A stretch of 64,000 nt of DNA. It comes from Rhodoferax saidenbachensis. Lineage in GTDB: Bacteria; Pseudomonadota; Gammaproteobacteria; Burkholderiales; Burkholderiaceae_C. Positions 1-64,000 of the stretch are shown in pieces; the first letter of the stretch is position 1; each line of letters begins with the position of its first letter. The position numbers and the translations under genes were made by a program. Under the pieces are notes generated by a model, which saw nothing but the letters and a program-made list of their open reading frames with translations, was not told the origin of the DNA and did no database searches. The DNA lies in contig NZ_CP019239.1 of NCBI RefSeq assembly GCF_001955715.1, positions 4,092,001 to 4,156,000 on the forward strand. Direction: 5' to 3'.

Positions 1-290
1 TGGTGCTGGACAGCACCAAGCTAGACGCTGCACAAAAGGCCGACCCGGCCGCTGTGCGCGCCACCTTGAACAAGCTGGGCAAACAGGTCTTCAACGCTGC
101 GACGCAAGAACTGGCCAGCAATGGCAATGTGGGCTTGTCGCTGTCCACGCTGAACCAGCGCTCCGGCATTCTCAAAAGCCAGCAAGCCACCTTGAGTGCC
201 TTGGGACAAGACAACAGCCCCACCCCAAGCAACACGGGCTTTGGCAGTTGGACGAACTGGGGCGTGTCGGCATACCAGCAAATCAGCTAG
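1..290 (+). CDS. Partial protein, FliD-like C-terminus
   Basis: Only the last 95 or so residues are in the window; the reading frame is open at the left edge and ends with TAG at 288-290. The visible part begins with LDSTKLDAAQKADPAAV, which resembles the C-terminal domain of the flagellar filament cap protein FliD (LDSTKLDAALAADP type). It continues with a helical Gln/Leu/Ser-rich segment (LNQRSGILKSQQATL) as in the FliD coiled coil. The last 25 residues, rich in Ser, Asn, Gly and Trp, do not look like a normal FliD end. No other flagellar gene is in the window, so the assignment is tentative. Confidence 0.35.
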   Translation, partial: VLDSTKLDAAQKADPAAVRATLNKLGKQVFNAATQELASNGNVGLSLSTLNQRSGILKSQQATLSALGQDNSPTPSNTGFGSWTNWGVSAYQQIS

Positions 291-331
291 GCGCGGCCTG
301 GGTAAAAACGCGCCGCTTGCGCCAGGCTCTC

Positions 332-823
332 TCAGCTGGCCCGAATCCGCTGCACCAGCTTGGTCGTCGAGTACCCCTGCACAAACGGCAACGCCAACGC
401 CCGCCCGCCCCAGGATTCGATCAGCGCAGTCTCCGGCAGTTTCGCCATGTCGTAGTCGCCACCCTTGACCAGAATGTCGGGCCTGATTTCACCTAGGATC
501 TGCACCGGGGTGTCGTCGTCAAACCAGGTGACCAGGCTCACAGCGCCCTGGCCGGCCATGACGACAGCGCGGTCGGCTTCGGCGTTGAGCGGGCGGTCGT
601 CGCCCTTGCCCAGGCGCTTGACGGAGGCATCGGTGTTGAGCGCCACGATCAGGCTGGCGCCCAGTTCGCGGGCCTGGGCCAGGTACATCACGTGGCCGCG
701 GTGCAGCACGTCAAACACGCCGTTGGTAAACACCCAGGGGCGGGGCAGGTGGGCGAGCTGGCGGGCCAGATCGGCACGGTCGCAAATTTTGGACAGGAAA
801 GCTGGCGCTTTTTGGGGGTTCAT
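332..823 (-). CDS. rfaE2: D-glycero-beta-D-manno-heptose 1-phosphate adenylyltransferase
   Basis: A cytoplasmic enzyme that transfers AMP from ATP to heptose 1-phosphate, giving the ADP-heptose used for the LPS inner core. The 163-residue protein is one nucleotidyltransferase Rossmann domain with the HxGH signature (HRGH, about residue 42) near the N-terminus, followed by NTDASVKRLGK and the KGGDY motif near residue 115. The family also occurs as the C-terminal half of bifunctional HldE; the free-standing short form seen here is the usual beta-proteobacterial arrangement (RfaE2/HldC). The gene stands alone, convergent with the partial gene at the window edge and divergent from the HD-GYP-like gene. 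Confidence 0.92.
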   Translation of the reverse strand: MNPQKAPAFLSKICDRADLARQLAHLPRPWVFTNGVFDVLHRGHVMYLAQARELGASLIVALNTDASVKRLGKGDDRPLNAEADRAVVMAGQGAVSLVTWFDDDTPVQILGEIRPDILVKGGDYDMAKLPETALIESWGGRALALPFVQGYSTTKLVQRIRAS

Positions 824-911
824 GGGGGCATGCTAGCAGGGAAAACGGCGTGGTTTACCCCTCAAGACAGGCTTTCACGCGGCCCCATGGGATGCATAAT
901 TCCGGCACTTT

Positions 912-2150
912 ATGCACCTCGTACCGATCAGCGCAGAGTCCATACGCATTGGCCACCCCTTGCCCTTCCCTCTGATGGACAAGGACGGGGTGCTGTTGGC
1001 CAAAAAAGACTTTGTGGTCGGCTCCAAAGCCGATCTGGACGATTTCTCCAAGCGCGGCGGCGGCCTGTACATCGATGTGGCCGATTCCGAAGCCCACCAC
1101 CGCGCCTACATTGGCCGGTTGCACGGCTTGGTCAACGACGAAAAAGCGCTCGGTGAAATTGCCGGTACCAAGCTCGCCGGCACCACGCTGGGCGAACGCG
1201 CCAGCGCTGGCGTGGTGGACGACGGCAAACCGGACTGGCTGGACCTGCAAGAGCAGTGCAATTACCTGCTGCGCGATAGCAACCCGGCGCAGTTCATGGA
1301 CCGGCTGGAGCGCCTGCACGGCCTGCTGGAGCGCCACATGTTGCGCAACCCGGATGGCGTGTTGTTTGCGCTGATTCACCTGTCTGCCTCCGAGAAGCGG
1401 CGCTACAGCGCCACCCACGCCATGCTGGTTAGCGCCATGTGTGGCCTAGCGGCGCGCGAGGTGTTGAACTGGCCGCCGGAAGTAGTGGCGCTACTGGCCA
1501 AGGCTGCGCTGACCATGAACCTGGGCATGACGGATCTGCAAGACCGCCTGGCGTTACAAACCGAGGCACCCAGCCCCGCCCAACGCGCACAGATTGATAA
1601 CCACGCCGAGAAATCCGTGGAAATGCTCAAGGCGCTGGGCGTGACCAATGTGCACTGGCTGCAGGCCGTGCGCGAACACCACACCCAGACACCCGGCCCG
1701 CTCAAAGCCAAGACCGGCGCCGAGCGCATGGCGCGCCTGATACAGCGCGCCGACATGTTTGCCGCACGCCTGGCACCGCGTGCTTCGCGCCAGCCGATTT
1801 CCCCGGCGGCCGCCATGCAGGCCTGCTACTTTGATGAAGAGCGCAAGGTGGACGAAGCCGGTGCGGCGCTGATCAAGGCCGTCGGTATTTATCAGCCGGG
1901 CTCGTTTGTGCGCCTGGCCACGGACGAAATTGCAGTGGTGATCAAGCGCGGTGCGAATACAACGACGCCGCGTGTGGCGGTGCTGGTCAACCGCTCCGGC
2001 ATCCCCACCGTAGAGCCGACCATCCGCGAAACCAGCCTGCCCGACTACCGCATCGTGGCCAGCGTGGCGCACCGCGAAGTCAAGGTGCAGGTGAACCTGG
2101 AAAAAATGCTGCCGCTGACGGCAGTGCCCGCCTCAGACCGGCCGTGGTGA
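912..2150 (+). CDS. Degenerate HD-GYP domain protein
   Basis: The 412-residue protein has an N-terminal DUF3391-like region (about 1-120) and a C-terminal HD-GYP-like region (about 155-330). HD-GYP enzymes hydrolyse cyclic di-GMP. Landmarks are the first His (YSATHAML), a later NHAEKSVEML, the REHH pair, and the lid segment LIQRADMFAARLAPR. The HD dyad itself is not present: where HDIGK is expected the sequence reads LTMNLGM, and the GYP motif is replaced by TQTPG. It is therefore probably a non-catalytic sensor or an enzyme with altered metal binding. Its 3' end overlaps the convergent desaturase-like gene by 18 bases. Confidence 0.75.
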   Translation: MHLVPISAESIRIGHPLPFPLMDKDGVLLAKKDFVVGSKADLDDFSKRGGGLYIDVADSEAHHRAYIGRLHGLVNDEKALGEIAGTKLAGTTLGERASAGVVDDGKPDWLDLQEQCNYLLRDSNPAQFMDRLERLHGLLERHMLRNPDGVLFALIHLSASEKRRYSATHAMLVSAMCGLAAREVLNWPPEVVALLAKAALTMNLGMTDLQDRLALQTEAPSPAQRAQIDNHAEKSVEMLKALGVTNVHWLQAVREHHTQTPGPLKAKTGAERMARLIQRADMFAARLAPRASRQPISPAAAMQACYFDEERKVDEAGAALIKAVGIYQPGSFVRLATDEIAVVIKRGANTTTPRVAVLVNRSGIPTVEPTIRETSLPDYRIVASVAHREVKVQVNLEKMLPLTAVPASDRPW

Positions 2151-3002
2151 CACAGCTGGAGTGATGGAGTCGGCCAGTTCGCGGGCCAGTTCCTTGCGGT
2201 ATTTGTTGAGCTCCTGCACGGTGCTGAAACTGCGGTCCATCAGCAGACTCATGTTGTGCAGGATGCGCTCGACCACCTTGGTCTCCCACACCGCATCAAA
2301 GTTGATTTGTTTGTCCAGCCAGTGCTCCAGCCACTCAGGGTTGGGCATGCGGCTCTGGATGGTGTCGCGCGGGAACAGCGCCTTGTTGACGTGCAGGTTG
2401 GTCGGGTGCAGCGCTTGCGCTGTGCGCCGCGCACTGGCCATGAGCACGCCCACTTTGGCAAAGGCGGCTTTGGCTTCATCGCCAAAATTCTGGATGGCGC
2501 GTTTCATGTACCGCAGGTAGGCGCCGCCATGGCGGGCTTCGTCCTGGCTGAGCTTGGTGTAGATGGTCTTGATGACGGGTTCGGTGTGCCATTCGCTGGC
2601 GCGGCGGTACCAATGGTTGAGGCGGATCTCGCCGCAGAAATGCAGCATCAGCGTCTCCAGCACGGGCGCCGGGTCGAACTCGAAGCGCACGTTGTGCAGC
2701 TCTTCCTCAGTCGGCACCATGTCGGGCCGGTAGCGGCGCAGGTACTCCATCAGCACCAGTGAGTGTTTCTGTTCTTCAAAAAACCAGATCGACATGAAGG
2801 CGGAGAAATCGCTGTCGCCGCGGTTGTCGCGCAAGAACATCTCGGTGGCAGGCAGCGCAGCCCACTCGGTGATGGCATTCATCTTGATCGTGGCCGCCTG
2901 CTCGTCGGAGAGCTTGACGGGGTCGAAGCTGGCCCAGGGAATGTCTTTGTCCATATCCCAGCGGACCGATTCCAGTTGCTTGAAGAGTTCCGGGTAGAGC
3001 AT
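2133..3002 (-). CDS. Ferritin-like diiron protein, acyl-ACP desaturase type
   Basis: About 289 residues from the ATG at 3002 (protein start MLYPELFKQ), which has GAAAGG a few bases upstream; the open frame extends further upstream without a better site. Carboxylate-bridged diiron ligands are recognisable as ITEWAALP, then WFFEEQKH, then QDEARH. This spacing matches the type 2 acyl-ACP desaturase/ferritin-like superfamily, which inserts double bonds into acyl chains using O2. Substrate is unknown. It is divergent from the FAD oxidoreductase/Cfa cluster starting at 3198 and shares a roughly 195-base AT-rich intergenic region with it, suggesting a common role in fatty-acid modification. Another ferritin-like oxidase function is possible. 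Confidence 0.7.
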   Translation of the reverse strand: MLYPELFKQLESVRWDMDKDIPWASFDPVKLSDEQAATIKMNAITEWAALPATEMFLRDNRGDSDFSAFMSIWFFEEQKHSLVLMEYLRRYRPDMVPTEEELHNVRFEFDPAPVLETLMLHFCGEIRLNHWYRRASEWHTEPVIKTIYTKLSQDEARHGGAYLRYMKRAIQNFGDEAKAAFAKVGVLMASARRTAQALHPTNLHVNKALFPRDTIQSRMPNPEWLEHWLDKQINFDAVWETKVVERILHNMSLLMDRSFSTVQELNKYRKELARELADSITPAVSPRPV

Positions 3003-3197
3003 GACAACCTTTCGATGCGATTTGATTTTAGTCGGCGTGTATGTCAGAAACTTGACAAACACCTGCTCCCGACAAGGACACATGACCATTCCATTATAGG
3101 GGTTATAAAACTGATTGATTTGAATAAATACCGTTTAGTCACAAAATAACTTGATGGTTTTAAATTCAAATTCAATGGTACTGAACAAGGTGGCGGC

Positions 3198-4508
3198 ATG
3201 AAGGTCGCCATCGTCGGCTCCGGTATCTCGGGCCTGGCCGTGGCGCACCGCCTGCGCGGGCTGGCCGACATCACCCTGTTCGAGGCGGGCAGCTACTTTG
3301 GCGGGCATACCAATACGGTGGACCTGACCTTGCCGGGTTTGAACGGTACCAAAGTCACGCATGGCGTGGACACCGGTTTTTTGGTGTTTAACGAGCGCAC
3401 CTACCCTACCCTGATTGCGCTGCTGGCGGAGCTGGGCGTGGAGACGTCCAAGTCCGACATGTCGTTCTCCGTGCAGGTGCCGGGCAGCGCAGGCCAGGCG
3501 CCACTGGAATGGAGCGGTTCGTCATTGGACACCGTGTTTTCCCAACGCCAAAACCTCTGGAACCCACGCTTCTGGCGCATGCTGCGCGACGTGCTGCGTT
3601 TCAACCGGCTGGCCACCAACATTGCCCGGCGCAATGCCGAGGCCGAGCTGGTGCAGCCGCTGGGCGACTTTCTGGCCCAGCACGCGCTGTCCGATGAATT
3701 TCGCGACTGGTATTTCCTGCCCATGCTGGGCTGCATCTGGAGCTGCCCGACCGACCAGATGCTGCAGTTCCCCGTGGCCACCATGATCCGTTTTTGCCAC
3801 AACCACGGCCTGATCCAGGTAACCAACCGCCCGCAGTGGTGGACGGTAACCGGCGGCGCACGCCACTATGTGGACAAGATCGTTGCGGGCATTACCGACA
3901 AACGGCTCAACACCCCGGTGGAAAACATCACGCGCGATTCCCAGGGCGTGTGGGTGCGTTCCCACGGCCAGACAGAACACTTTGACAAAGTGGTGCTGGC
4001 CAGCCACTCAGACCAAAGCCTTACGATGCTGAGCGACGCCCGCGCGGCCGAGCAGGCGGTGCTGGGCGCCATTCGTTACCAGCCCAACCGCGCCGTGTTG
4101 CACACCGATACCCGCGTATTGCCCACCGAGCGCCGCGCCTGGGCCGCGTGGAATTACGAGCGCGCTGCGAGTGCCGACAAAAACTCGGCCCAGGTCTGCC
4201 TGCACTACCTGCTCAACCAGCTGCAGCCCCTCCCGTTTGCGCAGGACGTGGTGGTCTCGCTGAACCCGGTGCGCGAGATAGACTCGGCCCAGATCCACGC
4301 GACGTTTGACTACGCGCACCCGGTGTTTGACCTGGCCGCCATCCGTGCGCAAAAGTCTTTGCCTGCATTGCAAGGCATGCAACACACCTACTACTGCGGC
4401 GCCTGGACCGGTTATGGCTTCCACGAAGATGGCCTGAAGTCCGGGCTGGACGTGGCGCAGCGCCTGGGGCAAGCCATCGCACAACACGCGGTGGGCGGTG
4501 CCCTATGA
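3198..4508 (+). CDS. FAD-dependent amine-oxidase-like oxidoreductase
   Basis: A 436-residue flavoprotein. The N-terminus MKVAIVGSGISGLAVAH is a textbook dinucleotide-binding beta-alpha-beta fold (GxGxxG), followed by FEAGSYFGGHTNT, the FAD-ribose region, and a C-terminal FAD-binding segment near YYCGAWTGYGFHEDGL. Such proteins are regularly encoded immediately upstream of DUF1365 and Cfa-type methyltransferases. The group is implicated in modification of unsaturated phospholipid acyl chains, and in some alphaproteobacteria belongs to the RpoE-ChrR singlet-oxygen regulon. It is the first gene of the cluster and overlaps the next by the 4 bases ATGA. No ECF sigma or anti-sigma gene is nearby. 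Confidence 0.85.
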   Translation: MKVAIVGSGISGLAVAHRLRGLADITLFEAGSYFGGHTNTVDLTLPGLNGTKVTHGVDTGFLVFNERTYPTLIALLAELGVETSKSDMSFSVQVPGSAGQAPLEWSGSSLDTVFSQRQNLWNPRFWRMLRDVLRFNRLATNIARRNAEAELVQPLGDFLAQHALSDEFRDWYFLPMLGCIWSCPTDQMLQFPVATMIRFCHNHGLIQVTNRPQWWTVTGGARHYVDKIVAGITDKRLNTPVENITRDSQGVWVRSHGQTEHFDKVVLASHSDQSLTMLSDARAAEQAVLGAIRYQPNRAVLHTDTRVLPTERRAWAAWNYERAASADKNSAQVCLHYLLNQLQPLPFAQDVVVSLNPVREIDSAQIHATFDYAHPVFDLAAIRAQKSLPALQGMQHTYYCGAWTGYGFHEDGLKSGLDVAQRLGQAIAQHAVGGAL

Positions 4509-5275
4509 ACACAACAGCGCAGGCCCTGATCGGGTTTGGCGAAGTACGCCACACCCGCCTGCGCCCGGTGCGCAATGCGTTTGCCTATGGCACCTATTTC
4601 CTCATGCTGCCGATGCGCAGTCTGCAGTTGCAAGGCGATAGTGCGCTGGCACGCAACCGCTTTGCGCCTCTGAGTTTTTATGACACCGACCATGGCGACG
4701 GCCGCAGCCCCGAACAAGGTGGCGCACTGGCCTGGCTGGATGCGCTGCTGCTGCGCGAAGGGGTGGAAGACGCCGACGGTGAGGTCTGGCTGCACTGCTA
4801 CCCACGCGTGCTGGGCTTCACCTTCAAACCCGTGAGCTTCTGGTACTGCCACCGGTTGGACGGCAGCCTGCGCGCCATCGTGGTGGAAGTGAACAACACC
4901 TTTGGCGAGCGCCATTGTTACCTGCTGGACGAGCCGCATTATGGCGTGGAATTGCGCGCCGACAAGGTGTTCCACGTGTCGCCGTTTTGCCCGGTGGAAG
5001 GCGGCTACCGTTTTCGCTTCATGCGCACGGCGGACGACCAACGCACCGTGGCACGCATTGACTATGACGACGCGCAAGGCCCGCTCATCGAGACCAGTGT
5101 GAGCGGCCACCTGCAACCCCTCACGCGCCAAAGCACACGCCAGGCGCTGTGGCGCTACCCGGCCATGACGCTGGCCGTGGTGGCGCGCATCCATTGGCAG
5201 GCGCTGCGCCTGTTTTTCAAGAAGGTGCGCTTCTTCCGCAAACCCGCACCACCGCCCACTTTCACCACCCGTTGA
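4505..5275 (+). CDS. DUF1365 family protein
   Basis: 256 residues, start overlapping the stop of the preceding FAD oxidoreductase (ATGA), so translation is probably coupled. DUF1365 proteins have no established biochemical activity but co-occur with the flavoprotein upstream and the cyclopropane synthase-like methyltransferase downstream. Family landmarks are VRHTRLRPVRNAFAY at the N-terminus, FGFxxKPVSFWYC-like text (LGFTFKPVSFWYCHR, about residue 105), EVNNTFGERHCY, and a HVSPFCPVEGGYRF segment. The C-terminal 25 residues are basic and aromatic and may contact the membrane. Confidence 0.88.
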   Translation: MNTTAQALIGFGEVRHTRLRPVRNAFAYGTYFLMLPMRSLQLQGDSALARNRFAPLSFYDTDHGDGRSPEQGGALAWLDALLLREGVEDADGEVWLHCYPRVLGFTFKPVSFWYCHRLDGSLRAIVVEVNNTFGERHCYLLDEPHYGVELRADKVFHVSPFCPVEGGYRFRFMRTADDQRTVARIDYDDAQGPLIETSVSGHLQPLTRQSTRQALWRYPAMTLAVVARIHWQALRLFFKKVRFFRKPAPPPTFTTR

Positions 5276-5287
5276 ACCGAGCCAACG

Positions 5288-6511
5288 ATGAACACCACCA
5301 CCGCACCCGCCTTCACCCTGCCACAGGGCACGCCCGCCGCCGCGCGCACCGTGCTCAAGCTGCTGCAGCGCCTGCGCCATGGCAGCCTGACCGTGCAACT
5401 GCCCAATGGGTCCATGCAACGTTTTGGCGGTGAGGTCATGCCCCACGCCACGTTGCAACTGCACAACTGGAATGTCTGCGCGGCAGCGCTCAAGTCCGGT
5501 GACATTGGTTTTGCCGAGAGTTACATCGCCGGTGACTGGAGCACGCCCAACCTGACCGAGCTGCTGCGTGTGCTGGTGAAAAACCGCGCTGAGGTGGAGA
5601 ACGTGGTCTACGGCTCTTGGGCCGGGCGCCTGCTGTACCGCATCAAACACCTGCTCAACCGCAACACCAAAACCAACAGCCAGAAAAACATCCACGCCCA
5701 CTACGACCTGGGCAATGCGTTTTACACGCTGTGGCTGGACGAGACCATGAACTACTCGTCGGCCCTGTTCCACGGCGACTTCACGCAGCCCATGGTGCAG
5801 GCACAACACGCCAAGGTGCGCCGTGCGCTGCAGCAGGCCGGCGTGCAACCGGGCGACCGCGTGCTGGAAATCGGCTGCGGCTGGGGCGCGCTGGCCGAGA
5901 TGGCAACCACCGGCTTTGGCGCGTCCGTCACCGGCGTAACCCTGAGCACCGAACAGCTCGCGTTTGCCAAAGCACGCATGGAACGTCTGGGTGTGGCGCA
6001 TCAAGCGGATTTGCGCTTGCAGGACTACCGCGACATTGATGACGCGCCGTTTGATGCGATCTGCTCCATCGAGATGGTGGAAGCCGTGGGCCGCGAGTAT
6101 TGGCCCACCTATTTCCAGACCGTTGCCAAGTTGCTCAAGCCCGGTGGGCACGCCTGTGTGCAGAGCATCGTGATCGACGACGCGTTGTTTGACCGGTATG
6201 TCGCGTCCACCGACTTTATCCAACAGTACATCTTTCCCGGTGGCTGCCTGCCCTGCCCGCGCGAATTCCGCACGCAGGCCGAAGCGGCCGGGCTGGAGGT
6301 GGTGGAGGCGCTGCATTTCGGCCCCGACTACGCCGAGACGCTGCGGCGCTGGCGCAATGCCTTTGTGACCGAGCACAACGCTGTATTGCAGCAGGGCTTT
6401 GATGCGCGTTTTGTGCGCATCTGGGAGTTCTACCTGGGCTACTGCGAAGCGGCCTTTGACGAACGCAACATCGACGTGGTGCAGTACACGCTGCGCAAAC
6501 GTGCGGTCTGA
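5288..6511 (+). CDS. cfa: Cyclopropane-fatty-acyl-phospholipid synthase family methyltransferase
   Basis: 407 residues, close to the size of E. coli Cfa. The family transfers a methylene or methyl group from S-adenosylmethionine to the double bond of acyl chains in membrane phospholipids. The SAM-binding motif VLEIGCGWGALAE lies near residue 195. HYDLGNAFYTLWLDETMNYS (about 140-160), ICSIEMVEAVGREYW and QYIFPGGCLPC are other conserved blocks. The sequence starts 12 bases after the DUF1365 stop. Because it sits in the FAD-DUF1365 context it may be a Cfa paralogue making methylated or furan-precursor acyl chains rather than simple cyclopropane rings; the sequence alone does not decide this. Confidence 0.9.
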   Translation: MNTTTAPAFTLPQGTPAAARTVLKLLQRLRHGSLTVQLPNGSMQRFGGEVMPHATLQLHNWNVCAAALKSGDIGFAESYIAGDWSTPNLTELLRVLVKNRAEVENVVYGSWAGRLLYRIKHLLNRNTKTNSQKNIHAHYDLGNAFYTLWLDETMNYSSALFHGDFTQPMVQAQHAKVRRALQQAGVQPGDRVLEIGCGWGALAEMATTGFGASVTGVTLSTEQLAFAKARMERLGVAHQADLRLQDYRDIDDAPFDAICSIEMVEAVGREYWPTYFQTVAKLLKPGGHACVQSIVIDDALFDRYVASTDFIQQYIFPGGCLPCPREFRTQAEAAGLEVVEALHFGPDYAETLRRWRNAFVTEHNAVLQQGFDARFVRIWEFYLGYCEAAFDERNIDVVQYTLRKRAV

Positions 6512-6530
6512 ACACACGGCATAAACCACC

Positions 6531-7088
6531 ATGCCAACGCGTCGCACCATCTTGCAACTGCCCCTGCTGGCCTGGGCTGCGCTGGGCGCGCTTGGCGTGA
6601 GGGCGCAAAGCGCAACACCACCCGAGATCAGCACCGAGCTGCCCACGGCGCTGGCTGCGGGCAGCAGCCGCATGCGCTTTTTCGGTCTGTCGATTTACGA
6701 CGCCAAGCTGTGGGTCACACCGGGCTTCAAGGCAGCAACCTACGCGCAGCACCCACTGGCGCTGGAGCTGACTTACCTGCGCGCACTGAGCGGTAAAGCC
6801 ATAGCCGAGCGCTCGCTCACCGAGATGCGCCGCGCTGGCCCGCTGCCCGCCGCCACCGAAGCACGCTGGCTGGCTGCGATGCAGGCGGCTTTTCCCGATG
6901 TGAAAGAAGGTGACCGTATCACCGGCGTGCACCTGCCCGCCGTGGGGGCACGCTTTTATGTCAACAGACAATTGCGCAGCACGATTACTGATGCCGAGTT
7001 CAGCCGGCTGTTCTTTGGTATCTGGCTGTCGGACGCGACCAGCGAGCCGCGCCTGCGCCAGGAACTGCTGGCCGGCGTGCCAGGCTGA
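6531..7088 (+). CDS. Chalcone isomerase-like periplasmic protein
   Basis: 185 residues beginning with an export signal (MPTRRTILQLPLLAWAALGALGVRAQS; the Arg pair followed by a hydrophobic stretch could be Sec or weakly Tat-like). The mature part matches the bacterial chalcone isomerase-fold group: GSSRMRFFGLSIYDAKLWV, ELTYLRALSGKAIAERSL and RLFFGIWLSD. This fold binds fatty acids, and most bacterial members lack plant-type isomerase activity. Its place between cfa and the MFS gene suggests a role in handling the modified lipid outside the membrane. It begins 19 bases after cfa. Confidence 0.8.
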   Translation: MPTRRTILQLPLLAWAALGALGVRAQSATPPEISTELPTALAAGSSRMRFFGLSIYDAKLWVTPGFKAATYAQHPLALELTYLRALSGKAIAERSLTEMRRAGPLPAATEARWLAAMQAAFPDVKEGDRITGVHLPAVGARFYVNRQLRSTITDAEFSRLFFGIWLSDATSEPRLRQELLAGVPG

Positions 7089-7093
7089 CACCC

Positions 7094-8389
7094 ATGCGCT
7101 GCGTCACGACGCCCACGGCGATGTCATTCACTTGGCGCGATGGCTGGCGTTATGGCCTGCTGGGTTTGCCGCTCGCCTTTGTGGCGCTGCCGCTGTACGT
7201 GATCCTGCCCAACCACTATGCGCGCGCGTTTGGCGTGCCGCTGGCCACGCTGGGGGCGGTGCTGCTGTTGGCGCGTTTGTTTGATGCCTTCATCGACCCG
7301 CTGCTGGGGCGCTGGAGCGACCGGCTGTTTGCGCGCTCGCCGCGCACGGTACTGGGCTGGGCGGCCGTGGGCGCGGTGTTGCTGTTTGGTGGATTTGCCC
7401 TGCTGTTTTTCCCGCCGGTGCAAGGCACCGAGGCACTGGTGCTGTGGGCCACGGCCTGCCTGATGCTGACCTACGCCGCCTACAGCCTGCTCAGCATCAC
7501 GCACCAGTCCTGGGGCGCGATGCTGGGCGGTGATGAGGCGCAGCGCAGCCGCGTGGTGGCCTGGCGCGAAGGGCTGGGCCTGGTCGGCGTGATTTTGGCA
7601 TCGATTGCGCCCGTAGCCCTCGGTCTGCCTGCGGCAACAGCTCTCTTTTTCATAGCGCTTTTTGCTGGCTGGTGGGCCTGGACACGCGCACGCCAGCCCC
7701 GCACCACGGCACAGAGTTTCAGCGACAGCGGGTATTCGGCAGGGCAGCCCGCATCCATCTGGCTGCCGTTTACACGCCCGGCCTACCGCGCGCTCTTGTC
7801 CGTGTTTGTGGTCAACGGCATTGCCAGTGCGGTGCCCGCCACGTTGATCCTCTTTTTTGTGCAGGACCGGCTGCAAGCCCCGGCCAGCGCCGAGCCGCTG
7901 TTTCTGGGCAGTTACTTTCTGAGCGCTGCGCTGGCGATACCGCTTTGGTTGCAAGTGGTTAAACGCATCGGGCTGGCGCGCACCTGGGGGGTGGGCATGT
8001 TGCTGTCCATTGCGGTGTTTGTATTTGCGGCTGGGCTGGGCGCCGGTGACACCACAGCGTTCATCGTGGTGTGTGCCTTGTCCGGCGTCGCGCTGGGCAC
8101 CGACCTGGCCATTCCCGGCGCGCTGCTGGCCGGCACGATTGACACCAACGGCGACCGCGGCCGCATGGAAGGCGCGTACTTCGGCTGGTGGAACTTTGCC
8201 ATCAAGCTCAACCTGGCGCTGGCCGCCGGTGTGGCCCTGCCCGCGCTGGGCCTGCTGGGCTACACGCCCGGCACACGCGACCCGCAAGCCCTGCAAGTTC
8301 TCACGCTGGCCTATTGCCTGCTGCCCTGCGCCCTGAAGGCGCTGGCAGCGGTGCTGCTCTACACCCTCATCCTCCGAAAGACCCCATGA
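7094..8389 (+). CDS. MFS transporter (GPH/MelB-like)
   Basis: 431 residues with about 12 predicted membrane helices, for example GLLGLPLAFVALPLYVILP, LVGVILASIAPVALGL and a final helix at the C-terminus. The early LLLARLFDAFIDPLLGRWSDR segment is typical of sodium-sugar symporter-like (GPH/MelB) MFS proteins. Substrate is unknown; similar carriers recur in Cfa-flavoprotein clusters, so transport of a lipid precursor or product is possible. The start could alternatively be the ATG at 7121 (MSFTWRDGW), which would put the first helix nearer the N-terminus. The stop overlaps the next start by ATGA. Confidence 0.85.
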   Translation: MRCVTTPTAMSFTWRDGWRYGLLGLPLAFVALPLYVILPNHYARAFGVPLATLGAVLLLARLFDAFIDPLLGRWSDRLFARSPRTVLGWAAVGAVLLFGGFALLFFPPVQGTEALVLWATACLMLTYAAYSLLSITHQSWGAMLGGDEAQRSRVVAWREGLGLVGVILASIAPVALGLPAATALFFIALFAGWWAWTRARQPRTTAQSFSDSGYSAGQPASIWLPFTRPAYRALLSVFVVNGIASAVPATLILFFVQDRLQAPASAEPLFLGSYFLSAALAIPLWLQVVKRIGLARTWGVGMLLSIAVFVFAAGLGAGDTTAFIVVCALSGVALGTDLAIPGALLAGTIDTNGDRGRMEGAYFGWWNFAIKLNLALAAGVALPALGLLGYTPGTRDPQALQVLTLAYCLLPCALKALAAVLLYTLILRKTP

Positions 8390-8919
8390 AACGACGCCTG
8401 CTCCTGAGCTCCGCCGCGGCCAGCACCCTGGTACTGGGCGGCTGCGCATCCCAAGACATCAACAACTACGCCAGCGAAAAGCCGGTGCTGGACCTGCAGC
8501 AGTATTTCAACGGCACGCTGGACGCGTATGGCGTCTTCACCGACCGTTCGGGCGCCGTGGTCAAGCGCTTTACCGTGGTGATGCGCTGCACCTGGAGTGG
8601 CGACGTGGGGCTGCTGGACGAAGACTTTACGTACGCCGATGGCAGCACCCAAAAACGCGTGTGGCGCCTCACCAAACTGGCCGATGGCCGTTACACCGGT
8701 ACGGCCGGAGATGTGGTGGGCACGGCGCAGGGCCAAGCACGCGGCAACGCGTTTTACTGGAACTACACGCTCAGCTTGCCTGTGGATGGCAAGGTCTACG
8801 AGGTGCAGTTCGACGACTGGATGTACCTGATGACCGACCGCGTGATGCTGAACAAGGCGACGATGACCAAGTTTGGCGTGAAGCTGGGTGAAGTCACTTT
8901 GTCCTTCACCAAGCGCTGA
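8386..8919 (+). CDS. DUF3833 family lipoprotein
   Basis: 177 residues from the ATG overlapping the MFS stop. A lipoprotein signal peptide is visible: MKRRLLLSSAAASTLVLGGC, with the lipobox LGGC placing the lipidated Cys at residue 20. The mature domain (LQQYFNGTLDAYGVFTDRSG, then FTYADGSTQKRVWRL, and VQFDDWMYLMTDRVMLNKA) is the DUF3833 pattern, a small lipocalin-like beta barrel. It probably acts at the inner face of the outer membrane as a lipid-binding partner for the rest of the cluster. The function has not been shown for the family. Good confidence in family, low in role. Confidence 0.83.
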   Translation: MKRRLLLSSAAASTLVLGGCASQDINNYASEKPVLDLQQYFNGTLDAYGVFTDRSGAVVKRFTVVMRCTWSGDVGLLDEDFTYADGSTQKRVWRLTKLADGRYTGTAGDVVGTAQGQARGNAFYWNYTLSLPVDGKVYEVQFDDWMYLMTDRVMLNKATMTKFGVKLGEVTLSFTKR

Positions 8920-8943
8920 GGCCCGGAATTTATATGAAATTGG

Positions 8944-8996
8944 CCTGTAGCCCCCGAATGGATTGCGCAAGCAGCTACCAAAACCATAGCAAAAAG
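8944..8996 (-). repeat. Dispersed repeat, family A
   Basis: Copy of a repeated element of roughly 50-60 bases, in reverse orientation. The core reads TAGCTGCTTGCGCAATCC, followed by a GGGGGCTA block. Copies also lie at about 13572, 17129, 40021, 58608 and 63258, with weaker ones at 42768 and 52176. Here it fills most of the 85-base gap between the lipoprotein and SDR genes. Confidence 0.65.
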
Positions 8997-9004
8997 TTGC
9001 CGCC

Positions 9005-9784
9005 ATGCCACTCCTGACACCCCTGAATCCGCCCATCACGGACTGGCGCGGCAAGACCGTGTGGCTGGTGGGCGCCTCCACCGGCATTGGGGAAGCGACG
9101 GCGTCGCGCCTGCACGCCTTGGGCGCACGCGTGGTGGTGTCGGCGCGCAAGCAGGTGGCGCTGGATACGTTTGTGCTGGCCCACCCGGGCAGCCAGGCGC
9201 TAGCGCTGGATGTGACCGATGCACAGGCCGTACAAGCCGCCGCACACACCTTGCAAACACAGGCCCCGCTGGACTGCGTGGTGTACTGCGCGGGCCACTA
9301 CAACGCCATGCGGGGCTCCGCCATGGACCTGCCCGATCTACAGCGCCACCTGGCGGTGAACTACAGCGGCGCACTGGCTGTGCTGCACGCGGTGATACCC
9401 GGCATGCAGGCGCGCGGCGCCGGGCACATCAGCCTGATCGGCAGTGTGGCGGGTTACCGCGGTTTGCCCAACGGCCTGGCCTACGGGCCCACCAAGGCGG
9501 CGCTGATCAACCTGGCCGAGACCTTGTACCTGGACCTGCGCGGTGCGGGCATTGGGGTGTCACTGATCAACCCCGGTTTTGTACAAACGCCGCTCACGGC
9601 CAATAACGATTTCGACATGCCCGCGTTGCTGACGCCCGCGCAGGCCGCACAGGCCATCGTGCAGGGCTGGGCGCAGGGACGGTTCGAGATCCATTTCCCC
9701 AAACGGTTTACGCTGTGGCTCAAAATGCTGCGCATCCTGCCCAACCGGGCCTATTTCTACCTGACGCGCCGCGCCACGTTATGA
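9005..9784 (+). CDS. Short-chain dehydrogenase/reductase
   Basis: 259 residues with the classical SDR architecture: cofactor motif VGASTGIGEA (TGxxxGxG, about residue 23), the VYCAGHYNAM block replacing NNAG, a catalytic Ser in LIGSVAGYRG, and the active-site YGPTKAA (YxxxK, about residue 160). It uses NAD(P)H to interconvert a carbonyl and an alcohol on an unknown substrate. The start is separated from the preceding lipoprotein by a repeat element, and the end overlaps the next gene by ATGA. SDR-NTF2 pairs are common companions of the flavoprotein-Cfa cluster. Confidence 0.87.
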   Translation: MPLLTPLNPPITDWRGKTVWLVGASTGIGEATASRLHALGARVVVSARKQVALDTFVLAHPGSQALALDVTDAQAVQAAAHTLQTQAPLDCVVYCAGHYNAMRGSAMDLPDLQRHLAVNYSGALAVLHAVIPGMQARGAGHISLIGSVAGYRGLPNGLAYGPTKAALINLAETLYLDLRGAGIGVSLINPGFVQTPLTANNDFDMPALLTPAQAAQAIVQGWAQGRFEIHFPKRFTLWLKMLRILPNRAYFYLTRRATL

Positions 9785-10227
9785 ACGCCTCCAGCTCCAA
9801 CGAAGAATCCGTGCAACGCCTGGTGGTGTTTTTCGAAACGCTGACCGTGGATTCCGTGAAAGCCATTCCGGACTTCTATGCACCCGAAGCGCGGTTCAAG
9901 GACCCGTTCAACGACGTGACGGGGCAGGCCGCCATCGCACACATCTTTGCCGACATGTTCAAAACGCTGGAGGTGCCACGTTTTGTGGTGCAAGAGCGCA
10001 TCGTGCAGGGGCAGCAGTGTTTTCTGACCTGGGAGTTCCGCTTTCGCTTCCGGCGTTTCAAGCAGGGCCAGGAGCAGGTGATTCTGGGTGGATCCCACCT
10101 GGTGCTGGACGACGCAGGCCGCGTGACGCTGCACCGCGACTACTGGGATGCGGCCGAAGAGTTGTACGAGAAATTGCCCCTCGTGGGCGCGCTGATGCGC
10201 TGGCTCAAGAAGCGGGCCAACAGTTAG
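9781..10227 (+). CDS. NTF2/SnoaL-like protein
   Basis: 148 residues from the ATG overlapping the SDR stop; the open frame upstream of this ATG belongs to the SDR gene in another frame. The pattern LTVDSVKAIPDFYAPEARFKDPFNDVTG, an IAHIFADMFKTL helix and RDYWDAAEELYEKLP is that of the nuclear transport factor 2 fold (SnoaL-like), a cone-shaped fold used by small-molecule isomerases, hydrolases and binding proteins. The catalytic role is unknown. As the last gene of the 3198-10227 cluster it is probably co-transcribed with the SDR. Confidence 0.82.
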   Translation: MNASSSNEESVQRLVVFFETLTVDSVKAIPDFYAPEARFKDPFNDVTGQAAIAHIFADMFKTLEVPRFVVQERIVQGQQCFLTWEFRFRFRRFKQGQEQVILGGSHLVLDDAGRVTLHRDYWDAAEELYEKLPLVGALMRWLKKRANS

Positions 10228-10247
10228 GCGATTTGCCGTGAAGCAGG

Positions 10248-10451
10248 TCAGCCAAAGCGGCTGTTGGCCTGCAGTTCCGGGCTGCTGCGCGGCGTCCACC
10301 ACGCCTTGAGGGTGGCAAACACATTGCGACATCCGGTGCACTTGTACTGGCCCGTGGCCTGGAGCGCTCCGTTGTCCGCACGGTCAATGACCTGCTGGTA
10401 ACTGGTCGCGCCGCATTGGCAGCATTTGTAAGTCGTTTTGTACTTCAGCAT
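10248..10451 (-). CDS. Small zinc-ribbon protein
   Basis: About 67 residues from the ATG at 10451 (MLKYKTTYKCCQCG); an ATG at 10475 would add eight residues. Two CxxC knuckles are present, KCCQCG near the N-terminus and KCTGCR about 35 residues later, which is a typical four-Cys zinc ribbon. Nothing else is recognisable, and the C-terminal 20 residues are low complexity. The spacing of the Cys pairs and absence of overlap with another gene argue for a real small gene. Convergent with the NTF2-like gene. Confidence 0.55.
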   Translation of the reverse strand: MLKYKTTYKCCQCGATSYQQVIDRADNGALQATGQYKCTGCRNVFATLKAWWTPRSSPELQANSRFG

Positions 10452-10581
10452 GGTCTGCACAATGTACGTGCCCATGCCCGATTTGGGGCCATGCCGGATG
10501 TAAAACGATGTAAGCCGCGTATCGAAATGGCCGCAGCTTGGTCACCAGCCGGGGCCTGTTGCTTGAGGCCCTACTGATTCC

Positions 10582-10695
10582 GTCCGTTCGCGTTGAGCTT
10601 GGCCTGTCCTGAGCTTGACGAAGGACGAAGGACGAAGCGCCGCCCTTGCAAATGAAGCGCCTGCAAAGGGCTTCGACAGGCTCAGCCCGAACGGA
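10582..10695. repeat. REP-like palindromic repeat, family B
   Basis: Imperfect inverted repeat. The left arm begins CCGTTCGCGTTGAGC and continues with CCTGTCCTGAGCTTGACGAAGG; the right arm reads CTTCGACAGGCTCAGCCCG then AACGG. A GAAGGAC unit is repeated in tandem in the middle (about 10620-10636). The same CTTCGACAGGCTCAG arm occurs at 13468-13562, 42643-42724 and 63937-64000. It lies in the roughly 250-base gap between the zinc-ribbon gene and the GST gene, which otherwise shows nothing. Confidence 0.8.
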
Positions 10696-10714
10696 AGTAT
10701 TTTTCAGTGGCGCT

Positions 10715-11329
10715 TTAAACGGGCACGGTATCCGCGAAGCTGGGACGCTGCATGAGCTTGTCGTGCAGTTTGTCCAGGTTCGGGTACTCGGTGCGCCAGT
10801 CGATCTGCGGGAAGCGGAAGTCCAGGTAACCCACGGCGCAGCCCACGGCGAGGTCGGCCAGGCTCAGGTGGATGCCTGCGCAGTAGGGCTTGTCGCCCAG
10901 GCCGCGGCTCATGGCCTTCAGCGAATCGTTGACCTTGCGCATCTGGCGGTCGATCCAGTTCTGGCTGCGCTGGGCCTTGGTGCGGCCGCCCCAGGTGGCT
11001 TCCAGGCGTGCCAGGATGGCGGCGTCCATCAGGCCATCGGCCAGGGCTTCCCAGGTCTTGATCTCCGCGCGCTCGCGGCCCACGGCGGGGATCAGCTTGC
11101 CCACGGGGGACAGGGTGTCCAGGTACTCCACGATGACGCGCGAGTCAAACAGCGCTTCGGCGCCTTCCATGATCAGGCAAGGCACCTTGCCCAGCGGGTT
11201 GGATTCGGCAATGGTGGTGTCGGCCGCCCAGACGTCCTCGGTGATGAGGGTGTAGTCCAGTTTCTTCTCTGCCATCACCACGCGCACCTTGCGCACATAG
11301 GGGCTGGAAGTCGATCCGAGTAATTTCAT
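10715..11329 (-). CDS. Glutathione S-transferase family protein
   Basis: 204 residues. The N-terminal thioredoxin-like half has MKLLGSTSSPYVRKVRVVM (the catalytic-region Ser) and the conserved cis-Pro segment NPLGKVPCL (about residue 44) followed by FDSRVIVEYLD, which binds the glutathione gamma-glutamyl group. The C-terminal helical half contains LSLADLAVGCAVGYLDFR, the usual N-capping box region. It resembles E. coli YibF. Cytoplasmic; substrate unknown. Divergent from purB. Confidence 0.88.
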   Translation of the reverse strand: MKLLGSTSSPYVRKVRVVMAEKKLDYTLITEDVWAADTTIAESNPLGKVPCLIMEGAEALFDSRVIVEYLDTLSPVGKLIPAVGRERAEIKTWEALADGLMDAAILARLEATWGGRTKAQRSQNWIDRQMRKVNDSLKAMSRGLGDKPYCAGIHLSLADLAVGCAVGYLDFRFPQIDWRTEYPNLDKLHDKLMQRPSFADTVPV

Positions 11330-11424
11330 GGGGTATCTGTAGTTGCTTTGCTTGGATTCTATCCATTGGGGTTTCCCTTAAACCCCCATGGGGAAGGGCG
11401 TGGCGCACAACCTACAATTGGGGC

Positions 11425-12804
11425 ATGACTTTCTCCGCCATTTCCGCACTTTCCCCCCTGGACGGCCGCTACGCCGGCAAGCTGGCCGCATTGCGCCCCC
11501 TGATGAGCGAGCAGGGCTATATGCACCGCCGCGTGCAGGTGGAGGTGGCCTGGTTCATCACCCTGAGCGACGCAGGCTTTGCCGAATTCAAGCCACTCAC
11601 CCCCGGAGCACGCACTTACTTGCTGGGCCTGGTGAAGAACTTCAGCGAGACCGATGGCGAAGCCATCAAGGCGATCGAGAAGACCACCAACCACGACGTG
11701 AAGGCCGTGGAGTACTGGATCAAGTCCAAGTTTGAAGCCCGCCCCGAACTGATGGGCGCCGGCGAGTTTGTGCACTTTGCCTGCACCAGCGAAGACATCA
11801 ACAACACCAGCCACGCGCTGCAGCTCAAGGCCGCACGCGACCAGGTGGTGCTGCCGGCGCTGGACGGCGTAATCACCAAGCTGCGCGGCATGGCCCACGC
11901 GTTTGCCGACGTGCCCATGCTCAGCCGCACCCACGGCCAGACCGCCAGCCCCACGACCGTGGGCAAGGAAATCGCCAACGTGGTGGTCCGCCTGGCCACG
12001 GCGCGCGAGCGCATTGCCGCCATCAAGATCATGGCCAAGATGAACGGCGCCGTGGGCAACTACAACGCCCACATGAGCGCCTGGCCCGACTTCGACTGGG
12101 AAGCCTTCAGCAAGAAAGTGATTGAAACCCCCGAGCCACTGGGCCTGGGCCTGACCTTCCAGCCCTACAGCATCCAGATCGAGCCGCACGACTACATGGC
12201 CGAGCTGTTTGACGCGGTGGCGCGTTCCAACACCATCCTGATCGACCTGGCGCGCGACATCTGGGGTTATGTGAGCCTGGGCTACTTCAAGCAAAAGCTC
12301 AAGGACGGCGAGGTGGGCTCGTCCACCATGCCGCACAAGGTCAACCCCATCGACTTTGAAAACGCAGAAGGCAACCTGGGCCTGGCCAACGCCTTGCTCA
12401 AGCACCTGAGCGAGAAGCTGCCGATCAGCCGCTGGCAACGCGACCTGACCGATTCCACCGTGCTGCGCAACATGGGCGTCGCGCTGGGCTATGCCGTGCT
12501 GTCGTACAGCTCGCTGATGACCGGGCTGAACAAGCTGGAAATCAATGAGGCTGCGATTGCTGCCGATCTGGACGCGTCGTGGGAAGTGCTGGCCGAGCCG
12601 ATACAGACCGTGATGCGCCGCTTTGGCCTGCCGCAGCCCTACGAACAACTCAAGAAGTTCACCCGCGGCGAAGCCATGACACGTGAGCTGATGCAGGGCT
12701 TTATTGCCGGGCTGGAGATTCCCCAGGCCGAAAAAGACCGCCTACTGGCCATGACGCCGGGCAGCTACATCGGCAAAGCGGCAGAACTCGCGAAACGTGT
12801 ATAA
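11425..12804 (+). CDS. purB: Adenylosuccinate lyase
   Basis: 459 residues, matching the E. coli PurB length. It catalyses two steps in purine synthesis, removing fumarate from SAICAR and from adenylosuccinate. The fumarase/aspartase superfamily signature GSSTMPHKVNP is at about residue 295, with the flexible loop Ser in the SSTMPHK stretch. Other conserved blocks are TSEDINNTSHAL (about 125) and RTHGQTASPTT (about 170). A clear intrinsic terminator follows at 12837-12882. Single transcription unit, convergent with nothing. Confidence 0.97.
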   Translation: MTFSAISALSPLDGRYAGKLAALRPLMSEQGYMHRRVQVEVAWFITLSDAGFAEFKPLTPGARTYLLGLVKNFSETDGEAIKAIEKTTNHDVKAVEYWIKSKFEARPELMGAGEFVHFACTSEDINNTSHALQLKAARDQVVLPALDGVITKLRGMAHAFADVPMLSRTHGQTASPTTVGKEIANVVVRLATARERIAAIKIMAKMNGAVGNYNAHMSAWPDFDWEAFSKKVIETPEPLGLGLTFQPYSIQIEPHDYMAELFDAVARSNTILIDLARDIWGYVSLGYFKQKLKDGEVGSSTMPHKVNPIDFENAEGNLGLANALLKHLSEKLPISRWQRDLTDSTVLRNMGVALGYAVLSYSSLMTGLNKLEINEAAIAADLDASWEVLAEPIQTVMRRFGLPQPYEQLKKFTRGEAMTRELMQGFIAGLEIPQAEKDRLLAMTPGSYIGKAAELAKRV

Positions 12805-12836
12805 AAAGCGCGTCCAAGCCTCTTTTTAACAACCCA

Positions 12837-12882
12837 ATGCGCCTCCAGCCCATACCGAATGGGTGCGAGGCGCTTTGTTTTT
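12837..12882 (+). terminator. Intrinsic terminator of purB
   Basis: A long hairpin with GCGCCTC pairing with GAGGCGC and an inner GCCCAT/ATGGGT stem, followed by TTTGTTTTT. It lies 35 bases after the purB stop and just before the YaeQ start. Confidence 0.85.
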
Positions 12883-12891
12883 GATAGCGCC

Positions 12892-13452
12892 ATGGCACTC
12901 AAGTCCACCATCTACAAGGCCAATCTGCAGATTGCAGACATTGATCACGCCTACTACGCCGACCATGCGCTGACCCTGGCCCGCCACCCCAGCGAGACCG
13001 ACGAACGCATGATGGTGCGCCTGGCCGCACTGGCGTTCAACGCCTACAAGCTGCAAAGTGAATGCAACGGCGACGGCACGCTGGCGTTTGGCGCGGGCTT
13101 GTCCGACGTGGAAGACCCCGATGTCTCGCTGACCGACTTCACGGGGCACAAACGCCTGTGGATCGAAGTGGGCCAGCCCGAAGACAAACCCATCTCCAAG
13201 GCCTGCAACAAGGCCGATGCGGTGCTTCTGTACTGCTTTGCCCACTCCGCCGACATCTGGTGGAAAGGCATTGAAACCAAGCTGACGCGGCTGGACAAGC
13301 TGCAGGTCTGGCGCATTCCCTCCGTCACCTCGCAGGCGCTGGCCAAACTGGCGCAGCGCAGCATGCAATTGCAGGCGACGATTCAGGAAGGTGTGCTGAT
13401 GCTGGGGGACGGCGCGAACACGGTGGACATTGAGCCGGTTCGCTGGAAGTAA
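12892..13452 (+). CDS. YaeQ family protein
   Basis: 186 residues from the ATG at 12892 (MALKSTIYKANLQIAD), the start that matches the family; the frame is open further upstream but those codons lie in the purB terminator. YaeQ proteins have a PD-(D/E)XK nuclease-like fold with no confirmed substrate; the E. coli gene was first noticed as a suppressor linked to RfaH. Conserved text includes LARHPSETDERMMVRLAALAF, WIEVGQPEDKPISKAC (the core D/E and K residues) and the WWKGIE segment. No operon partners. Confidence 0.9.
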   Translation: MALKSTIYKANLQIADIDHAYYADHALTLARHPSETDERMMVRLAALAFNAYKLQSECNGDGTLAFGAGLSDVEDPDVSLTDFTGHKRLWIEVGQPEDKPISKACNKADAVLLYCFAHSADIWWKGIETKLTRLDKLQVWRIPSVTSQALAKLAQRSMQLQATIQEGVLMLGDGANTVDIEPVRWK

Positions 13453-13467
13453 CGTCCTCCCGTCCCA

Positions 13468-13562
13468 CCGTTCGGCCTGAGCCGCCTGTCCTGAGCTTGT
13501 CGAAGGGGTCGAAGGCTTGGGATAGAAAGCGCTGCACTTCGACAGGCTCAGTGCGAACGGAG
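13468..13562. repeat. REP-like palindromic repeat, family B
   Basis: Second copy of the CCGTTCGG...CTGAGCTTGTCGAAGG / CTTCGACAGGCTCAG...CGAACGG inverted repeat, with the loop region containing a duplicated GTCGAAGG. It occupies the gap after the YaeQ gene. Confidence 0.82.
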
Positions 13563-13571
13563 TTGAGCACA

Positions 13572-13620
13572 AAATGTGCCTGCAGCCCGCGTGCAGCTTG
13601 CGCAAGCAGCTACTCTTTTG
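13572..13620 (-). repeat. Dispersed repeat, family A
   Basis: Reverse-oriented copy: GAGTAGCTGCTTGCGCAAGC then a GCGGGCTGCAGGCA block. Its left end supplies the TAG stop codon (13610-13612) of the DUF3717/DUF1289 gene. It lies directly next to the family B repeat. Confidence 0.6.
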
Positions 13621-14041
13621 GTAGCGACTCTGCCTTGCCTTCGGCGGCCCGCTCGGCGTATTTGTTGAAACGCCAGGAGGTCGCGTCCAGCGTGATGCGC
13701 CGCCAGGTGGCGCGTTTGTCAGCGGGCTGCATCTCGGGCCACAGCTGCACTTCTTCAAACGTGCGCCCACACCCCTTGCAGACCTCGTCGCCCTGGCTGG
13801 TGGAGCAGATGGCGATGCAGGGCGTGTCGGGCGTGGAGTGGTACCACTCAAGCCAGGCCTCCAGCGCCTTCTTCGGCATGGTGCGGGCGTCGGCCTCCAC
13901 CTCATGGTAAAAAACCAGCAGGGCATAGACCTCGGCCAGCGCACGCGTCGGCGCGGGCAGGGCTACGCCATCAGGCGAGGGCTCACGCCCGCGCCAGTAG
14001 TTGATGGCCGACTCGATGTCGGTAATGTGTATGCCTGCCAT
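13610..14041 (-). CDS. DUF3717 and DUF1289 protein
   Basis: 143 residues in two parts. Residues 1-70 (MAGIHITDIESAINYWRGRE...) match DUF3717, a short helical domain confined largely to Burkholderiales. Residues 72-105 contain DUF1289: four Cys in CIAICSTSQGDEVCKGCG, with spacing C-x3-C-x8-C-x2-C, which suggests zinc or iron-sulfur binding. The fused combination is common in this order; no function is known. The C-terminal 25 residues are Ala/Lys/Glu-rich, and the stop codon lies inside a family A repeat. Confidence 0.82.
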   Translation of the reverse strand: MAGIHITDIESAINYWRGREPSPDGVALPAPTRALAEVYALLVFYHEVEADARTMPKKALEAWLEWYHSTPDTPCIAICSTSQGDEVCKGCGRTFEEVQLWPEMQPADKRATWRRITLDATSWRFNKYAERAAEGKAESLPKE

Positions 14042-14101
14042 GGTGTCTCAAGGGGAGGCGCATCATATACCGCAGCGCCTGCCCCTGGTCCGGGCATGGG
14101 A

Positions 14102-15061
14102 CTAGCGCTTGGAATCGGCCGTGGCCGAGCGCACACTCAGCAGCATGGTGGCAATCAGAATGCCCACCACCACGCCCAGGGACACGCCCACGGGGATCTT
14201 GTAGATATCGATCAGGCACATCTTGGTACCAATGAACACCAGAATGACGGCCAGCCCGTAGTTGAGCAGGTGGAACTTGTTGGCCACCGCAGCCAGCAGG
14301 AAATACATGGCGCGCAGGCCCAGGATGGCAAACACATTGCTGGTCAGCACGATGAACGGGTCACTGGTGATGGCGAAGATGGCAGGGATGGAGTCCACCG
14401 CAAAAATCACGTCGGTCAGCGCCACCAGGCAGATCACCATGAGCAGGGGCGTGGCAATTTTCTTGCCGTTTTCCACGGTCCAGAACTTCTCGCCGTCGTA
14501 GTTCTTGCTCACGGGCAACACCTTGCGCAGCAGCTTGAGTGCGGGGTTGTCGTCCAGGCTGGGCTCTTGGCCTGCAGCCCACCACATCTTCACACCGGTG
14601 AGGATCAGGAAAGCGCCAAACACATAGAGGATCCAGTGGAACTGGGCCAGCAGCCAGCCGCCCACCAGAATCATGATGGTGCGCAGCACGATGGCACCGA
14701 TGATGCCTATCATCAGCACCCGCTTCTGGTAGTGCGTAGGCACCGCAAAGTAGGTGAAGACCATCAGGAACACAAAGATGTTGTCCACCGCCAGCGACTT
14801 CTCGATGAGGTAGCCGGTGAGGAATTCGAGCGACTTGGTGTTGGCCATCTCGATGGAGCCGGTGCTGTCCTTGACGGCCCACCAGAAGAGGCCGTTAAAG
14901 AGGAAGCTGAGCGCGACCCAGACCAGCGACCAGTTCAGCGCCTCTTTGACGCCGATGTCGTGTGCGCCCTGCTTTTTGAGCACGACGAAGTCAATGAACA
15001 GGGACACCAGAACGATGCCGACAAAAGTGGCCCACAGCCACAGGGGTGCAATGGTTTGCAT
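14102..15061 (-). CDS. TerC family membrane protein (Alx type)
   Basis: 319 residues with about nine predicted membrane helices. It belongs to the long Alx subgroup of TerC proteins (E. coli Alx is 321 residues), which export manganese or help metallate exported proteins. Conserved acidic membrane motifs are ALVSLFIDFVVL-like text near the N-terminus, EKSLAVDNIFVFLMVF (about residue 95) and LTDVIFAVDSIPAIFAIT (about 220). The yybP-ykoY riboswitch directly upstream (15092-15220) and a hairpin over the ribosome-binding site make manganese-dependent translation very likely. Single gene. Confidence 0.93.
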   Translation of the reverse strand: MQTIAPLWLWATFVGIVLVSLFIDFVVLKKQGAHDIGVKEALNWSLVWVALSFLFNGLFWWAVKDSTGSIEMANTKSLEFLTGYLIEKSLAVDNIFVFLMVFTYFAVPTHYQKRVLMIGIIGAIVLRTIMILVGGWLLAQFHWILYVFGAFLILTGVKMWWAAGQEPSLDDNPALKLLRKVLPVSKNYDGEKFWTVENGKKIATPLLMVICLVALTDVIFAVDSIPAIFAITSDPFIVLTSNVFAILGLRAMYFLLAAVANKFHLLNYGLAVILVFIGTKMCLIDIYKIPVGVSLGVVVGILIATMLLSVRSATADSKR

Positions 15062-15220
15062 GACAAGACCTTATCAACGGGTTGAACGTCTCAAAAGGTC
15101 TTGCGGGATAGGGCTGCTTGGCCCCTCTACGTGCTCCGGCTGCCATGGTGACATGGCAACGTACTGACGAAACACGTGCGCTTGATGGCACTGGGCCACA
15201 AGGTCGCTACTCCCCTTTTG
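15062..15220 (-). promoter_or_regulatory. yybP-ykoY manganese riboswitch with expression platform
   Basis: Read on the minus strand. The aptamer opens with CAAAAGGGGAGTAGCGAC (15220 downward), the hallmark GGGGAGUAGC of yybP-ykoY RNAs. It closes with GCAAGACCTTTTGAGACG (about 15104-15087). The first CAAAAGG (15220-15214) can pair exactly with CCTTTTG (15098-15092), forming the basal helix P1. The alternative pairing is AAGACCTT (15102-15095) with AAGGTCTT (15072-15065), which buries AAGG, the likely Shine-Dalgarno sequence 8 bases before the ATG of the TerC gene. The two helices share bases and exclude each other, so metal binding should free the ribosome site. Mn2+ is the known ligand of this class. 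Confidence 0.88.
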
Positions 15221-15325
15221 AAGTGGTGCAAGTGTCGCAGCGGGGGGTTGTGCCTGCAACAGGCGCCGATATTGGGCCCGGAGAAAAGGGGGACTTTGGC
15301 TGGTCGCGGTGCTATGCTTTGCGCC

Positions 15326-15679
15326 ATGAAACTGATCGCAAAATGGCTGCTCAGCGCAGCCGCCCTGCTGGCCGTAGCCCATCTGTACAGTGGTGTGGAA
15401 GTGAGAAGCTTCGGTGCCGCGATGATTGCGGCTTTTCTGGTGGGCCTGCTCAACACCATCGTGCGCCCGCTGCTGGTGGTGCTGACCCTGCCGGTGACCG
15501 TGCTCACCCTGGGCCTGTTCCTGTTTGTCATCAACGCGCTGATGTTCTGGTCGGCCGCCAGCGTTCTGGACGGCTTCCACGTGCAGGGCTTTTGGGCCGC
15601 ACTGATCGGTTCGCTGCTCTACACCCTGCTGGGCATGGTGATTGACTCAGCGCTCGAGCGCCTGTTCTCGAAGAAGTAA
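15326..15679 (+). CDS. Four-helix membrane protein, phage holin family 4
   Basis: 117 residues from the ATG at 15326 (MKLIAKWLLSAAALLAVAHLY). Four hydrophobic helices are clear, with the family block FGAAMIAAFLVGLLNTIVRPLLVVLTLPVT and the later LGLFLFVINALMFW. This is the 'mycobacterial 4TM phage holin' superfamily, widespread in bacterial chromosomes and not a sign of prophage; its role is unknown. It ends inside the 3' end of the convergent M48 protease gene (33-base overlap). Confidence 0.85.
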   Translation: MKLIAKWLLSAAALLAVAHLYSGVEVRSFGAAMIAAFLVGLLNTIVRPLLVVLTLPVTVLTLGLFLFVINALMFWSAASVLDGFHVQGFWAALIGSLLYTLLGMVIDSALERLFSKK

Positions 15680-17203
15680 CTCCATCTGCCGCGCGCGGGT
15701 GTCCACAATGGACGCCTCGAAGTGGTCGGCGCCCGCACCACCCAAACGCGCCTGCTCTTGCGCGGCCTTGAAACGGGCCAGTGCGCTGGCGTAGTCGAGC
15801 TGGGCCACGTTGACCTCCGCTTCGGCACGGATAGACGCCACGTTGCGGCCCTGCGCCGCGTAGGCACTGGCCAACAACTGCCAGGCCTGTGCATCGCGCG
15901 GATGGTCGACCAGCCAAATCTGCAGACTTTCCGACGCGGCCTTGGCCTGGCCAGTACGCACGCGCACCGGTGTCAGTAAAAACAGTTCTGCCCGGCTGGT
16001 TTTGGCCTCACCGTCATTGAGCAGGGCCTGCGCGCGTGCGGTGTCGCCCTGGGCCAAATACAACTCGGCACCCAACAGCCGCGCAAGACGGGCAGCCGCC
16101 GCATCGTTGCGTACCAGCTCGTTCAGGCGCGTCCACGCCTGGAGCGCTGCCGCGTTTTCCCGCAGCTTGATGGCCGCCAAGGTAGCGCCATACAACGCAC
16201 CGGCTTGCTGGTACGGCGCAAGGCGGGCCAGGCGCGTCGGCTCCACCTCCAGCGCCCAATTGCGCAAGCCATCCACCGCAGTGTTGGACAACACCCGCGC
16301 GCGCGCTGCGACCATGGCCTGGTCCAGCTCACCGCCCAGGGTGACCGCAGCGGCGCCCTGGGGCACACGCGACTGCATGTCGGAAATACGTTCGGTAGTC
16401 AGCGGGTGGCTGCGCAGGTAAGGGAAGTTGCCGCCGTCGTTGAGGCGCGAGGCCTGCTGCAGCTTCTCAAACATGCTGGCGAAACCCTGCGGCGCAAAAC
16501 CGGCCTGGCTCATGACGCCAAAACCCACACGGTCGGCCTCACGCTCCATGTCGCGTGAGAAGTTGAGCTGGGTTTGCGCTGCGACCGCTTGCCCGCCCAC
16601 AATCGCGGCATTGGCGGCACCCGGATTTTTGCTGGCCGCCAGCGCGCCCAAAATCATCGCGCCGATCAGCCAGGGGGTCTGCTCGCCCTGGCGGGTGATC
16701 AGGCGGGAGATGTGCCGCTGGGTCACGTGGCTGAGCTCGTGCGCCAGCACCGAGGCCAACTCGTCACGGCTGGTGACCACCCCCACCAGCCCCAGATGCA
16801 ATCCGAAATAGGCGCCGGGCAAGGCAAAGGCATTCACCGAGCGGTCTTTGCCCAGCAAAAGCTCCCAGGCATAGGCCTGGTCCAGTTCCGGCGGCAGCTC
16901 GCCGCGCAGCCGTGCAGCGGCCAGCAGCGGTTGCCAGATCGACTGCACATACTCCATGATGACCGGGTCATCCAGATAGTCCGGGTCGCGGTACAGCTCC
17001 CGCGCAATGCGATCGCCCAGCTTGCGTTCGGCAGAAGGCGTCATGCCGCTGCCATCGCCGAGATTGGGCAATCCGGTGCTAGAGCGCGCGGGTGTTGACT
17101 GCGTCCAGCCATTGCCCGCCATACCAAGCGCTATACAAACAATAGCTGCTTGCGCAATACGGGAAAGGACTGGAGAGCTATTTATTCTAAAAAATCGGGT
17201 CAA
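15647..17203 (-). CDS. bepA: BepA-like M48 metalloprotease with TPR domain
   Basis: 518 residues. The N-terminal 35 residues form a signal peptide. The zinc protease motif is LAHELSHVTQRH (HExxH, about residue 145) and the third ligand lies in RDMEREADRVGF (about 205). The C-terminal half contains TPR-like helices (AWQLLASAYAAQG). BepA/YfgC degrades or helps assemble outer-membrane proteins such as LptD in the periplasm. The start is TTG, overlapping the TGA of the TfpX-like gene as TTGA; this coupling supports the unusual start. The signal-peptide region is encoded by a family A repeat. Confidence 0.9.
   Translation of the reverse strand: MTRFFRINSSPVLSRIAQAAIVCIALGMAGNGWTQSTPARSSTGLPNLGDGSGMTPSAERKLGDRIARELYRDPDYLDDPVIMEYVQSIWQPLLAAARLRGELPPELDQAYAWELLLGKDRSVNAFALPGAYFGLHLGLVGVVTSRDELASVLAHELSHVTQRHISRLITRQGEQTPWLIGAMILGALAASKNPGAANAAIVGGQAVAAQTQLNFSRDMEREADRVGFGVMSQAGFAPQGFASMFEKLQQASRLNDGGNFPYLRSHPLTTERISDMQSRVPQGAAAVTLGGELDQAMVAARARVLSNTAVDGLRNWALEVEPTRLARLAPYQQAGALYGATLAAIKLRENAAALQAWTRLNELVRNDAAAARLARLLGAELYLAQGDTARAQALLNDGEAKTSRAELFLLTPVRVRTGQAKAASESLQIWLVDHPRDAQAWQLLASAYAAQGRNVASIRAEAEVNVAQLDYASALARFKAAQEQARLGGAGADHFEASIVDTRARQMELLLREQALER
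17129..17186 (+). repeat. Dispersed repeat, family A, inside a coding region
   Basis: Forward copy with core ATAGCTGCTTGCGCAATA followed by GGACTGGAGAGCTATTTATT. It closely matches the copy at 40021-40080. It lies inside the bepA-like gene and on the minus strand encodes the hydrophobic part of its signal peptide (RIAQAAIVCIALG). Confidence 0.7.
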
Positions 17204-17979
17204 AATGAGTCTAGCGGCATGGTGGCCACGATGTGGGCATCAATCGGGTCCAGGAATACGGTCCAGAAGGATTTGCGACCGACCAGAGGCAAGTACAGCA
17301 ATCCGTCCGGCTGGCGGCCAGCGTCGGCAAGTACGCGTGCAATGTCTGCTGCCTGGTTCGGAAATCGGGCTGTCAGTTCGGTGATGGGTTTAGCAACCTT
17401 AAGGATCTCCGGGATGGCTTGCGCATAGGGTTGCCACAGGTCGGGTCGAGAGGCCAAAGACACGCCCTGCAGGGCTGCCATCGTCGCATCCATTTTTTCC
17501 TTGTTGTCTTTGAATGGACGCAACGCCAGAAGAGAAGGCCCCATAAGCGGTAACGCCTCCACATTCTGCGGGGTTCGGGCTAGCAACTCAGGAGCCACAT
17601 CGATGGCGTGCACTACACGGAATCGATCATATTCAAACACCATGTGCACCGGCCGGGCGAGGGACACCGTCCACAGGCCATAGCCCAATGCAGCGAGTTG
17701 CAGCACCGCCACAATGGCTAGGTCACGCCGCAATTCAGCCCACGGTTTGGTGCGATTGAAGACCGCCAGGGTAATCAGGGGCCCGAGAATAACGTCCACC
17801 GTCACAACCAAGAGGAACAATTCACGCCCACCTGAAATCTCGCGGTAGGGGTAGGGGTACCAAAGGCCAAACACCAGTAAGGCCGACAGCGTAGTAACAA
17901 CGAAGCTCAGTGTGAAATGAATGACGCTGGCTTGCAGTCGGTCGCGCCAGAAAGACGGTGGGTAGGAGAACATATCCAT
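17200..17979 (-). CDS. TfpX/TfpZ-type pilin accessory protein
   Basis: About 259 residues from the ATG at 17979 (MDMFSYPPSFWRDRLQAS); the open frame continues further upstream into moaC territory, which argues against the longer form. The family pattern is clear: WRDRLQASVIHFTLS, LVFGLWYPYPYREISGG, VDVILGPLITLAVFN, ELRRDLAIVAVLQLAALGYG and SLARPVHMVFEYDRFRVV. TfpX/TfpZ proteins are inner-membrane proteins that assist type IV pilin assembly and are usually encoded next to the pilin gene. Here pilA is about 6 kb away, with glycosyltransferase genes in between. The stop overlaps the bepA-like start. Confidence 0.85.
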   Translation of the reverse strand: MDMFSYPPSFWRDRLQASVIHFTLSFVVTTLSALLVFGLWYPYPYREISGGRELFLLVVTVDVILGPLITLAVFNRTKPWAELRRDLAIVAVLQLAALGYGLWTVSLARPVHMVFEYDRFRVVHAIDVAPELLARTPQNVEALPLMGPSLLALRPFKDNKEKMDATMAALQGVSLASRPDLWQPYAQAIPEILKVAKPITELTARFPNQAADIARVLADAGRQPDGLLYLPLVGRKSFWTVFLDPIDAHIVATMPLDSF

Positions 17980-18031
17980 AGAAAAGTGGTACTTTATATG
18001 TTGAGCGTGAACCTCGGGTAAAGTTGCCGAT

Positions 18032-18535
18032 ATGAGTACCCTCACCCATTTCGACACCCATGGTCAAGTCCATATGGTAGATGTTGCCGCAAAGGCTATT
18101 ACTCACCGCACCGCCGTGGCAACCGGCCGCATCGAAATGCGGCCCGAGACACTCGCGCTCATTGAGACCGGCAATGCCAAGAAGGGCGATGTACTTGGCA
18201 TTGTGCGCATTGCCGGAATTCAAGGCGCAAAGAAGACCAGTGATCTAATTCCTTTGTGCCATCCCATTGCCTTAGCCCCGGGGGTTGCAGTGGATTTTTC
18301 AGTAAATCGCACCAACAGTTTGCAGGCTTCCTGTATTGAGTGTACTGTGACCTCCGAAACGGTTGGGCCGACTGGCGTGGAAATGGAGGCCCTGACCGCA
18401 GTGCAAACTGCTTTGCTCACAATCTATGACGCGCGCAAAGCGGTTGACCGGAGCATGACAATAACCGATGTCAGGTTATTGGAAAAACACGGTGGACAGT
18501 CAGGCAGCTTCACGAGAGAAATTCCTCGGTGTTAA
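18032..18535 (+). CDS. moaC: Cyclic pyranopterin monophosphate synthase
   Basis: 167 residues, usual MoaC length. It converts the MoaA product into cyclic pyranopterin monophosphate, the first stable intermediate of molybdenum cofactor synthesis, in the cytoplasm. Diagnostic blocks are [20 protein letters not shown] at the N-terminus, [21 protein letters not shown] (catalytic-region Lys and His, about 70-90), [11 protein letters not shown] and [11 protein letters not shown] with the catalytic Asp-Lys region. No other moa gene is in the window. It is divergent from the pilin accessory gene and is the last gene before the AT-rich island. Confidence 0.96.
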
Positions 18536-18585
18536 TCCAACCAAATGAATACTTAAACGGCCAAAGGCTGTATATGTCGTGATTT

Positions 18586-19062
18586 ATGAGTGAATTGGAC
18601 GAACGCTACTTGGAAATTGATCAGCATGGGATACTAAAAATTCCCCCATCGCTTTGGTTTTCTTTATTTTTTCTGGCTCGTTTTTGGGGGTTTTTACTCA
18701 CAAGCATCATGTCGCCAGAAATCTTAGGGAGGGGCGGCTTCCTGCTAACAAATGCCGGCTTCTGGATTGTGCTGATATGTGAACTACCCGTTGTGATATT
18801 GATTTATGCTGGATTTTCTAGACACCCGAATGGTGGACGACTTGCGCGATTCATTTGGCCACTCGGCCGGATAATCATTGCCCTAACTGCCGCAGCTAAT
18901 TTGTATTTTTTAGTATGGTGGCTTCTGCATAGTGACTATTGGGAGCGCTGGCCAGAACTATTTTTAGTTTCATGTGGCGTGCTAGACCTGACTGCGGTAT
19001 TTGCCACCTGGGGCTCTGACTATCTAAAACAAGTGTTTAACGAATTTCCACCCAAAGAATAA
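18586..19062 (+). CDS. Four-helix inner membrane protein, DUF2919-like
   Basis: 158 residues with four hydrophobic helices and a charged N-terminus (YLEIDQHGILKIPPSLWFSL). The pattern 'D..G.LK.P..LW..L.FLAR.W' near the start suggests DUF2919 (YfeZ-like), of unknown function; I hold this only moderately. The gene is AT-rich compared with flanking housekeeping genes and begins 50 bases after moaC. It is followed after one base by the methyltransferase gene, so the three genes 18586-20538 probably form an operon. Confidence 0.6.
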   Translation: MSELDERYLEIDQHGILKIPPSLWFSLFFLARFWGFLLTSIMSPEILGRGGFLLTNAGFWIVLICELPVVILIYAGFSRHPNGGRLARFIWPLGRIIIALTAAANLYFLVWWLLHSDYWERWPELFLVSCGVLDLTAVFATWGSDYLKQVFNEFPPKE

Positions 19063-19063
19063 A

Positions 19064-19747
19064 ATGTCTTATTACGACAATGTAAACCAGACTATTCTGG
19101 ATTTGATCCCTGTTACGGCTACATCTATTTGTGAATTTGGCTGTGGCGCCGGTGCACTTGCACGCGCGGTTCGAGTTAATACACCGAATATATATTATGT
19201 CGGCGTTGAAATAGCTGAGGACCAGTTGGCATTAGCCTCTGAGATTCTTGATATGGGATTACTCAGGAATATTGATCACGTTAAAGACTGGGATTCGGAT
19301 GAGGAATTATCACTGGCATTGCCTTTGAACAGTTTTGATCATGTTATTTTGGGTGATGTTCTGGAGCATTTGTATGATCCCCAATTGGTAATGAATGAGG
19401 CAGCCCGCCGACTCAAACCGGGTGGATGTGCAATAGTTTGTATACCCAATGTTCAACATTGGTCTGTTTTTGCCAATTTGGTCGCCGGAAGTTGGCCTCG
19501 TCAAGATTCGGGACTATTCGATCGCACGCACATCCGATGGTTCACTCTAGAAGATATGGTGCATTTAGTGGAGTCTGCAGGGTTGTCCGTTGAAACCGTG
19601 GTCCCTCGGATATTTGACGAACCCAAAGGGCTGTCTGTCATGGAGGATTTGGAGGCACTTGCCTTGAATTTGAGCGTTTCTCCGGATGCATTAATTCATA
19701 GGGGTATGGTGCTGCAGTTTGTATTGGTTGGACGCAAGGCTCTTTAA
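19064..19747 (+). CDS. Class I SAM-dependent methyltransferase
   Basis: 227 residues. Motif I is ICEFGCGAGALARAV (about residue 23); motif II includes YVGVEIAEDQLALA; DHVILGDVLEHLYDPQLVM is the post-II region, and RRLKPGGCAIVCIPN is motif III-like. This resembles methyltransferases found in polysaccharide and glycan clusters (Methyltransf_23 type). Substrate unknown; the downstream glycosyltransferase, 2 bases away, suggests methylation of a sugar. AT-rich codons set it apart from the genome around it. Confidence 0.85.
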   Translation: MSYYDNVNQTILDLIPVTATSICEFGCGAGALARAVRVNTPNIYYVGVEIAEDQLALASEILDMGLLRNIDHVKDWDSDEELSLALPLNSFDHVILGDVLEHLYDPQLVMNEAARRLKPGGCAIVCIPNVQHWSVFANLVAGSWPRQDSGLFDRTHIRWFTLEDMVHLVESAGLSVETVVPRIFDEPKGLSVMEDLEALALNLSVSPDALIHRGMVLQFVLVGRKAL

Positions 19748-19749
19748 AC

Positions 19750-20538
19750 ATGATCCACCCACTAATTTGGTTGCGCAATTCAACACGTACATTCTTAGGT
19801 GGCACTCTGATTGGCAATATTTTGAGAGAGTTGGGAGCTAAGCCAGTTAGCGGGACGATTCATTTCATCAGCGCAACCCGACTTAACGAGCACGATTTCT
19901 GGAAAACTTCTTCACTGGGGAAGAGCATTCTTAGATGGCGAGACACACCAAGCGTTCAATTTCATATTCACTATGAAAATAAAGACGGCCTGCCAAAGCT
20001 TTACAACCAGCATATACGGTCTACGCCAGCAGCCGATCTATTGATTTTTCTACATGACGACGTGTATCTGAATGACCCGGATTTCTTGACTCAAATTCGC
20101 AAGGCACTTGCTCGCTATGACGTCGTGGGAGTGGCTGGTAACGTACGCTTGTTGCCCCGCCAGCCTGCATGGTGTTTCAAGGAAGTAAAAAACAACGGGG
20201 TTGTTTGGGATTCGGGGTATTTATCCGGCGCAATAGCTCATGGCATCATTTCATCATACACAGTTTCAAAATACGGCCCAGTTCCAATGGCTTGCCAAGC
20301 CTTAGACGGTGTATTTTTGGCAGCTAGGTGCATTAATTTGAAGCGATCGAGGGTTACCTTTGACGAAAATTTTAAATTCCATTTTTATGATATAGATTTT
20401 TGCCGGACTGCAATCAAAACCGGGCTCACGCTGGGCACTTGGTCGCTTTCATTAATCCATGAGAGTAGCGGCTCTTTTGGAAGCTCAAGCTGGAACGATG
20501 CGTATAAGCTATATCTTCAAAAATGGGACTCCGTCTAA
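19750..20538 (+). CDS. StrF-like family 2 glycosyltransferase
   Basis: 262 residues. The GT-A pattern includes ISATRLNEHDF, PKLYNQHIRSTPAADLLIFLHDDVYLND (the HDDV metal-binding motif, about residue 101), VGVAGNVRLLPR and the acceptor-side LDGVFLAARC plus a D-x-D in FHFYDIDFC (about 222). These features match the StrF-type glycosyltransferase group that adds sugars from nucleotide donors. It begins 2 bases after the methyltransferase. Its C-terminal layout resembles the last 250 residues of the convergent 986-residue protein, which suggests common ancestry. Confidence 0.8.
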   Translation: MIHPLIWLRNSTRTFLGGTLIGNILRELGAKPVSGTIHFISATRLNEHDFWKTSSLGKSILRWRDTPSVQFHIHYENKDGLPKLYNQHIRSTPAADLLIFLHDDVYLNDPDFLTQIRKALARYDVVGVAGNVRLLPRQPAWCFKEVKNNGVVWDSGYLSGAIAHGIISSYTVSKYGPVPMACQALDGVFLAARCINLKRSRVTFDENFKFHFYDIDFCRTAIKTGLTLGTWSLSLIHESSGSFGSSSWNDAYKLYLQKWDSV

Positions 20539-20551
20539 TAATTCCATTTAT

Positions 20552-23512
20552 TCAGTTTAAATATTGAGAAGCTATTACAACACCGTCTTCTGGCAATTTA
20601 ATTGGCACAGAAATACTGGAATAATCCCTTATTGAGAGACTCAGTGGATCCAAGTTTAAGCGTTCCCATAGTCTTTGTTGACCCTGGGTACTGTGTGCTG
20701 GAAAACTCACCAACGATTCAGTAATGAGCAATCCCAGATTTCTGTGGATACTGAGTCTTTTCCCGCTCAAATGCAAGCGATTACTCCAGTCTTCTTCCGC
20801 CAAAGATTGCGAATCCGACATGTCCTCATCAAACAGAAGTTCACCCATCAATGCGGGCTTAAATGCTAGAAATTTACCGTCAAGCACTACCGCACCGTCG
20901 ACAATTTTGCGGCGGTCTGCTCCGGCAATCTGCAACTCAAACATATCCTGCGCCTGTTGAGATGGTCGCAGCAAACCCCATGCCTTGAAGCTAGGAGCAT
21001 CCACACTCCAGTCTTTTTGACGCCAAGCCAATGCACCTGCGCAACCCAGCAATTCGCAATGTTCGAGTGAGGCAACCACCTCAAAGAAAAAATTCCGGTT
21101 CCACGGTCGTAGGTTGCGCTGCATCACCAACACGAGACCTGGTTCGGATGAAGTGATGAGGTCGTTATAAACGTTTAATCGTTCGCTCGGCTCACAGCGT
21201 TGATATGTAATGTCCCATCGTTCAGGATGAATACAGTTTGCATACATATGGCGCTCGATCTCTTCGACGATCTTTGCAGAAGCGCACGGCACCAAAACCA
21301 AAATAGATTGCTGCGCCGGATACGTTGGCAACTCGCGCTCACCACTCACATCAAACGACAAGGCAGTACTTAAGAGCTCGCCCTGCATCTTTTGTGTATC
21401 GCTAGGCTCTGGCATAAGCGCCTGTTTTTGAAGTACCTGCAAAGCGGCACCCGGCTCATTCAGAATCAAATTCAAACGTGCCTCTAGTAATAATGCTTCG
21501 TGGGCATCCTCTATGCTCAATTTTGGATGTTCTTGTTTCAGTAAGTTCAGAGCTTCTAAATGAAATTTTTCGGTGACGAGCTGTCGACATTTTAGTAACA
21601 TGGCACCACCAGAATCTGGATAATGCTTCAGACACAAATCGAGAATTCGCGTCGCCGCCGCGACGTTACCGTTATACAAAACCATTTGTGCCCGTTGCAA
21701 TAGTACCTCCTGCTCCAAGGCTGGGACACTGGAGTGACTGCCCAATTCATTTTTGGCATGCTGCTCAAGCAGTTTTTCAATGGCATTTTCAAACCCCAAT
21801 GCAAATTTTTTGGCATTGCCCAAGCTGGACTCTTTGAATCGTTGAGGCGCCTCTCGCCTAAATTTTGCGATTAAATTTGTATCGCTAGCAACCTCGATGG
21901 CACGCTCCACATAATTTTTTGCCGTGTCAACTGCAAACTCTGGGAAACCCAAGTTGCACATAATGGATCGCCCCACGCGACTAATTAGTGACTTTCCCGA
22001 CAAAGTAATAAGCGGGACACCCACATATGCTGCGAAGCATGAAGTAGTTCCGCCATTAAACGGGTAAGTGTCTAGGACAATATCAATCTCTTGATATGAC
22101 TCCCAATATGCAGCGCCAAAAGAAGGTTTTTTCAAGTCAATTTGCTCTTCTTTGATTCCCGCTTCAACCAATCTCTTCCGAAACGCGGCGGTAGTTGTTT
22201 TATCAATTAGTACTGTGGATTGGATGATCAATCGACTCATCGGTAGTTTTTGTAAAATCAAATACCAACATGCCAGTATTGGTGGTGTTATTTTAGCGAC
22301 ATTGCCATAGCACCCGAACGTCACGAATCCATTTTTGAGCACGGGTGGCTCAGCCAAGTATGGCACTTCTTCCATGGGATCAAAACACCACAATGACTCG
22401 GGAAGTATCAGTGGATTCTCGGTGTAATATTGACTTGCCTCCGCAGTCCATATATGCGGGTCTACCATTTTGACGTCAATCGAGCTGTGGCCGGTCGTGG
22501 GTGGATAGGCAAGGCCCGTAATTTGGATTTTTGCAAACTTATTCTTCAACAAATGCACTCGATTGGCAGATGTGTGGCCCATCAAATCGACCAAAATATC
22601 CAATTCGTGTGAGCGAAGGAGTGTTTCCAGCGCCTCATCACTCAGGCTATGAACGTCGTAAAAATCTTTCGTTATCTCTCGATACGCCTTGGCTTGAACG
22701 TCAGCGGAAGGCTTGACGGTATCTTCGCTGTAGATAAATACTTCAAAACGATCTGTGCTGTGGCTTGCGAGAAGTGGCCTCGCAAAGTAACGTACAGAGT
22801 GCTCATGAAAGTCTGCGCCCCAATAGCCAATGCGTATCTTTTGGGATTTGGGCTTGGCGACTGGCTGTCCAGTCAAATATATAGATGAGCCTTGGGTTCC
22901 TACTCCGGAAACTGAGTTTGTTAGCCTATTAGTTTTTGGCTTAAGTGTTTCGGCCCAGAATTGGTGTTCTTGTGCGAGTAATAAATCATTGCTATCGTTG
23001 TAGGCGAGCCTGAACAGGTAGGCATTTGCGTGGCGTAAGCTATCAAAATCACTTAGCCACGCTGTCATTTGAAACTCTTTGGCCCTATATGCATCACCGA
23101 GAGCCATACATATTCCCGACAATTCGGAATTAACTGCCTCGGCAAATGAGGTACTGTCTTTGATTATTGCAAGCAATGGCAGCGCCAATTCGCACTGATT
23201 ACTGATGACCAGAGCTCTAGCCCAATGGTAAATACAGGCATTGTTTGTATCGTCAAGCCTATACGCTATTTCTATATGATGCTTAAACTGAGCTTTATCA
23301 CCAAGTTGGTCATAACAATTTCCAAGTGCAACATACAAATTGCAATTGTGTGGATCGCGCCTAAGATAATTTTTAATCTCCTTAATGGCAAGATTGAACT
23401 CGCCACTTGCCATCAATTTATCAGCACGTTCCAGATTTGCTCCCACAGAGAGCATATATTGGATTAGCCGAAATATCCAATTTTTTATGGCTTGCAAAAT
23501 ATGTTTTAACAT
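20552..23512 (-). CDS. TPR plus GT41 (O-GlcNAc transferase-like) plus degenerate GT-A protein
   Basis: 986 residues in four parts. Residues 25-220 hold TPR-like repeats (HNCNLYVALGNCYDQLGD). Residues about 225-590 form a GT41/SPINDLY-type glycosyltransferase: RIGYWGADFHEHSVRYF, LDILVDLMGHTS, ITGLAYPPTTGHSSID, FVTFGCYGNVAKITP, DIVLDTYPFNGGTTSCF and SRVGRSIMCNLG. Residues 610-715 hold a second helical repeat block. Residues 725-975 resemble the neighbouring StrF-like enzyme, but its HDDV motif is replaced by QRNL, so this part looks inactive. GT41 enzymes attach GlcNAc-like sugars to Ser/Thr. Position beside pilA suggests pilin or flagellin glycosylation; that is inference. Confidence 0.85.
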   Translation of the reverse strand: MLKHILQAIKNWIFRLIQYMLSVGANLERADKLMASGEFNLAIKEIKNYLRRDPHNCNLYVALGNCYDQLGDKAQFKHHIEIAYRLDDTNNACIYHWARALVISNQCELALPLLAIIKDSTSFAEAVNSELSGICMALGDAYRAKEFQMTAWLSDFDSLRHANAYLFRLAYNDSNDLLLAQEHQFWAETLKPKTNRLTNSVSGVGTQGSSIYLTGQPVAKPKSQKIRIGYWGADFHEHSVRYFARPLLASHSTDRFEVFIYSEDTVKPSADVQAKAYREITKDFYDVHSLSDEALETLLRSHELDILVDLMGHTSANRVHLLKNKFAKIQITGLAYPPTTGHSSIDVKMVDPHIWTAEASQYYTENPLILPESLWCFDPMEEVPYLAEPPVLKNGFVTFGCYGNVAKITPPILACWYLILQKLPMSRLIIQSTVLIDKTTTAAFRKRLVEAGIKEEQIDLKKPSFGAAYWESYQEIDIVLDTYPFNGGTTSCFAAYVGVPLITLSGKSLISRVGRSIMCNLGFPEFAVDTAKNYVERAIEVASDTNLIAKFRREAPQRFKESSLGNAKKFALGFENAIEKLLEQHAKNELGSHSSVPALEQEVLLQRAQMVLYNGNVAAATRILDLCLKHYPDSGGAMLLKCRQLVTEKFHLEALNLLKQEHPKLSIEDAHEALLLEARLNLILNEPGAALQVLQKQALMPEPSDTQKMQGELLSTALSFDVSGERELPTYPAQQSILVLVPCASAKIVEEIERHMYANCIHPERWDITYQRCEPSERLNVYNDLITSSEPGLVLVMQRNLRPWNRNFFFEVVASLEHCELLGCAGALAWRQKDWSVDAPSFKAWGLLRPSQQAQDMFELQIAGADRRKIVDGAVVLDGKFLAFKPALMGELLFDEDMSDSQSLAEEDWSNRLHLSGKRLSIHRNLGLLITESLVSFPAHSTQGQQRLWERLNLDPLSLSIRDYSSISVPIKLPEDGVVIASQYLN

Positions 23513-23553
23513 TTACTCGGCCTGACTTTATGGCCTATGCGTGGCATTAAACA

Positions 23554-23877
23554 CTATTGAGTCGGCTTCTTCATCAATGATATGACAAGTCCTTCCGTTG
23601 CCATTGTTGAAAAATCCTCTGGATAGTTACGACTCTTCAATTCCCACTGAAATGCATTGACAAAAATGCTACGCCTGAAAAATCCCATCGAATTCTCTTG
23701 CTGAAATGTCTGTGCTTTTGTATAGGTTTTTTCTAACAATCTAGTTATTTTATTCACCGACAATGCTTTGCGTCTCTTTTGCATTAATTCAGGTGAAACA
23801 TCTCTAGCAAGTTGCTCGGCCAACTCTGCTGCGAAAACCTTTTCTTTTTTAAATTTTAAAGTTTCTATGATTTTCAT
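23554..23877 (-). CDS. Small protein of unknown function
   Basis: 107 residues, with no family I recognise. It is basic and helical: MKIIETLKFKKEKVFAAELAEQ, then RDVSPELMQKRRKALSVNKITRLLEKTY and a mixed C-terminus. No signal peptide, Cys or membrane helix. It starts just after the pilA terminator and ends 42 bases before the large glycosyltransferase gene starts, so those two could be co-transcribed. A role as chaperone or regulator for the neighbour is possible but unsupported. Confidence 0.6.
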   Translation of the reverse strand: MKIIETLKFKKEKVFAAELAEQLARDVSPELMQKRRKALSVNKITRLLEKTYTKAQTFQQENSMGFFRRSIFVNAFQWELKSRNYPEDFSTMATEGLVISLMKKPTQ

Positions 23878-23885
23878 TTTAAATA

Positions 23886-23911
23886 AAAAAACCCCTCTCA
23901 GAGGGGTTTTT
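23886..23911 (-). terminator. Intrinsic terminator downstream of pilA
   Basis: ACCCCTC pairs with GAGGGGT across a three-base loop, with a run of A before and T after, so it can end transcription from either strand. It ends pilA transcription and lies directly before the 107-residue gene, which would need its own promoter or read-through. Confidence 0.9.
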
Positions 23912-23926
23912 ATTAGATGTTAGATA

Positions 23927-24355
23927 TTAACCGCGGCAGGACGCAGGGAAATATTTATTAACACTTCCGCTGCACTTCCACTCCAAGGTGCCCAAGGAGG
24001 AGCTAACTGCAGACATATTATTACTGAACAAAGCCACCACTCCCGTAACACCAAGAGCCGAAGACACGGCTGAAACTGTGAAACTTGCGGCAGCAATATC
24101 AGTCACATCTTGATATTTTGCGGTGCCAGCATAGCTACATGCAGAACTAACATTGCTTATATTGCCAATGTCTGCTGCATAAGCGTCAGAAATGCAAATT
24201 TTTGCAGACTCTGCTCCGACGAGCAATTCCGATACTTTTGCACGCACGGTATAGTCCTGATAAGCAGGCAATGCGACCGCGGCCAAAATACCGATGATCG
24301 CAACCACGATCATCAATTCGATAAGGGTAAAACCCCTTTGCAGAGAACGCTTCAT
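23927..24355 (-). CDS. pilA: Type IV major pilin PilA
   Basis: 142 residues. The class III signal MKRSLQRG is followed by [27 protein letters not shown]. Prepilin peptidase cuts after Gly8 and the mature N-terminal Phe is methylated; Glu5 of the mature form (residue 13) is present for filament assembly. Residues 128 and 140 are Cys and probably close the C-terminal D-loop; further Cys are at 54 and 73. Ser-rich stretches ([19 protein letters not shown]) are possible glycosylation sites. The start has an AAGGAG site. Transcription is probably sigma-54 dependent, see 24395-24410. Confidence 0.95.
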
Positions 24356-24394
24356 AAGAAACTCCTTGGTTAAAAAGACTGGAGCCTTCTAATC

Positions 24395-24410
24395 AGCAGG
24401 TTCCATGCCA
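24395..24410 (-). promoter_or_regulatory. pilA: Sigma-54 promoter of pilA
   Basis: On the minus strand TGGCATGGAACCTGCT has GG and GC separated by ten bases, the -24/-12 arrangement of sigma-54 promoters. Transcription would start near 24384, giving an approximately 30-base leader with AAGGAG before the ATG. Sigma-54 control by PilR is known for pilA in several proteobacteria. Confidence 0.7.
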
Positions 24411-24502
24411 TGCATTCTAGCGATGGAATGGGCCTTGTTAAAGACGATTTAGCCCCTAAATGACGAATTTTCAGGTGAGCGATCACAACAACATTAGATG
24501 AT

Positions 24503-24530
24503 TGACATTTTTGTCAGCACAAACTGTCAC
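24503..24530 (-). promoter_or_regulatory. Possible PilR binding sites
   Basis: A palindrome TGACATTTTTGTCA (24503-24516) and a further CTGTCAC (24524-24530), written here on the plus strand, lie about 120-145 bases upstream of the predicted pilA start. The TGTC/GACA content and distance fit an enhancer for a PilR-type activator. The site partly overlaps the 3' end of the ATPase gene. pilS and pilR are not in the window. Confidence 0.4.
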
Positions 24531-26947
24531 TTGATACACACCGACCGAACCATCTTTAAGTCCGTCAACCCCATCATGATCTTCTCCATGCCGTCCATTT
24601 TCAGGGTACGCATACCCCCCTCAACCGCCTGAGCAAACAACTCGGCCACGCGGGCACGCTCCTGGATGAGCTTCTTGACACCATCGTCGGCAACCAGCAG
24701 TTCATGCAGACCTACACGGCCCTTGTAACCACTCTTGTTGCATTTGTCGCACCCCACTGCTCTGTAGAGCTTGATTTGGCCATTCTCACCATAGGTCTGA
24801 ATCCACTTATCTACCATCTTCTTGCTCTCGGCTGCGTAGTCCTCTTTCCAGGCCTTGGAATGACGCAACTCTTCTGCATATTCCGCCGCAAACAGTCGTA
24901 GCTCCTCGGCATCCGGCACATAAGACTCTTTGCAATCGCATAGCTTTTTGGCAAGCCGTTGCGCCAGAATACCTAGCAAGGCATCCGCAAAGTTAAATGG
25001 GTCCATGCCCATGTCCATCAGCCGGGTGATGGACTCTGGTGCCGAGTTGGTGTGCAAGGTGGAGAACACCAGGTGCCCCGTCAAGGACGCTTCCACACCC
25101 ATGGACACGGTCTCCTTGTCGCGCGACTCGCCCACCATGATGATGTCCGGGTCTGCACGCAAAAAGGCACGCATGACCAAGGCGAAATCGATGCCCGCTT
25201 TCTTGTTGATCTGTACCTGGCGCAGCCCCTTTTGGGTAATTTCCACCGGATCTTCTGCCGTCCAGATTTTGGTATCTGGCGTATTCAGGAATTTCAGGAT
25301 GGAGTGCAGCGTGGTCGTTTTACCAGAGCCTGTGGGGCCGCACACATAAAACAATCCGTAGGGCTTGCTGACGGTCGCCTCCAGGCGTTCCTTGTTATGG
25401 GGCGTCAAACCCAGTTTTTCCAGCGGTATGGGTTCACCCGCCGCCAGAATCCGCATAACCACATCTTCCACCCCGCCCGCGGAGGGAATCGTGGCAACCC
25501 GCAGCTCGATATCAAGCGGGCCATATTTCTTGAATTTGATCTTGCCGTCTTGCGGCTTGCGTCGCTCTGAAATATCCAGATCACACATGATCTTCAACCG
25601 CGTGACCATGGCCTGCCTGAAATGTGCGGGCACCTCCACATAAGGCACGAGGCTGCCGTCAATGCGGAAGCGGATACCCGTCTTGAACTTGCCGGGCATG
25701 GGCTCAATGTGAATATCAGACACCTTCTGGTTGTAGGCGTCAATGATCACCTTGTTGACGAACTTGACCAATTCGTTGTCTGCTGCAGCGGATTCCAATG
25801 AGTCTTCATTGGCCCCATCATCCAGAGGCGCACCGTCCATGCCAGCCAGCAACTCGTCTACCGTGGTGCCATCCGCCCCGGCGCCAAACAGCTGCGCCAT
25901 GGTTTCTACGAACTCTGCCTGGGTCGTAACACGGTAAGAAAATTTCGCAATGCGCGGGAAAACCTGAGGTACGACGCGGGAGCCACGCACTGCTTCCGGG
26001 TCCATGCACATGATGACAAGGCCTTCGGGTGACTCCTCCAGTGGGATCCAGCCTTGCTCTACGACAAATTCTCGCTTCAGCACACCCTGCAACATCTCGG
26101 AGCGAATGCGCCCCGGATTAAATGCTTCGTAAGGGACCCCAAAAAACTTGGCAAGCGACGGGCCCATTTGTGCGGGCTTGATCTTGTAGTCGCTCATGAG
26201 CCTGTGCTCTACCGATTGCCCTTCGTTGCGGGCATCCTGTATGCATTTGTTGAGCTCTTCTTCAGTCAACACCCCATCGGCCACCAAGCCGTCGTACTTG
26301 GTAGCGCGCTTGCGTGGGCCATCTTCCGCCTTTTGCATACGCTGGCGGATGGCAGTAGCTAAGGTCTTGCACAACTCCGCAACGCCATCAAGTTCTAACT
26401 CTCCAAAAGGCTCATCATTCTTGTTATTGATGACTTGCAGCACGCCATGCAGCGTCTTGCCTTCGAGAATTGGCGCAACCAGCATCTGCTTGGTCCGGTA
26501 GCCGGAGCGTTTGTCCACTTCTTTCAGAAAAGTCAAAGAAGGATGGATCTTTTTTAGCGCTTCTTCGTCGTAGACATCCGGCAAATTCAGGGGTTGTTTG
26601 CTAAAGGCCGCATACCCGGCAATGCTCTGCGGAGAAATTGGCAGCTTAAGATCGCGACTGCTGTTCAAGCCCGTCTTGATCTTTGAAATGATCGCGGTCT
26701 GGTCTTCGTTGGTGGCGTACAGGGTCAAGCGGTCTGCATTCAACAACTTGCAGATGTCCTGGCTCGCCTCCAACATGATTTGCTCGAGGTTCTCGGTGTC
26801 ATGGATGCGCGCCGTGACGTGATGCAACTGCCGATAGAAAAGTGCCTGAAACGTCATGCCCCGTTTTTGCGAGGGCAGCTTCTGCGATTCATAAAACGCC
26901 TGCTCGGACGGAGTCTCCTGACCCACTGGAGGCAGAACTGCGCTCAT
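24527..26947 (-). CDS. GAF-domain PilB/GspE-type ATPase
   Basis: 806 residues, about 200 longer than PilB. Residues 35-205 form a GAF sensor domain (ICKLLNADRLTLYATNED, LEGKTLHGVLQVINN). Residues 215-350 resemble the GspE N-terminal MshEN domain. The ATPase core follows, with Walker A GPTGSGKTTTLHS (about 536), the Asp box and Walker B-like RADPDIIMVGESRDKET (about 592-608), and a GHLVFSTLHTN box. Two pairs of Cys, LCDCKES (about 667) and CDKCNKSGYKGR (about 732), form the zinc site typical of GspE. It powers pilus or type II secretion assembly. The start overlaps the phosphodiesterase stop (ATGA). Confidence 0.9.
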   Translation of the reverse strand: MSAVLPPVGQETPSEQAFYESQKLPSQKRGMTFQALFYRQLHHVTARIHDTENLEQIMLEASQDICKLLNADRLTLYATNEDQTAIISKIKTGLNSSRDLKLPISPQSIAGYAAFSKQPLNLPDVYDEEALKKIHPSLTFLKEVDKRSGYRTKQMLVAPILEGKTLHGVLQVINNKNDEPFGELELDGVAELCKTLATAIRQRMQKAEDGPRKRATKYDGLVADGVLTEEELNKCIQDARNEGQSVEHRLMSDYKIKPAQMGPSLAKFFGVPYEAFNPGRIRSEMLQGVLKREFVVEQGWIPLEESPEGLVIMCMDPEAVRGSRVVPQVFPRIAKFSYRVTTQAEFVETMAQLFGAGADGTTVDELLAGMDGAPLDDGANEDSLESAAADNELVKFVNKVIIDAYNQKVSDIHIEPMPGKFKTGIRFRIDGSLVPYVEVPAHFRQAMVTRLKIMCDLDISERRKPQDGKIKFKKYGPLDIELRVATIPSAGGVEDVVMRILAAGEPIPLEKLGLTPHNKERLEATVSKPYGLFYVCGPTGSGKTTTLHSILKFLNTPDTKIWTAEDPVEITQKGLRQVQINKKAGIDFALVMRAFLRADPDIIMVGESRDKETVSMGVEASLTGHLVFSTLHTNSAPESITRLMDMGMDPFNFADALLGILAQRLAKKLCDCKESYVPDAEELRLFAAEYAEELRHSKAWKEDYAAESKKMVDKWIQTYGENGQIKLYRAVGCDKCNKSGYKGRVGLHELLVADDGVKKLIQERARVAELFAQAVEGGMRTLKMDGMEKIMMGLTDLKMVRSVCIK

Positions 26948-27735
26948 ATATCAAACTCCTGTCCAGCACGCAGCCAGCGAATGTCATGTGTCACATTTGG
27001 TCCAAACGGCTGGGTTTGGTCAAACCGCTGTATCTCTGCCATGATCAGCTCGGTCTCTGCAGGCTTGGTGTGCGTGATGTAAATAGGATAGTTCTTTCCC
27101 TTGGCAATACAGTCGAGCTCATCTGCCAAAACCATCGGGGAGAGATGCAAGCTACGCTTGGCAAGGTCCTGTTCCCGATTACTAAAGGCTGTCTCGATCA
27201 CCAGCATAGCAACGTTGAGCTGGTTCACGCGGGCCCACAACGCGGGATTACGCTCTGTATCCCCCGTAAACACCCAGCATCCCTGCCCCGCCGTCACGGC
27301 AAATCCGGCCGCTGGCACGGTATGTACCGCCGGCAAAACCTCCACCAATTTGTTTCGCAATTGCAAGGTCTGCCCGATACGGATTTCGTGAAAGCTGATA
27401 AAAGGTGCTTGCACCGAAGGGATACAGCTAAAGTCAGGCCAGATAACGTTGTTGAATATATGGGCCTTGAGCGCAGCAATCGTTCCCGCCAGTGCGTGAA
27501 TGCGCAAAGGCTCCTTGCGTTGTGCCGCCACTGCGTCCACCATCAACGGCAATGCCGCCACATGGTCCAGATGCGAATGCGTTAGCAGCACGTCATCGAT
27601 GCGGCGCATCTCCTCCAGCGTCAAATCACCGACACCCGTACCCGCATCCACAAGAATCTCTCCATCGATGAGGAAAGAAGTGGTGCGGCAATCCTTGGCG
27701 ATAGCCCCTGAGCAGCCCAGTACACGTACTTTCAC
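26944..27735 (-). CDS. Metallo-beta-lactamase-fold phosphodiesterase, cAMP class II-like
   Basis: 263 residues from the GTG at 27735, preceded by GAGG; a TTG at 27759 would overlap the cyclase gene. The metal motif LLTHSHLDHVAALPLMVDAV (HxHxDH, about residue 45) and later GCWVFTGDTERNP and ITHTKP complete the two-metal site. The layout resembles class II cyclic-nucleotide phosphodiesterases (PDE1/CpdP type). That fits its place 10 bases after a class III adenylate cyclase gene: the pair could make and destroy cAMP. Other MBL-fold hydrolase activities cannot be excluded. Confidence 0.75.
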   Translation of the reverse strand: MKVRVLGCSGAIAKDCRTTSFLIDGEILVDAGTGVGDLTLEEMRRIDDVLLTHSHLDHVAALPLMVDAVAAQRKEPLRIHALAGTIAALKAHIFNNVIWPDFSCIPSVQAPFISFHEIRIGQTLQLRNKLVEVLPAVHTVPAAGFAVTAGQGCWVFTGDTERNPALWARVNQLNVAMLVIETAFSNREQDLAKRSLHLSPMVLADELDCIAKGKNYPIYITHTKPAETELIMAEIQRFDQTQPFGPNVTHDIRWLRAGQEFDI

Positions 27736-27745
27736 AACAGCCGCC

Positions 27746-29995
27746 TCACTTGGTTTCAAAATTGGTCGCGCCGTCCCATTCGGGATCGAATGGCAACAGA
27801 CGCATGGAGGCTACCCGTTCTGAGTAGAGCTGGTAAAGGTATTTTTTGACATTCATGCGCATTAAATTGAGCAGGAGTACATCTGCCTGATCCCAATTCT
27901 GCGACCTGTAGGTCTTGATGAAATTGGCCCAAGTCTTCAGTTCATTCGCGGCTTCCGCATTCAAACGCTCCGCCGGCGCCAATGGCCAGAAAATGGCAAC
28001 CGCCTGCTCCTTGCCCTTGACACGCACACGGTCCAATTCCTGCCAAGCGAAGTCAGGTGCCAATTTGCGTGTGGATTCGCTGACCACGATATCCACGCCA
28101 TACGCTTTGGACAACCCTTCGAGCCGGGAACCCAGATTAACGGCGTCACCAATCACGGTGTAGCTCCGCCGGATATTGGAACCCATGTCCCCTACGCACA
28201 TGGTGCCCGTGTTCAGGCCGATACCAATGCCAATTTCCGGGAGTCCTTGCGCGCGGTGTTCGTGATTGATGTCCCGTACCGCATTGGCCATTTCCATGGC
28301 GGATTTCACGGCCAGGTGGGCATGCTCAGCACTTTCCACGGGCGCCCCCCAAAAGGCCATGACGCAATCGCCCATGTACTTGTCAATCGTTCCTCGATTG
28401 GCGCGTATCAAACTGGTCAAACGGCTAAAAACACCGGTCAAGAGCGCCTGCAATTGCAAAGGCTCCATCTGCTCCGACATTTTGGTGAACCCCCGCATGT
28501 CGCAAAACATCACCGTCAGCTCCCGATTGGCCGCCTGCATGGTGTAACTGTCGGGGTCTTTCACCATTTCATCCACCAACTCTGGCGGCACGTAGGTTCC
28601 AAACAGCTGCGCAAGCTCTCGCTTGGAACGGCTTTCGACAAAATATCCATAACTCATGTTGAGCGCAAAAGCCGTCAACGCCATAGTGAGTGAGGAGGCC
28701 AACGGTAAAACCAGGCCATACGAAAGATACAGCCAGAAATTGATGCCCGCCAATGCCAGCAGGACACCCACGCTAAGTGCCACTGCACGTGGCGCAGACA
28801 GCAATGGAAGTCCAATAGCGAGTACCAGACCGGCCAGCACCAGCATCACGACGTCGTAACCCAGCGCATAGTCCGGCTTCAGCAGAACATTACCATCCAG
28901 CAAGCCGGAAATAAGATTGGCATGCGTCTCCACTCCGGGGTAAGTCTCTCCCACGGGTGTCACGCGCAAGTCCAGCAAGCCAGGTGCGGTTGTACCGACC
29001 AGCACAATCTTGTCTTTCAGACTACCGGGCGTGATCCGTTTGGCGAGAATGTCCGAAGCAGACACATAACGGAATGAGCCGCCATCGACACCGCCCGCTC
29101 CGCGAAAAGGCACCAAAGTCGCCACCCGTTCATCCACCGGTATGGCCAATGACTTGTCGCCTTGCTTGAGCAAAACACGGTCCATCCCCTGGTAACTGCG
29201 CGACAGGAATCGTTCATTGGAGAAGCCCGGCAATACAGCAGGGTGTCCAGCCAACGCACGGAACATGGACAGCCCGAGGGATTCGTAGTAGTCACCCTTG
29301 TATTCCGCAATCAAGGGCAGGGAGCGAACCACGCCATCGCCATCAGTAATGGAGTTGAAGAAGCCCGCCATCGGTGCGGCTTTGGCCAACGGCGCAATGT
29401 TGGATCCATATCCACTCCAGGAGGTACTGCGTATCGCCCGGCCCTGCAAATCTGCTTGGGACATGATGGGGGTCGGCAACACGCCCGTTGAATGCCCATG
29501 CCGATCACTGGTCAGGTAGTAGCCCATGACCACAGGTCGTTTTGCCAACGCGGATGCAAAAACGGCGTCGTAATCCAGCGTAGCCTGGAGTTGGCGCAAA
29601 CGCTCTGAAAATCCTGCCTGGTCCTTGAATTCGTTCTGAGCCATCGCATTGAGCCGGACAAGCCCCGAACTTTCGTCCGCTTCTGCGAAGACCACGTCAA
29701 AACCCAACAAGGCAATCTGCTGCTGGTCAAACAGCTCGCTCACCAACTGTCCCAGCTTGTTGCGCCCCCAAGGCCAGCGGCCTACCTCGGCAAGACTCTT
29801 CTCGTCAATGTCGACAATGACGATGCGATCATCCAGTGTTTTGGGGCTGGTAGCCCGAAGGCGGGCGTCATAAATGATGTCGTCAAGCCGCTGCAAAACG
29901 TCAAGGCGAACAACACCAACGGCATGCAGCAAAGCGAATACCAAGGGCAGCAATGTCACTGCGATGCGGGGCCAGTGCTTTGCAATTGATTTCAT
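27746..29995 (-). CDS. CHASE2 adenylate cyclase
   Basis: 749 residues. An N-terminal helix (VTLLPLVFALLHAVGVVRL) leads into a periplasmic CHASE2 sensor domain (about 35-365; RIVIVDIDEKSLAEVGRWPWGR, TPVGETYPGVETHANLISGLL). Three membrane helices follow (about 370-460), then a class III cyclase domain. Metal Asp residues are in VMFCDMRGFTKMSE (about 497) and YMGDCVMAFWG; Lys in IDKYMGD (about 539) and Asp in TVIGDAVNLGSRLE (about 613) are the adenine-selecting pair, so cAMP is the likely product. The operon position is downstream of the FHA gene. Confidence 0.92.
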   Translation of the reverse strand: MKSIAKHWPRIAVTLLPLVFALLHAVGVVRLDVLQRLDDIIYDARLRATSPKTLDDRIVIVDIDEKSLAEVGRWPWGRNKLGQLVSELFDQQQIALLGFDVVFAEADESSGLVRLNAMAQNEFKDQAGFSERLRQLQATLDYDAVFASALAKRPVVMGYYLTSDRHGHSTGVLPTPIMSQADLQGRAIRSTSWSGYGSNIAPLAKAAPMAGFFNSITDGDGVVRSLPLIAEYKGDYYESLGLSMFRALAGHPAVLPGFSNERFLSRSYQGMDRVLLKQGDKSLAIPVDERVATLVPFRGAGGVDGGSFRYVSASDILAKRITPGSLKDKIVLVGTTAPGLLDLRVTPVGETYPGVETHANLISGLLDGNVLLKPDYALGYDVVMLVLAGLVLAIGLPLLSAPRAVALSVGVLLALAGINFWLYLSYGLVLPLASSLTMALTAFALNMSYGYFVESRSKRELAQLFGTYVPPELVDEMVKDPDSYTMQAANRELTVMFCDMRGFTKMSEQMEPLQLQALLTGVFSRLTSLIRANRGTIDKYMGDCVMAFWGAPVESAEHAHLAVKSAMEMANAVRDINHEHRAQGLPEIGIGIGLNTGTMCVGDMGSNIRRSYTVIGDAVNLGSRLEGLSKAYGVDIVVSESTRKLAPDFAWQELDRVRVKGKEQAVAIFWPLAPAERLNAEAANELKTWANFIKTYRSQNWDQADVLLLNLMRMNVKKYLYQLYSERVASMRLLPFDPEWDGATNFETK

Positions 29996-30049
29996 CTCAG
30001 ATCACCCCGCAAAACCGGTGCAAACGACAACACCGGCGGACAACAGTTA

Positions 30050-30721
30050 TCAGGTTTGCACAAATTGCATTTGCGTACCGGCCAGTTCGATCAGATCTCC
30101 ATTCTTCAAGGAGATAGGATCTGTGCCTATGGGTGCGCCATTCAAGGTGGGGTTACCCGCACCCTCCACATGGTGCACCACGAAGCCATGCTGGCGCTTG
30201 GTGATCGCTGCCACGGCAACACCCGGCTTGCCGATGGTTGTAACGACTTTGGTCAACGGCACTTCGCGTCCCGAAGCCGCGCCCGAGAGCACCTTGATCG
30301 CGGCATGGAAAGCGCCCATGCCGACGGAGTCGCCTGCACCGCTGGGGAATCCGGACGGTGAAGCTGCCACGGCCTGCGGCGCAGCTGCGGGCCGCGCCTT
30401 CACCACCATAGTTTTGTCAAAGTCAGCTACTGCGTTGTCGCCGACGAACTTGATCTTGTACTTGCCAATTTCAATGGAATCGCCATTCTGCAGTGGCTGC
30501 TTTTTGATGGCTTTGCCATTTACATAGGTGCCATTGGTGCTGTTGAGATCTTCCAGAACCACCTCTCCACCGGCCATTTGAAGCACTGCGTGTTCGCCGC
30601 TGACGGCAAGATTGTCAATGACGATATCGTTGTACGGCCTGCGCCCCAAGGTGGTTCGATCCTTGGTGAGCTGTACTTCCTTGATCACGACCTCATCGAT
30701 CGAAACGATCATTTTCGGCAT
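30050..30721 (-). CDS. Protein with two FHA domains
   Basis: 223 residues. The first FHA domain (about 20-95) is canonical: LGRRPYNDIVI, SGEHAVL, LEDLNSTNGTYVNG, all the phosphothreonine-binding residues. The second (about 145-222) is less perfect: TTIGKPGVAVAAITKRQHGF replaces the GR motif and the NG pair is kept in NPTLNG. A proline/alanine-rich linker joins them. FHA domains bind phosphothreonine, so with the kinase and PP2C phosphatase upstream in the same operon it likely reads the phosphorylation state. Cytoplasmic. Confidence 0.9.
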   Translation of the reverse strand: MPKMIVSIDEVVIKEVQLTKDRTTLGRRPYNDIVIDNLAVSGEHAVLQMAGGEVVLEDLNSTNGTYVNGKAIKKQPLQNGDSIEIGKYKIKFVGDNAVADFDKTMVVKARPAAAPQAVAASPSGFPSGAGDSVGMGAFHAAIKVLSGAASGREVPLTKVVTTIGKPGVAVAAITKRQHGFVVHHVEGAGNPTLNGAPIGTDPISLKNGDLIELAGTQMQFVQT

Positions 30722-30769
30722 GATCGACTCCTTTGCATGTAATTGGTTTCTAGAAAACGCATGTGCTTC

Positions 30770-31555
30770 TTACTTCCCCAGCAATCTCGCGATTAAACCC
30801 CGCTTTTCAGTCGCCTCGCTGACTTCGACCAGCAGCACCGAAATATTGTCGCGCCCGCCATTGGCATTGGCTTCATCCACCAATTGCACGGCCTTTTGGT
30901 CGAGTTCTGCATCTGAACAAACAATTTTAGCGATTGCAGGGTCTTCCACCATATCTGAGAGGCCGTCAGAGCACATCAGGTAAATATCGCCGACTTCTAC
31001 TGGATATTCGTTGACTTCCAGCAACACTGTTTCTTCCACACCCAGGGCACGCGTCACAAGATTCTTGATGGTGGAGGTTGCGGCCTGTTCCTGCGTAATC
31101 AAACCTGCATCCATCTGCTCCTGCAGCAAGGAATGGTCTTTGGTGATCTGCTCCAGCACTCCGGCACGCATGCGGTAGCAGCGTGAGTCTCCGATATGGC
31201 CGATTAGCAGCAAGTCGTCCCGAAAGGCGGCCACGACCAGCGTAGTACCCATGCCAGCGTAATGTGCATTGGAGTTGGCCGAGTTGAAGATGGACAGGTT
31301 GGCATTGTCCACACAGATTTCCATCGCCCGTCGCACTTCACGGGGTTTGGCTCCGTGGCCAGCCTCCGCGAGCCAGCGGCTCAATTCGGACTTAATGAAC
31401 GCCGTTGCCATTCCGCTGGCAATCTCGCCGGCGTTATAGCCGCCCATACCGTCCGCCAAAATGGCGATGTCGGTATCCTCATCAAACACCACCGAATCTT
31501 CGTTGTTGTCACGGGCCCGGCCGGGATCGGTTTTTGCGCAAAAGTGGTAATTCAT
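30770..31555 (-). CDS. PP2C-family Ser/Thr phosphatase
   Basis: 261 residues. PP2C motifs in order: DPGRARDNNEDSV (about 10-22), AILADGMGGYNAGEIAS (about 32), VVAAFRDDLLLIGHIGDSRCY, YLMCSDGLSDMVED (about 190) and GGRDNISVLLVEV. All metal-binding Asp residues are present. It removes phosphate from Ser/Thr and is the natural antagonist of the CHASE2 kinase encoded 9 bases upstream. Soluble, ends in a short basic tail. Confidence 0.93.
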   Translation of the reverse strand: MNYHFCAKTDPGRARDNNEDSVVFDEDTDIAILADGMGGYNAGEIASGMATAFIKSELSRWLAEAGHGAKPREVRRAMEICVDNANLSIFNSANSNAHYAGMGTTLVVAAFRDDLLLIGHIGDSRCYRMRAGVLEQITKDHSLLQEQMDAGLITQEQAATSTIKNLVTRALGVEETVLLEVNEYPVEVGDIYLMCSDGLSDMVEDPAIAKIVCSDAELDQKAVQLVDEANANGGRDNISVLLVEVSEATEKRGLIARLLGK

Positions 31556-31564
31556 TGTTAGTTT

Positions 31565-34252
31565 TTAGATTTCCAGATCCGTTGCGCCGCCAGCTTCCTC
31601 GGAGTCCGGCTTCCTGGCCACTTGCACCGTCGTCTTGTCGTAAACAGCCTGCATGGCAGGGAGCGTCGCAGAAAAGTCGGCCTTGCCTCCGGCGTCCGTG
31701 ATCTGCACACCACCGCCTGAACCGCCAGCTCGCGCGGCAGTCGCGCCTTCCATGGCACCTCGCAAGTCAGCGGCAAACTGATCTCCATCCTGGTAACGCG
31801 TCTCCGGACGCTTGCTCAAAGCAAGCGCAACAATATTGGCCAGCGTTTCCGACAACTCCGGCCGAATCACGCGCACATCCGGCGCTTCCTCATTGGCGAT
31901 CTTGAACATCAACTCCGCCATGGAGTCTCCGCGGAAGGGTAAAACACCGGCCAGCATTTGAAACAGCATGACGCCCAATGAATAAAGGTCTGAGCGGCCG
32001 TCCACCTTTTTGCCCGCCAGTTGCTCCGGCGACATGAAGCTTGGCGTGCCCAGCACGAGCCCCGTCTTGGTCTTGCTGGAGTCCGTAATGCGGGCAATAC
32101 CGAAGTCTGTCACCTTGACGGTATCGCTCTCCACCTCGTACATGATGTTGGCAGGCTTGATATCCCGGTGCACGACGTTTTGTTTGTGGGCATAGGACAG
32201 CGCCTCGGCCACCCGGGCCACGATACTCAAAACCACGGGGACGGGCAGCAAATGGTCACCCTTGCAGAAATCGACAAGGTCCTTGCCCTTGAGGAATTCC
32301 ATGGCGATGTAGGCCAGGTCATGCTCTTCACCCGCATCAAAGATAGTCACGATGTTCTGGTGCTGCAGTCGCCCGGCGGTCTCTGCCTCGCGGAAAAAGC
32401 GCTCGCGTGCGTCCGTGAGCTCCTCGCCGGCAAACTCCTGGCTCAAAGCCATGGTCTTGATGGCGACAACACGGCCAATCTTGGGGTCTTTGCCCAGATA
32501 CACCACCCCCATGGCTCCCTTGCCCAGCTCTTTTTCAACCTGGTAGCGGCCCAGCATGGGTTTCTCCACCGCACCGCCATCCAGCAGCATGGTGCCGCCG
32601 GGGTGACCACCGCCACCACCCAACATGACGGTTTCCGACAAATTCTTGGCGCGGCTGAGTTTGGACTTGATGTCTTTGTAGTTATTGTCAAACGCAGCCA
32701 TGTGTTCATAAACCGACTCGGCTTTGTTGAACTGGCGCTTGCGCTCAAAGTCCAACGCCAGGCTGTACAGATTGCCCATGACGGCATCGTTCATGGGGAC
32801 CCGGCGAAAACGGTCAAACGCCATGTCCAACTGCCCTTGGCCCTGCAGTGCCAGACCCATCATGCGGTTTGTTTCGGCCGACTCTTCGTCTGCCTTCACC
32901 TTGCCAGCCTCTGTCATCAGGAAGCGCTTGGTGGTCAACGCCAAATGCCCTAGCACCAGGACGGTGGCAGGAAACACGAGCTTCAGCCAGGTCGCAGCAG
33001 CCGAGAGCATGCCAAACTCCACGACGAGCAAGGCAACAAACAGGGTCAGAGTGACACCTGCCGCCATACCGGCCGACAGCCGCGGGAGCGCAACCACGAC
33101 ATAGGCCGCCACCAACAGAAATACCGCCAAGGTGGCCCAGATACCCCAAACCGGCTGGACAATAAAGTGCTCATTCAGGATGCTGGAGGTGATGTGCGCA
33201 ATGGTCTCCGCGGGTGACAGGGCCGGATTGCCAGGCACCGGAAATTGCACGCCCACGCCTGCTGCCGTAGCGCCAACGATGACGATTTTGTCGGCGTACT
33301 TGCTTGCCGGAATTTTGCCGGTGAGCACATCGTAAAAAGAGTCCACCGCAAAAGCCGGCTTGCCATCTTTTCCTTTGTAGAACTGGGGCAACATAAGGGC
33401 TGCCTCATCGGTTTTGACTCGGAGTTTGCCGATCTGCACAGACTCACCCGCATTGAGTCGGATGTCGCTGGAAGCCAGATTCAGGCTTTTCACCGCAGCC
33501 AGCAAGGCCATGGAGGGAACCGCTTTACCGTAGTAATTCACCAGCAAAGGTTCGAGCCGAACGGCACCATCCACATCAGGAAACTGGTTCAAATGCCCAA
33601 TGCCAGCTGCTGCGTTTCCAATACTCTCGATGGGCTGCTGCCCCCGCGTGGCGGAAATGGAAAATCCATTGTTTTCATCCAGCGCACTTTTCAGCGCGTA
33701 AGGCGGCAGGGGGTTGTCAGGCTTGCCCTGCTGCTCCCCCAGCGTAAAAACCGATGGCACTAATACATTGCCTGCGTTTTGCATACTGGCTGCAAGCACA
33801 GCATCCGTATCCAGTGCCACTTCCGCCTCGGCAATCAACTTGCCAACCTGCTCATTGTTCGAGCCGGCATCTCCAGAAGCGCCCAATGCAGCCTTCATTT
33901 TTCGGATAAATATAAGACCGGGATCAACCTGAGGCTCAAAGAAAAAAGCCGTATGAACGATGGTTTTGGCCTTGGCAGCTGCCAGCAGGTCAATCAGCTT
34001 GGCATGCACATCGCGTGGCCAAGGCCAGCGACCAATATTGGCAACACTCTGGTCATCAATGGCAATGACGGCGATCCGATCCGAGGGCTGGCGGGAGGTG
34101 CTGGTGCTGGCAAAGTCGTAAAAACGACGCTCCATCGTGCCGATGAAGTCAGTCCCTATATGCAGGGCCATGGCAGCAAAGACAATTGCCACGCCGGCAA
34201 ACCAGTCTGTACGCCAAAAAGACTGCGCCTTAGATGAAGAAGATTTTGCCAC
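31565..34252 (-). CDS. CHASE2 Ser/Thr protein kinase
   Basis: About 895 residues from the GTG at 34252, preceded by an AGGG site; a GTG at 34285 would add 11 residues. One N-terminal helix, a periplasmic CHASE2 domain (about 40-360; RIAVIAIDDQSVANIGRWPW), then membrane helices up to about 450. A cytoplasmic TPR-like linker (ALQGQGQLDMAFDRF, ALDFERKRQFNKAESVYEHM) leads to a Hanks-type kinase domain (about 566-840): LGKGAMGVVYLG, VAIKTMAL, HRDIKPANIM (about 691), VTDFGIAR, GTPSFMSPEQL. First gene of the signalling operon. It probably phosphorylates the FHA protein or the ATPase; target unknown. Confidence 0.93.
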   Translation of the reverse strand: MAKSSSSKAQSFWRTDWFAGVAIVFAAMALHIGTDFIGTMERRFYDFASTSTSRQPSDRIAVIAIDDQSVANIGRWPWPRDVHAKLIDLLAAAKAKTIVHTAFFFEPQVDPGLIFIRKMKAALGASGDAGSNNEQVGKLIAEAEVALDTDAVLAASMQNAGNVLVPSVFTLGEQQGKPDNPLPPYALKSALDENNGFSISATRGQQPIESIGNAAAGIGHLNQFPDVDGAVRLEPLLVNYYGKAVPSMALLAAVKSLNLASSDIRLNAGESVQIGKLRVKTDEAALMLPQFYKGKDGKPAFAVDSFYDVLTGKIPASKYADKIVIVGATAAGVGVQFPVPGNPALSPAETIAHITSSILNEHFIVQPVWGIWATLAVFLLVAAYVVVALPRLSAGMAAGVTLTLFVALLVVEFGMLSAAATWLKLVFPATVLVLGHLALTTKRFLMTEAGKVKADEESAETNRMMGLALQGQGQLDMAFDRFRRVPMNDAVMGNLYSLALDFERKRQFNKAESVYEHMAAFDNNYKDIKSKLSRAKNLSETVMLGGGGGHPGGTMLLDGGAVEKPMLGRYQVEKELGKGAMGVVYLGKDPKIGRVVAIKTMALSQEFAGEELTDARERFFREAETAGRLQHQNIVTIFDAGEEHDLAYIAMEFLKGKDLVDFCKGDHLLPVPVVLSIVARVAEALSYAHKQNVVHRDIKPANIMYEVESDTVKVTDFGIARITDSSKTKTGLVLGTPSFMSPEQLAGKKVDGRSDLYSLGVMLFQMLAGVLPFRGDSMAELMFKIANEEAPDVRVIRPELSETLANIVALALSKRPETRYQDGDQFAADLRGAMEGATAARAGGSGGGVQITDAGGKADFSATLPAMQAVYDKTTVQVARKPDSEEAGGATDLEI

Positions 34253-34427
34253 TTGCCACCCTACCCCTTTTGTACAGCGTGGCACTGCGCAAAGCGCGTA
34301 CCCATCAGGTACCCGATCATCAGATCAGGCAAGCGGCTACGTTAGCAGATGCGCCCGCCAGCGACAAGGGACTACTGCACACAATTGCATCCTTTTGCGC
34401 CAAACGGTAGCCGCTGTCCGCTGGAAT

Positions 34428-34454
34428 GCCATGCACGCGTGGTCCGTGCATGGC
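34428..34454 (-). terminator. Hairpin after TerC gene, possible terminator
   Basis: GCCATGCACG and CGTGCATGGC form a perfect ten-base-pair stem 13 bases after the TerC stop. There is no T run on the minus strand, so termination would not be classical; the loop is seven bases. Otherwise the 215-base gap 34253-34467 shows nothing. Confidence 0.4.
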
Positions 34455-34467
34455 AATTTGGGAGCCC

Positions 34468-35166
34468 TCAGGCCGGCGGCTGGGCGCGTCGCTTGACCAC
34501 GATACCCAACCCCAGCACTACCAGCGCACCCAGTACACCCAGACCGTAGTTCCACGAGGTGGTTTGCGGCAGGATTTCCTTGAGTGCAGGATCGGTATGG
34601 GCCATGGTTCCGGCAATCCATCCCAGCAGCATGCCGCCAAAGGTAATGATCACGGGGAAACGATCCATCAGCTTTAAGACCAACTGGCTGCCCCAGATGA
34701 TGATGGGAATGCTGACCAACAGACCAAAAATCACCAGCGGCATCTGGTGCTGGCTACCGGCATTGGTGGCCGCGCCAGCAATGGCGATAACGTTGTCGAC
34801 GCTCATCACCAGATCGGCCACGATCACGGTCTTCACGGCCGCCCAAAGCTTGTCACTGCCATTGATATTGGAATGCTCATCCTCGCCATCAGGCGCCAGT
34901 AGTTTCACTCCAATCCACAGCAGCAGTGCGGCACCCACCAGTTTGAGATAGGGCACCTGCAGCAAAGTCAGGGCAAAGGCAATCAGGACCACCCGCAAAA
35001 TGATGGCTCCTGCGGTCCCCCACAGAATGCCCTTGACGCGCAAGTGTGCAGGTAGTTGCCGGCAAGCCAGGGCGATGACCACAGCGTTGTCGCCACCCAG
35101 AAGGATGTCGATCATGATGATCTGGCCAACTGCCAGCCAGAATGGGGCGGAGAGGAATTCTTCCAC
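34468..35166 (-). CDS. TerC family membrane protein (YjbE type)
   Basis: About 232 residues from the GTG at 35166, which gives the family N-terminus (EEFLSAPFWLAVGQIIMIDILLGGDNAVVIALA); a TTG two codons upstream is the alternative. About seven predicted helices. The conserved acidic GGDNAVV and VIVADLVMSVDNVIAIAGAA pairs of the TerC family are intact. The short subgroup is linked to manganese and metal handling of the cytoplasm. It is preceded by a terminator and lies in tandem with a related gene. No riboswitch hallmark is visible upstream. Confidence 0.87.
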   Translation of the reverse strand: MEEFLSAPFWLAVGQIIMIDILLGGDNAVVIALACRQLPAHLRVKGILWGTAGAIILRVVLIAFALTLLQVPYLKLVGAALLLWIGVKLLAPDGEDEHSNINGSDKLWAAVKTVIVADLVMSVDNVIAIAGAATNAGSQHQMPLVIFGLLVSIPIIIWGSQLVLKLMDRFPVIITFGGMLLGWIAGTMAHTDPALKEILPQTTSWNYGLGVLGALVVLGLGIVVKRRAQPPA

Positions 35167-35209
35167 TGTCAACTTTCAAAAGAGCCACAAAACCCCCGAT
35201 TCAACCCCA

Positions 35210-35250
35210 AAAACAATAAAACCGGATTGCCCCTAAGGAAATCCGGTTAA
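35210..35250 (-). terminator. Intrinsic terminator of the upstream TerC gene
   Basis: AACCGGATT and AATCCGGTT flank an eleven-base loop, followed on the minus strand by TTTATTGTTTTT. It ends transcription of the gene at 35327-36010, so the downstream TerC gene is transcribed separately. Confidence 0.85.
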
Positions 35251-35326
35251 TTAAGCGACCAGCTCTAGCCCTACGAAGCCTGTGCTGGCCACTTACCTAT
35301 TTGCAACGGCCCCTGGCCTTGTTGTA

Positions 35327-36010
35327 TCAGGTGTTTTTTGCGGCGTTGCGTCTGGACAGCAGTTGCCCCAGACCCAGCACCAGCGTGGCGCCCAATGCAG
35401 CCGCTGTGTAATGCAGCCAGTGGTGCGAGGCAGAGAACTCCACCAAGGCAGTGTCGCTTGCAATGGTCTCACCGCCGACCCAACCGATCAGTGCCGCACC
35501 CAGCATCACGATCACCGGGAAACGCTCCATCAAGCGGATCATCAGCGTACTGCCAAAAATCACCAGCGGAATGCTAATGGCCAAGCCCAGCACCAGCAAG
35601 ACCATGCTGCCATGGGCCGCAGCGGCAACGGCAATCACGTTATCCAGGCTCATCACCAAGTCGGCAATCAGGATGGTACGCACGGCCGCCATCAGGCTAC
35701 CCGTATGTTTGCCATGGCCTTCTTCACCGCCATCATCCATCAGCAACTGCACGCCAATCCACAGCAGCAGCAAGCCGCCCACGATTTGCAAAAAAGACAG
35801 TTCCAGCAGTTTGGCGGCCACCACGGTCAGCGCTATGCGCAACACCACGGCAGCACCGGAACCCCACAGCACCGCCTTTTTTTGCTGCGCGGGGGGTAGG
35901 GCGCGCGCTGCTAGCGCAATCACCACGGCGTTGTCGCCCGAAAGGATGATGTTGATCCAGACGATCTTGAGCAGACCAATCCAGAAGTCCACACTTTGCA
36001 GCAATTCCAT
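35327..36010 (-). CDS. TerC family membrane protein (YjbE type)
   Basis: 227 residues, a paralogue of the product at 34468. MELLQSVDFWIGLLKIVWINIILSGDNAVVIALAA opens the protein; the second acidic helix is ILIADLVMSLDNVIAVAAAAHG. About seven helices with a His/Asp/Glu-rich cytoplasmic loop (MDDGGEEGHGKH) that could bind metal. An AAAGGGGAAAAC ribosome site precedes the ATG. Transcription probably starts in the 50 bases after the sucD terminator, with its own terminator at 35210. Confidence 0.88.
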   Translation of the reverse strand: MELLQSVDFWIGLLKIVWINIILSGDNAVVIALAARALPPAQQKKAVLWGSGAAVVLRIALTVVAAKLLELSFLQIVGGLLLLWIGVQLLMDDGGEEGHGKHTGSLMAAVRTILIADLVMSLDNVIAVAAAAHGSMVLLVLGLAISIPLVIFGSTLMIRLMERFPVIVMLGAALIGWVGGETIASDTALVEFSASHHWLHYTAAALGATLVLGLGQLLSRRNAAKNT

Positions 36011-36030
36011 GTTTTCCCCTTTTCAATCCC

Positions 36031-36067
36031 AATAAAAAAGTGCCCAAGCACAAGGCCGGGGCACTTT
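36031..36067 (-). terminator. Intrinsic terminator of sucCD
   Basis: AAAGTGCCC pairs with GGGCACTTT around a thirteen-base loop, followed on the minus strand by TTTTTTATT. It lies about 50 bases after the sucD stop. Confidence 0.9.
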
Positions 36068-36115
36068 GGGCAAGGCTAGAACTGCGTCCTTGGCCAAGCA
36101 ATTAGACGGTAGCGT

Positions 36116-37009
36116 TTACAACATGGCCTTCAGCAATTTGGCCATTTCGGATGGATTGCGTGTGACCTTGAAGCCGCACTCTTCCATCACTGCCAATTTG
36201 GCGTCCGCCGTATCGGCACCACCGGAGATCAGTGCACCGGCGTGGCCCATGCGTTTTCCGGGAGGCGCTGTCACACCGGCGATAAAGCCAACGATAGGCT
36301 TCTTCATGTTGAGTTTGCACCAACGGGCGGCTTCGGCTTCGTCGGGTCCACCGATTTCGCCAATCATGATGACGGCGTCGGTATCTGGATCGTCGTTGAA
36401 AGCACGCATCACGTCGATATGCTTCAAACCATTGATCGGGTCGCCACCAATACCAACCGCACTGGATTGGCCCAGACCGATTTCGGTCAGCTGAGCGACC
36501 GCTTCGTAAGTCAGCGTACCGGAGCGGCTGACCACACCAATGCGGCCCTTGCGGTGGATGTGACCGGGCATGATGCCGATCTTGATTTCGTCAGGGGTGA
36601 TCAGGCCAGGGCAGTTCGGGCCGAGCAGCAAGGTTTTCTTGCCGCCAGCCGCTTCCTTGGCCTTCATGCGATTGCGCACTTCCAGCATGTCCTTGACCGG
36701 AATGCCTTCAGTAATACAAATCGCCAGATCCAGGTCGGCTTCGACGGCTTCCCAGATGGCAGCCGCAGCGCCAGATGGGGGCACGTAAATCACGGACACC
36801 GTAGCGCCGGTTTCCGAAGCCGCTTCCTTGACGGATGCGTAGATTGGAATGTTGAAGATGGACTCGCCAGCCTTCTTGGGATTCACACCGGCCACGAAAC
36901 AGTTCTTGCCGTTTGCGTATTCCTGGCACTTTTCAGTGTGGAACTGACCGGTCTTGCCGGTGATACCTTGGGTGATGACCTTGGTGTCTTTGTTGATGTA
37001 GATAGACAT
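36116..37009 (-). CDS. sucD: Succinyl-CoA synthetase alpha subunit
   Basis: 297 residues. With SucC it converts succinyl-CoA, phosphate and ADP/GDP to succinate, CoA and ATP/GTP in the citric acid cycle. The N-terminal CoA-binding Rossmann domain begins MSIYINKDTKVITQGITGKTG. The phosphorylated His is in GKRMGHAGALI (about residue 246). The sequence GVVSRSGTLTYEAV is also conserved. It starts 10 bases after the sucC stop; the two are co-transcribed with a terminator after sucD. Confidence 0.97.
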   Translation of the reverse strand: MSIYINKDTKVITQGITGKTGQFHTEKCQEYANGKNCFVAGVNPKKAGESIFNIPIYASVKEAASETGATVSVIYVPPSGAAAAIWEAVEADLDLAICITEGIPVKDMLEVRNRMKAKEAAGGKKTLLLGPNCPGLITPDEIKIGIMPGHIHRKGRIGVVSRSGTLTYEAVAQLTEIGLGQSSAVGIGGDPINGLKHIDVMRAFNDDPDTDAVIMIGEIGGPDEAEAARWCKLNMKKPIVGFIAGVTAPPGKRMGHAGALISGGADTADAKLAVMEECGFKVTRNPSEMAKLLKAML

Positions 37010-37019
37010 TGCTTATTCC

Positions 37020-38186
37020 TTAGGCAGCTTTAACCGCAGCAACCACTTTTTCAGCCGCTTCGGCCATGGTGTCTGCACTGATGATGGGTAGGCCGGACTC
37101 GGCCAGCATCTTCTTGCCCAGGTCTTCGTTGGTGCCCTTCATGCGCACCACCAGTGGCACGGACAGATTCACGGCCTTGCAAGCAGTGATCACGCCGGTG
37201 GCGATGGTGTCGCATTTCATGATGCCGCCGAAGATGTTGACCATGATGGCCTCAACCTTGGGGTTCTTCAGCATGATCTTGAAGGCTTCGGTGACCTTCT
37301 CGGGAGTCGCACCGCCGCCCACGTCCAGGAAGTTGGCAGGCTCAGCGCCGTACAACTTGATGGTGTCCATGGTCGCCATGGCCAAGCCGGCGCCGTTCAC
37401 CAGACAACCAATGTTGCCGTCCAGACTGATGTAAGCCAGGTCGAACTTGGAAGCTTCGACTTCCGCGGCGTCTTCTTCGTCCAGATCGCGGTAGGCGACG
37501 ATTTCAGGGTGACGGAACAGCGCGTTGGGGTCAAAGTTGAACTTGGCGTCCAGCGCCATAACTTTGCCTTTGCTGTCGCGGTTCAGCGGGTTGATTTCAA
37601 CCAGGGACGCGTCGGTGTCCATGTAGCACTTGTAGAGCTTCTGGAAGATGTCCACGGCCTGGGCGGTGGAGTCTGCTGGCATGCCGATGGCATCAGAGAT
37701 CTTCTTGGCTTGGGCGTCGCCCAGACCGGTCAACGGATCGATGAACTCGGTGATGATCTTCTCGGGGGTGGAGTGGGCCACTTCCTCGATGTCCATGCCG
37801 CCTTCGCTGGACGCGATGAACGCCAGCTTTTGCGTAGCGCGGTCGGTCACGATGGACACGTAATATTCTTTGTTTATGTCCGCGCCATCTTCAATATAGA
37901 GGCGACGGACCTTTTGGCCTTCGGGGCCGGTCTGGTGTGTCTTGAGCTGCATGCCCAGGATTTCAGTGGCCAGACGTTTCACGTCGTCGATGGACTTGGC
38001 CACCTTGACGCCGCCGCCCTTGCCACGGCCACCGGCGTGAATTTGGGCTTTGACCACCCAAACCGGGCCGCCCAGTTTTTGAGCAGCTTCCACTGCCTCC
38101 TGGACTGTGAAAGCGGGGATGCCGCGAGGCACCGGCACGCCGAATTGACGCAAGATTTCCTTGCCTTGGTACTCGTGAATCTTCAT
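37020..38186 (-). CDS. sucC: Succinyl-CoA synthetase beta subunit
   Basis: 388 residues from the ATG at 38186 ([16 protein letters not shown]), the standard start; eight upstream codons in frame are not needed. ATP-grasp domain residues 1-240 with [21 protein letters not shown] (about 42), [13 protein letters not shown] text ([10 protein letters not shown], about 200), and the C-terminal CoA-ligase domain with FLDVGGGA and [10 protein letters not shown]. The leader contains GAGAGAGAC before the start. First gene of the sucCD operon, divergent from argC. Confidence 0.97.
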
Positions 38187-38335
38187 GACGTCTCTCTCTG
38201 GACTGGACAATTTTCACCATGCCGCAACGACGGACTACTAGGCACATGGCCCCGGACACAGCAAGCAGGAATGTATCATGTTGCGACGCACCAAACTTTT
38301 GCGGGGCTTACAGCAGGTTTTTGGACCTCTATGCT

Positions 38336-39259
38336 ATGAAAAAAATCTTCATTGATGGCGAAGCCGGAACCACCGGTCTGCAGATTCGCGAAAAGCTACA
38401 AACCATGGCGGGTATCGAGGTGCTGCGCATTGCGCCGGAATTGCGCAAGGACCCGCAGGCGAAACGCGCGCTCGTGGCGCAGGCGGATCTGGTCATTCTG
38501 TGTCTGCACGACGATGCGGCGCTGGAATCGGTTGCCATGGTCGACGGTATTGAGAAAGAAACCGGCCGCCCGGGCGCACGCATCATCGACGCCTCCACCG
38601 CCCACCGCACAGCCCCCGGCTGGGTCTATGGCTTCCCAGAATTGGCGGCCGACCAGGCTGAAGCCGTCAAAACCGCGCGCCGGGTGTCCAACCCTGGTTG
38701 TTATGCCACCGGCGCGATTGCGTTGATCCGCCCGCTGGTGGATGCAGGTCTTGTCCCTCAGGATTTCCCGGTTTGCCTGCCATCCATCAGCGGCTACTCT
38801 GGCGGCGGCAGGACCATGATCGAGGCTTACGAGGCGGGTACCGCCCCCGCTTTTGAGCTGTATGCGCTGAGCCTGAAGCACAAACACATCCCGGAAATCA
38901 TGAAATTCACCGGCCTGACCCGCAGGCCTCTGTTTGTGCCATCCGTTGGCAATTTCAAGCAAGGGATGCTGGTGCAGTTGCCGCTGCATCTGGACACCTT
39001 GCCCGGCAAACCAACCGCCCAGGATTTGCGCAATGCGCTAGCCAAACATTACGCCGGTAGCGCCTGGGTGACGGTGGAACCCACCACGCCCGACTTCAAG
39101 CTGGACGCGCTGGCGCTGGCCGACACCAACAAAATGGAATTGCGTGTGTTTGCCAACGAAGAAGCTGGTCACGCTGTATTGATTGCCCGTTTGGACAACC
39201 TGGGCAAAGGCGCTTCGGGTGCTGCCGTGCAGAACTTGCAGTTGATGTTGGGGCTTTAA
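38336..39259 (+). CDS. argC: N-acetyl-gamma-glutamyl-phosphate reductase, type 2
   Basis: 307 residues from the ATG at 38336 ([20 protein letters not shown]). It reduces N-acetylglutamyl phosphate to the semialdehyde with NADPH in arginine synthesis. The shorter type 2 subgroup (about 310 residues) is indicated by [13 protein letters not shown] and by the catalytic Cys in [12 protein letters not shown] (about residue 117). [16 protein letters not shown] and [10 protein letters not shown] follow. No other arg genes are nearby. It is divergent from sucC and followed by the palindrome pair at 39275-39530. Confidence 0.95.
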
Positions 39260-39274
39260 AGCCCTAGGCGCTCG

Positions 39275-39374
39275 CTCCGGGCCGACAGGGCGGCACGTTT
39301 TGCTCCGTGTCCCCCGCGCCCTTTGGGCGCTCCTCCTTGACCTGCGCAAAACGCACCGCCCTGCCGACCCTCCG
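39275..39374. repeat. Long palindromic element, copy 1
   Basis: A structure of about 100 bases: outer arms CTCCGGGCCGACAGGGCGG and CCGCCCTGCCGACCCTCCGG, then inner CGTTTTGC and GCAAAACG, then a central GCGCCCTTTGGGCGC hairpin. Its core of about 57 bases (39298-39355) recurs inverted in copy 2. Confidence 0.85.
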
Positions 39375-39429
39375 GACTTGAGCGCATCACTGCATCCGAA
39401 ATTCACTTCTAACCTCTACCGCCCACTCC

Positions 39430-39530
39430 TCCAGCCGGTGGTGTAGGGTATGCGTTTTGCGCAGGTTAAGGAGGAGGGCGAAGCCCGGGGGACACGGAGC
39501 AAAACGCATACCCCACACCGGCGGCGGGTA
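39430..39530. repeat. Long palindromic element, copy 2, inverted
   Basis: Core 39451-39508 is nearly the reverse complement of copy 1, with a small hairpin GGGCGAAGCCC at its centre. Outer arms GCCGGTGGTGTAGGGTA and TACCCCACACCGGCGG differ from copy 1 but are complementary to each other. Together with copy 1 it fills the 283-base gap between argC and recX. Confidence 0.85.
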
Positions 39531-39542
39531 ACCACAAACAAT

Positions 39543-39992
39543 CTAGTCGTCGTCCCCACCAGAAACCACCCGGTGAATGGTGTCGCCGCCAAACCCGCGG
39601 CTGGCTAAAAACCGCATCTGCTTCCCACGCTCAGAGGCATCCGCAGGCGGCTGACCAAACTTCTTGTGCCAGACTTCGCGCGCGCGCTCCACCTCGCTGG
39701 CGCGTAACCGATCAACGGCTTGGGCAACTGCTTCGGGCTCCAACCCCTTTTGCTGCAACTCCTGCTTGATCCGTGACGCGCCGAGCTTGGCGGAGCGGCG
39801 GTGAATGACGGACTCGACCACCCGGCCTTCGTTGATGAAGTCCTTGGCCGCCAGCGTGTCCAACACCTTGGCGAGCTGGCCTGGCTCTTCCTCGAACTTA
39901 GCGAGCTTGCGCTCCAGCTCAGCACGTGAATGTTCACGGCCGCTGAGCAGGCGCAAGGCCCGCCCGGTGAGGGACAAAGTCGTGGTTGCCAT
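39543..39992 (-). CDS. recX: RecX regulatory protein
   Basis: 149 residues, three-helix repeats typical of RecX: LTGRALRLLSGREHSRAELERKLAKF at the start, DFINEGRVVESVIHRRSAKLGASRIKQELQQKG in the middle, and KQMRFLASRGFGGDTIHRVV at the end. RecX binds RecA filaments and limits their activity. It lies 82 bases after recA on the same strand, with a family A repeat in between that may influence read-through. The C-terminus ends in Asp residues. Confidence 0.93.
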   Translation of the reverse strand: MATTTLSLTGRALRLLSGREHSRAELERKLAKFEEEPGQLAKVLDTLAAKDFINEGRVVESVIHRRSAKLGASRIKQELQQKGLEPEAVAQAVDRLRASEVERAREVWHKKFGQPPADASERGKQMRFLASRGFGGDTIHRVVSGGDDD

Positions 39993-40020
39993 CTGTCAGG
40001 ATGCTCCGCCCCTCGCAAAT

Positions 40021-40080
40021 CGCTATTGTTTTTATAGCTGCTTGCGCAATATCCACGGGGGCTGGAAGCTCTTTTTACTC
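40021..40080 (+). repeat. Dispersed repeat, family A
   Basis: Copy with the core ATAGCTGCTTGCGCAATA and a GGGGGCTGGAAGCT block; aligns well with the copy inside the bepA-like gene. It sits between recX and recA and covers the last six bases of recA. Confidence 0.75.
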
Positions 40081-41187
40081 AGGTTTTTCTGCCTTGTCGG
40101 CTTTGTCAGCCTTTTTGCTCTTGGCGGCCTTGATTTCCGGTTCGGCCACGGGCAACAGCGGAATGCCCAGCGAATCGCGCACCTTGTTTTCGATTTCCAC
40201 CGACAGGTCGGGGTTTTCGCGCAGGAATTCACGGGCGTTGTCGCGGCCTTGGCCGATCTTCTCGCCCTGGTAGGCGTACCAGGCGCCGGACTTTTCCAGG
40301 ATGCCGGCGGTCACGCCCATGTCGATGATTTCGCCGTGGCGGCTGATGCCTTCGCCAAACAGGATGTCGAACTCCGCCGTCTTGAACGGGGGCGCGACCT
40401 TGTTCTTAACCACCTTGACCTTGGTTTCGTTGCCGATGGCCTCTTCACCCTTCTTGATCGTGCCGGTGCGGCGAATGTCCAAGCGCACAGAGGCGTAGAA
40501 CTTCAGCGCGTTACCGCCAGTGGTGGTTTCGGGGCTGCCGAACATCACGCCGATCTTCATGCGGATCTGGTTGATGAAGATGACCATGCAGTTGGTCTTC
40601 TTGATGTGGGCGGTCAGCTTGCGCAGGGCCTGGCTCATCAGGCGGGCTTGCAGGCCGGGCAGGGAGTCGCCCATTTCGCCTTCGAGTTCGGCCTTGGGTG
40701 TGAGCGCGGCCACCGAGTCCACAATGATCAGATCGACCGCGCCGGAGCGCACCAGGCTGTCGACGATTTCCAGCGCTTGTTCGCCGGTGTCAGGCTGGGA
40801 AATCAGCAGGTCTTGCAGGTTCACGCCCAGCTTTTGCGCGTACTGGATATCCAGCGCATGCTCGGCGTCCACAAAGGCGCACTGGCCGCCTTGTTTTTGC
40901 ATCTCGGCGACTACTTGCAGCGTCAGCGTGGTCTTGCCGGAGGATTCCGGGCCGTAAATTTCGACGACGCGCCCGCGCGGCAGGCCGCCGACGCCCAGCG
41001 CAATGTCCAGCCCCAAGGAGCCAGTAGAGACGACCTGGATGTCTTCAATGACTTCGCCTTCGCCCAGGCGCATGATGGTGCCCTTGCCGAACTGCTTTTC
41101 GATCTGGGCCAGGGCCACTTGCAGGGCCTTGGCTTTTTCGCTGTTGGCGCCGTTGGTGTTGTTCGGGTTCTTGACAGGTGCGTCCAT
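40075..41187 (-). CDS. recA: RecA recombinase
   Basis: 370 residues from the ATG at 41187 ([10 protein letters not shown]), which has AAGGAGATT 7 bases upstream; an in-frame upstream start is not needed. RecA forms filaments on single-stranded DNA, drives strand exchange, and triggers LexA self-cleavage. Walker [14 protein letters not shown] (about residue 75), Walker [11 protein letters not shown], and loops L1/L2 in [16 protein letters not shown] and [18 protein letters not shown] are intact. A C-terminal Lys/Ala/Glu tail follows. A LexA box is predicted upstream at 41259-41274. Confidence 0.99.
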
Positions 41188-41258
41188 GGGAATCTCCTTA
41201 AAAATCAATCAGTTGGTGCAATTTGGCATCTGGCTTGACCACTGAGGTTTGCTACAGG

Positions 41259-41305
41259 CTGGATGCTTGAACAGTAGTTTAAGCGCATTGGTTGAAATGC
41301 GTAAA
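41259..41305 (-). promoter_or_regulatory. recA: recA promoter with LexA box
   Basis: On the minus strand TTTACG (41305-41300), an 18-base spacer and TAAACT (41281-41276) form a plausible sigma-70 promoter. Directly after it, TACTGTTCAAGCATCCAG includes CTG-N10-CAG (41274-41259), the spacing of a LexA operator; the left half TACTGT is a perfect match to the E. coli consensus. LexA binding here would cover the transcription start. Confidence 0.6.
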
Positions 41306-41341
41306 TACATTTTTTAGTCAGTTTGCATTACTATTTAAGGA

Positions 41342-41824
41342 ATGCCTGAAACCGCTTCCCAAGACTCGGCGCTGTGGCGCAACAACCACCTCGGCCACTG
41401 GCTGCGCCTGGCGCTGGAGCGCTTTGACAGCCGCGTGATGGCGCTGATGGCCCACCACCCCGGCGTGCCACTGGGTCTGGCCAATCTGGCCGGGCGCGGT
41501 CAGGTCGGTGCGGCGCATATCCACATCACCCGCCACCTGGCACAGAGCGGCTCGCGCCTGACCGATCTGGCGCAGGCCGCCGGCATGAGCAAACAGGCCA
41601 TGGGCACCTTGGTGGACCAATGCGAAGCTTGGGGCATGGTGACCCGCGAAGCCGATCCGCTGGACGCCCGTGCGCGCAAGGTGCAGTTCACCGCCACGGG
41701 CCTGGCCTGGCTGGCTGCGTACCAGGATGCGGTGGCGCAGGCCGAAGACGAAATGCGCGCCGCCACCAGCCCCGAAGTGGCCACCGTGATCGCCATTGGA
41801 CTGGAAGCCTACAGCGGACAGTAG
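41342..41824 (+). CDS. MarR family transcriptional regulator
   Basis: 160 residues, divergent from recA. A winged-helix DNA-binding domain runs about 60-110: SGSRLTDLAQAAGMSKQAMGTLVDQCEAWGMV and the wing READPLDARARKVQFTATG. MarR proteins act as dimeric repressors that respond to small ligands. The N-terminus (LALERFDSRVMALMAHHPGVP) provides dimer helices. Neither the ligand nor the target is evident; the neighbouring genes are unrelated to known MarR regulons. The downstream gap holds a family C repeat. Confidence 0.85.
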   Translation: MPETASQDSALWRNNHLGHWLRLALERFDSRVMALMAHHPGVPLGLANLAGRGQVGAAHIHITRHLAQSGSRLTDLAQAAGMSKQAMGTLVDQCEAWGMVTREADPLDARARKVQFTATGLAWLAAYQDAVAQAEDEMRAATSPEVATVIAIGLEAYSGQ

Positions 41825-41825
41825 T

Positions 41826-41881
41826 GATGCCCCACGGAGGCTCACCCGCCTTGGGGCGGCCGGGCGGCAGGTTGCTCCGTA
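41826..41881. repeat. Dispersed repeat, family C
   Basis: CGGAGGCTCACCCGCCTTGG then GGCGGCCGGGCGGCAGG, with a CCGCC/GGCGG hairpin. The CTTGGGGCGGCC segment is shared with the longer copy at 45804-45883. Confidence 0.55.
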
Positions 41882-41952
41882 AGGCCTCCGAAAAAGTGCA
41901 GGCCTAGAATGACAGACACAGCGCTGGCAACAGCGCGCACGAGGAGACAGAC

Positions 41953-42627
41953 ATGCGAATTTTGATTGCCGAAGACGACCAGGTACTGGCTGACGGACTG
42001 CTGCGTGCCCTGCGCGGCGCGGGCGCGGCGGTGGACCATGTGGCCAGCGGCACCGAGGCCGACGCGGCGCTGATGACCAACACCGAATTCGATCTGCTGA
42101 TCCTCGACCTGGGTCTGCCCAAGATGCACGGCCTGGAAGTGCTTAAAAAGCTGCGCGGCCGTGGCTCCTCACTCCCCGTGCTGATCCTCACCGCTGCCGA
42201 CAGCGTGGATGAGCGCGTCAAAGGGCTGGACTACGGCGCCGACGACTACATGGCCAAACCCTTCAGCCTGCAGGAACTCGAAGCCCGCGTGCGCGCCCTG
42301 GTGCGCCGCGGCATGGGCGCCACTTCCAGCAGCATCAAACACGGCCCGCTGACCTACGACCAGGCCGGACGTGTGGCCACCATCGACGGCAAGATGGTCG
42401 AACTGTCGGCGCGTGAACTGGGCCTGCTCGAAGTGCTGCTGCAACGCGCCGGGCGCCTGGTCAGCAAGGACCAGTTGGTCGAGCGTTTGTGCGAGTGGGG
42501 CGAGGAGGTCAGCAACAACGCGATCGAGGTCTACATCCACCGCCTGCGCAAGAAGATCGAGAAAGGCCCCATCCGCATCGCCACCGTGCGCGGCCTGGGC
42601 TACTGCCTTGAGAAGATCCCTGGGTAG
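41953..42627 (+). CDS. OmpR-family response regulator (TctD/QseB-like)
   Basis: 224 residues. Receiver domain about 1-120 with acidic pocket IAEDD and phosphorylated Asp in DLLILDLGLP (about residue 51), Thr in VLILTAADS and Lys in DDYMAKPF. The C-terminal winged helix (about 135-222) has LSARELGLLEVLLQRAG and VEVYIHRLRKKI-like text. The 214-base gap to the next gene holds a REP element. Cognate kinase is encoded at 42842. The pair resembles TctD/TctE, which control tricarboxylate uptake, but no tct genes are in the window. Confidence 0.93.
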   Translation: MRILIAEDDQVLADGLLRALRGAGAAVDHVASGTEADAALMTNTEFDLLILDLGLPKMHGLEVLKKLRGRGSSLPVLILTAADSVDERVKGLDYGADDYMAKPFSLQELEARVRALVRRGMGATSSSIKHGPLTYDQAGRVATIDGKMVELSARELGLLEVLLQRAGRLVSKDQLVERLCEWGEEVSNNAIEVYIHRLRKKIEKGPIRIATVRGLGYCLEKIPG

Positions 42628-42642
42628 GGCATGCTAGACAAG

Positions 42643-42724
42643 TCCGTTCGCGTTGAGCGCGTCGAAACGCCGCTCTCGCAGACCAATGACCTGCTGAGGG
42701 CTTCGACAGGCTCAGCCCGAACGG
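42643..42724. repeat. REP-like palindromic repeat, family B
   Basis: CCGTTCGCGTTGAGCGCGTC on the left and CTTCGACAGGCTCAGCCCG with AACGG on the right. It sits between the response regulator and histidine kinase genes and could affect relative expression by stabilising or ending the upstream message. Confidence 0.8.
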
Positions 42725-42767
42725 GAGTACTTTTCTGTCCAACACCGAATCTGTCACTATGAATTCA

Positions 42768-42812
42768 GGAGCTGCTTGCGTAAGTCCAGTAAGGGCCGGA
42801 AGCACTTTTGAT
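42768..42812 (+). repeat. Degenerate family A repeat
   Basis: GGAGCTGCTTGCGTAAGTCC with AAGGGCCGGAAGCA after it; a diverged copy with about half of the family A core. Confidence 0.4.
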
Positions 42813-42841
42813 GCTGAACTCAGCAGTATCGGGCGCACCGC

Positions 42842-44278
42842 GTGAAAATTTTCCAGCACGAGCAACGCTCGCTGTTTGGGGAGATCCTGGACTGGATGCT
42901 CACGCCGCTGCTGCTGCTGTGGCCCATCAGCCTGGTGCTGACCTGGCTGGTGGCGCAGAGCATTGCCGGCAAGCCGTTTGACCGCGCACTCGAATACAAC
43001 GTGGGCGCGCTGGCGCAACTGGTCACGGCCCAGCACAACAAAGCCCAGTTTGTGCTGCCGTTGCCCGCGCGCGAGCTGCTGCGCGCCGATGACCTGGACA
43101 CCGTGTACTACCAGGTGCTGGGCACCCGTGGCGAATACCTGAGCGGTGAGAGGGACTTGCCCCCGCCCCCCGAAGACGAGAAGATCACGCCGGGCGAAGT
43201 CCGCCTGCGCAACGCCGAATACCGCGGTGTGGACCTCAAGGTCGCCTACATGTGGGTGCCGCTGAACCTGCCGCAGTCCCAGCCCGCGCTGGTGCAGGTG
43301 GCAGAGACCATGGACAAACGCTCGGTGCTTGCCACCGAAATCGTCAAGGGCGTGATGCTGCCGCAGTTCGTCGTATTGCCGCTGGCCGTGCTGCTGGTCT
43401 GGCTGGCGCTGGCCCAGGCGATCAAGCCGCTGAACCGGCTGGAAGAACGCATCCGCGCGCGCAGCCCGGACGACATGAGTCCGCTGGACGTGGAAGCGGT
43501 GCCGTTGGAAGTGGCACCGCTGGTGTCTTCCGTAAACGACCTGCTGATGCGCCTGAAGGACTCCATCGCGACGCAAAAACGCTTCCTGGCCGATGCCGCA
43601 CACCAGCTCAAGACCCCGCTGGCAGGCTTGCGCATGCAGGCCGACCTGGCCCAGCGCGAAGATGCCAATGCCGAAGACCTCAAACAGTCGCTGCGCCAGA
43701 TCGGGCGTTCCAGTATCCGCGCCACCCACACCGTGAACCAGTTGCTGGCGCTGGCGCGCGCCGAAAGCAGCGGCGCCGTGCTGGGCCACCAGCCCCAGGA
43801 TCTGGTGCGCCTGGTGATGGACGTGGTGCGCGACAGCGTGCCGCGGGCCATGGACAAACACATTGACCTGGGCTACGAGGGCGCACAGCCCGGCAGTGAC
43901 GGCGTTTTTGTGCCGGGCAATGCCACGCTGCTCAAGGAAATGGTGCGCAACCTGCTGGACAACGCCATCAACTACACCCCCTCACAGCCCGACAAACCCG
44001 GCGTGATCACGGTACGGGTGCTGGTAGACCCGTTCAGTCGGGTGCTGGTGCTACAGGTAGAAGATTCCGGCCCCGGCATTCCCGTGGCCGAACGCGAGCT
44101 GGTGTTCCAGCCGTTTTACCGCGCGCTGGGCACCGAGGCCGACGGCTCCGGCCTGGGGCTGCCCATCGTGCTGGAAATTGCGCGCCAACACCATGCCACC
44201 GTCACGGTGGACGATGGCCGCCCCGGCCAGACACCACCCGGCGCCTGTTTTACCGTGCGCTTTGCGCGCAGCAACTAG
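42842..44278 (+). CDS. Sensor histidine kinase (TctE-like)
   Basis: 478 residues from a GTG. N-terminal 2CSK_N sensor region (about 1-160) with a helix in LDWMLTPLLLLWPISLVLTWLVA, and a second helix near residue 180, then HAMP, the phosphoacceptor His in LADAAHQLKTPLAGLR (about 258), and an ATPase domain with LLDNAINYTP (N box), VEDSGPGIP (G1) and GSGLGLPI (G2). All catalytic boxes are present. It phosphorylates the neighbouring regulator. The spacing and the repeat between the two suggest separate or attenuated co-expression. Confidence 0.92.
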   Translation: MKIFQHEQRSLFGEILDWMLTPLLLLWPISLVLTWLVAQSIAGKPFDRALEYNVGALAQLVTAQHNKAQFVLPLPARELLRADDLDTVYYQVLGTRGEYLSGERDLPPPPEDEKITPGEVRLRNAEYRGVDLKVAYMWVPLNLPQSQPALVQVAETMDKRSVLATEIVKGVMLPQFVVLPLAVLLVWLALAQAIKPLNRLEERIRARSPDDMSPLDVEAVPLEVAPLVSSVNDLLMRLKDSIATQKRFLADAAHQLKTPLAGLRMQADLAQREDANAEDLKQSLRQIGRSSIRATHTVNQLLALARAESSGAVLGHQPQDLVRLVMDVVRDSVPRAMDKHIDLGYEGAQPGSDGVFVPGNATLLKEMVRNLLDNAINYTPSQPDKPGVITVRVLVDPFSRVLVLQVEDSGPGIPVAERELVFQPFYRALGTEADGSGLGLPIVLEIARQHHATVTVDDGRPGQTPPGACFTVRFARSN

Positions 44279-44351
44279 CCCCTACGCTCCACCCACGCGG
44301 GGTCTATTCAACAGCACAGAACCTTGAAGCAACCCGGCAGAAACCCCCAAA

Positions 44352-45011
44352 CTAGCTGCAAGCCTTGAGGGTTTTGCCCGCCAGCGCGGGCTTGAGCTCA
44401 GTGAGGTGGGCTTTGGTGGCTTCGGTGAGTGCTGGCAGTTTGAGCTGATTGGCCCGGACCTCCATGCGTTCCTGCACCACCCGTGCGGTGCGGATGCCGC
44501 GCTGGCTCAGGCGTTGCAGTTCTTCGGTGGCCGCCGCCTGGGTGGCAAAACCGCCCAGCGACAGACCGATCTCCAGCTCCGGGTTCTCCAGCGCCTCCAT
44601 CTTGAGGTTCATGGTGGCGAGCTCGGCGCGTTTTTTGAGCAGCGCCTCGGCGTTGGGGTACTTGCCCATGTAGACAATCCAGCGCGCCGGCAATTGCACC
44701 GCATCAAACTGCCAGGCACCGCCGGGCAGCGCGGACTCCAGCGCACGGCGTAGCGTCACCGCCTGGGCGTCATCAAACGGCCCCGCCTCCAGGCATTCCT
44801 TGGGCGCCAGATCGGCCTGCGCCTGGGTTTCCACTTTTTTGAATTCGGCGGTGCTCAACACCCGCAGCGCATCGGGGCGCAACTGCTGCGCCAAACGCTG
44901 CGGCTCGGTCTGCTGCACCGGCGCAAAGCCGTAGGCGCGCAGCATGCCGCTGGTCCATGCAAAGTAGGCACCGTTTGCCAGTATCAGGGCCAGTACAAGC
45001 AGTCGCAACAT
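44352..45011 (-). CDS. SPOR domain membrane protein
   Basis: About 219 residues from the ATG at 45011 (MLRLLVLALILANGAYFAW). One N-terminal membrane anchor is followed by a periplasmic part in which residues about 95-185 form a SPOR-type domain (CLEAGPFDDAQAVTLRRAL, RWIVYMGKYPNAEALLKKRAEL, LGGFATQAAATEELQRL). SPOR domains bind denuded glycan strands at the division site. Last gene of the SET-birA operon, 7 bases after birA. Confidence 0.8.
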   Translation of the reverse strand: MLRLLVLALILANGAYFAWTSGMLRAYGFAPVQQTEPQRLAQQLRPDALRVLSTAEFKKVETQAQADLAPKECLEAGPFDDAQAVTLRRALESALPGGAWQFDAVQLPARWIVYMGKYPNAEALLKKRAELATMNLKMEALENPELEIGLSLGGFATQAAATEELQRLSQRGIRTARVVQERMEVRANQLKLPALTEATKAHLTELKPALAGKTLKACS

Positions 45012-45018
45012 GGGTTTA

Positions 45019-45894
45019 CTAGGAGGTTGGCGCAGCGGGTCGGGCCGTGGGTCGCACGCTGACCTCCGCACTGCTGATTTTTTTCAGACCCTGGTCAGTA
45101 TGCACCAGCAGGGCACCGCTGGCGTCCACGCCACGCGCCATGCCCACCAGGCCGTCGCTGCACACCACTTCATGCCCGTACAGCAGGTCCCGCGTGTGGA
45201 AGGCGGCTCGCAACGGCGCAAAACCTTCGCGTTCAAACGCCCGCAGCGCGTGCACCAGCGGCAGCACCACGCGCGTCAACACCAGCGGGGCCGTGGCCTC
45301 GGGCCACAGCTCAGACAAGGCGGCCGGCGGTGTGCGCAGGCCTTCAGCGTCGCATGGGGCGATATTGATACCAATACCAATGACCGCGTAACGCACATCG
45401 CCCACGCTAGCGGTTTCAATGAGAATGCCGGCCAGCTTGCGGCCATCCAGCCACACATCGTTGGGCCACTTCAGGCGCAGGTCGGCGTGCAGGCTTTGCA
45501 CCACGGCCAAACCCACGGCCAGTGACAGGCCAGACCAGTCCGTCAAGGCCAATGGCAGGCCCAGAGAGAACGTCAAATTCGGTTGTTGATCCTGCGCGGC
45601 GCTTTGCCAGTCACGCCCCAGGCGCCCGCGGCCTGCGCTTTGGCGTTCGGCCACCAGCAGCACCGGGTCGAGCTGGCCGGCGCGCGCGCGGCGCATCAAC
45701 TCGGTATTGGTCGAGTCAATCTCGGGAAGGACCTCAACGGTGAACGCGGGCAGCAGTGGGTAGACGGCTTCCCAGATGGCCTCTGCATTCCACTGGATAG
45801 GTTGCCCCCACGCTCCGCCGCTACGCGGGTCGCTGCCCCCCGAGGGGGCTAATTCCCCTTGGGGCGGCCCGGCGGGGAATTCCGGCCTTCCCAT
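45019..45894 (-). CDS. birA: Biotin-[acetyl-CoA-carboxylase] ligase
   Basis: 291 residues; it activates biotin as biotinyl-AMP and attaches it to carboxylase lysines. Catalytic domain motifs are PEIDSTNTELMRRA (about 58), ERQSAGRGRLGRDWQS (about 82) and LRLKWPNDVWLDGRKLAGILIE, with a small C-terminal SH3-like domain. There is no N-terminal HTH, so it is not a repressor. The first 32 residues (MGRPEFPAGPPQGE...) are encoded by a dispersed repeat, and no other in-frame start occurs before the homologous part. It begins four bases after the SET gene stop. Confidence 0.92.
   Translation of the reverse strand: MGRPEFPAGPPQGELAPSGGSDPRSGGAWGQPIQWNAEAIWEAVYPLLPAFTVEVLPEIDSTNTELMRRARAGQLDPVLLVAERQSAGRGRLGRDWQSAAQDQQPNLTFSLGLPLALTDWSGLSLAVGLAVVQSLHADLRLKWPNDVWLDGRKLAGILIETASVGDVRYAVIGIGINIAPCDAEGLRTPPAALSELWPEATAPLVLTRVVLPLVHALRAFEREGFAPLRAAFHTRDLLYGHEVVCSDGLVGMARGVDASGALLVHTDQGLKKISSAEVSVRPTARPAAPTS
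45804..45883 (-). repeat. Dispersed repeat, family C, within birA
   Basis: CCCCCGAGGGGGCTAATTCC with a CTTGGGGCGGCCCGGCGGGG end and CGCTCCGCCGCTACGCGGG before it. It overlaps the 5' end of birA and codes for its non-conserved N-terminus. Confidence 0.65.
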
Positions 45895-45898
45895 GGTT

Positions 45899-46459
45899 TT
45901 AGCGTTTTCCGCGCTTGGGTGCCAGCAAGGTGCCGCGGCACTTCTTGGCGCCGCACCAGCAAGGGTATTCGGCCTTGAGTTTGGGCGTGTAACGCTCGTC
46001 GATGATCAGGCCGTAGTCGTAGTTCAGCTCTTCACCGGCCTTGATATTGCGCAGCGCCTTGATAAAGACGCGTCCGCCGTCTTCATCCGCCTCGCAATTC
46101 GCATCACACGAGTGATTGATCCAGCGCGAGGAATTGCCGCCAAACAGGGCGTCGATCACATGGTCTTCGTCGATGTGGAAGTAGAACGTGTGATTCGGGT
46201 CCTTGGGGTCGTGCGGGTGGCGGCGCTGCGCCTCGGGCCAGGAAATCACCTCACCGATGTACTCGATGATGGTCTCGCCTTCGGCGATGTCCTGCAGCGC
46301 AAACACGCCTTTGCCATGCACACCGGAGCGGCGGGTTTGAATGCGCTTGCTGGAAGAAGTCGCCGGGGAAACCGCAGAAATTTTGGCCACGTCGAAAAAT
46401 TTGGTATGGTGAATCGTATGGGCGCGCATGTGCGTGCCCGCGTATGTGAGCGCGCGCAC
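45899..46459 (-). CDS. SET domain lysine methyltransferase
   Basis: 186 residues, the catalytic SET fold: TRRSGVHGKGVFALQDIAEGETIIEYIGEV (about 42-75), SRWINHSCDANCEADED (the NHSCxPN-type SAM-binding block, about 112), GEELNYDYGLIIDERY (catalytic Tyr) and a post-SET zinc module CWCGAKKCRGTL. Such proteins methylate Lys on proteins with SAM. The first 23 residues are low complexity and the true start may be later, for instance the GTG at 46390. It is divergent from topB by 33 bases, and the SET-birA-SPOR genes are contiguous. Confidence 0.88.
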   Translation of the reverse strand: MRALTYAGTHMRAHTIHHTKFFDVAKISAVSPATSSSKRIQTRRSGVHGKGVFALQDIAEGETIIEYIGEVISWPEAQRRHPHDPKDPNHTFYFHIDEDHVIDALFGGNSSRWINHSCDANCEADEDGGRVFIKALRNIKAGEELNYDYGLIIDERYTPKLKAEYPCWCGAKKCRGTLLAPKRGKR

Positions 46460-46492
46460 CTGCGCGCCCGCGAGAGACTGGATTGTAGTCAG

Positions 46493-49420
46493 ATGAAAAC
46501 CTTAGTCATTGCCGAGAAGCCTTCCGTAGCCCAAGACATCGTGCGCGCCCTCACGCCCACGGCGGGCAAATTCGAGAAGCACGACGAATACTTTGAGAGC
46601 GACACCTACGTTGTCTCCAGCGCGGTCGGCCACCTGGTCGAGATCCAGGCGCCCGAAGAATTCGACGTCAAGCGCGGCAAATGGAGCTTTGCCAACCTGC
46701 CGGTGATCCCGCCGCACTTTGACCTCAAACCCGTCGACAAGACCAAGACGCGCCTGAACGCCGTGGTCAAGCTGGCCAAGCGCAAGGACGTGGACAAGAT
46801 CGTCAACGCCTGTGACGCGGGCCGCGAAGGGGAGCTGATCTTCCGCCTGATCGAGCAATACGCCGGTGGCGCCAAGCCGCTGGGCAAGCCTGTGTCCCGC
46901 CTGTGGCTGCAGTCCATGACACCGCAAGCGATCCGCGACGGTTTCGGCGCACTGCGCACCAATGCGCAGATGCAACCGCTGGCCGACGCCGCCCGTTGCC
47001 GCTCCGAGGCCGACTGGCTGGTGGGCATCAACGGTACCCGTGCGATGACCGCGTTCAACTCCCGGGATGGCGGCTTCTTCCTGACCACCGTCGGCCGAGT
47101 GCAGACGCCTACGCTGTCCGTGGTGGTCGAGCGCGAAGAGCAGATTCGCAAGTTCATCAGCCGCGACTACTGGGAAATCCACGCCTCGTTTGGCGCGCAG
47201 GCCGGTGAGTACCCCGCCAAGTGGTTCAACCCTGCGCACAAGAAAGACGCAGACGACGCAGAGAAGAAGGCCGACCGCGTGTGGACCGAGCGCGAAGCGC
47301 AAGCGATTGCCGATGCGGTGCGCGGCCAGCAAGCGACTGTTACTGAAGAGAGCAAGCCCACCACCCAGGCATCGCCGCAACTGTTTGACCTGACCAGCCT
47401 GCAACGCGAAGCCAACGGCAAGTTTGGCTACTCCGCCAAGACCACGCTGTCGATTGCACAGTCTTTATATGAACGCCACAAGGCGCTGACCTACCCGCGT
47501 ACCGATTCGCGCTACCTGCCCGAAGACTATGTGGCGGTCGCCAAGCAGACGCTGGAGATGCTGGCCGACAGCGGCATGAAGCACCTCGCGCCATTTGCCG
47601 CACAGGCCGTCAAGGGAAGTTATGTGAAGCCGACCAAGCGTGTGTTTGACAACGCCAAGGTGTCGGATCACTTTGCCATCATCCCCACACTGCAGGCACC
47701 CTCCGGCCTGTCGGAAGCCGAACAAAAGGTCTACGACCTGGTCGTGCGCCGTTTCATGGCCATCTTCTTCCCCAGCGCGGAATACCAGGTGACAACCCGC
47801 ATCACGACCGCGGCGAACCACAACTTCAAGACCGAAGGCAAGGTACTGGTCAAGCCGGGCTGGCTGGCGATCTACGGCAAGGAAGCTGCGGACGAAGTGG
47901 CTGACGCCAAGGATGGCGACAAGGGCCAAAGCCTGGTGCCTGTCGCGCCTGGCGAAAAGGTCAAGACCGACACCGTGGACCCCAAGGGCCTCAAGACCCG
48001 TCCCCCCGCACGTTACTCCGAAGCGACCCTGCTGGGCGCCATGGAAGGCGCGGGCAAGACCGTCGAAGACGACGAACTGCGCGAAGCCATGCAGGAAAAA
48101 GGCCTGGGCACACCCGCCACGCGCTCGTCCATCATCGAAGGTTTGATCGCCGAGAAATACATGCTGCGCGAAGGCCGCGAGTTGATCCCCACGGCCAAGG
48201 CGTTCCAGCTGATGACGCTACTGCGTGGCCTGGACGTGCAAGAGCTGACCAAGGCCGAACTCACCGGTGAATGGGAATACAAACTCAGCCAGATGGAGCA
48301 CGGCAAGATGAGCCGCGAGGCCTTCATGGCCGAGATTGCGTCCATGACCGAGCGTATGGTCAAGAAGGCCAAAGAGTACGACCGCGACACCATTCCGGGC
48401 GACTACGCCACGCTGAACAGCCCGTGCCCCAACTGCGGCGGCATCGTCAAGGAAAACTACCGCCGCTACACCTGCACCGGCAAAGCGGGCGCCGAAGAAG
48501 GCTGCGGCTTCTCGTTTGGCAAGTCACCCGCCGGTCGCACCTTCGAGCCCGCCGAAGTGGAGCAGTTCCTGCGTGACAAACACATCGGCCCACTGGACGG
48601 TTTCCGCTCCAAGGCGGGTTGGCCGTTCGTGGCCGAGATGGTCATCAAATTCGACGAAGAGGCCAAGAACTACAAACTGGAGTTCGACTTTGGCGACGAC
48701 AAGGCCGGTGAAGAGTCGGGCGAGCTGATTGATTTCAGTGGCAAGGAAACGCTGGGCGTGTGCCCCAAGTGCGGCGGCTCGGTGTTCGAACATGGCAAGA
48801 ACTACGTTTGCAACAAGTCCGTGCCGACGATGGAGCAACCTACACCCACCTGCGACTTCAAGAGCGGTCAGATCATCCTGCAGCAACCGATTGAGCGCGC
48901 GCAAATGACCAAGCTGCTGGAAACCGGCAAAACCGATTTGCTGGACAAGTTTGTCTCCATGCGCACGCGCCGCGCCTTCAAGGCGATGCTGGCGTGGGAT
49001 GCCGAAGCCGGCAAGGTGAACTTCGAGTTCGCACCCAGCAAGTTCCCGCCGCGCAAGACGGCTGCCAAAACAGCGGCTGCTAAGACGCCAGCCAAGAAAG
49101 TAGCCGCCAAAAAAGCACCGGCCAAGAAGGCTGCTGCCAAAACCACAGCCACCAAAGAAGCCAAACCAAAAGTGCCGCGCAAGACCACCGCCGCCAGCGG
49201 CAAGACACCGAGCGCCGAACTCGCCGCAGTGATCGGGCCAGAGCTGGTCGCACGCCCGCAGGTCATGAAAAAGCTGTGGGACTACATCAAGGCCAACAAC
49301 CTGCAGGACGCGACCAACAAACGCGCCATCAACGCCGACGCCAAGCTGCTGAAGGTATTTGGCAAGGAGCAGGTCACGATGTTTGAGCTCGCGGGCATTG
49401 CGGGCAAACATTTGAGCTGA
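46493..49420 (+). CDS. topB: DNA topoisomerase III with H1-like tail and SWIB domain
   Basis: 975 residues from the ATG at 46493 (MKTLVIAEKPSVAQDIVRAL). Toprim domain 1-150 (NACDAGREGELIFRLI), type IA core with catalytic Tyr334 in TYPRTDSRYL, then two Cys4 zinc modules (CPNCGG, about 644; CPKCGG, about 755). After residue about 850 comes a Lys/Ala-rich stretch with AAKK/PAKK repeats that looks like eukaryotic histone H1, followed by a SWIB/MDM2 domain (about 903-975; LVARPQVMKKLWDYIKANNLQD, KLLKVFGKEQVTMFEL). It relaxes or decatenates DNA. A frame extending upstream to 45776 is not coding. Confidence 0.95.
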   Translation: MKTLVIAEKPSVAQDIVRALTPTAGKFEKHDEYFESDTYVVSSAVGHLVEIQAPEEFDVKRGKWSFANLPVIPPHFDLKPVDKTKTRLNAVVKLAKRKDVDKIVNACDAGREGELIFRLIEQYAGGAKPLGKPVSRLWLQSMTPQAIRDGFGALRTNAQMQPLADAARCRSEADWLVGINGTRAMTAFNSRDGGFFLTTVGRVQTPTLSVVVEREEQIRKFISRDYWEIHASFGAQAGEYPAKWFNPAHKKDADDAEKKADRVWTEREAQAIADAVRGQQATVTEESKPTTQASPQLFDLTSLQREANGKFGYSAKTTLSIAQSLYERHKALTYPRTDSRYLPEDYVAVAKQTLEMLADSGMKHLAPFAAQAVKGSYVKPTKRVFDNAKVSDHFAIIPTLQAPSGLSEAEQKVYDLVVRRFMAIFFPSAEYQVTTRITTAANHNFKTEGKVLVKPGWLAIYGKEAADEVADAKDGDKGQSLVPVAPGEKVKTDTVDPKGLKTRPPARYSEATLLGAMEGAGKTVEDDELREAMQEKGLGTPATRSSIIEGLIAEKYMLREGRELIPTAKAFQLMTLLRGLDVQELTKAELTGEWEYKLSQMEHGKMSREAFMAEIASMTERMVKKAKEYDRDTIPGDYATLNSPCPNCGGIVKENYRRYTCTGKAGAEEGCGFSFGKSPAGRTFEPAEVEQFLRDKHIGPLDGFRSKAGWPFVAEMVIKFDEEAKNYKLEFDFGDDKAGEESGELIDFSGKETLGVCPKCGGSVFEHGKNYVCNKSVPTMEQPTPTCDFKSGQIILQQPIERAQMTKLLETGKTDLLDKFVSMRTRRAFKAMLAWDAEAGKVNFEFAPSKFPPRKTAAKTAAAKTPAKKVAAKKAPAKKAAAKTTATKEAKPKVPRKTTAASGKTPSAELAAVIGPELVARPQVMKKLWDYIKANNLQDATNKRAINADAKLLKVFGKEQVTMFELAGIAGKHLS

Positions 49421-49422
49421 CC

Positions 49423-50373
49423 ATGCAATTCGTCACCCCCGACGACGACTCCGAACACGCCACGCACACGGCAGAAGAACGTGCTGCCGTTGCAGCGCGC
49501 AGCACCTGGGTCAGCGTGGCGGTCAATGTGGTGCTGTCCACCACGCAGATCGTGGTGGGTGTGTTGGCCAAGTCGCAGGGGCTGATTGCCGACGGTATCC
49601 ATTCGCTGTCGGACCTGGTGTCCGACTTTGTGGTGCTGTTTGCCAACCACCACAGCCAAAAAGACGCAGACCTGGACCATCCCTATGGCCACCAGCGGTT
49701 TGAGACCGGTGCATCACTGGCCTTGGGCCTGGTGCTGCTGGCCGTGGGCGTGGGCATGGTCTGGTCGGCATTGCAAAAGCTGGAAACCCCCGAGTCCATT
49801 GCGACGGCCCATGCCTCTGCGCTCTGGGTAGCGCTGGGCGCCATCGCTGCGAAGGAACTGCTGTTTCGCTACATGCTGCGCGTGGCCAAAACGGTCAAGT
49901 CCAGCATGCTGGTGGCCAACGCCTGGCATGCGCGCTCCGACGCTGCTTCGTCACTGGTCGTCAGCATCGGCCTCATCGGCAACCTCATGGGCTACCCGTT
50001 GCTGGACCCGATTGCCGCGTTGATTGTGGGCTTCATGGTGGGCCGCATGGGGTGGAGCTTTGGCTGGGACGCACTGCACGACCTGATGGACCGCGCCGTG
50101 GACGAACAAGAAGTTCAGGCCATTCGCACCACTGTGCTGACCACACCCGGCGTGGCCGGTGTGCATGACATCCGCACCCGCAAGATGGGTGACATGGTGG
50201 TGGTGGATGTGCACATCGAAGTGGACGCCACGCTCACCGTCGAGGCCGGCCACAACATCGCCGTCGCCGCACGTGCTGCCGTGATGCAGCGCCACCGCGT
50301 GCTCAATGTAATGACCCACGTGGACCCGGCGCAGCGCCCCGACGCTGACCATGCGCCCCCCACATCGCCTTAG
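49423..50373 (+). CDS. Cation diffusion facilitator family transporter
   Basis: 316 residues, six predicted helices. HSLSDLVSDFVVL (about residue 60) carries the HxxxD metal site of helix 2, and NAWHARSDAASSLVVSIGL (about 165) is the HxxxD site of helix 5. The C-terminal cytoplasmic domain (VAGVHDIRTRKMGDMVVVDVHIEVDATLTVEAGHNIA) is the CDF zinc-sensing fold. It exports zinc, iron or manganese by proton antiport. Two bases after topB, so possibly co-transcribed. Confidence 0.93.
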   Translation: MQFVTPDDDSEHATHTAEERAAVAARSTWVSVAVNVVLSTTQIVVGVLAKSQGLIADGIHSLSDLVSDFVVLFANHHSQKDADLDHPYGHQRFETGASLALGLVLLAVGVGMVWSALQKLETPESIATAHASALWVALGAIAAKELLFRYMLRVAKTVKSSMLVANAWHARSDAASSLVVSIGLIGNLMGYPLLDPIAALIVGFMVGRMGWSFGWDALHDLMDRAVDEQEVQAIRTTVLTTPGVAGVHDIRTRKMGDMVVVDVHIEVDATLTVEAGHNIAVAARAAVMQRHRVLNVMTHVDPAQRPDADHAPPTSP

Positions 50374-50416
50374 GGCGATGCTGAACACGTACCTCCGTTC
50401 GGCCTGTTTTGCAGGC

Positions 50417-51244
50417 TCAAGGCCGTGTGACGATGCCGCGGATGGCCTCTGCCGGGTAGTACTTCAGGTGGCCTTTGACAAACAGCTCATCACGCGCCGC
50501 TGCGGTAAACAGCACGCGCAACGCTTCCTGGTCGGCCTCGCTGAGCGAGCGGCGTGAGATGTAAACCCCGCTGTCGATGCGCGGCAAGCCCTCCAGCGGC
50601 TGGCTTTTGACCTGCCCCAGCCAGACCGCACCCTTGGCATCGTTGGCCAGCGCGGCACGCAGTAGGTGCGGCGGCACCACGGTAAAGTCCACGCGCGCGG
50701 CCACCAGCATGCGCGCCACGGTGCTGATGTCGTTGGCCATGTCCAGCCGGCCTTCTTTATCCAGCGTATCCACCAGCGCCTGGTATTCCTTGCCAAAGGT
50801 AAAACCGCGCACCACGGCGCCACGCAGCGCCTTGTTCTCCAGCAATTGTTTGACCGACACCACGTCGGCGGCCAGCGGCTTGAGGCTCACCAGCGTCGGC
50901 AATATCTTGACCAGCGGCACAAACGTGGCGATCTGGGCCCGCTCGGCGACAAAGCTGGCCGGCAACGTGACATCCATCGTGCCCGCATCAAAAAACATCT
51001 GGTCCGAGCGCGCCCGCGGATAGACCTGGAACTGGAACACACAGCCCGACTTTTCGCTCAGGTCACGCAGCACCTCGGGGTAGACCCCGCTGACGCGCTC
51101 GCCGTCCACCACCATGACCACCCCAATGCTGGACACCGGCACCACGATGGGCCGGGAACACGCCGCCCCTGCGCCACAGCCAGCCCCCAGCAACGCGGCG
51201 CAAAGCGCCAGACGCGGCAAGAGGTGGGGAGGAATGACAAACAT
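50417..51244 (-). CDS. Periplasmic solute-binding protein-like, SBP_bac_3 fold
   Basis: About 275 residues from the ATG at 51244 (MFVIPPHLLPRLALCAALLGAGC). A signal peptide is followed by a two-lobed binding fold: RPIVVPVSSIGVVMVVDGERVSGVYPEVLRDL, TMDVTLPASFVAERAQIA, TLVSLKPLAADVVSVKQLLENKALRGAVVRGF and GVYISRRSLSEADQEALRVLF. There is no permease gene next to it; orphan members often feed sensor proteins. A Cys-rich N-terminus and the LLGAGC lipobox-like text suggest either a lipoprotein or a cleaved signal. Confidence 0.78.
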   Translation of the reverse strand: MFVIPPHLLPRLALCAALLGAGCGAGAACSRPIVVPVSSIGVVMVVDGERVSGVYPEVLRDLSEKSGCVFQFQVYPRARSDQMFFDAGTMDVTLPASFVAERAQIATFVPLVKILPTLVSLKPLAADVVSVKQLLENKALRGAVVRGFTFGKEYQALVDTLDKEGRLDMANDISTVARMLVAARVDFTVVPPHLLRAALANDAKGAVWLGQVKSQPLEGLPRIDSGVYISRRSLSEADQEALRVLFTAAARDELFVKGHLKYYPAEAIRGIVTRP

Positions 51245-51424
51245 GGAGGAGGGGGTAAAAAGCCATGGTAAGCGCAAGCCGCCATCGCCTCAAGGGCACT
51301 AGTTGGCAGATTGCCTGCTTTTCTGGCGGGCGTGTTGACCCTGTGGTTTTCAGAGGCGAACGGCATGCCAAATCCCAAAACCTTGCCGGGGCGGGCAATT
51401 GCCATTACCGCCAGAATGGCGGTT

Positions 51425-52141
51425 ATGCGCCAAACCACCCCAACCCCCATCACCCACCCCATCGCCCAAAAATGGCCTGCCCAGCACCCCGAGCGGCTGC
51501 AGCTTTATTCGCTGCCCACGCCCAACGGCGTGAAGGTGTCCATCCTGCTGGAAGAAATGGGCCTGCCCTACGAGGCGCACCTGGTGAGCTTTGAGACCAA
51601 CGACCAGATGTCGCCGGCCTTCCTCGCGCTCAACCCCAACAACAAGATCCCCGCCATCCTGGACCCCAATGGCCCGGGCGGCCAACCGCTGGCACTCTTC
51701 GAATCCGGCGCGATCCTGATGTACCTGGCCGAGAAAACTGGCCAGTTCATCCCCCAGGACGCCGCGGGTCGCTACGAAACCCTGCAGTGGGTGATGTTCC
51801 AGATGGGCGGCATTGGCCCCATGTTTGGCCAGCTTGGCTTCTTCCACAAGTTTGCCGGCAAGGACTTTGAAGACAAACGCCCGCGCGACCGTTACGTGGC
51901 CGAAAGCAAACGCCTGCTGGGCGTGCTGGAGCAGCGCCTGACCGGGCGCGCGTGGATGATGGGTGACGCATACACCATCGCCGACATCGCCATCTTTCCC
52001 TGGGTGCGCGGCCTGGTCGGCTTTTACGGTGCAGGCGACCTGGTGGGCTTTGCCGACTTCCCGAACGTGGCGCGCGTATTGGCGGCGTTTGTGGAGCGGC
52101 CCGCCGTCGTGCGCGGCCTCGCCATTCCAGCGCGGGGCTGA
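51425..52141 (+). CDS. Glutathione S-transferase, YghU/Nu-class-like
   Basis: About 238 residues from the ATG at 51425 (MRQTTPTPITHPIAQKW); ATGs at 51311 and 51416 are alternatives. The Nu-class features are PERLQLYSLPTPNGVKVSILLEEMGLPYEAHLV, NPNNKIPAILD and FESGAILMYLAEKTG, then the helical half with QWVMFQMGGIGPMFGQLGFF. Such enzymes bind two glutathiones and act on organic disulfides and peroxides. The 180-base gap to the divergent solute-binding gene shows no clear signal. Confidence 0.87.
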   Translation: MRQTTPTPITHPIAQKWPAQHPERLQLYSLPTPNGVKVSILLEEMGLPYEAHLVSFETNDQMSPAFLALNPNNKIPAILDPNGPGGQPLALFESGAILMYLAEKTGQFIPQDAAGRYETLQWVMFQMGGIGPMFGQLGFFHKFAGKDFEDKRPRDRYVAESKRLLGVLEQRLTGRAWMMGDAYTIADIAIFPWVRGLVGFYGAGDLVGFADFPNVARVLAAFVERPAVVRGLAIPARG

Positions 52142-52175
52142 TGGGGTCTGGCCACAGGCCAGAATTGCTCCTCAT

Positions 52176-52226
52176 TTGATAGCTTCCCGCGCACACTGCA
52201 TGCGGGCCAGAAGCTGATTTGACTTG
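52176..52226 (+). repeat. Degenerate family A repeat
   Basis: TTGATAGCTTCCCGCGCACA followed by TGCATGCGGGCCAGAAGCTG; the second half matches the ATGCGGGCTAGGGGCT block of the family, the first has lost the TGCTTGCGCA core. Confidence 0.45.
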
Positions 52227-52310
52227 TGTACGCCAGCGCACGGTGAATTCCGTGCGTGCGGCGCATCATCCGGGCGTGACCTTTTCACCCATCCACGTCC
52301 CGGAGCTTCC

Positions 52311-52451
52311 ATGAACGTCAATCTCGCCCTGACCCCGCTGATTTCCCTGATCGCAGGCATTCTCATCCTGATGGTGCCGCGCCTGCTGAACTACATCGTG
52401 GCCATCTACCTGATCGTGATTGGTGTGGTGGGCCTGTTCGGTTTGCATTAA
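52311..52451 (+). CDS. DUF3096 small membrane protein
   Basis: 46 residues from the ATG at 52311: MNVNLALTPLISLIAGILIL and then LLNYIVAIYLIVIGVVGLF. Two short hydrophobic helices connected by a polar turn; this is the DUF3096 pattern, a family of tiny membrane proteins of unknown role. It lies between the GST gene and the MlaE-like permease, and starts after a purine-rich site (CCGGAGCTTCC). Confidence 0.8.
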   Translation: MNVNLALTPLISLIAGILILMVPRLLNYIVAIYLIVIGVVGLFGLH

Positions 52452-52492
52452 TACCCGCAACACCCCGCAAACCGACAAAACAGGCGGCTGCC

Positions 52493-53311
52493 GTGGCTGA
52501 CTCCACCACTTCTCCGCTGCCAGTACTGGAACGTATTGGCCGCTCGGTTGCGGGTGTGGGGGCGCAGGGCTTTGCCTTGCTCAGTTTTGTCGGCGAAACC
52601 GCGCTGGCCCTCTTGGGCTGGTTCACGCATCCCGCGCGCATCCGCTGGCGCCCGATCCTTTTCAACCTGCGCACCGCCGGGCTGGACGCCATGCCCATCG
52701 TGGGCCTGTTGTCGTTTCTGCTGGGCATTGTGGTGGCTTATCAGGGGGCGGGCCAGTTGCGCCAGTACGGCGCCAACATTTACGTGACCGATCTGGTGGG
52801 CCTGTCGATGCTGCGCGAGTTTGCGCCGCTCATGAGCGCCATCATCATCGCCGGGCGCTCCGGCTCTGCCTATGCGGCGCAGATCGGCACCATGCAGGTC
52901 ACGCAGGAGGTCGATGCCATGCGCACGCTGGGCATTGCGCCGCTGGACATGCTGGTGCTGCCCAAACTCATTGCGCTGGTGATTGCGCTGCCGCTGCTCA
53001 CGGTGTTTGCCGATGTGCTGGGCGTGCTCGGGGGCATGCTGATGGCGCGTGCGCAACTGGGCGTGAGCTTCCACGAATTTCTGGCCCGCTTTCCGCATGC
53101 GGTCAGCACCACGTCCTACCTGGTGGGCATTGGCAAGGCGCCGGTGTTCGCCGTCATCATTTCCGTCATCGGTTGTTTCCAGGGCTTTCGCACCCGGGGT
53201 GGTGCCGACAGCGTGGGGCGGCAGACCACCCGTGCGGTGGTGCAGTCCATCTTTCTGGTGATCCTGGCGGACGCCTTGTTCTCCATCGCTTTCAGCGTGC
53301 TGGACCTCTGA
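52493..53311 (+). CDS. MlaE-family ABC permease
   Basis: 272 residues, start GTG at 52493. The MlaE core is clear: FLLGIVVAYQGAGQLRQYGANIYVTDLVGLSMLREFAPLMSAIIIAGRSGSAYAAQIGTM, then VDAMRTLGIAPLDMLVLPKLIAL. About five to six helices. Forms the membrane part of an MCE lipid transporter that moves phospholipids across the envelope. A 1-base gap separates it from the ATPase gene. Confidence 0.93.
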   Translation: MADSTTSPLPVLERIGRSVAGVGAQGFALLSFVGETALALLGWFTHPARIRWRPILFNLRTAGLDAMPIVGLLSFLLGIVVAYQGAGQLRQYGANIYVTDLVGLSMLREFAPLMSAIIIAGRSGSAYAAQIGTMQVTQEVDAMRTLGIAPLDMLVLPKLIALVIALPLLTVFADVLGVLGGMLMARAQLGVSFHEFLARFPHAVSTTSYLVGIGKAPVFAVIISVIGCFQGFRTRGGADSVGRQTTRAVVQSIFLVILADALFSIAFSVLDL

Positions 53312-53312
53312 T

Positions 53313-54143
53313 ATGCAGACACCCACCGCAACCCCTGACATGGCGATTGAGATGCACGACGTGGTCACGCGTTTTGGCAGCCACGTGGTGCACAACGGCG
53401 TCAACCTCGCGGTGCGCAAAGCCGAAGTGCTGGCCATCATTGGCGGCAGCGGCTCGGGCAAGTCCACGCTCTTGCGCGAAATGATCCTGTTGCAACAACC
53501 CAGCGAAGGCAGCGTACGCGTGCTGGGCACCGATCTGGCGGACATCAACGACGACGCGGCACTCGCGCTGCGCCAGCGTTTTGGTGTGTTGTTCCAACAC
53601 GGCGGGCTGTTTGGTTCACTCACGGTGCTGGAAAACATTGGCCTGCCGCTGCGCGAACACCGCAAGATGACGGATGCCGAGGTTGACACCATCGCCCGCG
53701 CCAAGCTCGATGCCGTGGGACTCGATGTGAAAGTCGGCGCACAACTGCCCTCCGAACTCAGCGGCGGCATGTTGAAACGCGCGGCACTGGCACGCGCATT
53801 GGTGCTGGACCCTGAGCTGCTATTTCTGGACGAACCCACCGCCGGGCTGGACCCCCACAGCGCCGCCGGCATTGACGCGCTGGTGCGCACGCTGCGCGAC
53901 ACGCTGGACCTCACCGTAGTGGTCATCACCCACGACCTGGATCTGCTGTGGCAAGTGACCGACCGCGTGGCCGTGCTGGCCGACGGTAAGGTGCAGGCCG
54001 TCGCCGCGATGGCCGAGCTGGCGCAAAGCGACAACCCCGCAGTGCGCACATTTTTTGAGGGGCCGCGCGCAAGAACGGCCCAAACGCAGGCAAAAACACA
54101 AGTCCAACCGCAGGCCGAAGCGCTTGCCGGGGAGCCATCATAG
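53313..54143 (+). CDS. ABC transporter ATPase, MlaF-like
   Basis: 276 residues. Walker A IIGGSGSGKSTLLREM (about residue 40), Q loop VLFQHGG, signature LSGGMLKRAALARAL (about 150), Walker B ELLFLDEPTAGLD and the switch His in VVITHDLDLL. It drives the MlaE permease. The C-terminal 35 residues are Gln/Ala/Lys-rich and not conserved. Its TAG stop overlaps the presumed ATA start of the next gene. Confidence 0.95.
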   Translation: MQTPTATPDMAIEMHDVVTRFGSHVVHNGVNLAVRKAEVLAIIGGSGSGKSTLLREMILLQQPSEGSVRVLGTDLADINDDAALALRQRFGVLFQHGGLFGSLTVLENIGLPLREHRKMTDAEVDTIARAKLDAVGLDVKVGAQLPSELSGGMLKRAALARALVLDPELLFLDEPTAGLDPHSAAGIDALVRTLRDTLDLTVVVITHDLDLLWQVTDRVAVLADGKVQAVAAMAELAQSDNPAVRTFFEGPRARTAQTQAKTQVQPQAEALAGEPS

Positions 54144-55081
54144 AAACCAAAGTCAATTACGCGCTGATCGGCGCTTTCGTCCTCGGGCTGGGTGCCGTGC
54201 TCATCGCCATCCTGCTGTGGCTGGCCTCGGGCGGCGCATGGCAGAAAAAATACGACACCTACCTGGCCGTGGAAGACGAATCCGTGGCCGGGCTCAACGT
54301 AGACGCACCGGTCAAATACAACGGCGTGACGGTGGGCAAGGTGCAGGACATCCAGCTCGACACCACCAACCCGCAGCGCGTGAACCTGCTGTTTTCCATT
54401 GAACACGGCACCCCCGTCAAGCAAGACACGATCGTCGTGCTCAAGACCCAGGGGCTGACCGGCATTGCCTATGTGGAGCTCAGCGGTGGCAGCGCAGCCT
54501 CCCCCATGCTCGTGGCCCAGGGTGACACGCCGTACCCGCAGATACAGACCAAGCCGTCACTGGCCGCACGGCTGGAGAACGTGCTCACCAGTGTGCTGGC
54601 CAAACTGGACAGCACCTCCAACAACATCAACGCCATCCTGAGCCCCGAGAACCAGGCCGCGTTTCGCAACGCGCTGGCCGATATTGCCGTGGTCACCCGC
54701 ACCCTGGCTGCGCGCAAGGACAGCATCGACAGTGGGTTGGCGGACGGCGCCACCACCCTGAAAAACACCGCCCAGGCCAGCGCCAAGCTGAGCGATCTGA
54801 CCGACCGCGTGGCGCGCGCTGCAGACTCGGTCAACACCATGGGCACCGAAGTGGCCAAGACCAGCGTGAGCGCGGGCAAGACGGTGGACGTGATTGGCTC
54901 CGACGTGCGGCATTTCAGCGCTGAAACACTGCCAGAGCTGGAACGCCTGTTGGGCGAACTGAGCACCTTGTCCGGCTCGCTGCGCCAATTGACCGACCAG
55001 ACCCGGCGCGACCCGCGTGGCCTGATTTTTGGACGCACACCGGTGCCCGTAGGCCCCGGTGAAACGGGGGAACCACGATGA
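54140..55081 (+). CDS. MlaD/MCE-family protein, apparent ATA start
   Basis: About 313 residues if started at the ATA at 54140, giving IETKVNYALIGAFVLGLGAVLIAILLWLASGG, the family's N-terminal membrane anchor (usually METKxNY). No ATG, GTG or TTG occurs until the GTG at 54197, which would delete half of the anchor. MCE domain residues about 45-125 (YDTYLAVEDESVAGLNVDAPVKYNGVTVGKV, LKTQGLTGIAYVELSGG), then a long helical tail with TTLKNTAQASAKLSDL repeats. It binds lipid in the periplasm and forms a hexameric ring with the ABC proteins. Confidence 0.85.
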   Translation: METKVNYALIGAFVLGLGAVLIAILLWLASGGAWQKKYDTYLAVEDESVAGLNVDAPVKYNGVTVGKVQDIQLDTTNPQRVNLLFSIEHGTPVKQDTIVVLKTQGLTGIAYVELSGGSAASPMLVAQGDTPYPQIQTKPSLAARLENVLTSVLAKLDSTSNNINAILSPENQAAFRNALADIAVVTRTLAARKDSIDSGLADGATTLKNTAQASAKLSDLTDRVARAADSVNTMGTEVAKTSVSAGKTVDVIGSDVRHFSAETLPELERLLGELSTLSGSLRQLTDQTRRDPRGLIFGRTPVPVGPGETGEPR

Positions 55082-55713
55082 CACCTTGGAACAACCGCCG
55101 GGCCGCACACACGCTGGTCGTGTTGTGCGCCGTGGCCCTGAGCGCCTGCAGCGTACTCAAGCCCAGCAACACCGAACCACCCGCCTTTTACGCGCTCAAT
55201 GCGACGCCCACCACAGCACCCGCACGCGCACCCGACAGCGCCACCCGCACCCTGCCCACGCTGGTCATCACCCCCACCCGCGCCGCGGCCGGGTTTGACA
55301 GCCAGCGCATCATCTTTGTGCGCAATGCCCACCAGGTGGAGTACTTCGCGCACAGCGAGTGGGTCGACACGCCGGCCCGTATGCTGGGGCCGCTGCTGGC
55401 CGCACACATGCAGGCCACCGGTGCCTTTGGCGCCGTGGTGCTCACACCGGCGGGCGCCACCGGTGATCTGCGGCTGGAGACCGAAATCATCCAGCTGCAA
55501 CACAACTTCCAGACCAGCCCCAGCCGGGTGCAGCTCACGCTGCGCGCCTTTTTGCTGGACGACAAAACACGCCGCGTACTGGCCTGGCGCGAGTTCCGCG
55601 CCGAGGCCCCCGCTGCCAGCGACACCCCACAAGGCGGCGTGGCCGCGGCCAACCAGGCGGTGCAAACGGTGTCGACCGAACTAGCGCAGTTTGTGGCGGC
55701 ACAACCCAAGTGA
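55078..55713 (+). CDS. ABC-type transport auxiliary lipoprotein
   Basis: 211 residues; start overlaps the MCE gene stop (ATGA). Lipobox LSACS (Cys at about 25) after a hydrophobic signal. The mature domain (FYALNAT, LPTLVITPTRAAAGFDSQRIIFV, VEYFAHSEWVDTPARMLGPLL, GDLRLETEIIQLQHNF) is the PqiC/ABC_trans_aux family, which anchors MCE systems to the outer membrane. An Ala/Pro-rich linker precedes the domain. Operon with the MCE genes. Confidence 0.9.
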   Translation: MTPWNNRRAAHTLVVLCAVALSACSVLKPSNTEPPAFYALNATPTTAPARAPDSATRTLPTLVITPTRAAAGFDSQRIIFVRNAHQVEYFAHSEWVDTPARMLGPLLAAHMQATGAFGAVVLTPAGATGDLRLETEIIQLQHNFQTSPSRVQLTLRAFLLDDKTRRVLAWREFRAEAPAASDTPQGGVAAANQAVQTVSTELAQFVAAQPK

Positions 55714-55717
55714 ATCC

Positions 55718-57673
55718 ATGAAACCATCTCCCTTGCTAAAAATCGCCGCGTGGATCGTGGGCTCGATATTGAGCCTGCTGTTGCTGGCCGTGCTGCTCAT
55801 CGCACTTCTGGGCTGGAACTGGATGCGCGAGCCGCTGGAGCGTTACACCCTGGAGAAAACCGGGCGTGTGTTGCAGATCGAAGGTGACCTGACGGTGGAC
55901 TTCGGCTGGCCGGTGGCACGCCTGCACGCCGCAGGTGTGCAGTTTGCCAACCCCGCCTGGACGCAGGAGAAACAAATGCTGGCCGCGCAAGGCGTGGAGG
56001 TGTCGGTGGACCTGTCGCAACTGCTGCTGCGCAAAGTCGCGTTTCCCGAAGTGCGGCTGGACCATGCGGCCGTGTTTCTGGAGCAGGCGGTGGACGGACG
56101 CAAGAGCTGGCTGCTGGACCTGAAACAGCAAGACGAAGACGCGCGCATTGCTATCGGGCGCATCGCGCTGGACCACGGCACACTGGGCTACGACGACGCG
56201 GCGCAGAAAACCCGCATCCGCAGCGAGCTGTCCACCTCCAATGCCGCCACCATCGGCGGCGCCACCGACCTGGCATTCACCGCCACTGGCACCTACAAGG
56301 GCCAACCACTCAAGGCCCAGGGCAACGGCGGCCCGGTGCTCGCGCTGCGCGACGCCACGCAGCCCTATCCACTCCGAGGTGAGGCCATGCTGGGCCGTAC
56401 GCAGGTCAAACTCAACGGCACGGTCACCGGCCTTTTGGCGCTCACTGCGGTGGACATGCAGATGTCTTTGAAGGGCGACAGCCTGGAGCAGCTGTACCCT
56501 TTGCTGGGCATCGCCTTACCCGCGACACCCGCCTACAGCACGCAGGGCCGTTTGCTGCGCACCGGCACTACCTGGCGCTATGAGCAGTTCACCGGGCGCG
56601 TGGGGGGCAGCGATATCGCCGGTTTTGTGCAAGTGGTCACGGGCGGAAAACGCCCCATGCTCACGGGCGATCTGCGCTCGCAACTGCTGGCGCTCGAAGA
56701 TCTGGGCCCGTTGATTGGCGCGCGCCCCGGCAGCGTGGCCCAAGCCGCCGCCCAGCCCGCTGCAACCGCAGCCAACCCCCAAACACCGCGCGAGGCCCGT
56801 GTCTTGCCCGACCTGCCTTTCCATGCCGAGCGCTGGGGTTCGGTCGACGCCGACGTGCAAATCCGCGCCAAGACCATCGCCCGGGCCAAGGCCTTGCCAC
56901 TCGAAGACATGCAGGTCCACCTGAAGATGCAGGACGCGGTGCTCACACTGGAGCCACTGGAGTTCGGCTTTGCGGGCGGTCAACTGCGCGCCAACATCAC
57001 GCTGGACGGGCGCAACAACCCCATCCAGGCGCGGGCACAGATACGCGCACGCAAGCTGCTGCTGTCGCAACTGTTCCCCACCGTGGCGCTGGCCCAAACC
57101 AGCCTGGGTGAACTCAATGGCGACTTCGATTTGGTGGGCAGCGGCAGCTCGGTGGGCAGCATGTTGGCCAGCTCCAACGGCAAGATGGGCCTGGTCGTGT
57201 CGGGCGGGCAGATCAGCCGCCTGATGATGGAAAAAGCCGGGCTGCATATCTGGGAAATCCTGACACTCAGTTTGACCGGCGACAAACAGGTGCAGCTGCG
57301 CTGTGTGGTGGCGGACTTTGATGTGAAGCAGGGCAACATGCAGGCCAACGCCCTGGTGTTTGATACCGAAGTCACCACCCTGTTTGGCAGCGGCAACATC
57401 AATCTGGCAGAGGAACAGCTCGACCTGACGCTGCAGCCACGCACCAAGACCACCAGCCCGGTGGCGTTGCGCAGCCCCATCTATGTCCGCGGCAGCTTTG
57501 CCAAGCCCACAGTCAGCGTGGACAAGGGACGGGTGGCGCTGCGTGCGGCCGGCGCGGTGGCGCTGGGGGCAATCAATCCGTTTCTGGCCCTGATCCCGCT
57601 GATCGACGCCGGCCCCGGCAAGGACAGCGATTGCGGGCAACTGGTGCGCGACGCCAAAGCCACGGCCCGTTAG
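55718..57673 (+). CDS. AsmA family protein
   Basis: About 651 residues from the ATG at 55718 (MKPSPLLKIAAWIVGSILSLLLLAVLLIALLGWN). One N-terminal anchor, an N-terminal chorein-like segment (LEKTGRVLQIEGDLTVDFGWPVARLHAAGVQFANPAW) and a C-terminal AsmA region (LVVSGGQISRLMMEKAGLHIWEILTLSLTGDKQVQLRCVVADFDVKQGNM, ALVFDTEVTTLFGSGNINLAEEQLDL). AsmA-like proteins form long hydrophobic grooves that bridge the two membranes for lipid transfer. Five bases after the lipoprotein gene, so part of the same operon. Confidence 0.9.
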   Translation: MKPSPLLKIAAWIVGSILSLLLLAVLLIALLGWNWMREPLERYTLEKTGRVLQIEGDLTVDFGWPVARLHAAGVQFANPAWTQEKQMLAAQGVEVSVDLSQLLLRKVAFPEVRLDHAAVFLEQAVDGRKSWLLDLKQQDEDARIAIGRIALDHGTLGYDDAAQKTRIRSELSTSNAATIGGATDLAFTATGTYKGQPLKAQGNGGPVLALRDATQPYPLRGEAMLGRTQVKLNGTVTGLLALTAVDMQMSLKGDSLEQLYPLLGIALPATPAYSTQGRLLRTGTTWRYEQFTGRVGGSDIAGFVQVVTGGKRPMLTGDLRSQLLALEDLGPLIGARPGSVAQAAAQPAATAANPQTPREARVLPDLPFHAERWGSVDADVQIRAKTIARAKALPLEDMQVHLKMQDAVLTLEPLEFGFAGGQLRANITLDGRNNPIQARAQIRARKLLLSQLFPTVALAQTSLGELNGDFDLVGSGSSVGSMLASSNGKMGLVVSGGQISRLMMEKAGLHIWEILTLSLTGDKQVQLRCVVADFDVKQGNMQANALVFDTEVTTLFGSGNINLAEEQLDLTLQPRTKTTSPVALRSPIYVRGSFAKPTVSVDKGRVALRAAGAVALGAINPFLALIPLIDAGPGKDSDCGQLVRDAKATAR

Positions 57674-57710
57674 TGCGGAGCTCGGCCCAAGCCGCGCGTA
57701 CATTAGCGGC

Positions 57711-58577
57711 ATGAAAGCTCCCCCCCGACTGCAAACCCTGGTTGAAGAAGGCCTGATCGACACCGTGGTGCGCCAGCTCATGAGCGGCAAGGAGGCCATG
57801 GTGTTTGTGGTGCGCTGTGGCGACGAGACCCGCTGCGCCAAGATCTACAAGGAAGCCAACAACCGCAGCTTCCGCCAGGCGGTGGACTACACCGAAAACC
57901 GCAAAGTCAAAAACTCCCGCTCGGCCCGCGCCATGGCCAAGGGCAGCCGCTTTGGCCGCCAGGAACAAGAGGCCGCCTGGCAAAGCGCCGAGGTCGACGC
58001 GCTGTACCGATTGGCCGCGGCCGGCGTGCGCGTGCCCCAGCCCTACAACTTCCACGACGGTGTGTTGCTCATGGAGCTGGTGACCGACGCGAATGGCGAC
58101 GCCGCACCGCGCCTGAACGACGTGGCCTTCACAGAGGAGCAGGCGCTGCAACACCACGCCACGCTGATCGGCGAAGTGGTGCGCATGTTGTGCGCGGGTG
58201 TGGTGCACGGGGACTTGTCAGAGTTCAACATCCTGCTGGCGAACTCCGGCGGTGACGACGGCGTGGACGTGCCCGTGATCATCGACCTGCCGCAGGCGGT
58301 GGATGCTGCGGGCAACAACCACGCACAACGCATGTTGCTGCGCGACGTGGCCAACCTGCGCGACTTCTTTGGCCAGTTTGCACCCACACTGCTCAAGACC
58401 GACTTTGGCCCCGAGATCTGGAGCCTGTACCAGGGCGGCCTGCTCAGCAACGAGACCCCGCTCACCGGCCACTACGAGCGCGCCACCGCCGACGTGGACA
58501 TGCAGGCCGTGCTGCGCGAGATTGACGACGCCCGCGCCGAAGACGCCGCGCGTCGGCTGCGCATGGCCACGGCTTAG
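57711..58577 (+). CDS. RIO1-type kinase-like protein
   Basis: 288 residues. SGKEAMVFVVRCGDETRCAKIYKE (about 25-50) is the RIO P-loop and catalytic Lys region, VVHGDLSEFNILL (about 163) is the catalytic loop HGDxSExN, and VIIDLPQAVD replaces DFG, as in RIO1. RIO kinases autophosphorylate on Asp; bacterial ones are widespread and uncharacterised. It stands alone after the AsmA gene with a short gap and an ATG at 57711. Cytoplasmic, no membrane segment. Confidence 0.9.
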   Translation: MKAPPRLQTLVEEGLIDTVVRQLMSGKEAMVFVVRCGDETRCAKIYKEANNRSFRQAVDYTENRKVKNSRSARAMAKGSRFGRQEQEAAWQSAEVDALYRLAAAGVRVPQPYNFHDGVLLMELVTDANGDAAPRLNDVAFTEEQALQHHATLIGEVVRMLCAGVVHGDLSEFNILLANSGGDDGVDVPVIIDLPQAVDAAGNNHAQRMLLRDVANLRDFFGQFAPTLLKTDFGPEIWSLYQGGLLSNETPLTGHYERATADVDMQAVLREIDDARAEDAARRLRMATA

Positions 58578-58607
58578 TCGATTTGATTTAAGTCAATTTG
58601 CTAGCAT

Positions 58608-58660
58608 ATTCATAGCTGCTTGCGCAGCCCCTATGCGGGCTAGGGGCTAATTTTGCTTGA
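58608..58660 (+). repeat. Dispersed repeat, family A
   Basis: Full copy: CATAGCTGCTTGCGCAGCCC, then CTATGCGGGCTAGGGGCTAA and TTTTGCTTGA. The GCCCCTATGCGGGCTAGGGGC portion is a hairpin. Nearly identical to the copy at 63258. Confidence 0.85.
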
Positions 58661-58684
58661 ATATATCGGCGACAATGCCGGCCC

Positions 58685-59275
58685 ATGCACCTCACCATTT
58701 TTGACACCCCGGTGGTCAACACCGTTCTGCGCGCGCTGTCCGTTACCTTTCTCAAACTCACCGGCTGGAAGGTTGAAGGCAGCCTGCCTGCCAACTGCAC
58801 CAAAAGCGTTTTTATCGCCGCGCCGCACACCAGCAACTGGGACCTGCCCTACACGCTGATGGTGGCGTTTGCACTGCGGCTCAACATCTACTGGATGGGC
58901 AAGGAGTCTCTCTTCAAGCCGCCGTTTCGCGGCATCATGATGTGGCTGGGCGGCATACCCGTGCAGCGGGAGTCAGCCAACAACCTGGTGGCCGCATCGG
59001 TCGCCGCCATCCAGGCGGCCGACGGGCCGCTGCAGCTCATCGTGCCGCCCGAGGGCACGCGCGCCAAGGCGCGTTACTGGAAGACCGGCTTTTATTACAT
59101 CGCCACCGGTGCGCAGGTGCCCATCATCATGGCCTACATGGACTACGAAAAGAAGGTCAGCGGCCTGGGCCCGGTGTTCATACCCACCGGCGACATTGAC
59201 GCCGACATGGCCACCATCAAGGCCTTTTACGCGCCCTTCAAAGGCCGTAACGCCGACCAGTTCCACGCCAACTAA
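58685..59275 (+). CDS. 1-acyl-glycerol-3-phosphate acyltransferase-like
   Basis: 196 residues. PlsC-type motifs: APHTSNWDLPYTLMV (HX4D, about residue 47), GIPVQRESANN and PEGTRAKARYWKTG (PEGTR, about 121). The family transfers acyl groups from acyl-ACP or acyl-CoA to lysophosphatidate; small stand-alone members like this may act on other lipids. One hydrophobic segment around residues 55-70. No gene partners. Confidence 0.88.
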   Translation: MHLTIFDTPVVNTVLRALSVTFLKLTGWKVEGSLPANCTKSVFIAAPHTSNWDLPYTLMVAFALRLNIYWMGKESLFKPPFRGIMMWLGGIPVQRESANNLVAASVAAIQAADGPLQLIVPPEGTRAKARYWKTGFYYIATGAQVPIIMAYMDYEKKVSGLGPVFIPTGDIDADMATIKAFYAPFKGRNADQFHAN

Positions 59276-59297
59276 TGCTCCTCGTCGGGTAGGCCCC

Positions 59298-60566
59298 TCA
59301 GAAGTAGCGCTGCATGTCCGCCGCGTTGTCGCGCACCGACATGCCCCAGGTCCAGTTGCGCGGCACGTAATAGCCCGCTTCGTTGAGCAACAGCGCGTAG
59401 GCGCGGAACTCGCCCATGGTGTCCAGCGTGGCGACATCGCGGTACTTGGCCGTGGGTGACTGGTAGCCCTGTAGCCGCGCGGGCTGGAAAACGGTCATGG
59501 GAAACCCATCGCCCTTCTTCATGTCCGCTTCCACCAGCGCACCAAAGATATGGTTGCGGTGGGACTCGGCGTTGTGGTGTACCCGGCGCCCGGCGGACTT
59601 GCCGCCCGTAGCACCCATGGCGGCGTTGAGCATGTTGATGCAGCGCAGGATGCGCGGCGTGATGTTGCCCATGTCGCCGTGCTCGGCCAGCTTGCCGCCA
59701 TCGCGCTTGGTCATGCCCTGGAACGTGACCTTGGTATTGCCCAGCTTGGGCCGTGCACCGGTGTTGCTGCGCATGTCCAGCACCTTGTCCATGCGTGCAC
59801 CCACGTCGAATTGCTGGCCCAGCTGCAAGCCCTTTTTGCCGCTGAAGCGGATGCCGGGTTTGGAGATGACGGCGTTGGAGGTGCCGCCGTAGCTGTCCCA
59901 GGTGGGGCACACCGACATCAGGTCGTAGTCACCCGTCATGGGTTTGTTGTCCGCGCCGACCTCGGAGGACGTCATGACCTCCAGCGGCGTGGGGCGCTCA
60001 AACATCAGGCGCGTGAGGTTGGTGCCCAGTTTTTCGGGGTACACCCAGATCGTGAAGGTGGTCGACCCCGCCACCACGGCGCGGAACACAAACTCCTTGT
60101 TGTCTCCGCTGCGCCGGCCCACCAGGAACAGGTCCTTGCTGTCGGGCACCTGCGCCATGCGCACCAGCGCATGGCGTGGTGGGTTTTCCTCCGGCTTGTT
60201 GAGCTGCAGGTTGATTTCTTCGCGCGACAGCATGAGTTGTACCTTGGCCGCGTAACCGTGGTCTATGCCGTCCTGGTTGGCGGTCTTGCCGTCGGCGGCC
60301 TTCTGGGGGTCGGCACCGACCTTGCTGTAAATGCCCTCGTAGGGCACAAAGCCGGCCTGCGGCCCCCAGTCAGAGCTTTTGCCCTTGACGTGAAAATTCT
60401 TGGTCGGGTAGCCGCGCTCAATCCAGCGTTGCGACCACGGGCCGGTAGAGCGGAAGATGATCACCTCGTCCAGATCGTTGGCCACACGCACCGTGGCGTG
60501 CATGTCGCTCAACGTCATGCCATTTTCTGCATGCCCGAACGATCCCATCAGTCCATACACAGCCAT
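59298..60566 (-). CDS. ExoY/edema-factor-type nucleotidyl cyclase (class II)
   Basis: 422 residues. Three motifs of the anthrax-type cyclase toxin family are present. First, YPTKNFHVKGKSSDWGP with Lys56 and Lys63 spaced as in ExoY. Second, MTGDYDLMSV with Asp213 and Asp215, the metal-binding pair. Third, GNITPRILRCIN and RRVHHNAESH (about 330). The activating partner in relatives is a host protein (actin for ExoY, calmodulin for EF and CyaA). There is no signal peptide or obvious binding domain. Start at 60566 has AGGAAACC. About 50 bases after the UPF0114 gene on the same strand. Substrate could be ATP, GTP, CTP or UTP. Confidence 0.85.
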   Translation of the reverse strand: MAVYGLMGSFGHAENGMTLSDMHATVRVANDLDEVIIFRSTGPWSQRWIERGYPTKNFHVKGKSSDWGPQAGFVPYEGIYSKVGADPQKAADGKTANQDGIDHGYAAKVQLMLSREEINLQLNKPEENPPRHALVRMAQVPDSKDLFLVGRRSGDNKEFVFRAVVAGSTTFTIWVYPEKLGTNLTRLMFERPTPLEVMTSSEVGADNKPMTGDYDLMSVCPTWDSYGGTSNAVISKPGIRFSGKKGLQLGQQFDVGARMDKVLDMRSNTGARPKLGNTKVTFQGMTKRDGGKLAEHGDMGNITPRILRCINMLNAAMGATGGKSAGRRVHHNAESHRNHIFGALVEADMKKGDGFPMTVFQPARLQGYQSPTAKYRDVATLDTMGEFRAYALLLNEAGYYVPRNWTWGMSVRDNAADMQRYF

Positions 60567-60616
60567 ACGGTTTCCTAAAACTGGAAAACCGCGATCTTAA
60601 GCGCCGGATCTTGGGC

Positions 60617-61228
60617 TCAGTGCTGCTGTGCGTTGTGTGTGACGGTGAGCAGCTTGTCGGTGTAGGCGATGGCCAGCGCGCTGAGCAGGAACACCACGTG
60701 GATGATGGTCTGCCACATCAGCACTTTCACGTCGTAGTTGGCCGCGTTGATGAAGGTCTTGAGCAGGTGGATGGAGCTGATGCCGATGATGGCCATGGCC
60801 AGCTTCACCTTGAGCACCGAGGCGTTCACATGGCTCAGCCATTCGGGCTGGTCGGGGTGGCCTTCCAGGTCCATGCGGCTCACAAAGGTCTCATACCCGC
60901 CCACGATCACCATGATCAGCAGGTTGGAGATCATCACCACGTCAATCAGCGCCAGCACCACCAGCATGATGATGGTCTCGTTCAGCGCGGGCACCGTGAT
61001 GTCGGACTTGTAGCCAATGCTGGTCACCAGCGCCTGCAGCGCGGTCTGGCTGCCAAACGCGGCCTCCAGCAAATGCACCAGCTCCACCCAGAAGTGGAAA
61101 ACGTAAACGCCCTGCGCCGCAATCAGGCCCAGGTACAGCGGTAACTGCAGCCAGCGGCTGGCGAAGATGAAGTTTGGGATAGGGCGCAGCTTGGCGGATG
61201 GTGTGGGGGAAGGCTTGTTGGCGGCCAT
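60617..61228 (-). CDS. TIGR00645/UPF0114 membrane protein
   Basis: 203 residues, four predicted helices, the TIGR00645 (UPF0114, YqhA-like) family with unknown role. Family text includes [82 protein letters not shown] and [22 protein letters not shown] proline-rich N-terminus precedes the first helix. It lies upstream of the cyclase toxin-like gene with a 50-base gap, so the two could be co-transcribed. Confidence 0.92.
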
Positions 61229-61281
61229 GGAGTGCTCGGTAGGGTTAGCGGTTCAAAAAGATTGGACGCGATTGTAGGAAA

Positions 61282-63177
61282 TCACGGTGACTCCGGAGAG
61301 TCGTCCGGCCCGCCCGGCTCGGCAGGGGCCAGCACGGCCTGGTTGCGGCCTGCGGCCTTGGCCTGGTAGAGGGCTTCATCGGCGCTGCGCAGCAGGGCCT
61401 CGGGGGTGTGCTGCTGCTGCGGCACCACAGTCGCCACGCCGCAGCTCAGGGTCACCACGCCCATTTCGGCATAGGTATGCGGCAGGGCCAGCGCCTGCAC
61501 CGCGTCGCAGGCGCGCTGTGCCATGCGCAGCGCATCGGCACGGTCGGTGGCGGGGGCAATCATCACAAACTCTTCGCCGCCATACCGCGCCACCAGATCA
61601 CTGGCACGGCTGATGCCCAGAATGGCCTGCGCAATGGCGCGCAGGCACTCATCCCCGGCCTGGTGGCCGTACTGGTCGTTGTACTGCTTGAACCAGTCCA
61701 CATCCACCATCACCAGCGCCAGCGGCTGGCCCAGACGCTGCATGCGCGTCCATTCCTTTTGCAGCACCTGGTCGAACTGGCGGCGATTGGCAATGCCGGT
61801 AAGCCCGTCCACCATGCTCAGAGCTTCCAGCTTGTCATTGAGGGCCTGCAGTTGCTGGGTGCGCTCTTCCACGCGCAGCGCCAGCGTGCGCTCCGAAGCC
61901 TGCACACTGTCCAGCAGCTGCTGTTGTGTTGTCATCAGCTCGCCCTGGGCCTTGAGCTTGTCGCGGCGCATCTGGTTAAAGCGGTCGGCCAGTGCAAACG
62001 CCAGCAGCAGCATTTCCAGCGACGAGCCGAGTTGCAGACCGTCCACCGTCAATGTGTTGCTGGGCAGCCAGCCCATGGTGCGCGCCACGGTGGTCACCCC
62101 ACCCAACAGCAGCATGGCAAATGCACCCATGTAGAAATAGGCGCTGCGCATCTTCTTGTACACGCCCCAAAAGCCCACGCTCATCGACACCACGGCCGTC
62201 ACCAGAAATAGCACCAGCGCATAACGCGACACCGTTTCTATCTTCACCCCGTAGCCCACCACGGCCACCAGATGCAGCAGCGCCAGCACCACCAGCACGC
62301 GGTCCACCCGCGGCAGCAGCGTGGCGGTGTAAAGCATGCGCCGGGTGAACATCAAAAACGCTATCAGCGCCAAAGACGCCCCGCCGTAATACGAGGTGTT
62401 GCTCCACACCAGCGTGTCGGGCCACAAAAATTCCCCTGCCAGCCCACCTTTGCGCGCCAGCACAAACGCCGAGCACAGCACAAAACTCACATACAGCAGG
62501 TAAATGCGGTCACGCAGCGCAATGAACAGCATCAGGTTAAACAGCACCATGGCCGCCGCCATGCCGAAGTACACCGCCTGCACCGCGTAATCGTCCCGCG
62601 TGTGCTCGACAAAGTCATTGCTGTTCCACAACTCCACCGGCACCAGCAGCCCGATGGTGGACTGCACCCGCAGGTACAGCACCTGCTCGCTCTGTGCGGG
62701 CACCTCCAGCGGAAACACCAGTTGCCGGTTCGGGTAAGGCCGGGTGGCAAACGGCAAGTCACCACCGGTGTAGGTGGCGTGGTACGCACCACGGGCGTCT
62801 GGCGCAAACAGCGCGACCTGCGAGATCAACGCGTTGGGCACTTCCAGCATCTGGGCGCTGGGCTCTGCGCCGGGGTTGTGCAACAACACGCGCAGCCAGA
62901 TGGCTGAGCGGGTGAATCCAAACGACAGCGCGCCCTTGGCCGGTGGTGGTGACGCAAAACGCCCCGCGCGGTCGGCGGCTTGCACCTGCTCCAGCGTCAG
63001 GTTGGCACCGGTGTCGTCCAGGTAGGTGAGGTGGCCAATCAGGTCACGGCCACCCGCACCAGGCTGTTGAACCGGCACGGCCTGCGCCATGGCCAGCACG
63101 GGCAGCAGCCACAACAGCCCGCCGCACAACCAGCGCCGCATGCGCCCTGTGGTGTTTTTTCGTGCTGTGTGCCCCAT
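61282..63177 (-). CDS. 7TM-DISM diguanylate cyclase
   Basis: 631 residues. Signal-like N-terminus, a periplasmic 7TMR-DISMED2 sensor (about 40-190; ARGAYHATYTGGDLPFATRPYPNRQLVFPLEVPAQSEQVLYLRVQS), seven helices (about 200-385), a short coiled coil (VEERTQQLQALNDKLEALS) and a GGDEF domain. The active-site loop is RYGGEEFVMI (about residue 540), and RASD five residues upstream is an RxxD inhibitory site, so the enzyme should be product-inhibited. It makes c-di-GMP in response to a periplasmic, probably carbohydrate or lipid, ligand. Confidence 0.93.
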   Translation of the reverse strand: MGHTARKNTTGRMRRWLCGGLLWLLPVLAMAQAVPVQQPGAGGRDLIGHLTYLDDTGANLTLEQVQAADRAGRFASPPPAKGALSFGFTRSAIWLRVLLHNPGAEPSAQMLEVPNALISQVALFAPDARGAYHATYTGGDLPFATRPYPNRQLVFPLEVPAQSEQVLYLRVQSTIGLLVPVELWNSNDFVEHTRDDYAVQAVYFGMAAAMVLFNLMLFIALRDRIYLLYVSFVLCSAFVLARKGGLAGEFLWPDTLVWSNTSYYGGASLALIAFLMFTRRMLYTATLLPRVDRVLVVLALLHLVAVVGYGVKIETVSRYALVLFLVTAVVSMSVGFWGVYKKMRSAYFYMGAFAMLLLGGVTTVARTMGWLPSNTLTVDGLQLGSSLEMLLLAFALADRFNQMRRDKLKAQGELMTTQQQLLDSVQASERTLALRVEERTQQLQALNDKLEALSMVDGLTGIANRRQFDQVLQKEWTRMQRLGQPLALVMVDVDWFKQYNDQYGHQAGDECLRAIAQAILGISRASDLVARYGGEEFVMIAPATDRADALRMAQRACDAVQALALPHTYAEMGVVTLSCGVATVVPQQQHTPEALLRSADEALYQAKAAGRNQAVLAPAEPGGPDDSPESP

Positions 63178-63257
63178 ACCGCCCTGTGCCCCTGTTTGCC
63201 TCTGTACCAGAGGCCCAATTATGCGGCATGGAGATGTCTGGCCTATGTCATTTCCAC

Positions 63258-63316
63258 TATGCTTTTGATAGCTGGTTGCGCAGACCCCATGCGGGCTAGG
63301 GTCATATTTTGCTTGT
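63258..63316 (+). repeat. Dispersed repeat, family A
   Basis: TTGATAGCTGGTTGCGCAGA then CCCCATGCGGGCTAGGGTCA and TATTTTGCTTGT. It sits between the GGDEF and TetR genes and ends three bases before the TetR stop codon. Confidence 0.8.
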
Positions 63317-63318
63317 AA

Positions 63319-63912
63319 CTACGCGCTGGCGGATGCACTGGCCTTGGCGTCGGGCAGGCTGGCGGCCACGGTTTTCAGGATTTCGTCGGACAGGGCTGCG
63401 TCATCCACCGCGCGCGCCAGGATCAGCGCGCCCACCATGCTGGCGTAGGCCACCACGGCGCGTTCGCGTTTGCGCGCCTTGATGCGACCGGGCGCCAAGC
63501 CGGTGAACAAATCCAGCAGCTTGCGCGTGCCTTCGGTCACCGCGTGGCGCAGCGTGGGGCCCTGGCGTGCGGCGTCTGCACCCAGTGAGGCCAGTACACA
63601 GCCCTCACCCGGGTTGTCGCGGTGTTGTTTGCTCAGGTAACCCTTCATCACCGCGCCCAGCGGGTTGTCGGGGTAACGCTCGGCCACACCCGCCCAGAGG
63701 TCGGCCGCGTTGTTGAACGAGCGCTCGCAGGCCTCGGCCATCAGCTCTTCCTTGGAGGCGAACTGGCCGTAAAAGCCGCCGTGTGTCAGGCCCGCGCTCT
63801 TCATCAGGTCGGCCACGCCAATGCCGTCAAAGCCGCGTTCGCGGAACAGGCGCCCGGCTACGTCGAGCACGCGGTCGCGGTTCTGGCTGGCTTGTTCGCG
63901 GGTGACTTTCAT
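63319..63912 (-). CDS. TetR/AcrR family regulator
   Basis: 197 residues. The N-terminal helix-turn-helix is RDRVLDVAGRLFRERGFDGIGVADLMKSAGLTHGGFYGQFASKEELMAEACE. The C-terminal ligand domain contains GEGCVLASLGADAARQG, similar to TetR proteins with a Cys that can respond to electrophiles (NemR/AcrR-like group). Its target is not in view; the upstream part lies outside the window. Ends with an Ala/Ser-rich tail. Confidence 0.9.
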   Translation of the reverse strand: MKVTREQASQNRDRVLDVAGRLFRERGFDGIGVADLMKSAGLTHGGFYGQFASKEELMAEACERSFNNAADLWAGVAERYPDNPLGAVMKGYLSKQHRDNPGEGCVLASLGADAARQGPTLRHAVTEGTRKLLDLFTGLAPGRIKARKRERAVVAYASMVGALILARAVDDAALSDEILKTVAASLPDAKASASASA

Positions 63913-63936
63913 GGCGGGTCCTTGTGGTGAATATCT

Positions 63937-64000
63937 CCGTTCGCCCTCCCGTTCGGGCTGAGCCTGTCGAAGCCTGCAGACCCTTCGACAAGCTCAGGGC
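63937..64000. repeat. REP-like palindromic repeat, family B, at window edge
   Basis: CCGTTCGGGCTGAGCCTGTC then GAAGCC, and CCCTTCGACAAGCTCAGGGC at the edge. Opposite-facing arms separated by a short loop; the right arm may continue beyond the window. Confidence 0.75.

Follow-up and report, generated by a model that had tools for sequence, protein, structure and literature searches.

The reading that we favor, with modest confidence, is that a six-gene island of Rhodoferax saidenbachensis controls how active an auxiliary type IV pilus motor is, and that a phosphothreonine switch and a cyclic-nucleotide switch converge on this motor. The island lies in the 64,000-nucleotide stretch of contig NZ_CP019239.1 that was analyzed (the window), and its genes are called K, P, F, C, M and A (Table 1). 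All six are on the minus strand, in that order, upstream of pilA, and TerC, sucCD-like genes and pilA are the immediate neighbors of the island. A first-pass annotation, made from the sequence alone, had described this one-strand order of kinase, PP2C phosphatase, FHA protein, cyclase, phosphodiesterase and GAF-ATPase followed by pilA, and coordinates, Pfam matches and translations agree with it. The gaps of 9–54 bases and the single ATGA overlap that it listed hold for K/P (9 bases), P/F (48), F/C (54) and M/A (the overlap), whereas the C/M spacing depends on the start of M: the genes overlap by 14 bases if M starts at TTG 27759 and are 10 bases apart if it starts at GTG 27735. The combination with a pilus or type II secretion ATPase had been thought undescribed; indeed, no description of a K-P-F-C-M-A island was found in the open-licence literature searched.

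Table 1. Features of the island and of the adjoining pilA region (positions in the window)
Feature	Position	Strand	Basis
K: CHASE2 + Hanks-type Ser/Thr kinase, 895 aa, GTG start	31565..34252	-	Pfam PF05226, PF00069
P: PP2C phosphatase, 261 aa, Stp1/IreP type	30770..31555	-	Pfam, NCBIfam
F: FHA + disordered linker + degenerate FHA-like second half, 223 aa	30050..30721	-	Pfam, model
Thr104 codon of F, linker motif FDKTM, proposed phospho-acceptor	30410..30412	-	motif counts
C: CHASE2 + class III adenylate cyclase, 749 aa	27746..29995	-	Pfam, residues
M: metallo-beta-lactamase fold, class II cyclic nucleotide phosphodiesterase-like, 271 aa from TTG	26944..27759	-	Pfam PDEase_II
A: GAF + MshEN-like + PilB/GspE-like motor ATPase, 806 aa	24527..26947	-	Pfam, translation
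GAF of A, residues 53-200, predicted cyclic nucleotide pocket R73, T75, I90, D145	26348..26791	-	sequence comparison with CyaB2
sigma-54-type promoter of pilA, TGGCATGGAACCTGCT	24395..24410	-	consensus match + related loci
pilA, 142 aa	23927..24355	-	N_methyl match

How might the island work? In the first arm, K, a sensor kinase, and P, a phosphatase, would set the phosphothreonine state of the F linker (Thr104 in the motif FxKTM) and of the K tail. The intact first FHA domain of F would read this state and relay it to A, either by direct binding or by switching between self-closed and open forms, as GarA and OdhI do. In the second arm, C would make and M would destroy cAMP near the membrane, and the GAF domain of A would bind it. 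A would then act on PilC, the single type IV pilus platform, to initiate or increase extension of a PilA pilus, the putative subunit being encoded just downstream under sigma-54. In other families, two further proteins join the set, X (cNMP-binding) and Y (GAF-HD-GYP).

The gene order is kept well beyond close relatives. An A orthologue was located at 135 loci, 80 from named, closer relatives and 55 from across the order Burkholderiales. The complete order K-P-F-C-M-A is present at 57 of these (31 of the 80 and 26 of the 55), many of the remaining loci being interrupted by contig ends; Polaromonas sp. JS666 (locus L065) is one example of a complete island. Flanking genes served as a control at those order-wide loci where the sequence extends 9.5 kb or more upstream of A (48 loci): P and F were each present at 40, M at 38, C at 31 and K at 30, whereas the four upstream flank genes were present at 12–13 and the four downstream ones at 0–2, which rules out chance co-location of the island genes. 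Among the 80 named relatives, downstream flank genes occurred at 0–7 loci and upstream ones at 48–63; the upstream flank is itself kept there, so that side of the control does not discriminate among these relatives. A search for synteny across Burkholderiales had been proposed in the first-pass annotation, and its result means that the proposed coupling does not fail for lack of conservation.

The island is modular. P and F occur jointly at 40 of the 48 order-wide loci, K being absent from 10 of these 40, and are both absent at the other 8; P-F without C and M was seen at only 2. Some loci have lost K, or C together with M, but retain P-F-A, and most examples of the K-P-F-A and P-F-A forms belong to the named, closer relatives. 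Nor do the six genes make up the entire unit, an idea ruled out by X and Y, which extend it at other loci. In distant relatives, Y, a c-di-GMP phosphodiesterase-like protein, is usually encoded directly after A; in this genome, Y lies away from the island and X was not found. At some loci X, a cNMP-binding/rhodanese gene, sits between M and A. By eye, 10 of 11 X stretches carry the pattern FGEEAL...RNA[TS], which we take to be a cNMP phosphate-binding cassette; the remaining stretch (L142) comes from another part of a longer frame. A cyclase, a phosphodiesterase and a receptor can thus share one operon. The notion of two parallel switches converging on a GAF-bearing ATPase therefore stands as regards the intact enzyme pairs and the conserved order, but the unit is modular, and larger elsewhere, than had been envisaged.

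The pairing of kinase with phosphatase and of cyclase with phosphodiesterase is borne out by the catalytic residues of K, P, C and M, which are invariant in the filtered alignments. For example, HRD, DFG and the activation-loop residues T728 and T730 are invariant in the 74 K sequences that cleared the length and score filters, and D20, D35, D197, D236 and N237 in 108 aligned P (248.1 bits for the P of the window against an NCBIfam cut-off of 230). F had been called a two-FHA protein, and this holds for its first half. The phosphothreonine-binding core of FHA domains is G-R...S-x-x-H...N-G, and the corresponding residues of the first FHA domain (G26, R27, S41, H44, N63 and G64) are invariant in 109 F. 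The second half is all-beta in the structure model and has an FHA-like sequence pattern, but a lysine stands in place of the conserved arginine of the first half, so we call it degenerate; Pfam reports a single FHA domain at E 1e-3. The linker (residues 98–135) has a pLDDT below 50 in the model, and the best Foldseek matches of F are the single FHA domains of OdhI, GarA, Ki67 and DgcB.

Motif counts point to a candidate target of K. The pattern [FY][DE][KRQ]T occurs in 87 of 109 F (shuffled mean 1.0) and in 27 of 74 K (3.0 shuffled), inside the last 80 residues in 23 of the 74. The window K has YDKT in its C-terminal tail, and the FxKTM motif of F recurs in some K tails. Hence, K may phosphorylate F at Thr104 of FxKTM. 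The pattern is at chance in A (9 of 136 versus 7.7 shuffled) and is present in 32 of 85 M, where its role is not evident. It also seemed that FxKTM might track K: the strict motif is found in F at 69 of 75 K-bearing loci versus 13 of 29 without K (Fisher 8e-7, raw counts). This candidate lost its support after correction for the tree, on which there are 4 losses in each background (p = 0.08), a test weakened by the widening of the pattern between the raw and tree counts (to 71 of 75 versus 16 of 29). PADLOC matches look like generic kinase and cyclase similarity.

The cyclic-nucleotide arm is similarly intact. CHASE2, shared by K and C, is a putative periplasmic sensor. The class III adenylate cyclase site of C comprises the two metal aspartates (D499, D543), the substrate lysine and threonine (K539, T613) and the transition-state asparagine and arginine (N620, R624), all invariant in 71 aligned C. 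M matches PDEase_II (PF02112) at 48.2 bits against a cut-off of 23.7; Lactamase_B_2 scores higher (59.7), RNase Z models match below their cut-off, and yeast PDE1 (4ojv; E 1e-7) is the only PDB match at E 1e-3. Its residues H61, H63, D65, H66, H146, D167, H205 and H230, which include the HxHxDH metal site, are invariant in 85 aligned M.

The predicted receptor is the GAF domain of A, whose closest PDB sequences are the cAMP-binding GAFs of CyaB2 (E 7e-26), followed by an HD phosphohydrolase GAF and PDE GAFs. Passages of PMC4411481 give the cAMP contacts of CyaB2 GAFb as R291, T293, I308, D356 and N359. The first four are kept in A as R73, T75, I90 and D145, and the N359 position is Ser/Thr in the A family. 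R73 is present in 134 of 134 ungapped rows, T75 in 133 of 134 and D145 in 136 of 136, with V, I or L at the I90 position. In the NKFDE motif, N174 and F181 are found in 136 of 136, the lysine lies one place later and D/E are partly replaced; mutation of NKFDE abolished or reduced binding in PDE GAFs, according to part of PMC11977230. By this comparison, cAMP is the predicted ligand.

It is possible, if fairly unlikely, that A is not the point where the two switches meet. P-F-A would then be a phosphothreonine-controlled motor, and C and M (and X) would form a cAMP branch of their own, retained close by so that it is co-expressed; the GAF domain would read cGMP, some other ligand or cAMP supplied by other cyclases. 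This would fit the occurrence of P-F-A without C and M, and the GAF pocket is conserved equally in 30 loci without C and M; decay of the GAF upon their loss was looked for and not seen, so the GAF need not read the operon's own cyclase. Moreover, class III cyclases are present elsewhere in all 20 searched genomes whose A locus is without C and M, and no M orthologue was found in these 20. What a separate branch explains less readily is the position of C and M, which separate F from A at the 57 complete loci, the fit of the GAF pocket to cAMP contacts and, outside the order, a CHASE2 cyclase beside a GAF-ATPase at one of eight class-level loci examined (L198).

Which machine would A drive? A scores below the cut-offs for PilB (TIGR02538; 466.3 versus 675.65 bits), GspE (TIGR02533; 431 versus 630.25) and TfpB (NF053534; 387.3 versus 850), and its clade lies apart from the canonical PilB and GspE clades, with a support of 0.999 for the separation from PilB. 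The first-pass label of PilB/GspE ATPase is thus apt in that A is PilB-like, but A is neither canonical PilB nor GspE. Its MshEN-like part scores 27.0 against 23.1 bits in Pfam; an RLG-containing motif is typical of MshEN c-di-GMP receptors, and RLG is not visible by eye in that stretch. These scores and the position of A outside the PilB clade count against a firm assignment of its machine, and the auxiliary-motor reading draws on the precedent of TfpB in Acinetobacter.

Several observations are consistent with a type IV pilus. The pilA of the window is the strongest of nine N_methyl matches in the genome and stands alone, the other eight falling into two clusters, one minor-pilin-like at 2.57 Mb and one next to gspE/gspF-like genes at 0.226 Mb, names that we assigned by position and eye. 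This pilA does appear to have its own sigma-54-type promoter, as had been claimed: the site matches 10 of 12 bases of the consensus, and scores of at least 10 occur at 60 of 73 related loci, compared with 0.3% of shuffled sequences and with 2 of the 44 sites scored upstream of K. The T2SSF matches of the genome are all at 3.368 and 0.224 Mb, the former adjoining canonical pilB in a group of pilB-like, T2SSF and (by eye) pilD-like genes at 3.366–3.370 Mb; no PilC gene lies beside A.

That A instead drives a filament other than the PilA pilus, be it that of type II secretion or one not yet characterised, with the adjacency of pilA incidental, seems improbable. The scores and separate clade of A would allow it, as would the T2SS-like cluster also present in this genome and the distribution of pilA, which is downstream at 26 of the 48 order-wide loci and was not found at 22 within the ~4.5 kb read after A. 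Set against this are the solitary position of the window pilA among N_methyl genes and the finding that PilM exceeds its cut-off in all 57 of the A-bearing genomes picked for completeness, versus 14 of 20 without A, which is weak evidence since PilM is common in the order. GspF is above its curated cut-off in 32 of the 57 versus 11 of 16 comparison genomes; the 25 without it also speak against another filament, but the cut-off can miss a divergent GspF, and does so in this genome, which makes GspF a weak discriminator between pili and type II secretion. A very improbable option is that A is no independent motor but a regulatory subunit at the PilC platform, where it would block canonical PilB or mix with it; this would suit a protein without its own PilC or GspF but not the intact Walker A (136 of 136) and Walker B (135 of 136) motifs, nor the example of TfpB, a second motor able to act itself (passages of PMC8213720).

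What are the functional implications of a motor controlled in this way? First, it would show how many Burkholderiales time pilus building, by direct control of the motor and not by transcription; Vfr is an example of pilus control through transcription. Second, two signaling languages would be joined on one machine. Third, it suggests what the GAF-bearing secretion ATPases, a family without a name, might do, with short testable points in R73/T75 of A and Thr104 of F. Fourth, and more tentatively, phosphothreonine, cAMP and c-di-GMP turnover (via Y) might jointly act across the order on one dedicated cAMP-gated pilus motor. If true, no earlier case would be known, as far as the literature searched extends, of a filament motor ATPase under the direct control of both a cyclic mononucleotide and an FHA partner.

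Parts of the island resemble known systems. The threonine phosphorylation pathway of type VI secretion is PpkA-PppA-Fha; like the island, it clusters a kinase, a PP2C phosphatase and an FHA protein that act on an envelope machine. Unlike that pathway, the island has a pilus-type motor as its output gene, and its neighbors differ; F scores 43.5 bits against TagH, below the cut-off of 120.25. Flexible threonine-bearing stretches next to an FHA domain are a feature of GarA/OdhI and of Bdellovibrio DgcB, which have some of the folds closest to F. F shares such a stretch, but its acceptor threonine would lie after and not before the FHA domain, and a degenerate FHA-like half follows. TfpB, a second type IV pilus extension motor of Acinetobacter baylyi, is like A an extra, phylogenetically distinct PilB-like motor alongside canonical PilB (passages of PMC8213720). 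A differs from it in having a GAF domain, a word absent from the main text of PMC8213720 on TfpB, and in its length, which exceeds the 584 positions of the TfpB model by ~220 aa. The GAFs of Anabaena CyaB2 and mammalian PDEs belong by sequence to the same subfamily as that of A, but control a cyclase or phosphodiesterase, as described in parts of PMC4411481 and PMC11977230, whereas that of A sits on a motor ATPase. Finally, a phosphothreonine reader is also wired to a type IV filament ATPase in the FHA-fused CpaF (class III) of Tad pili, mostly from betaproteobacteria (portions of PMC12019362); there FHA is fused to CpaF, and in the island a separate FHA protein accompanies a GspE/PilB-like motor with a GAF domain.

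The anatomy of the operon and its breadth are established. The first-pass annotation had placed six minus-strand genes and pilA in the window (G000:C1:4092001-4156000, within a 4.26 Mb single-contig genome), and all seven lie there: the CHASE2 kinase K, PP2C phosphatase P, FHA protein F, CHASE2 adenylate cyclase C, phosphodiesterase M and GAF-ATPase A. CHASE2 has only two matches in the whole genome, K and C. The mechanism coupling these genes is one that we infer, and concrete residues are named here for testing it.

Features of the operon, its surroundings and related loci
Feature	Position	Strand	Content
K		-	CHASE2 + Pkinase (Pfam)
P		-	PP2C (Pfam)
F		-	FHA (Pfam)
C		-	CHASE2 + cyclase (Pfam)
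M		-	MBL/PDEase_II (Pfam)
A		-	GAF + MshEN + T2SSE (Pfam)
pilA		-	N_methyl + Pilin (Pfam)
Sigma-54-type site of pilA	window 24410-24395
Upstream of K	34468-38210		two adjoining TerC-family genes, then sucCD-like genes
ORF after pilA	23554-23877		107 aa; no Pfam match
OGT-like protein near pilA	20552-23512		TPR + Glyco_transf_41
Glycosyltransferase near pilA	19750-20538
Further orphan PilB-like ATPase	G000:C1:1282935-1283810		617-aa frame; no T2SSF match near
Second kind of orphan motor	L173:9627-12077		weak DUF4388 match
Second kind of orphan motor	L175:9015-11477
Second kind of orphan motor	L176:8890-11637
Second kind of orphan motor	L174:8124-10457
GAF-ATPase and CHASE2 cyclase, tail to tail	L198:12953-17408 (reversed orientation)		outside the order

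How widely is the operon conserved? A was matched at E <= 1e-100 in 129 of 300 genomes of the order, and the named proteins among its best relatives are mostly from Rhodoferax. Eight of these matches begin only at about residue 217 or later, and GAF was absent from all four of the eight that were scanned. We compared 80 named loci (closer relatives) and 60 order-wide regions, in most cases a single one for each genus; 55 of the 60 held a true A (>850 bits), giving 135 loci. The order K-P-F-C-M-A occurs at 57 of them, with contig ends cutting many others: 31 named and 26 order-wide. Of the order-wide loci, 48 reach at least 9.5 kb upstream of A; P and F were each present at 40 of these 48, M at 38, C at 31, K at 30 and pilA at 26. 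As a control, the genes flanking the window were found at 13, 13, 12 and 12 (upstream) and 2, 2, 0 and 0 (downstream) of these loci, and at 48, 49, 63, 59 and 3, 7, 0, 0 of the 80 named loci. With start codons unrefined, gaps are mostly <60 bases for K-P, P-F, C-M and A-Y (Y is described below); F-C gaps reach 309 and M-A gaps 359, plus one of 2969. Among 369 genomes sampled class-wide, 10 match A at E 1e-180, eight of them outside the order; K, P and F were beside A at none of these eight fetched loci, and four, including L198, align to A through the GAF region.

Distant families carry additional genes. X (345-376 aa, one longer frame; cNMP_binding and rhodanese domains in two scanned) lies between M and A, and Y (520-832 aa; GAF and HD_5 in three scanned) follows A; at the same 48 loci they were present at 9 (counted at >=40 bits) and 36, respectively. 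All but one of 42 Y keep an intact HHE...GYP. The R. saidenbachensis genome yielded no X orthologue (best match E 4e-9, covering the cNMP part); its Y orthologue is at 2.560 Mb (68% identity, intact HHERMDGKGYP).

The most persistent part of the operon is P-F-A, though it is not universal. Among the 48 order-wide loci, P-F is kept without K at 10 and without C and M at two, and both P and F are missing at eight. C and M are both missing at 30 of 135 loci, seven with K and 23 without. In 20 genomes whose A locus lacks C and M, no M orthologue was found (17 had weak matches, best E 4e-7), and class III cyclases were present in all 20; some of these genomes are possibly incomplete. K underwent 13 changes by parsimony among 104 loci, and a TerC-like or succinyl-CoA-ligase-like frame directly precedes P at five of eight K-less named loci inspected by eye.

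What might the cyclic nucleotide genes signal to? The isolated GAF of A matches 1ykd (CyaB2; E 7e-26), then 4mcw and the GAFs of PDE6, PDE2, PDE10 and PDE5. The cAMP contacts given for CyaB2, Arg291, Thr293, Asp356, Asn359 and Ile308 (PMC4411481), align via 1ykd with R73, T75, D145, S148 and I90 of A. R73, T75 and D145 are nearly invariant among aligned A, and the predicted pocket is unchanged with or without C-M in the locus (68 versus 30 rows). In the PDB, C is most similar to 6fht, 3r5g (CyaB) and 2w01. Where 2w01 has Glu, C has Lys539, as does 3r5g; a lysine there generally points to ATP as the probable substrate. For M, yeast PDE1 alone matches in the PDB at E 1e-3.

In the proposed phosphothreonine branch, the first FHA of F retains every core residue in all 109 proteins. 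The predicted model of F (mean pLDDT 79, pTM 0.39, linker disordered) matches the FHAs of OdhI, GarA, Ki67 and DgcB. The proposed phospho-acceptor motif, [FY][DE][KRQ]T, occurs in 87 of 109 F (shuffled mean 1.0) and in 27 of 74 K (shuffled mean 3.0; inside the last 80 residues in 23). It also occurs in 32 of 85 M, where its position, close to the C terminus, hardly varies; against shuffles it is no higher than chance in P, C and A. Strict FxKTM is found in F at 69 of 75 loci with K versus 13 of 29 without (raw counts), and a tree-based test of this association gave p = 0.08.

A itself scores below the PilB, GspE and TfpB model cut-offs, and a 596-column tree groups it with other orphan motors (mostly ~800 residues), apart from PilB. 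The canonical pilB-pilC-pilD-like set of the genome is at 3.366-3.370 Mb. PilM exceeds its cut-off in all 57 of the A-bearing genomes chosen and in 14 of 20 that lack A; for GspF the corresponding counts are 32 of 57 and 11 of 16. Three PilB paralogues with one T4P machinery are reported for Ramlibacter tataouinensis (PMC3164672), and for a second motor TfpB is the experimental precedent (PMC8213720). The second kind of orphan motor in the table has 777-915 residues and MshEN without GAF.

Of the 73 related pilA genes compared, 60 have a best sigma-54-type site scoring >=10/12, a score reached by 0.3% of shuffles and two of 44 K upstream regions. The 107-aa ORF was matched at two of 48 order-wide and three of 80 named loci, and the OGT-like gene at two and seven, respectively. 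The OGT-like protein and the glycosyltransferase are perhaps involved in pilin glycosylation.
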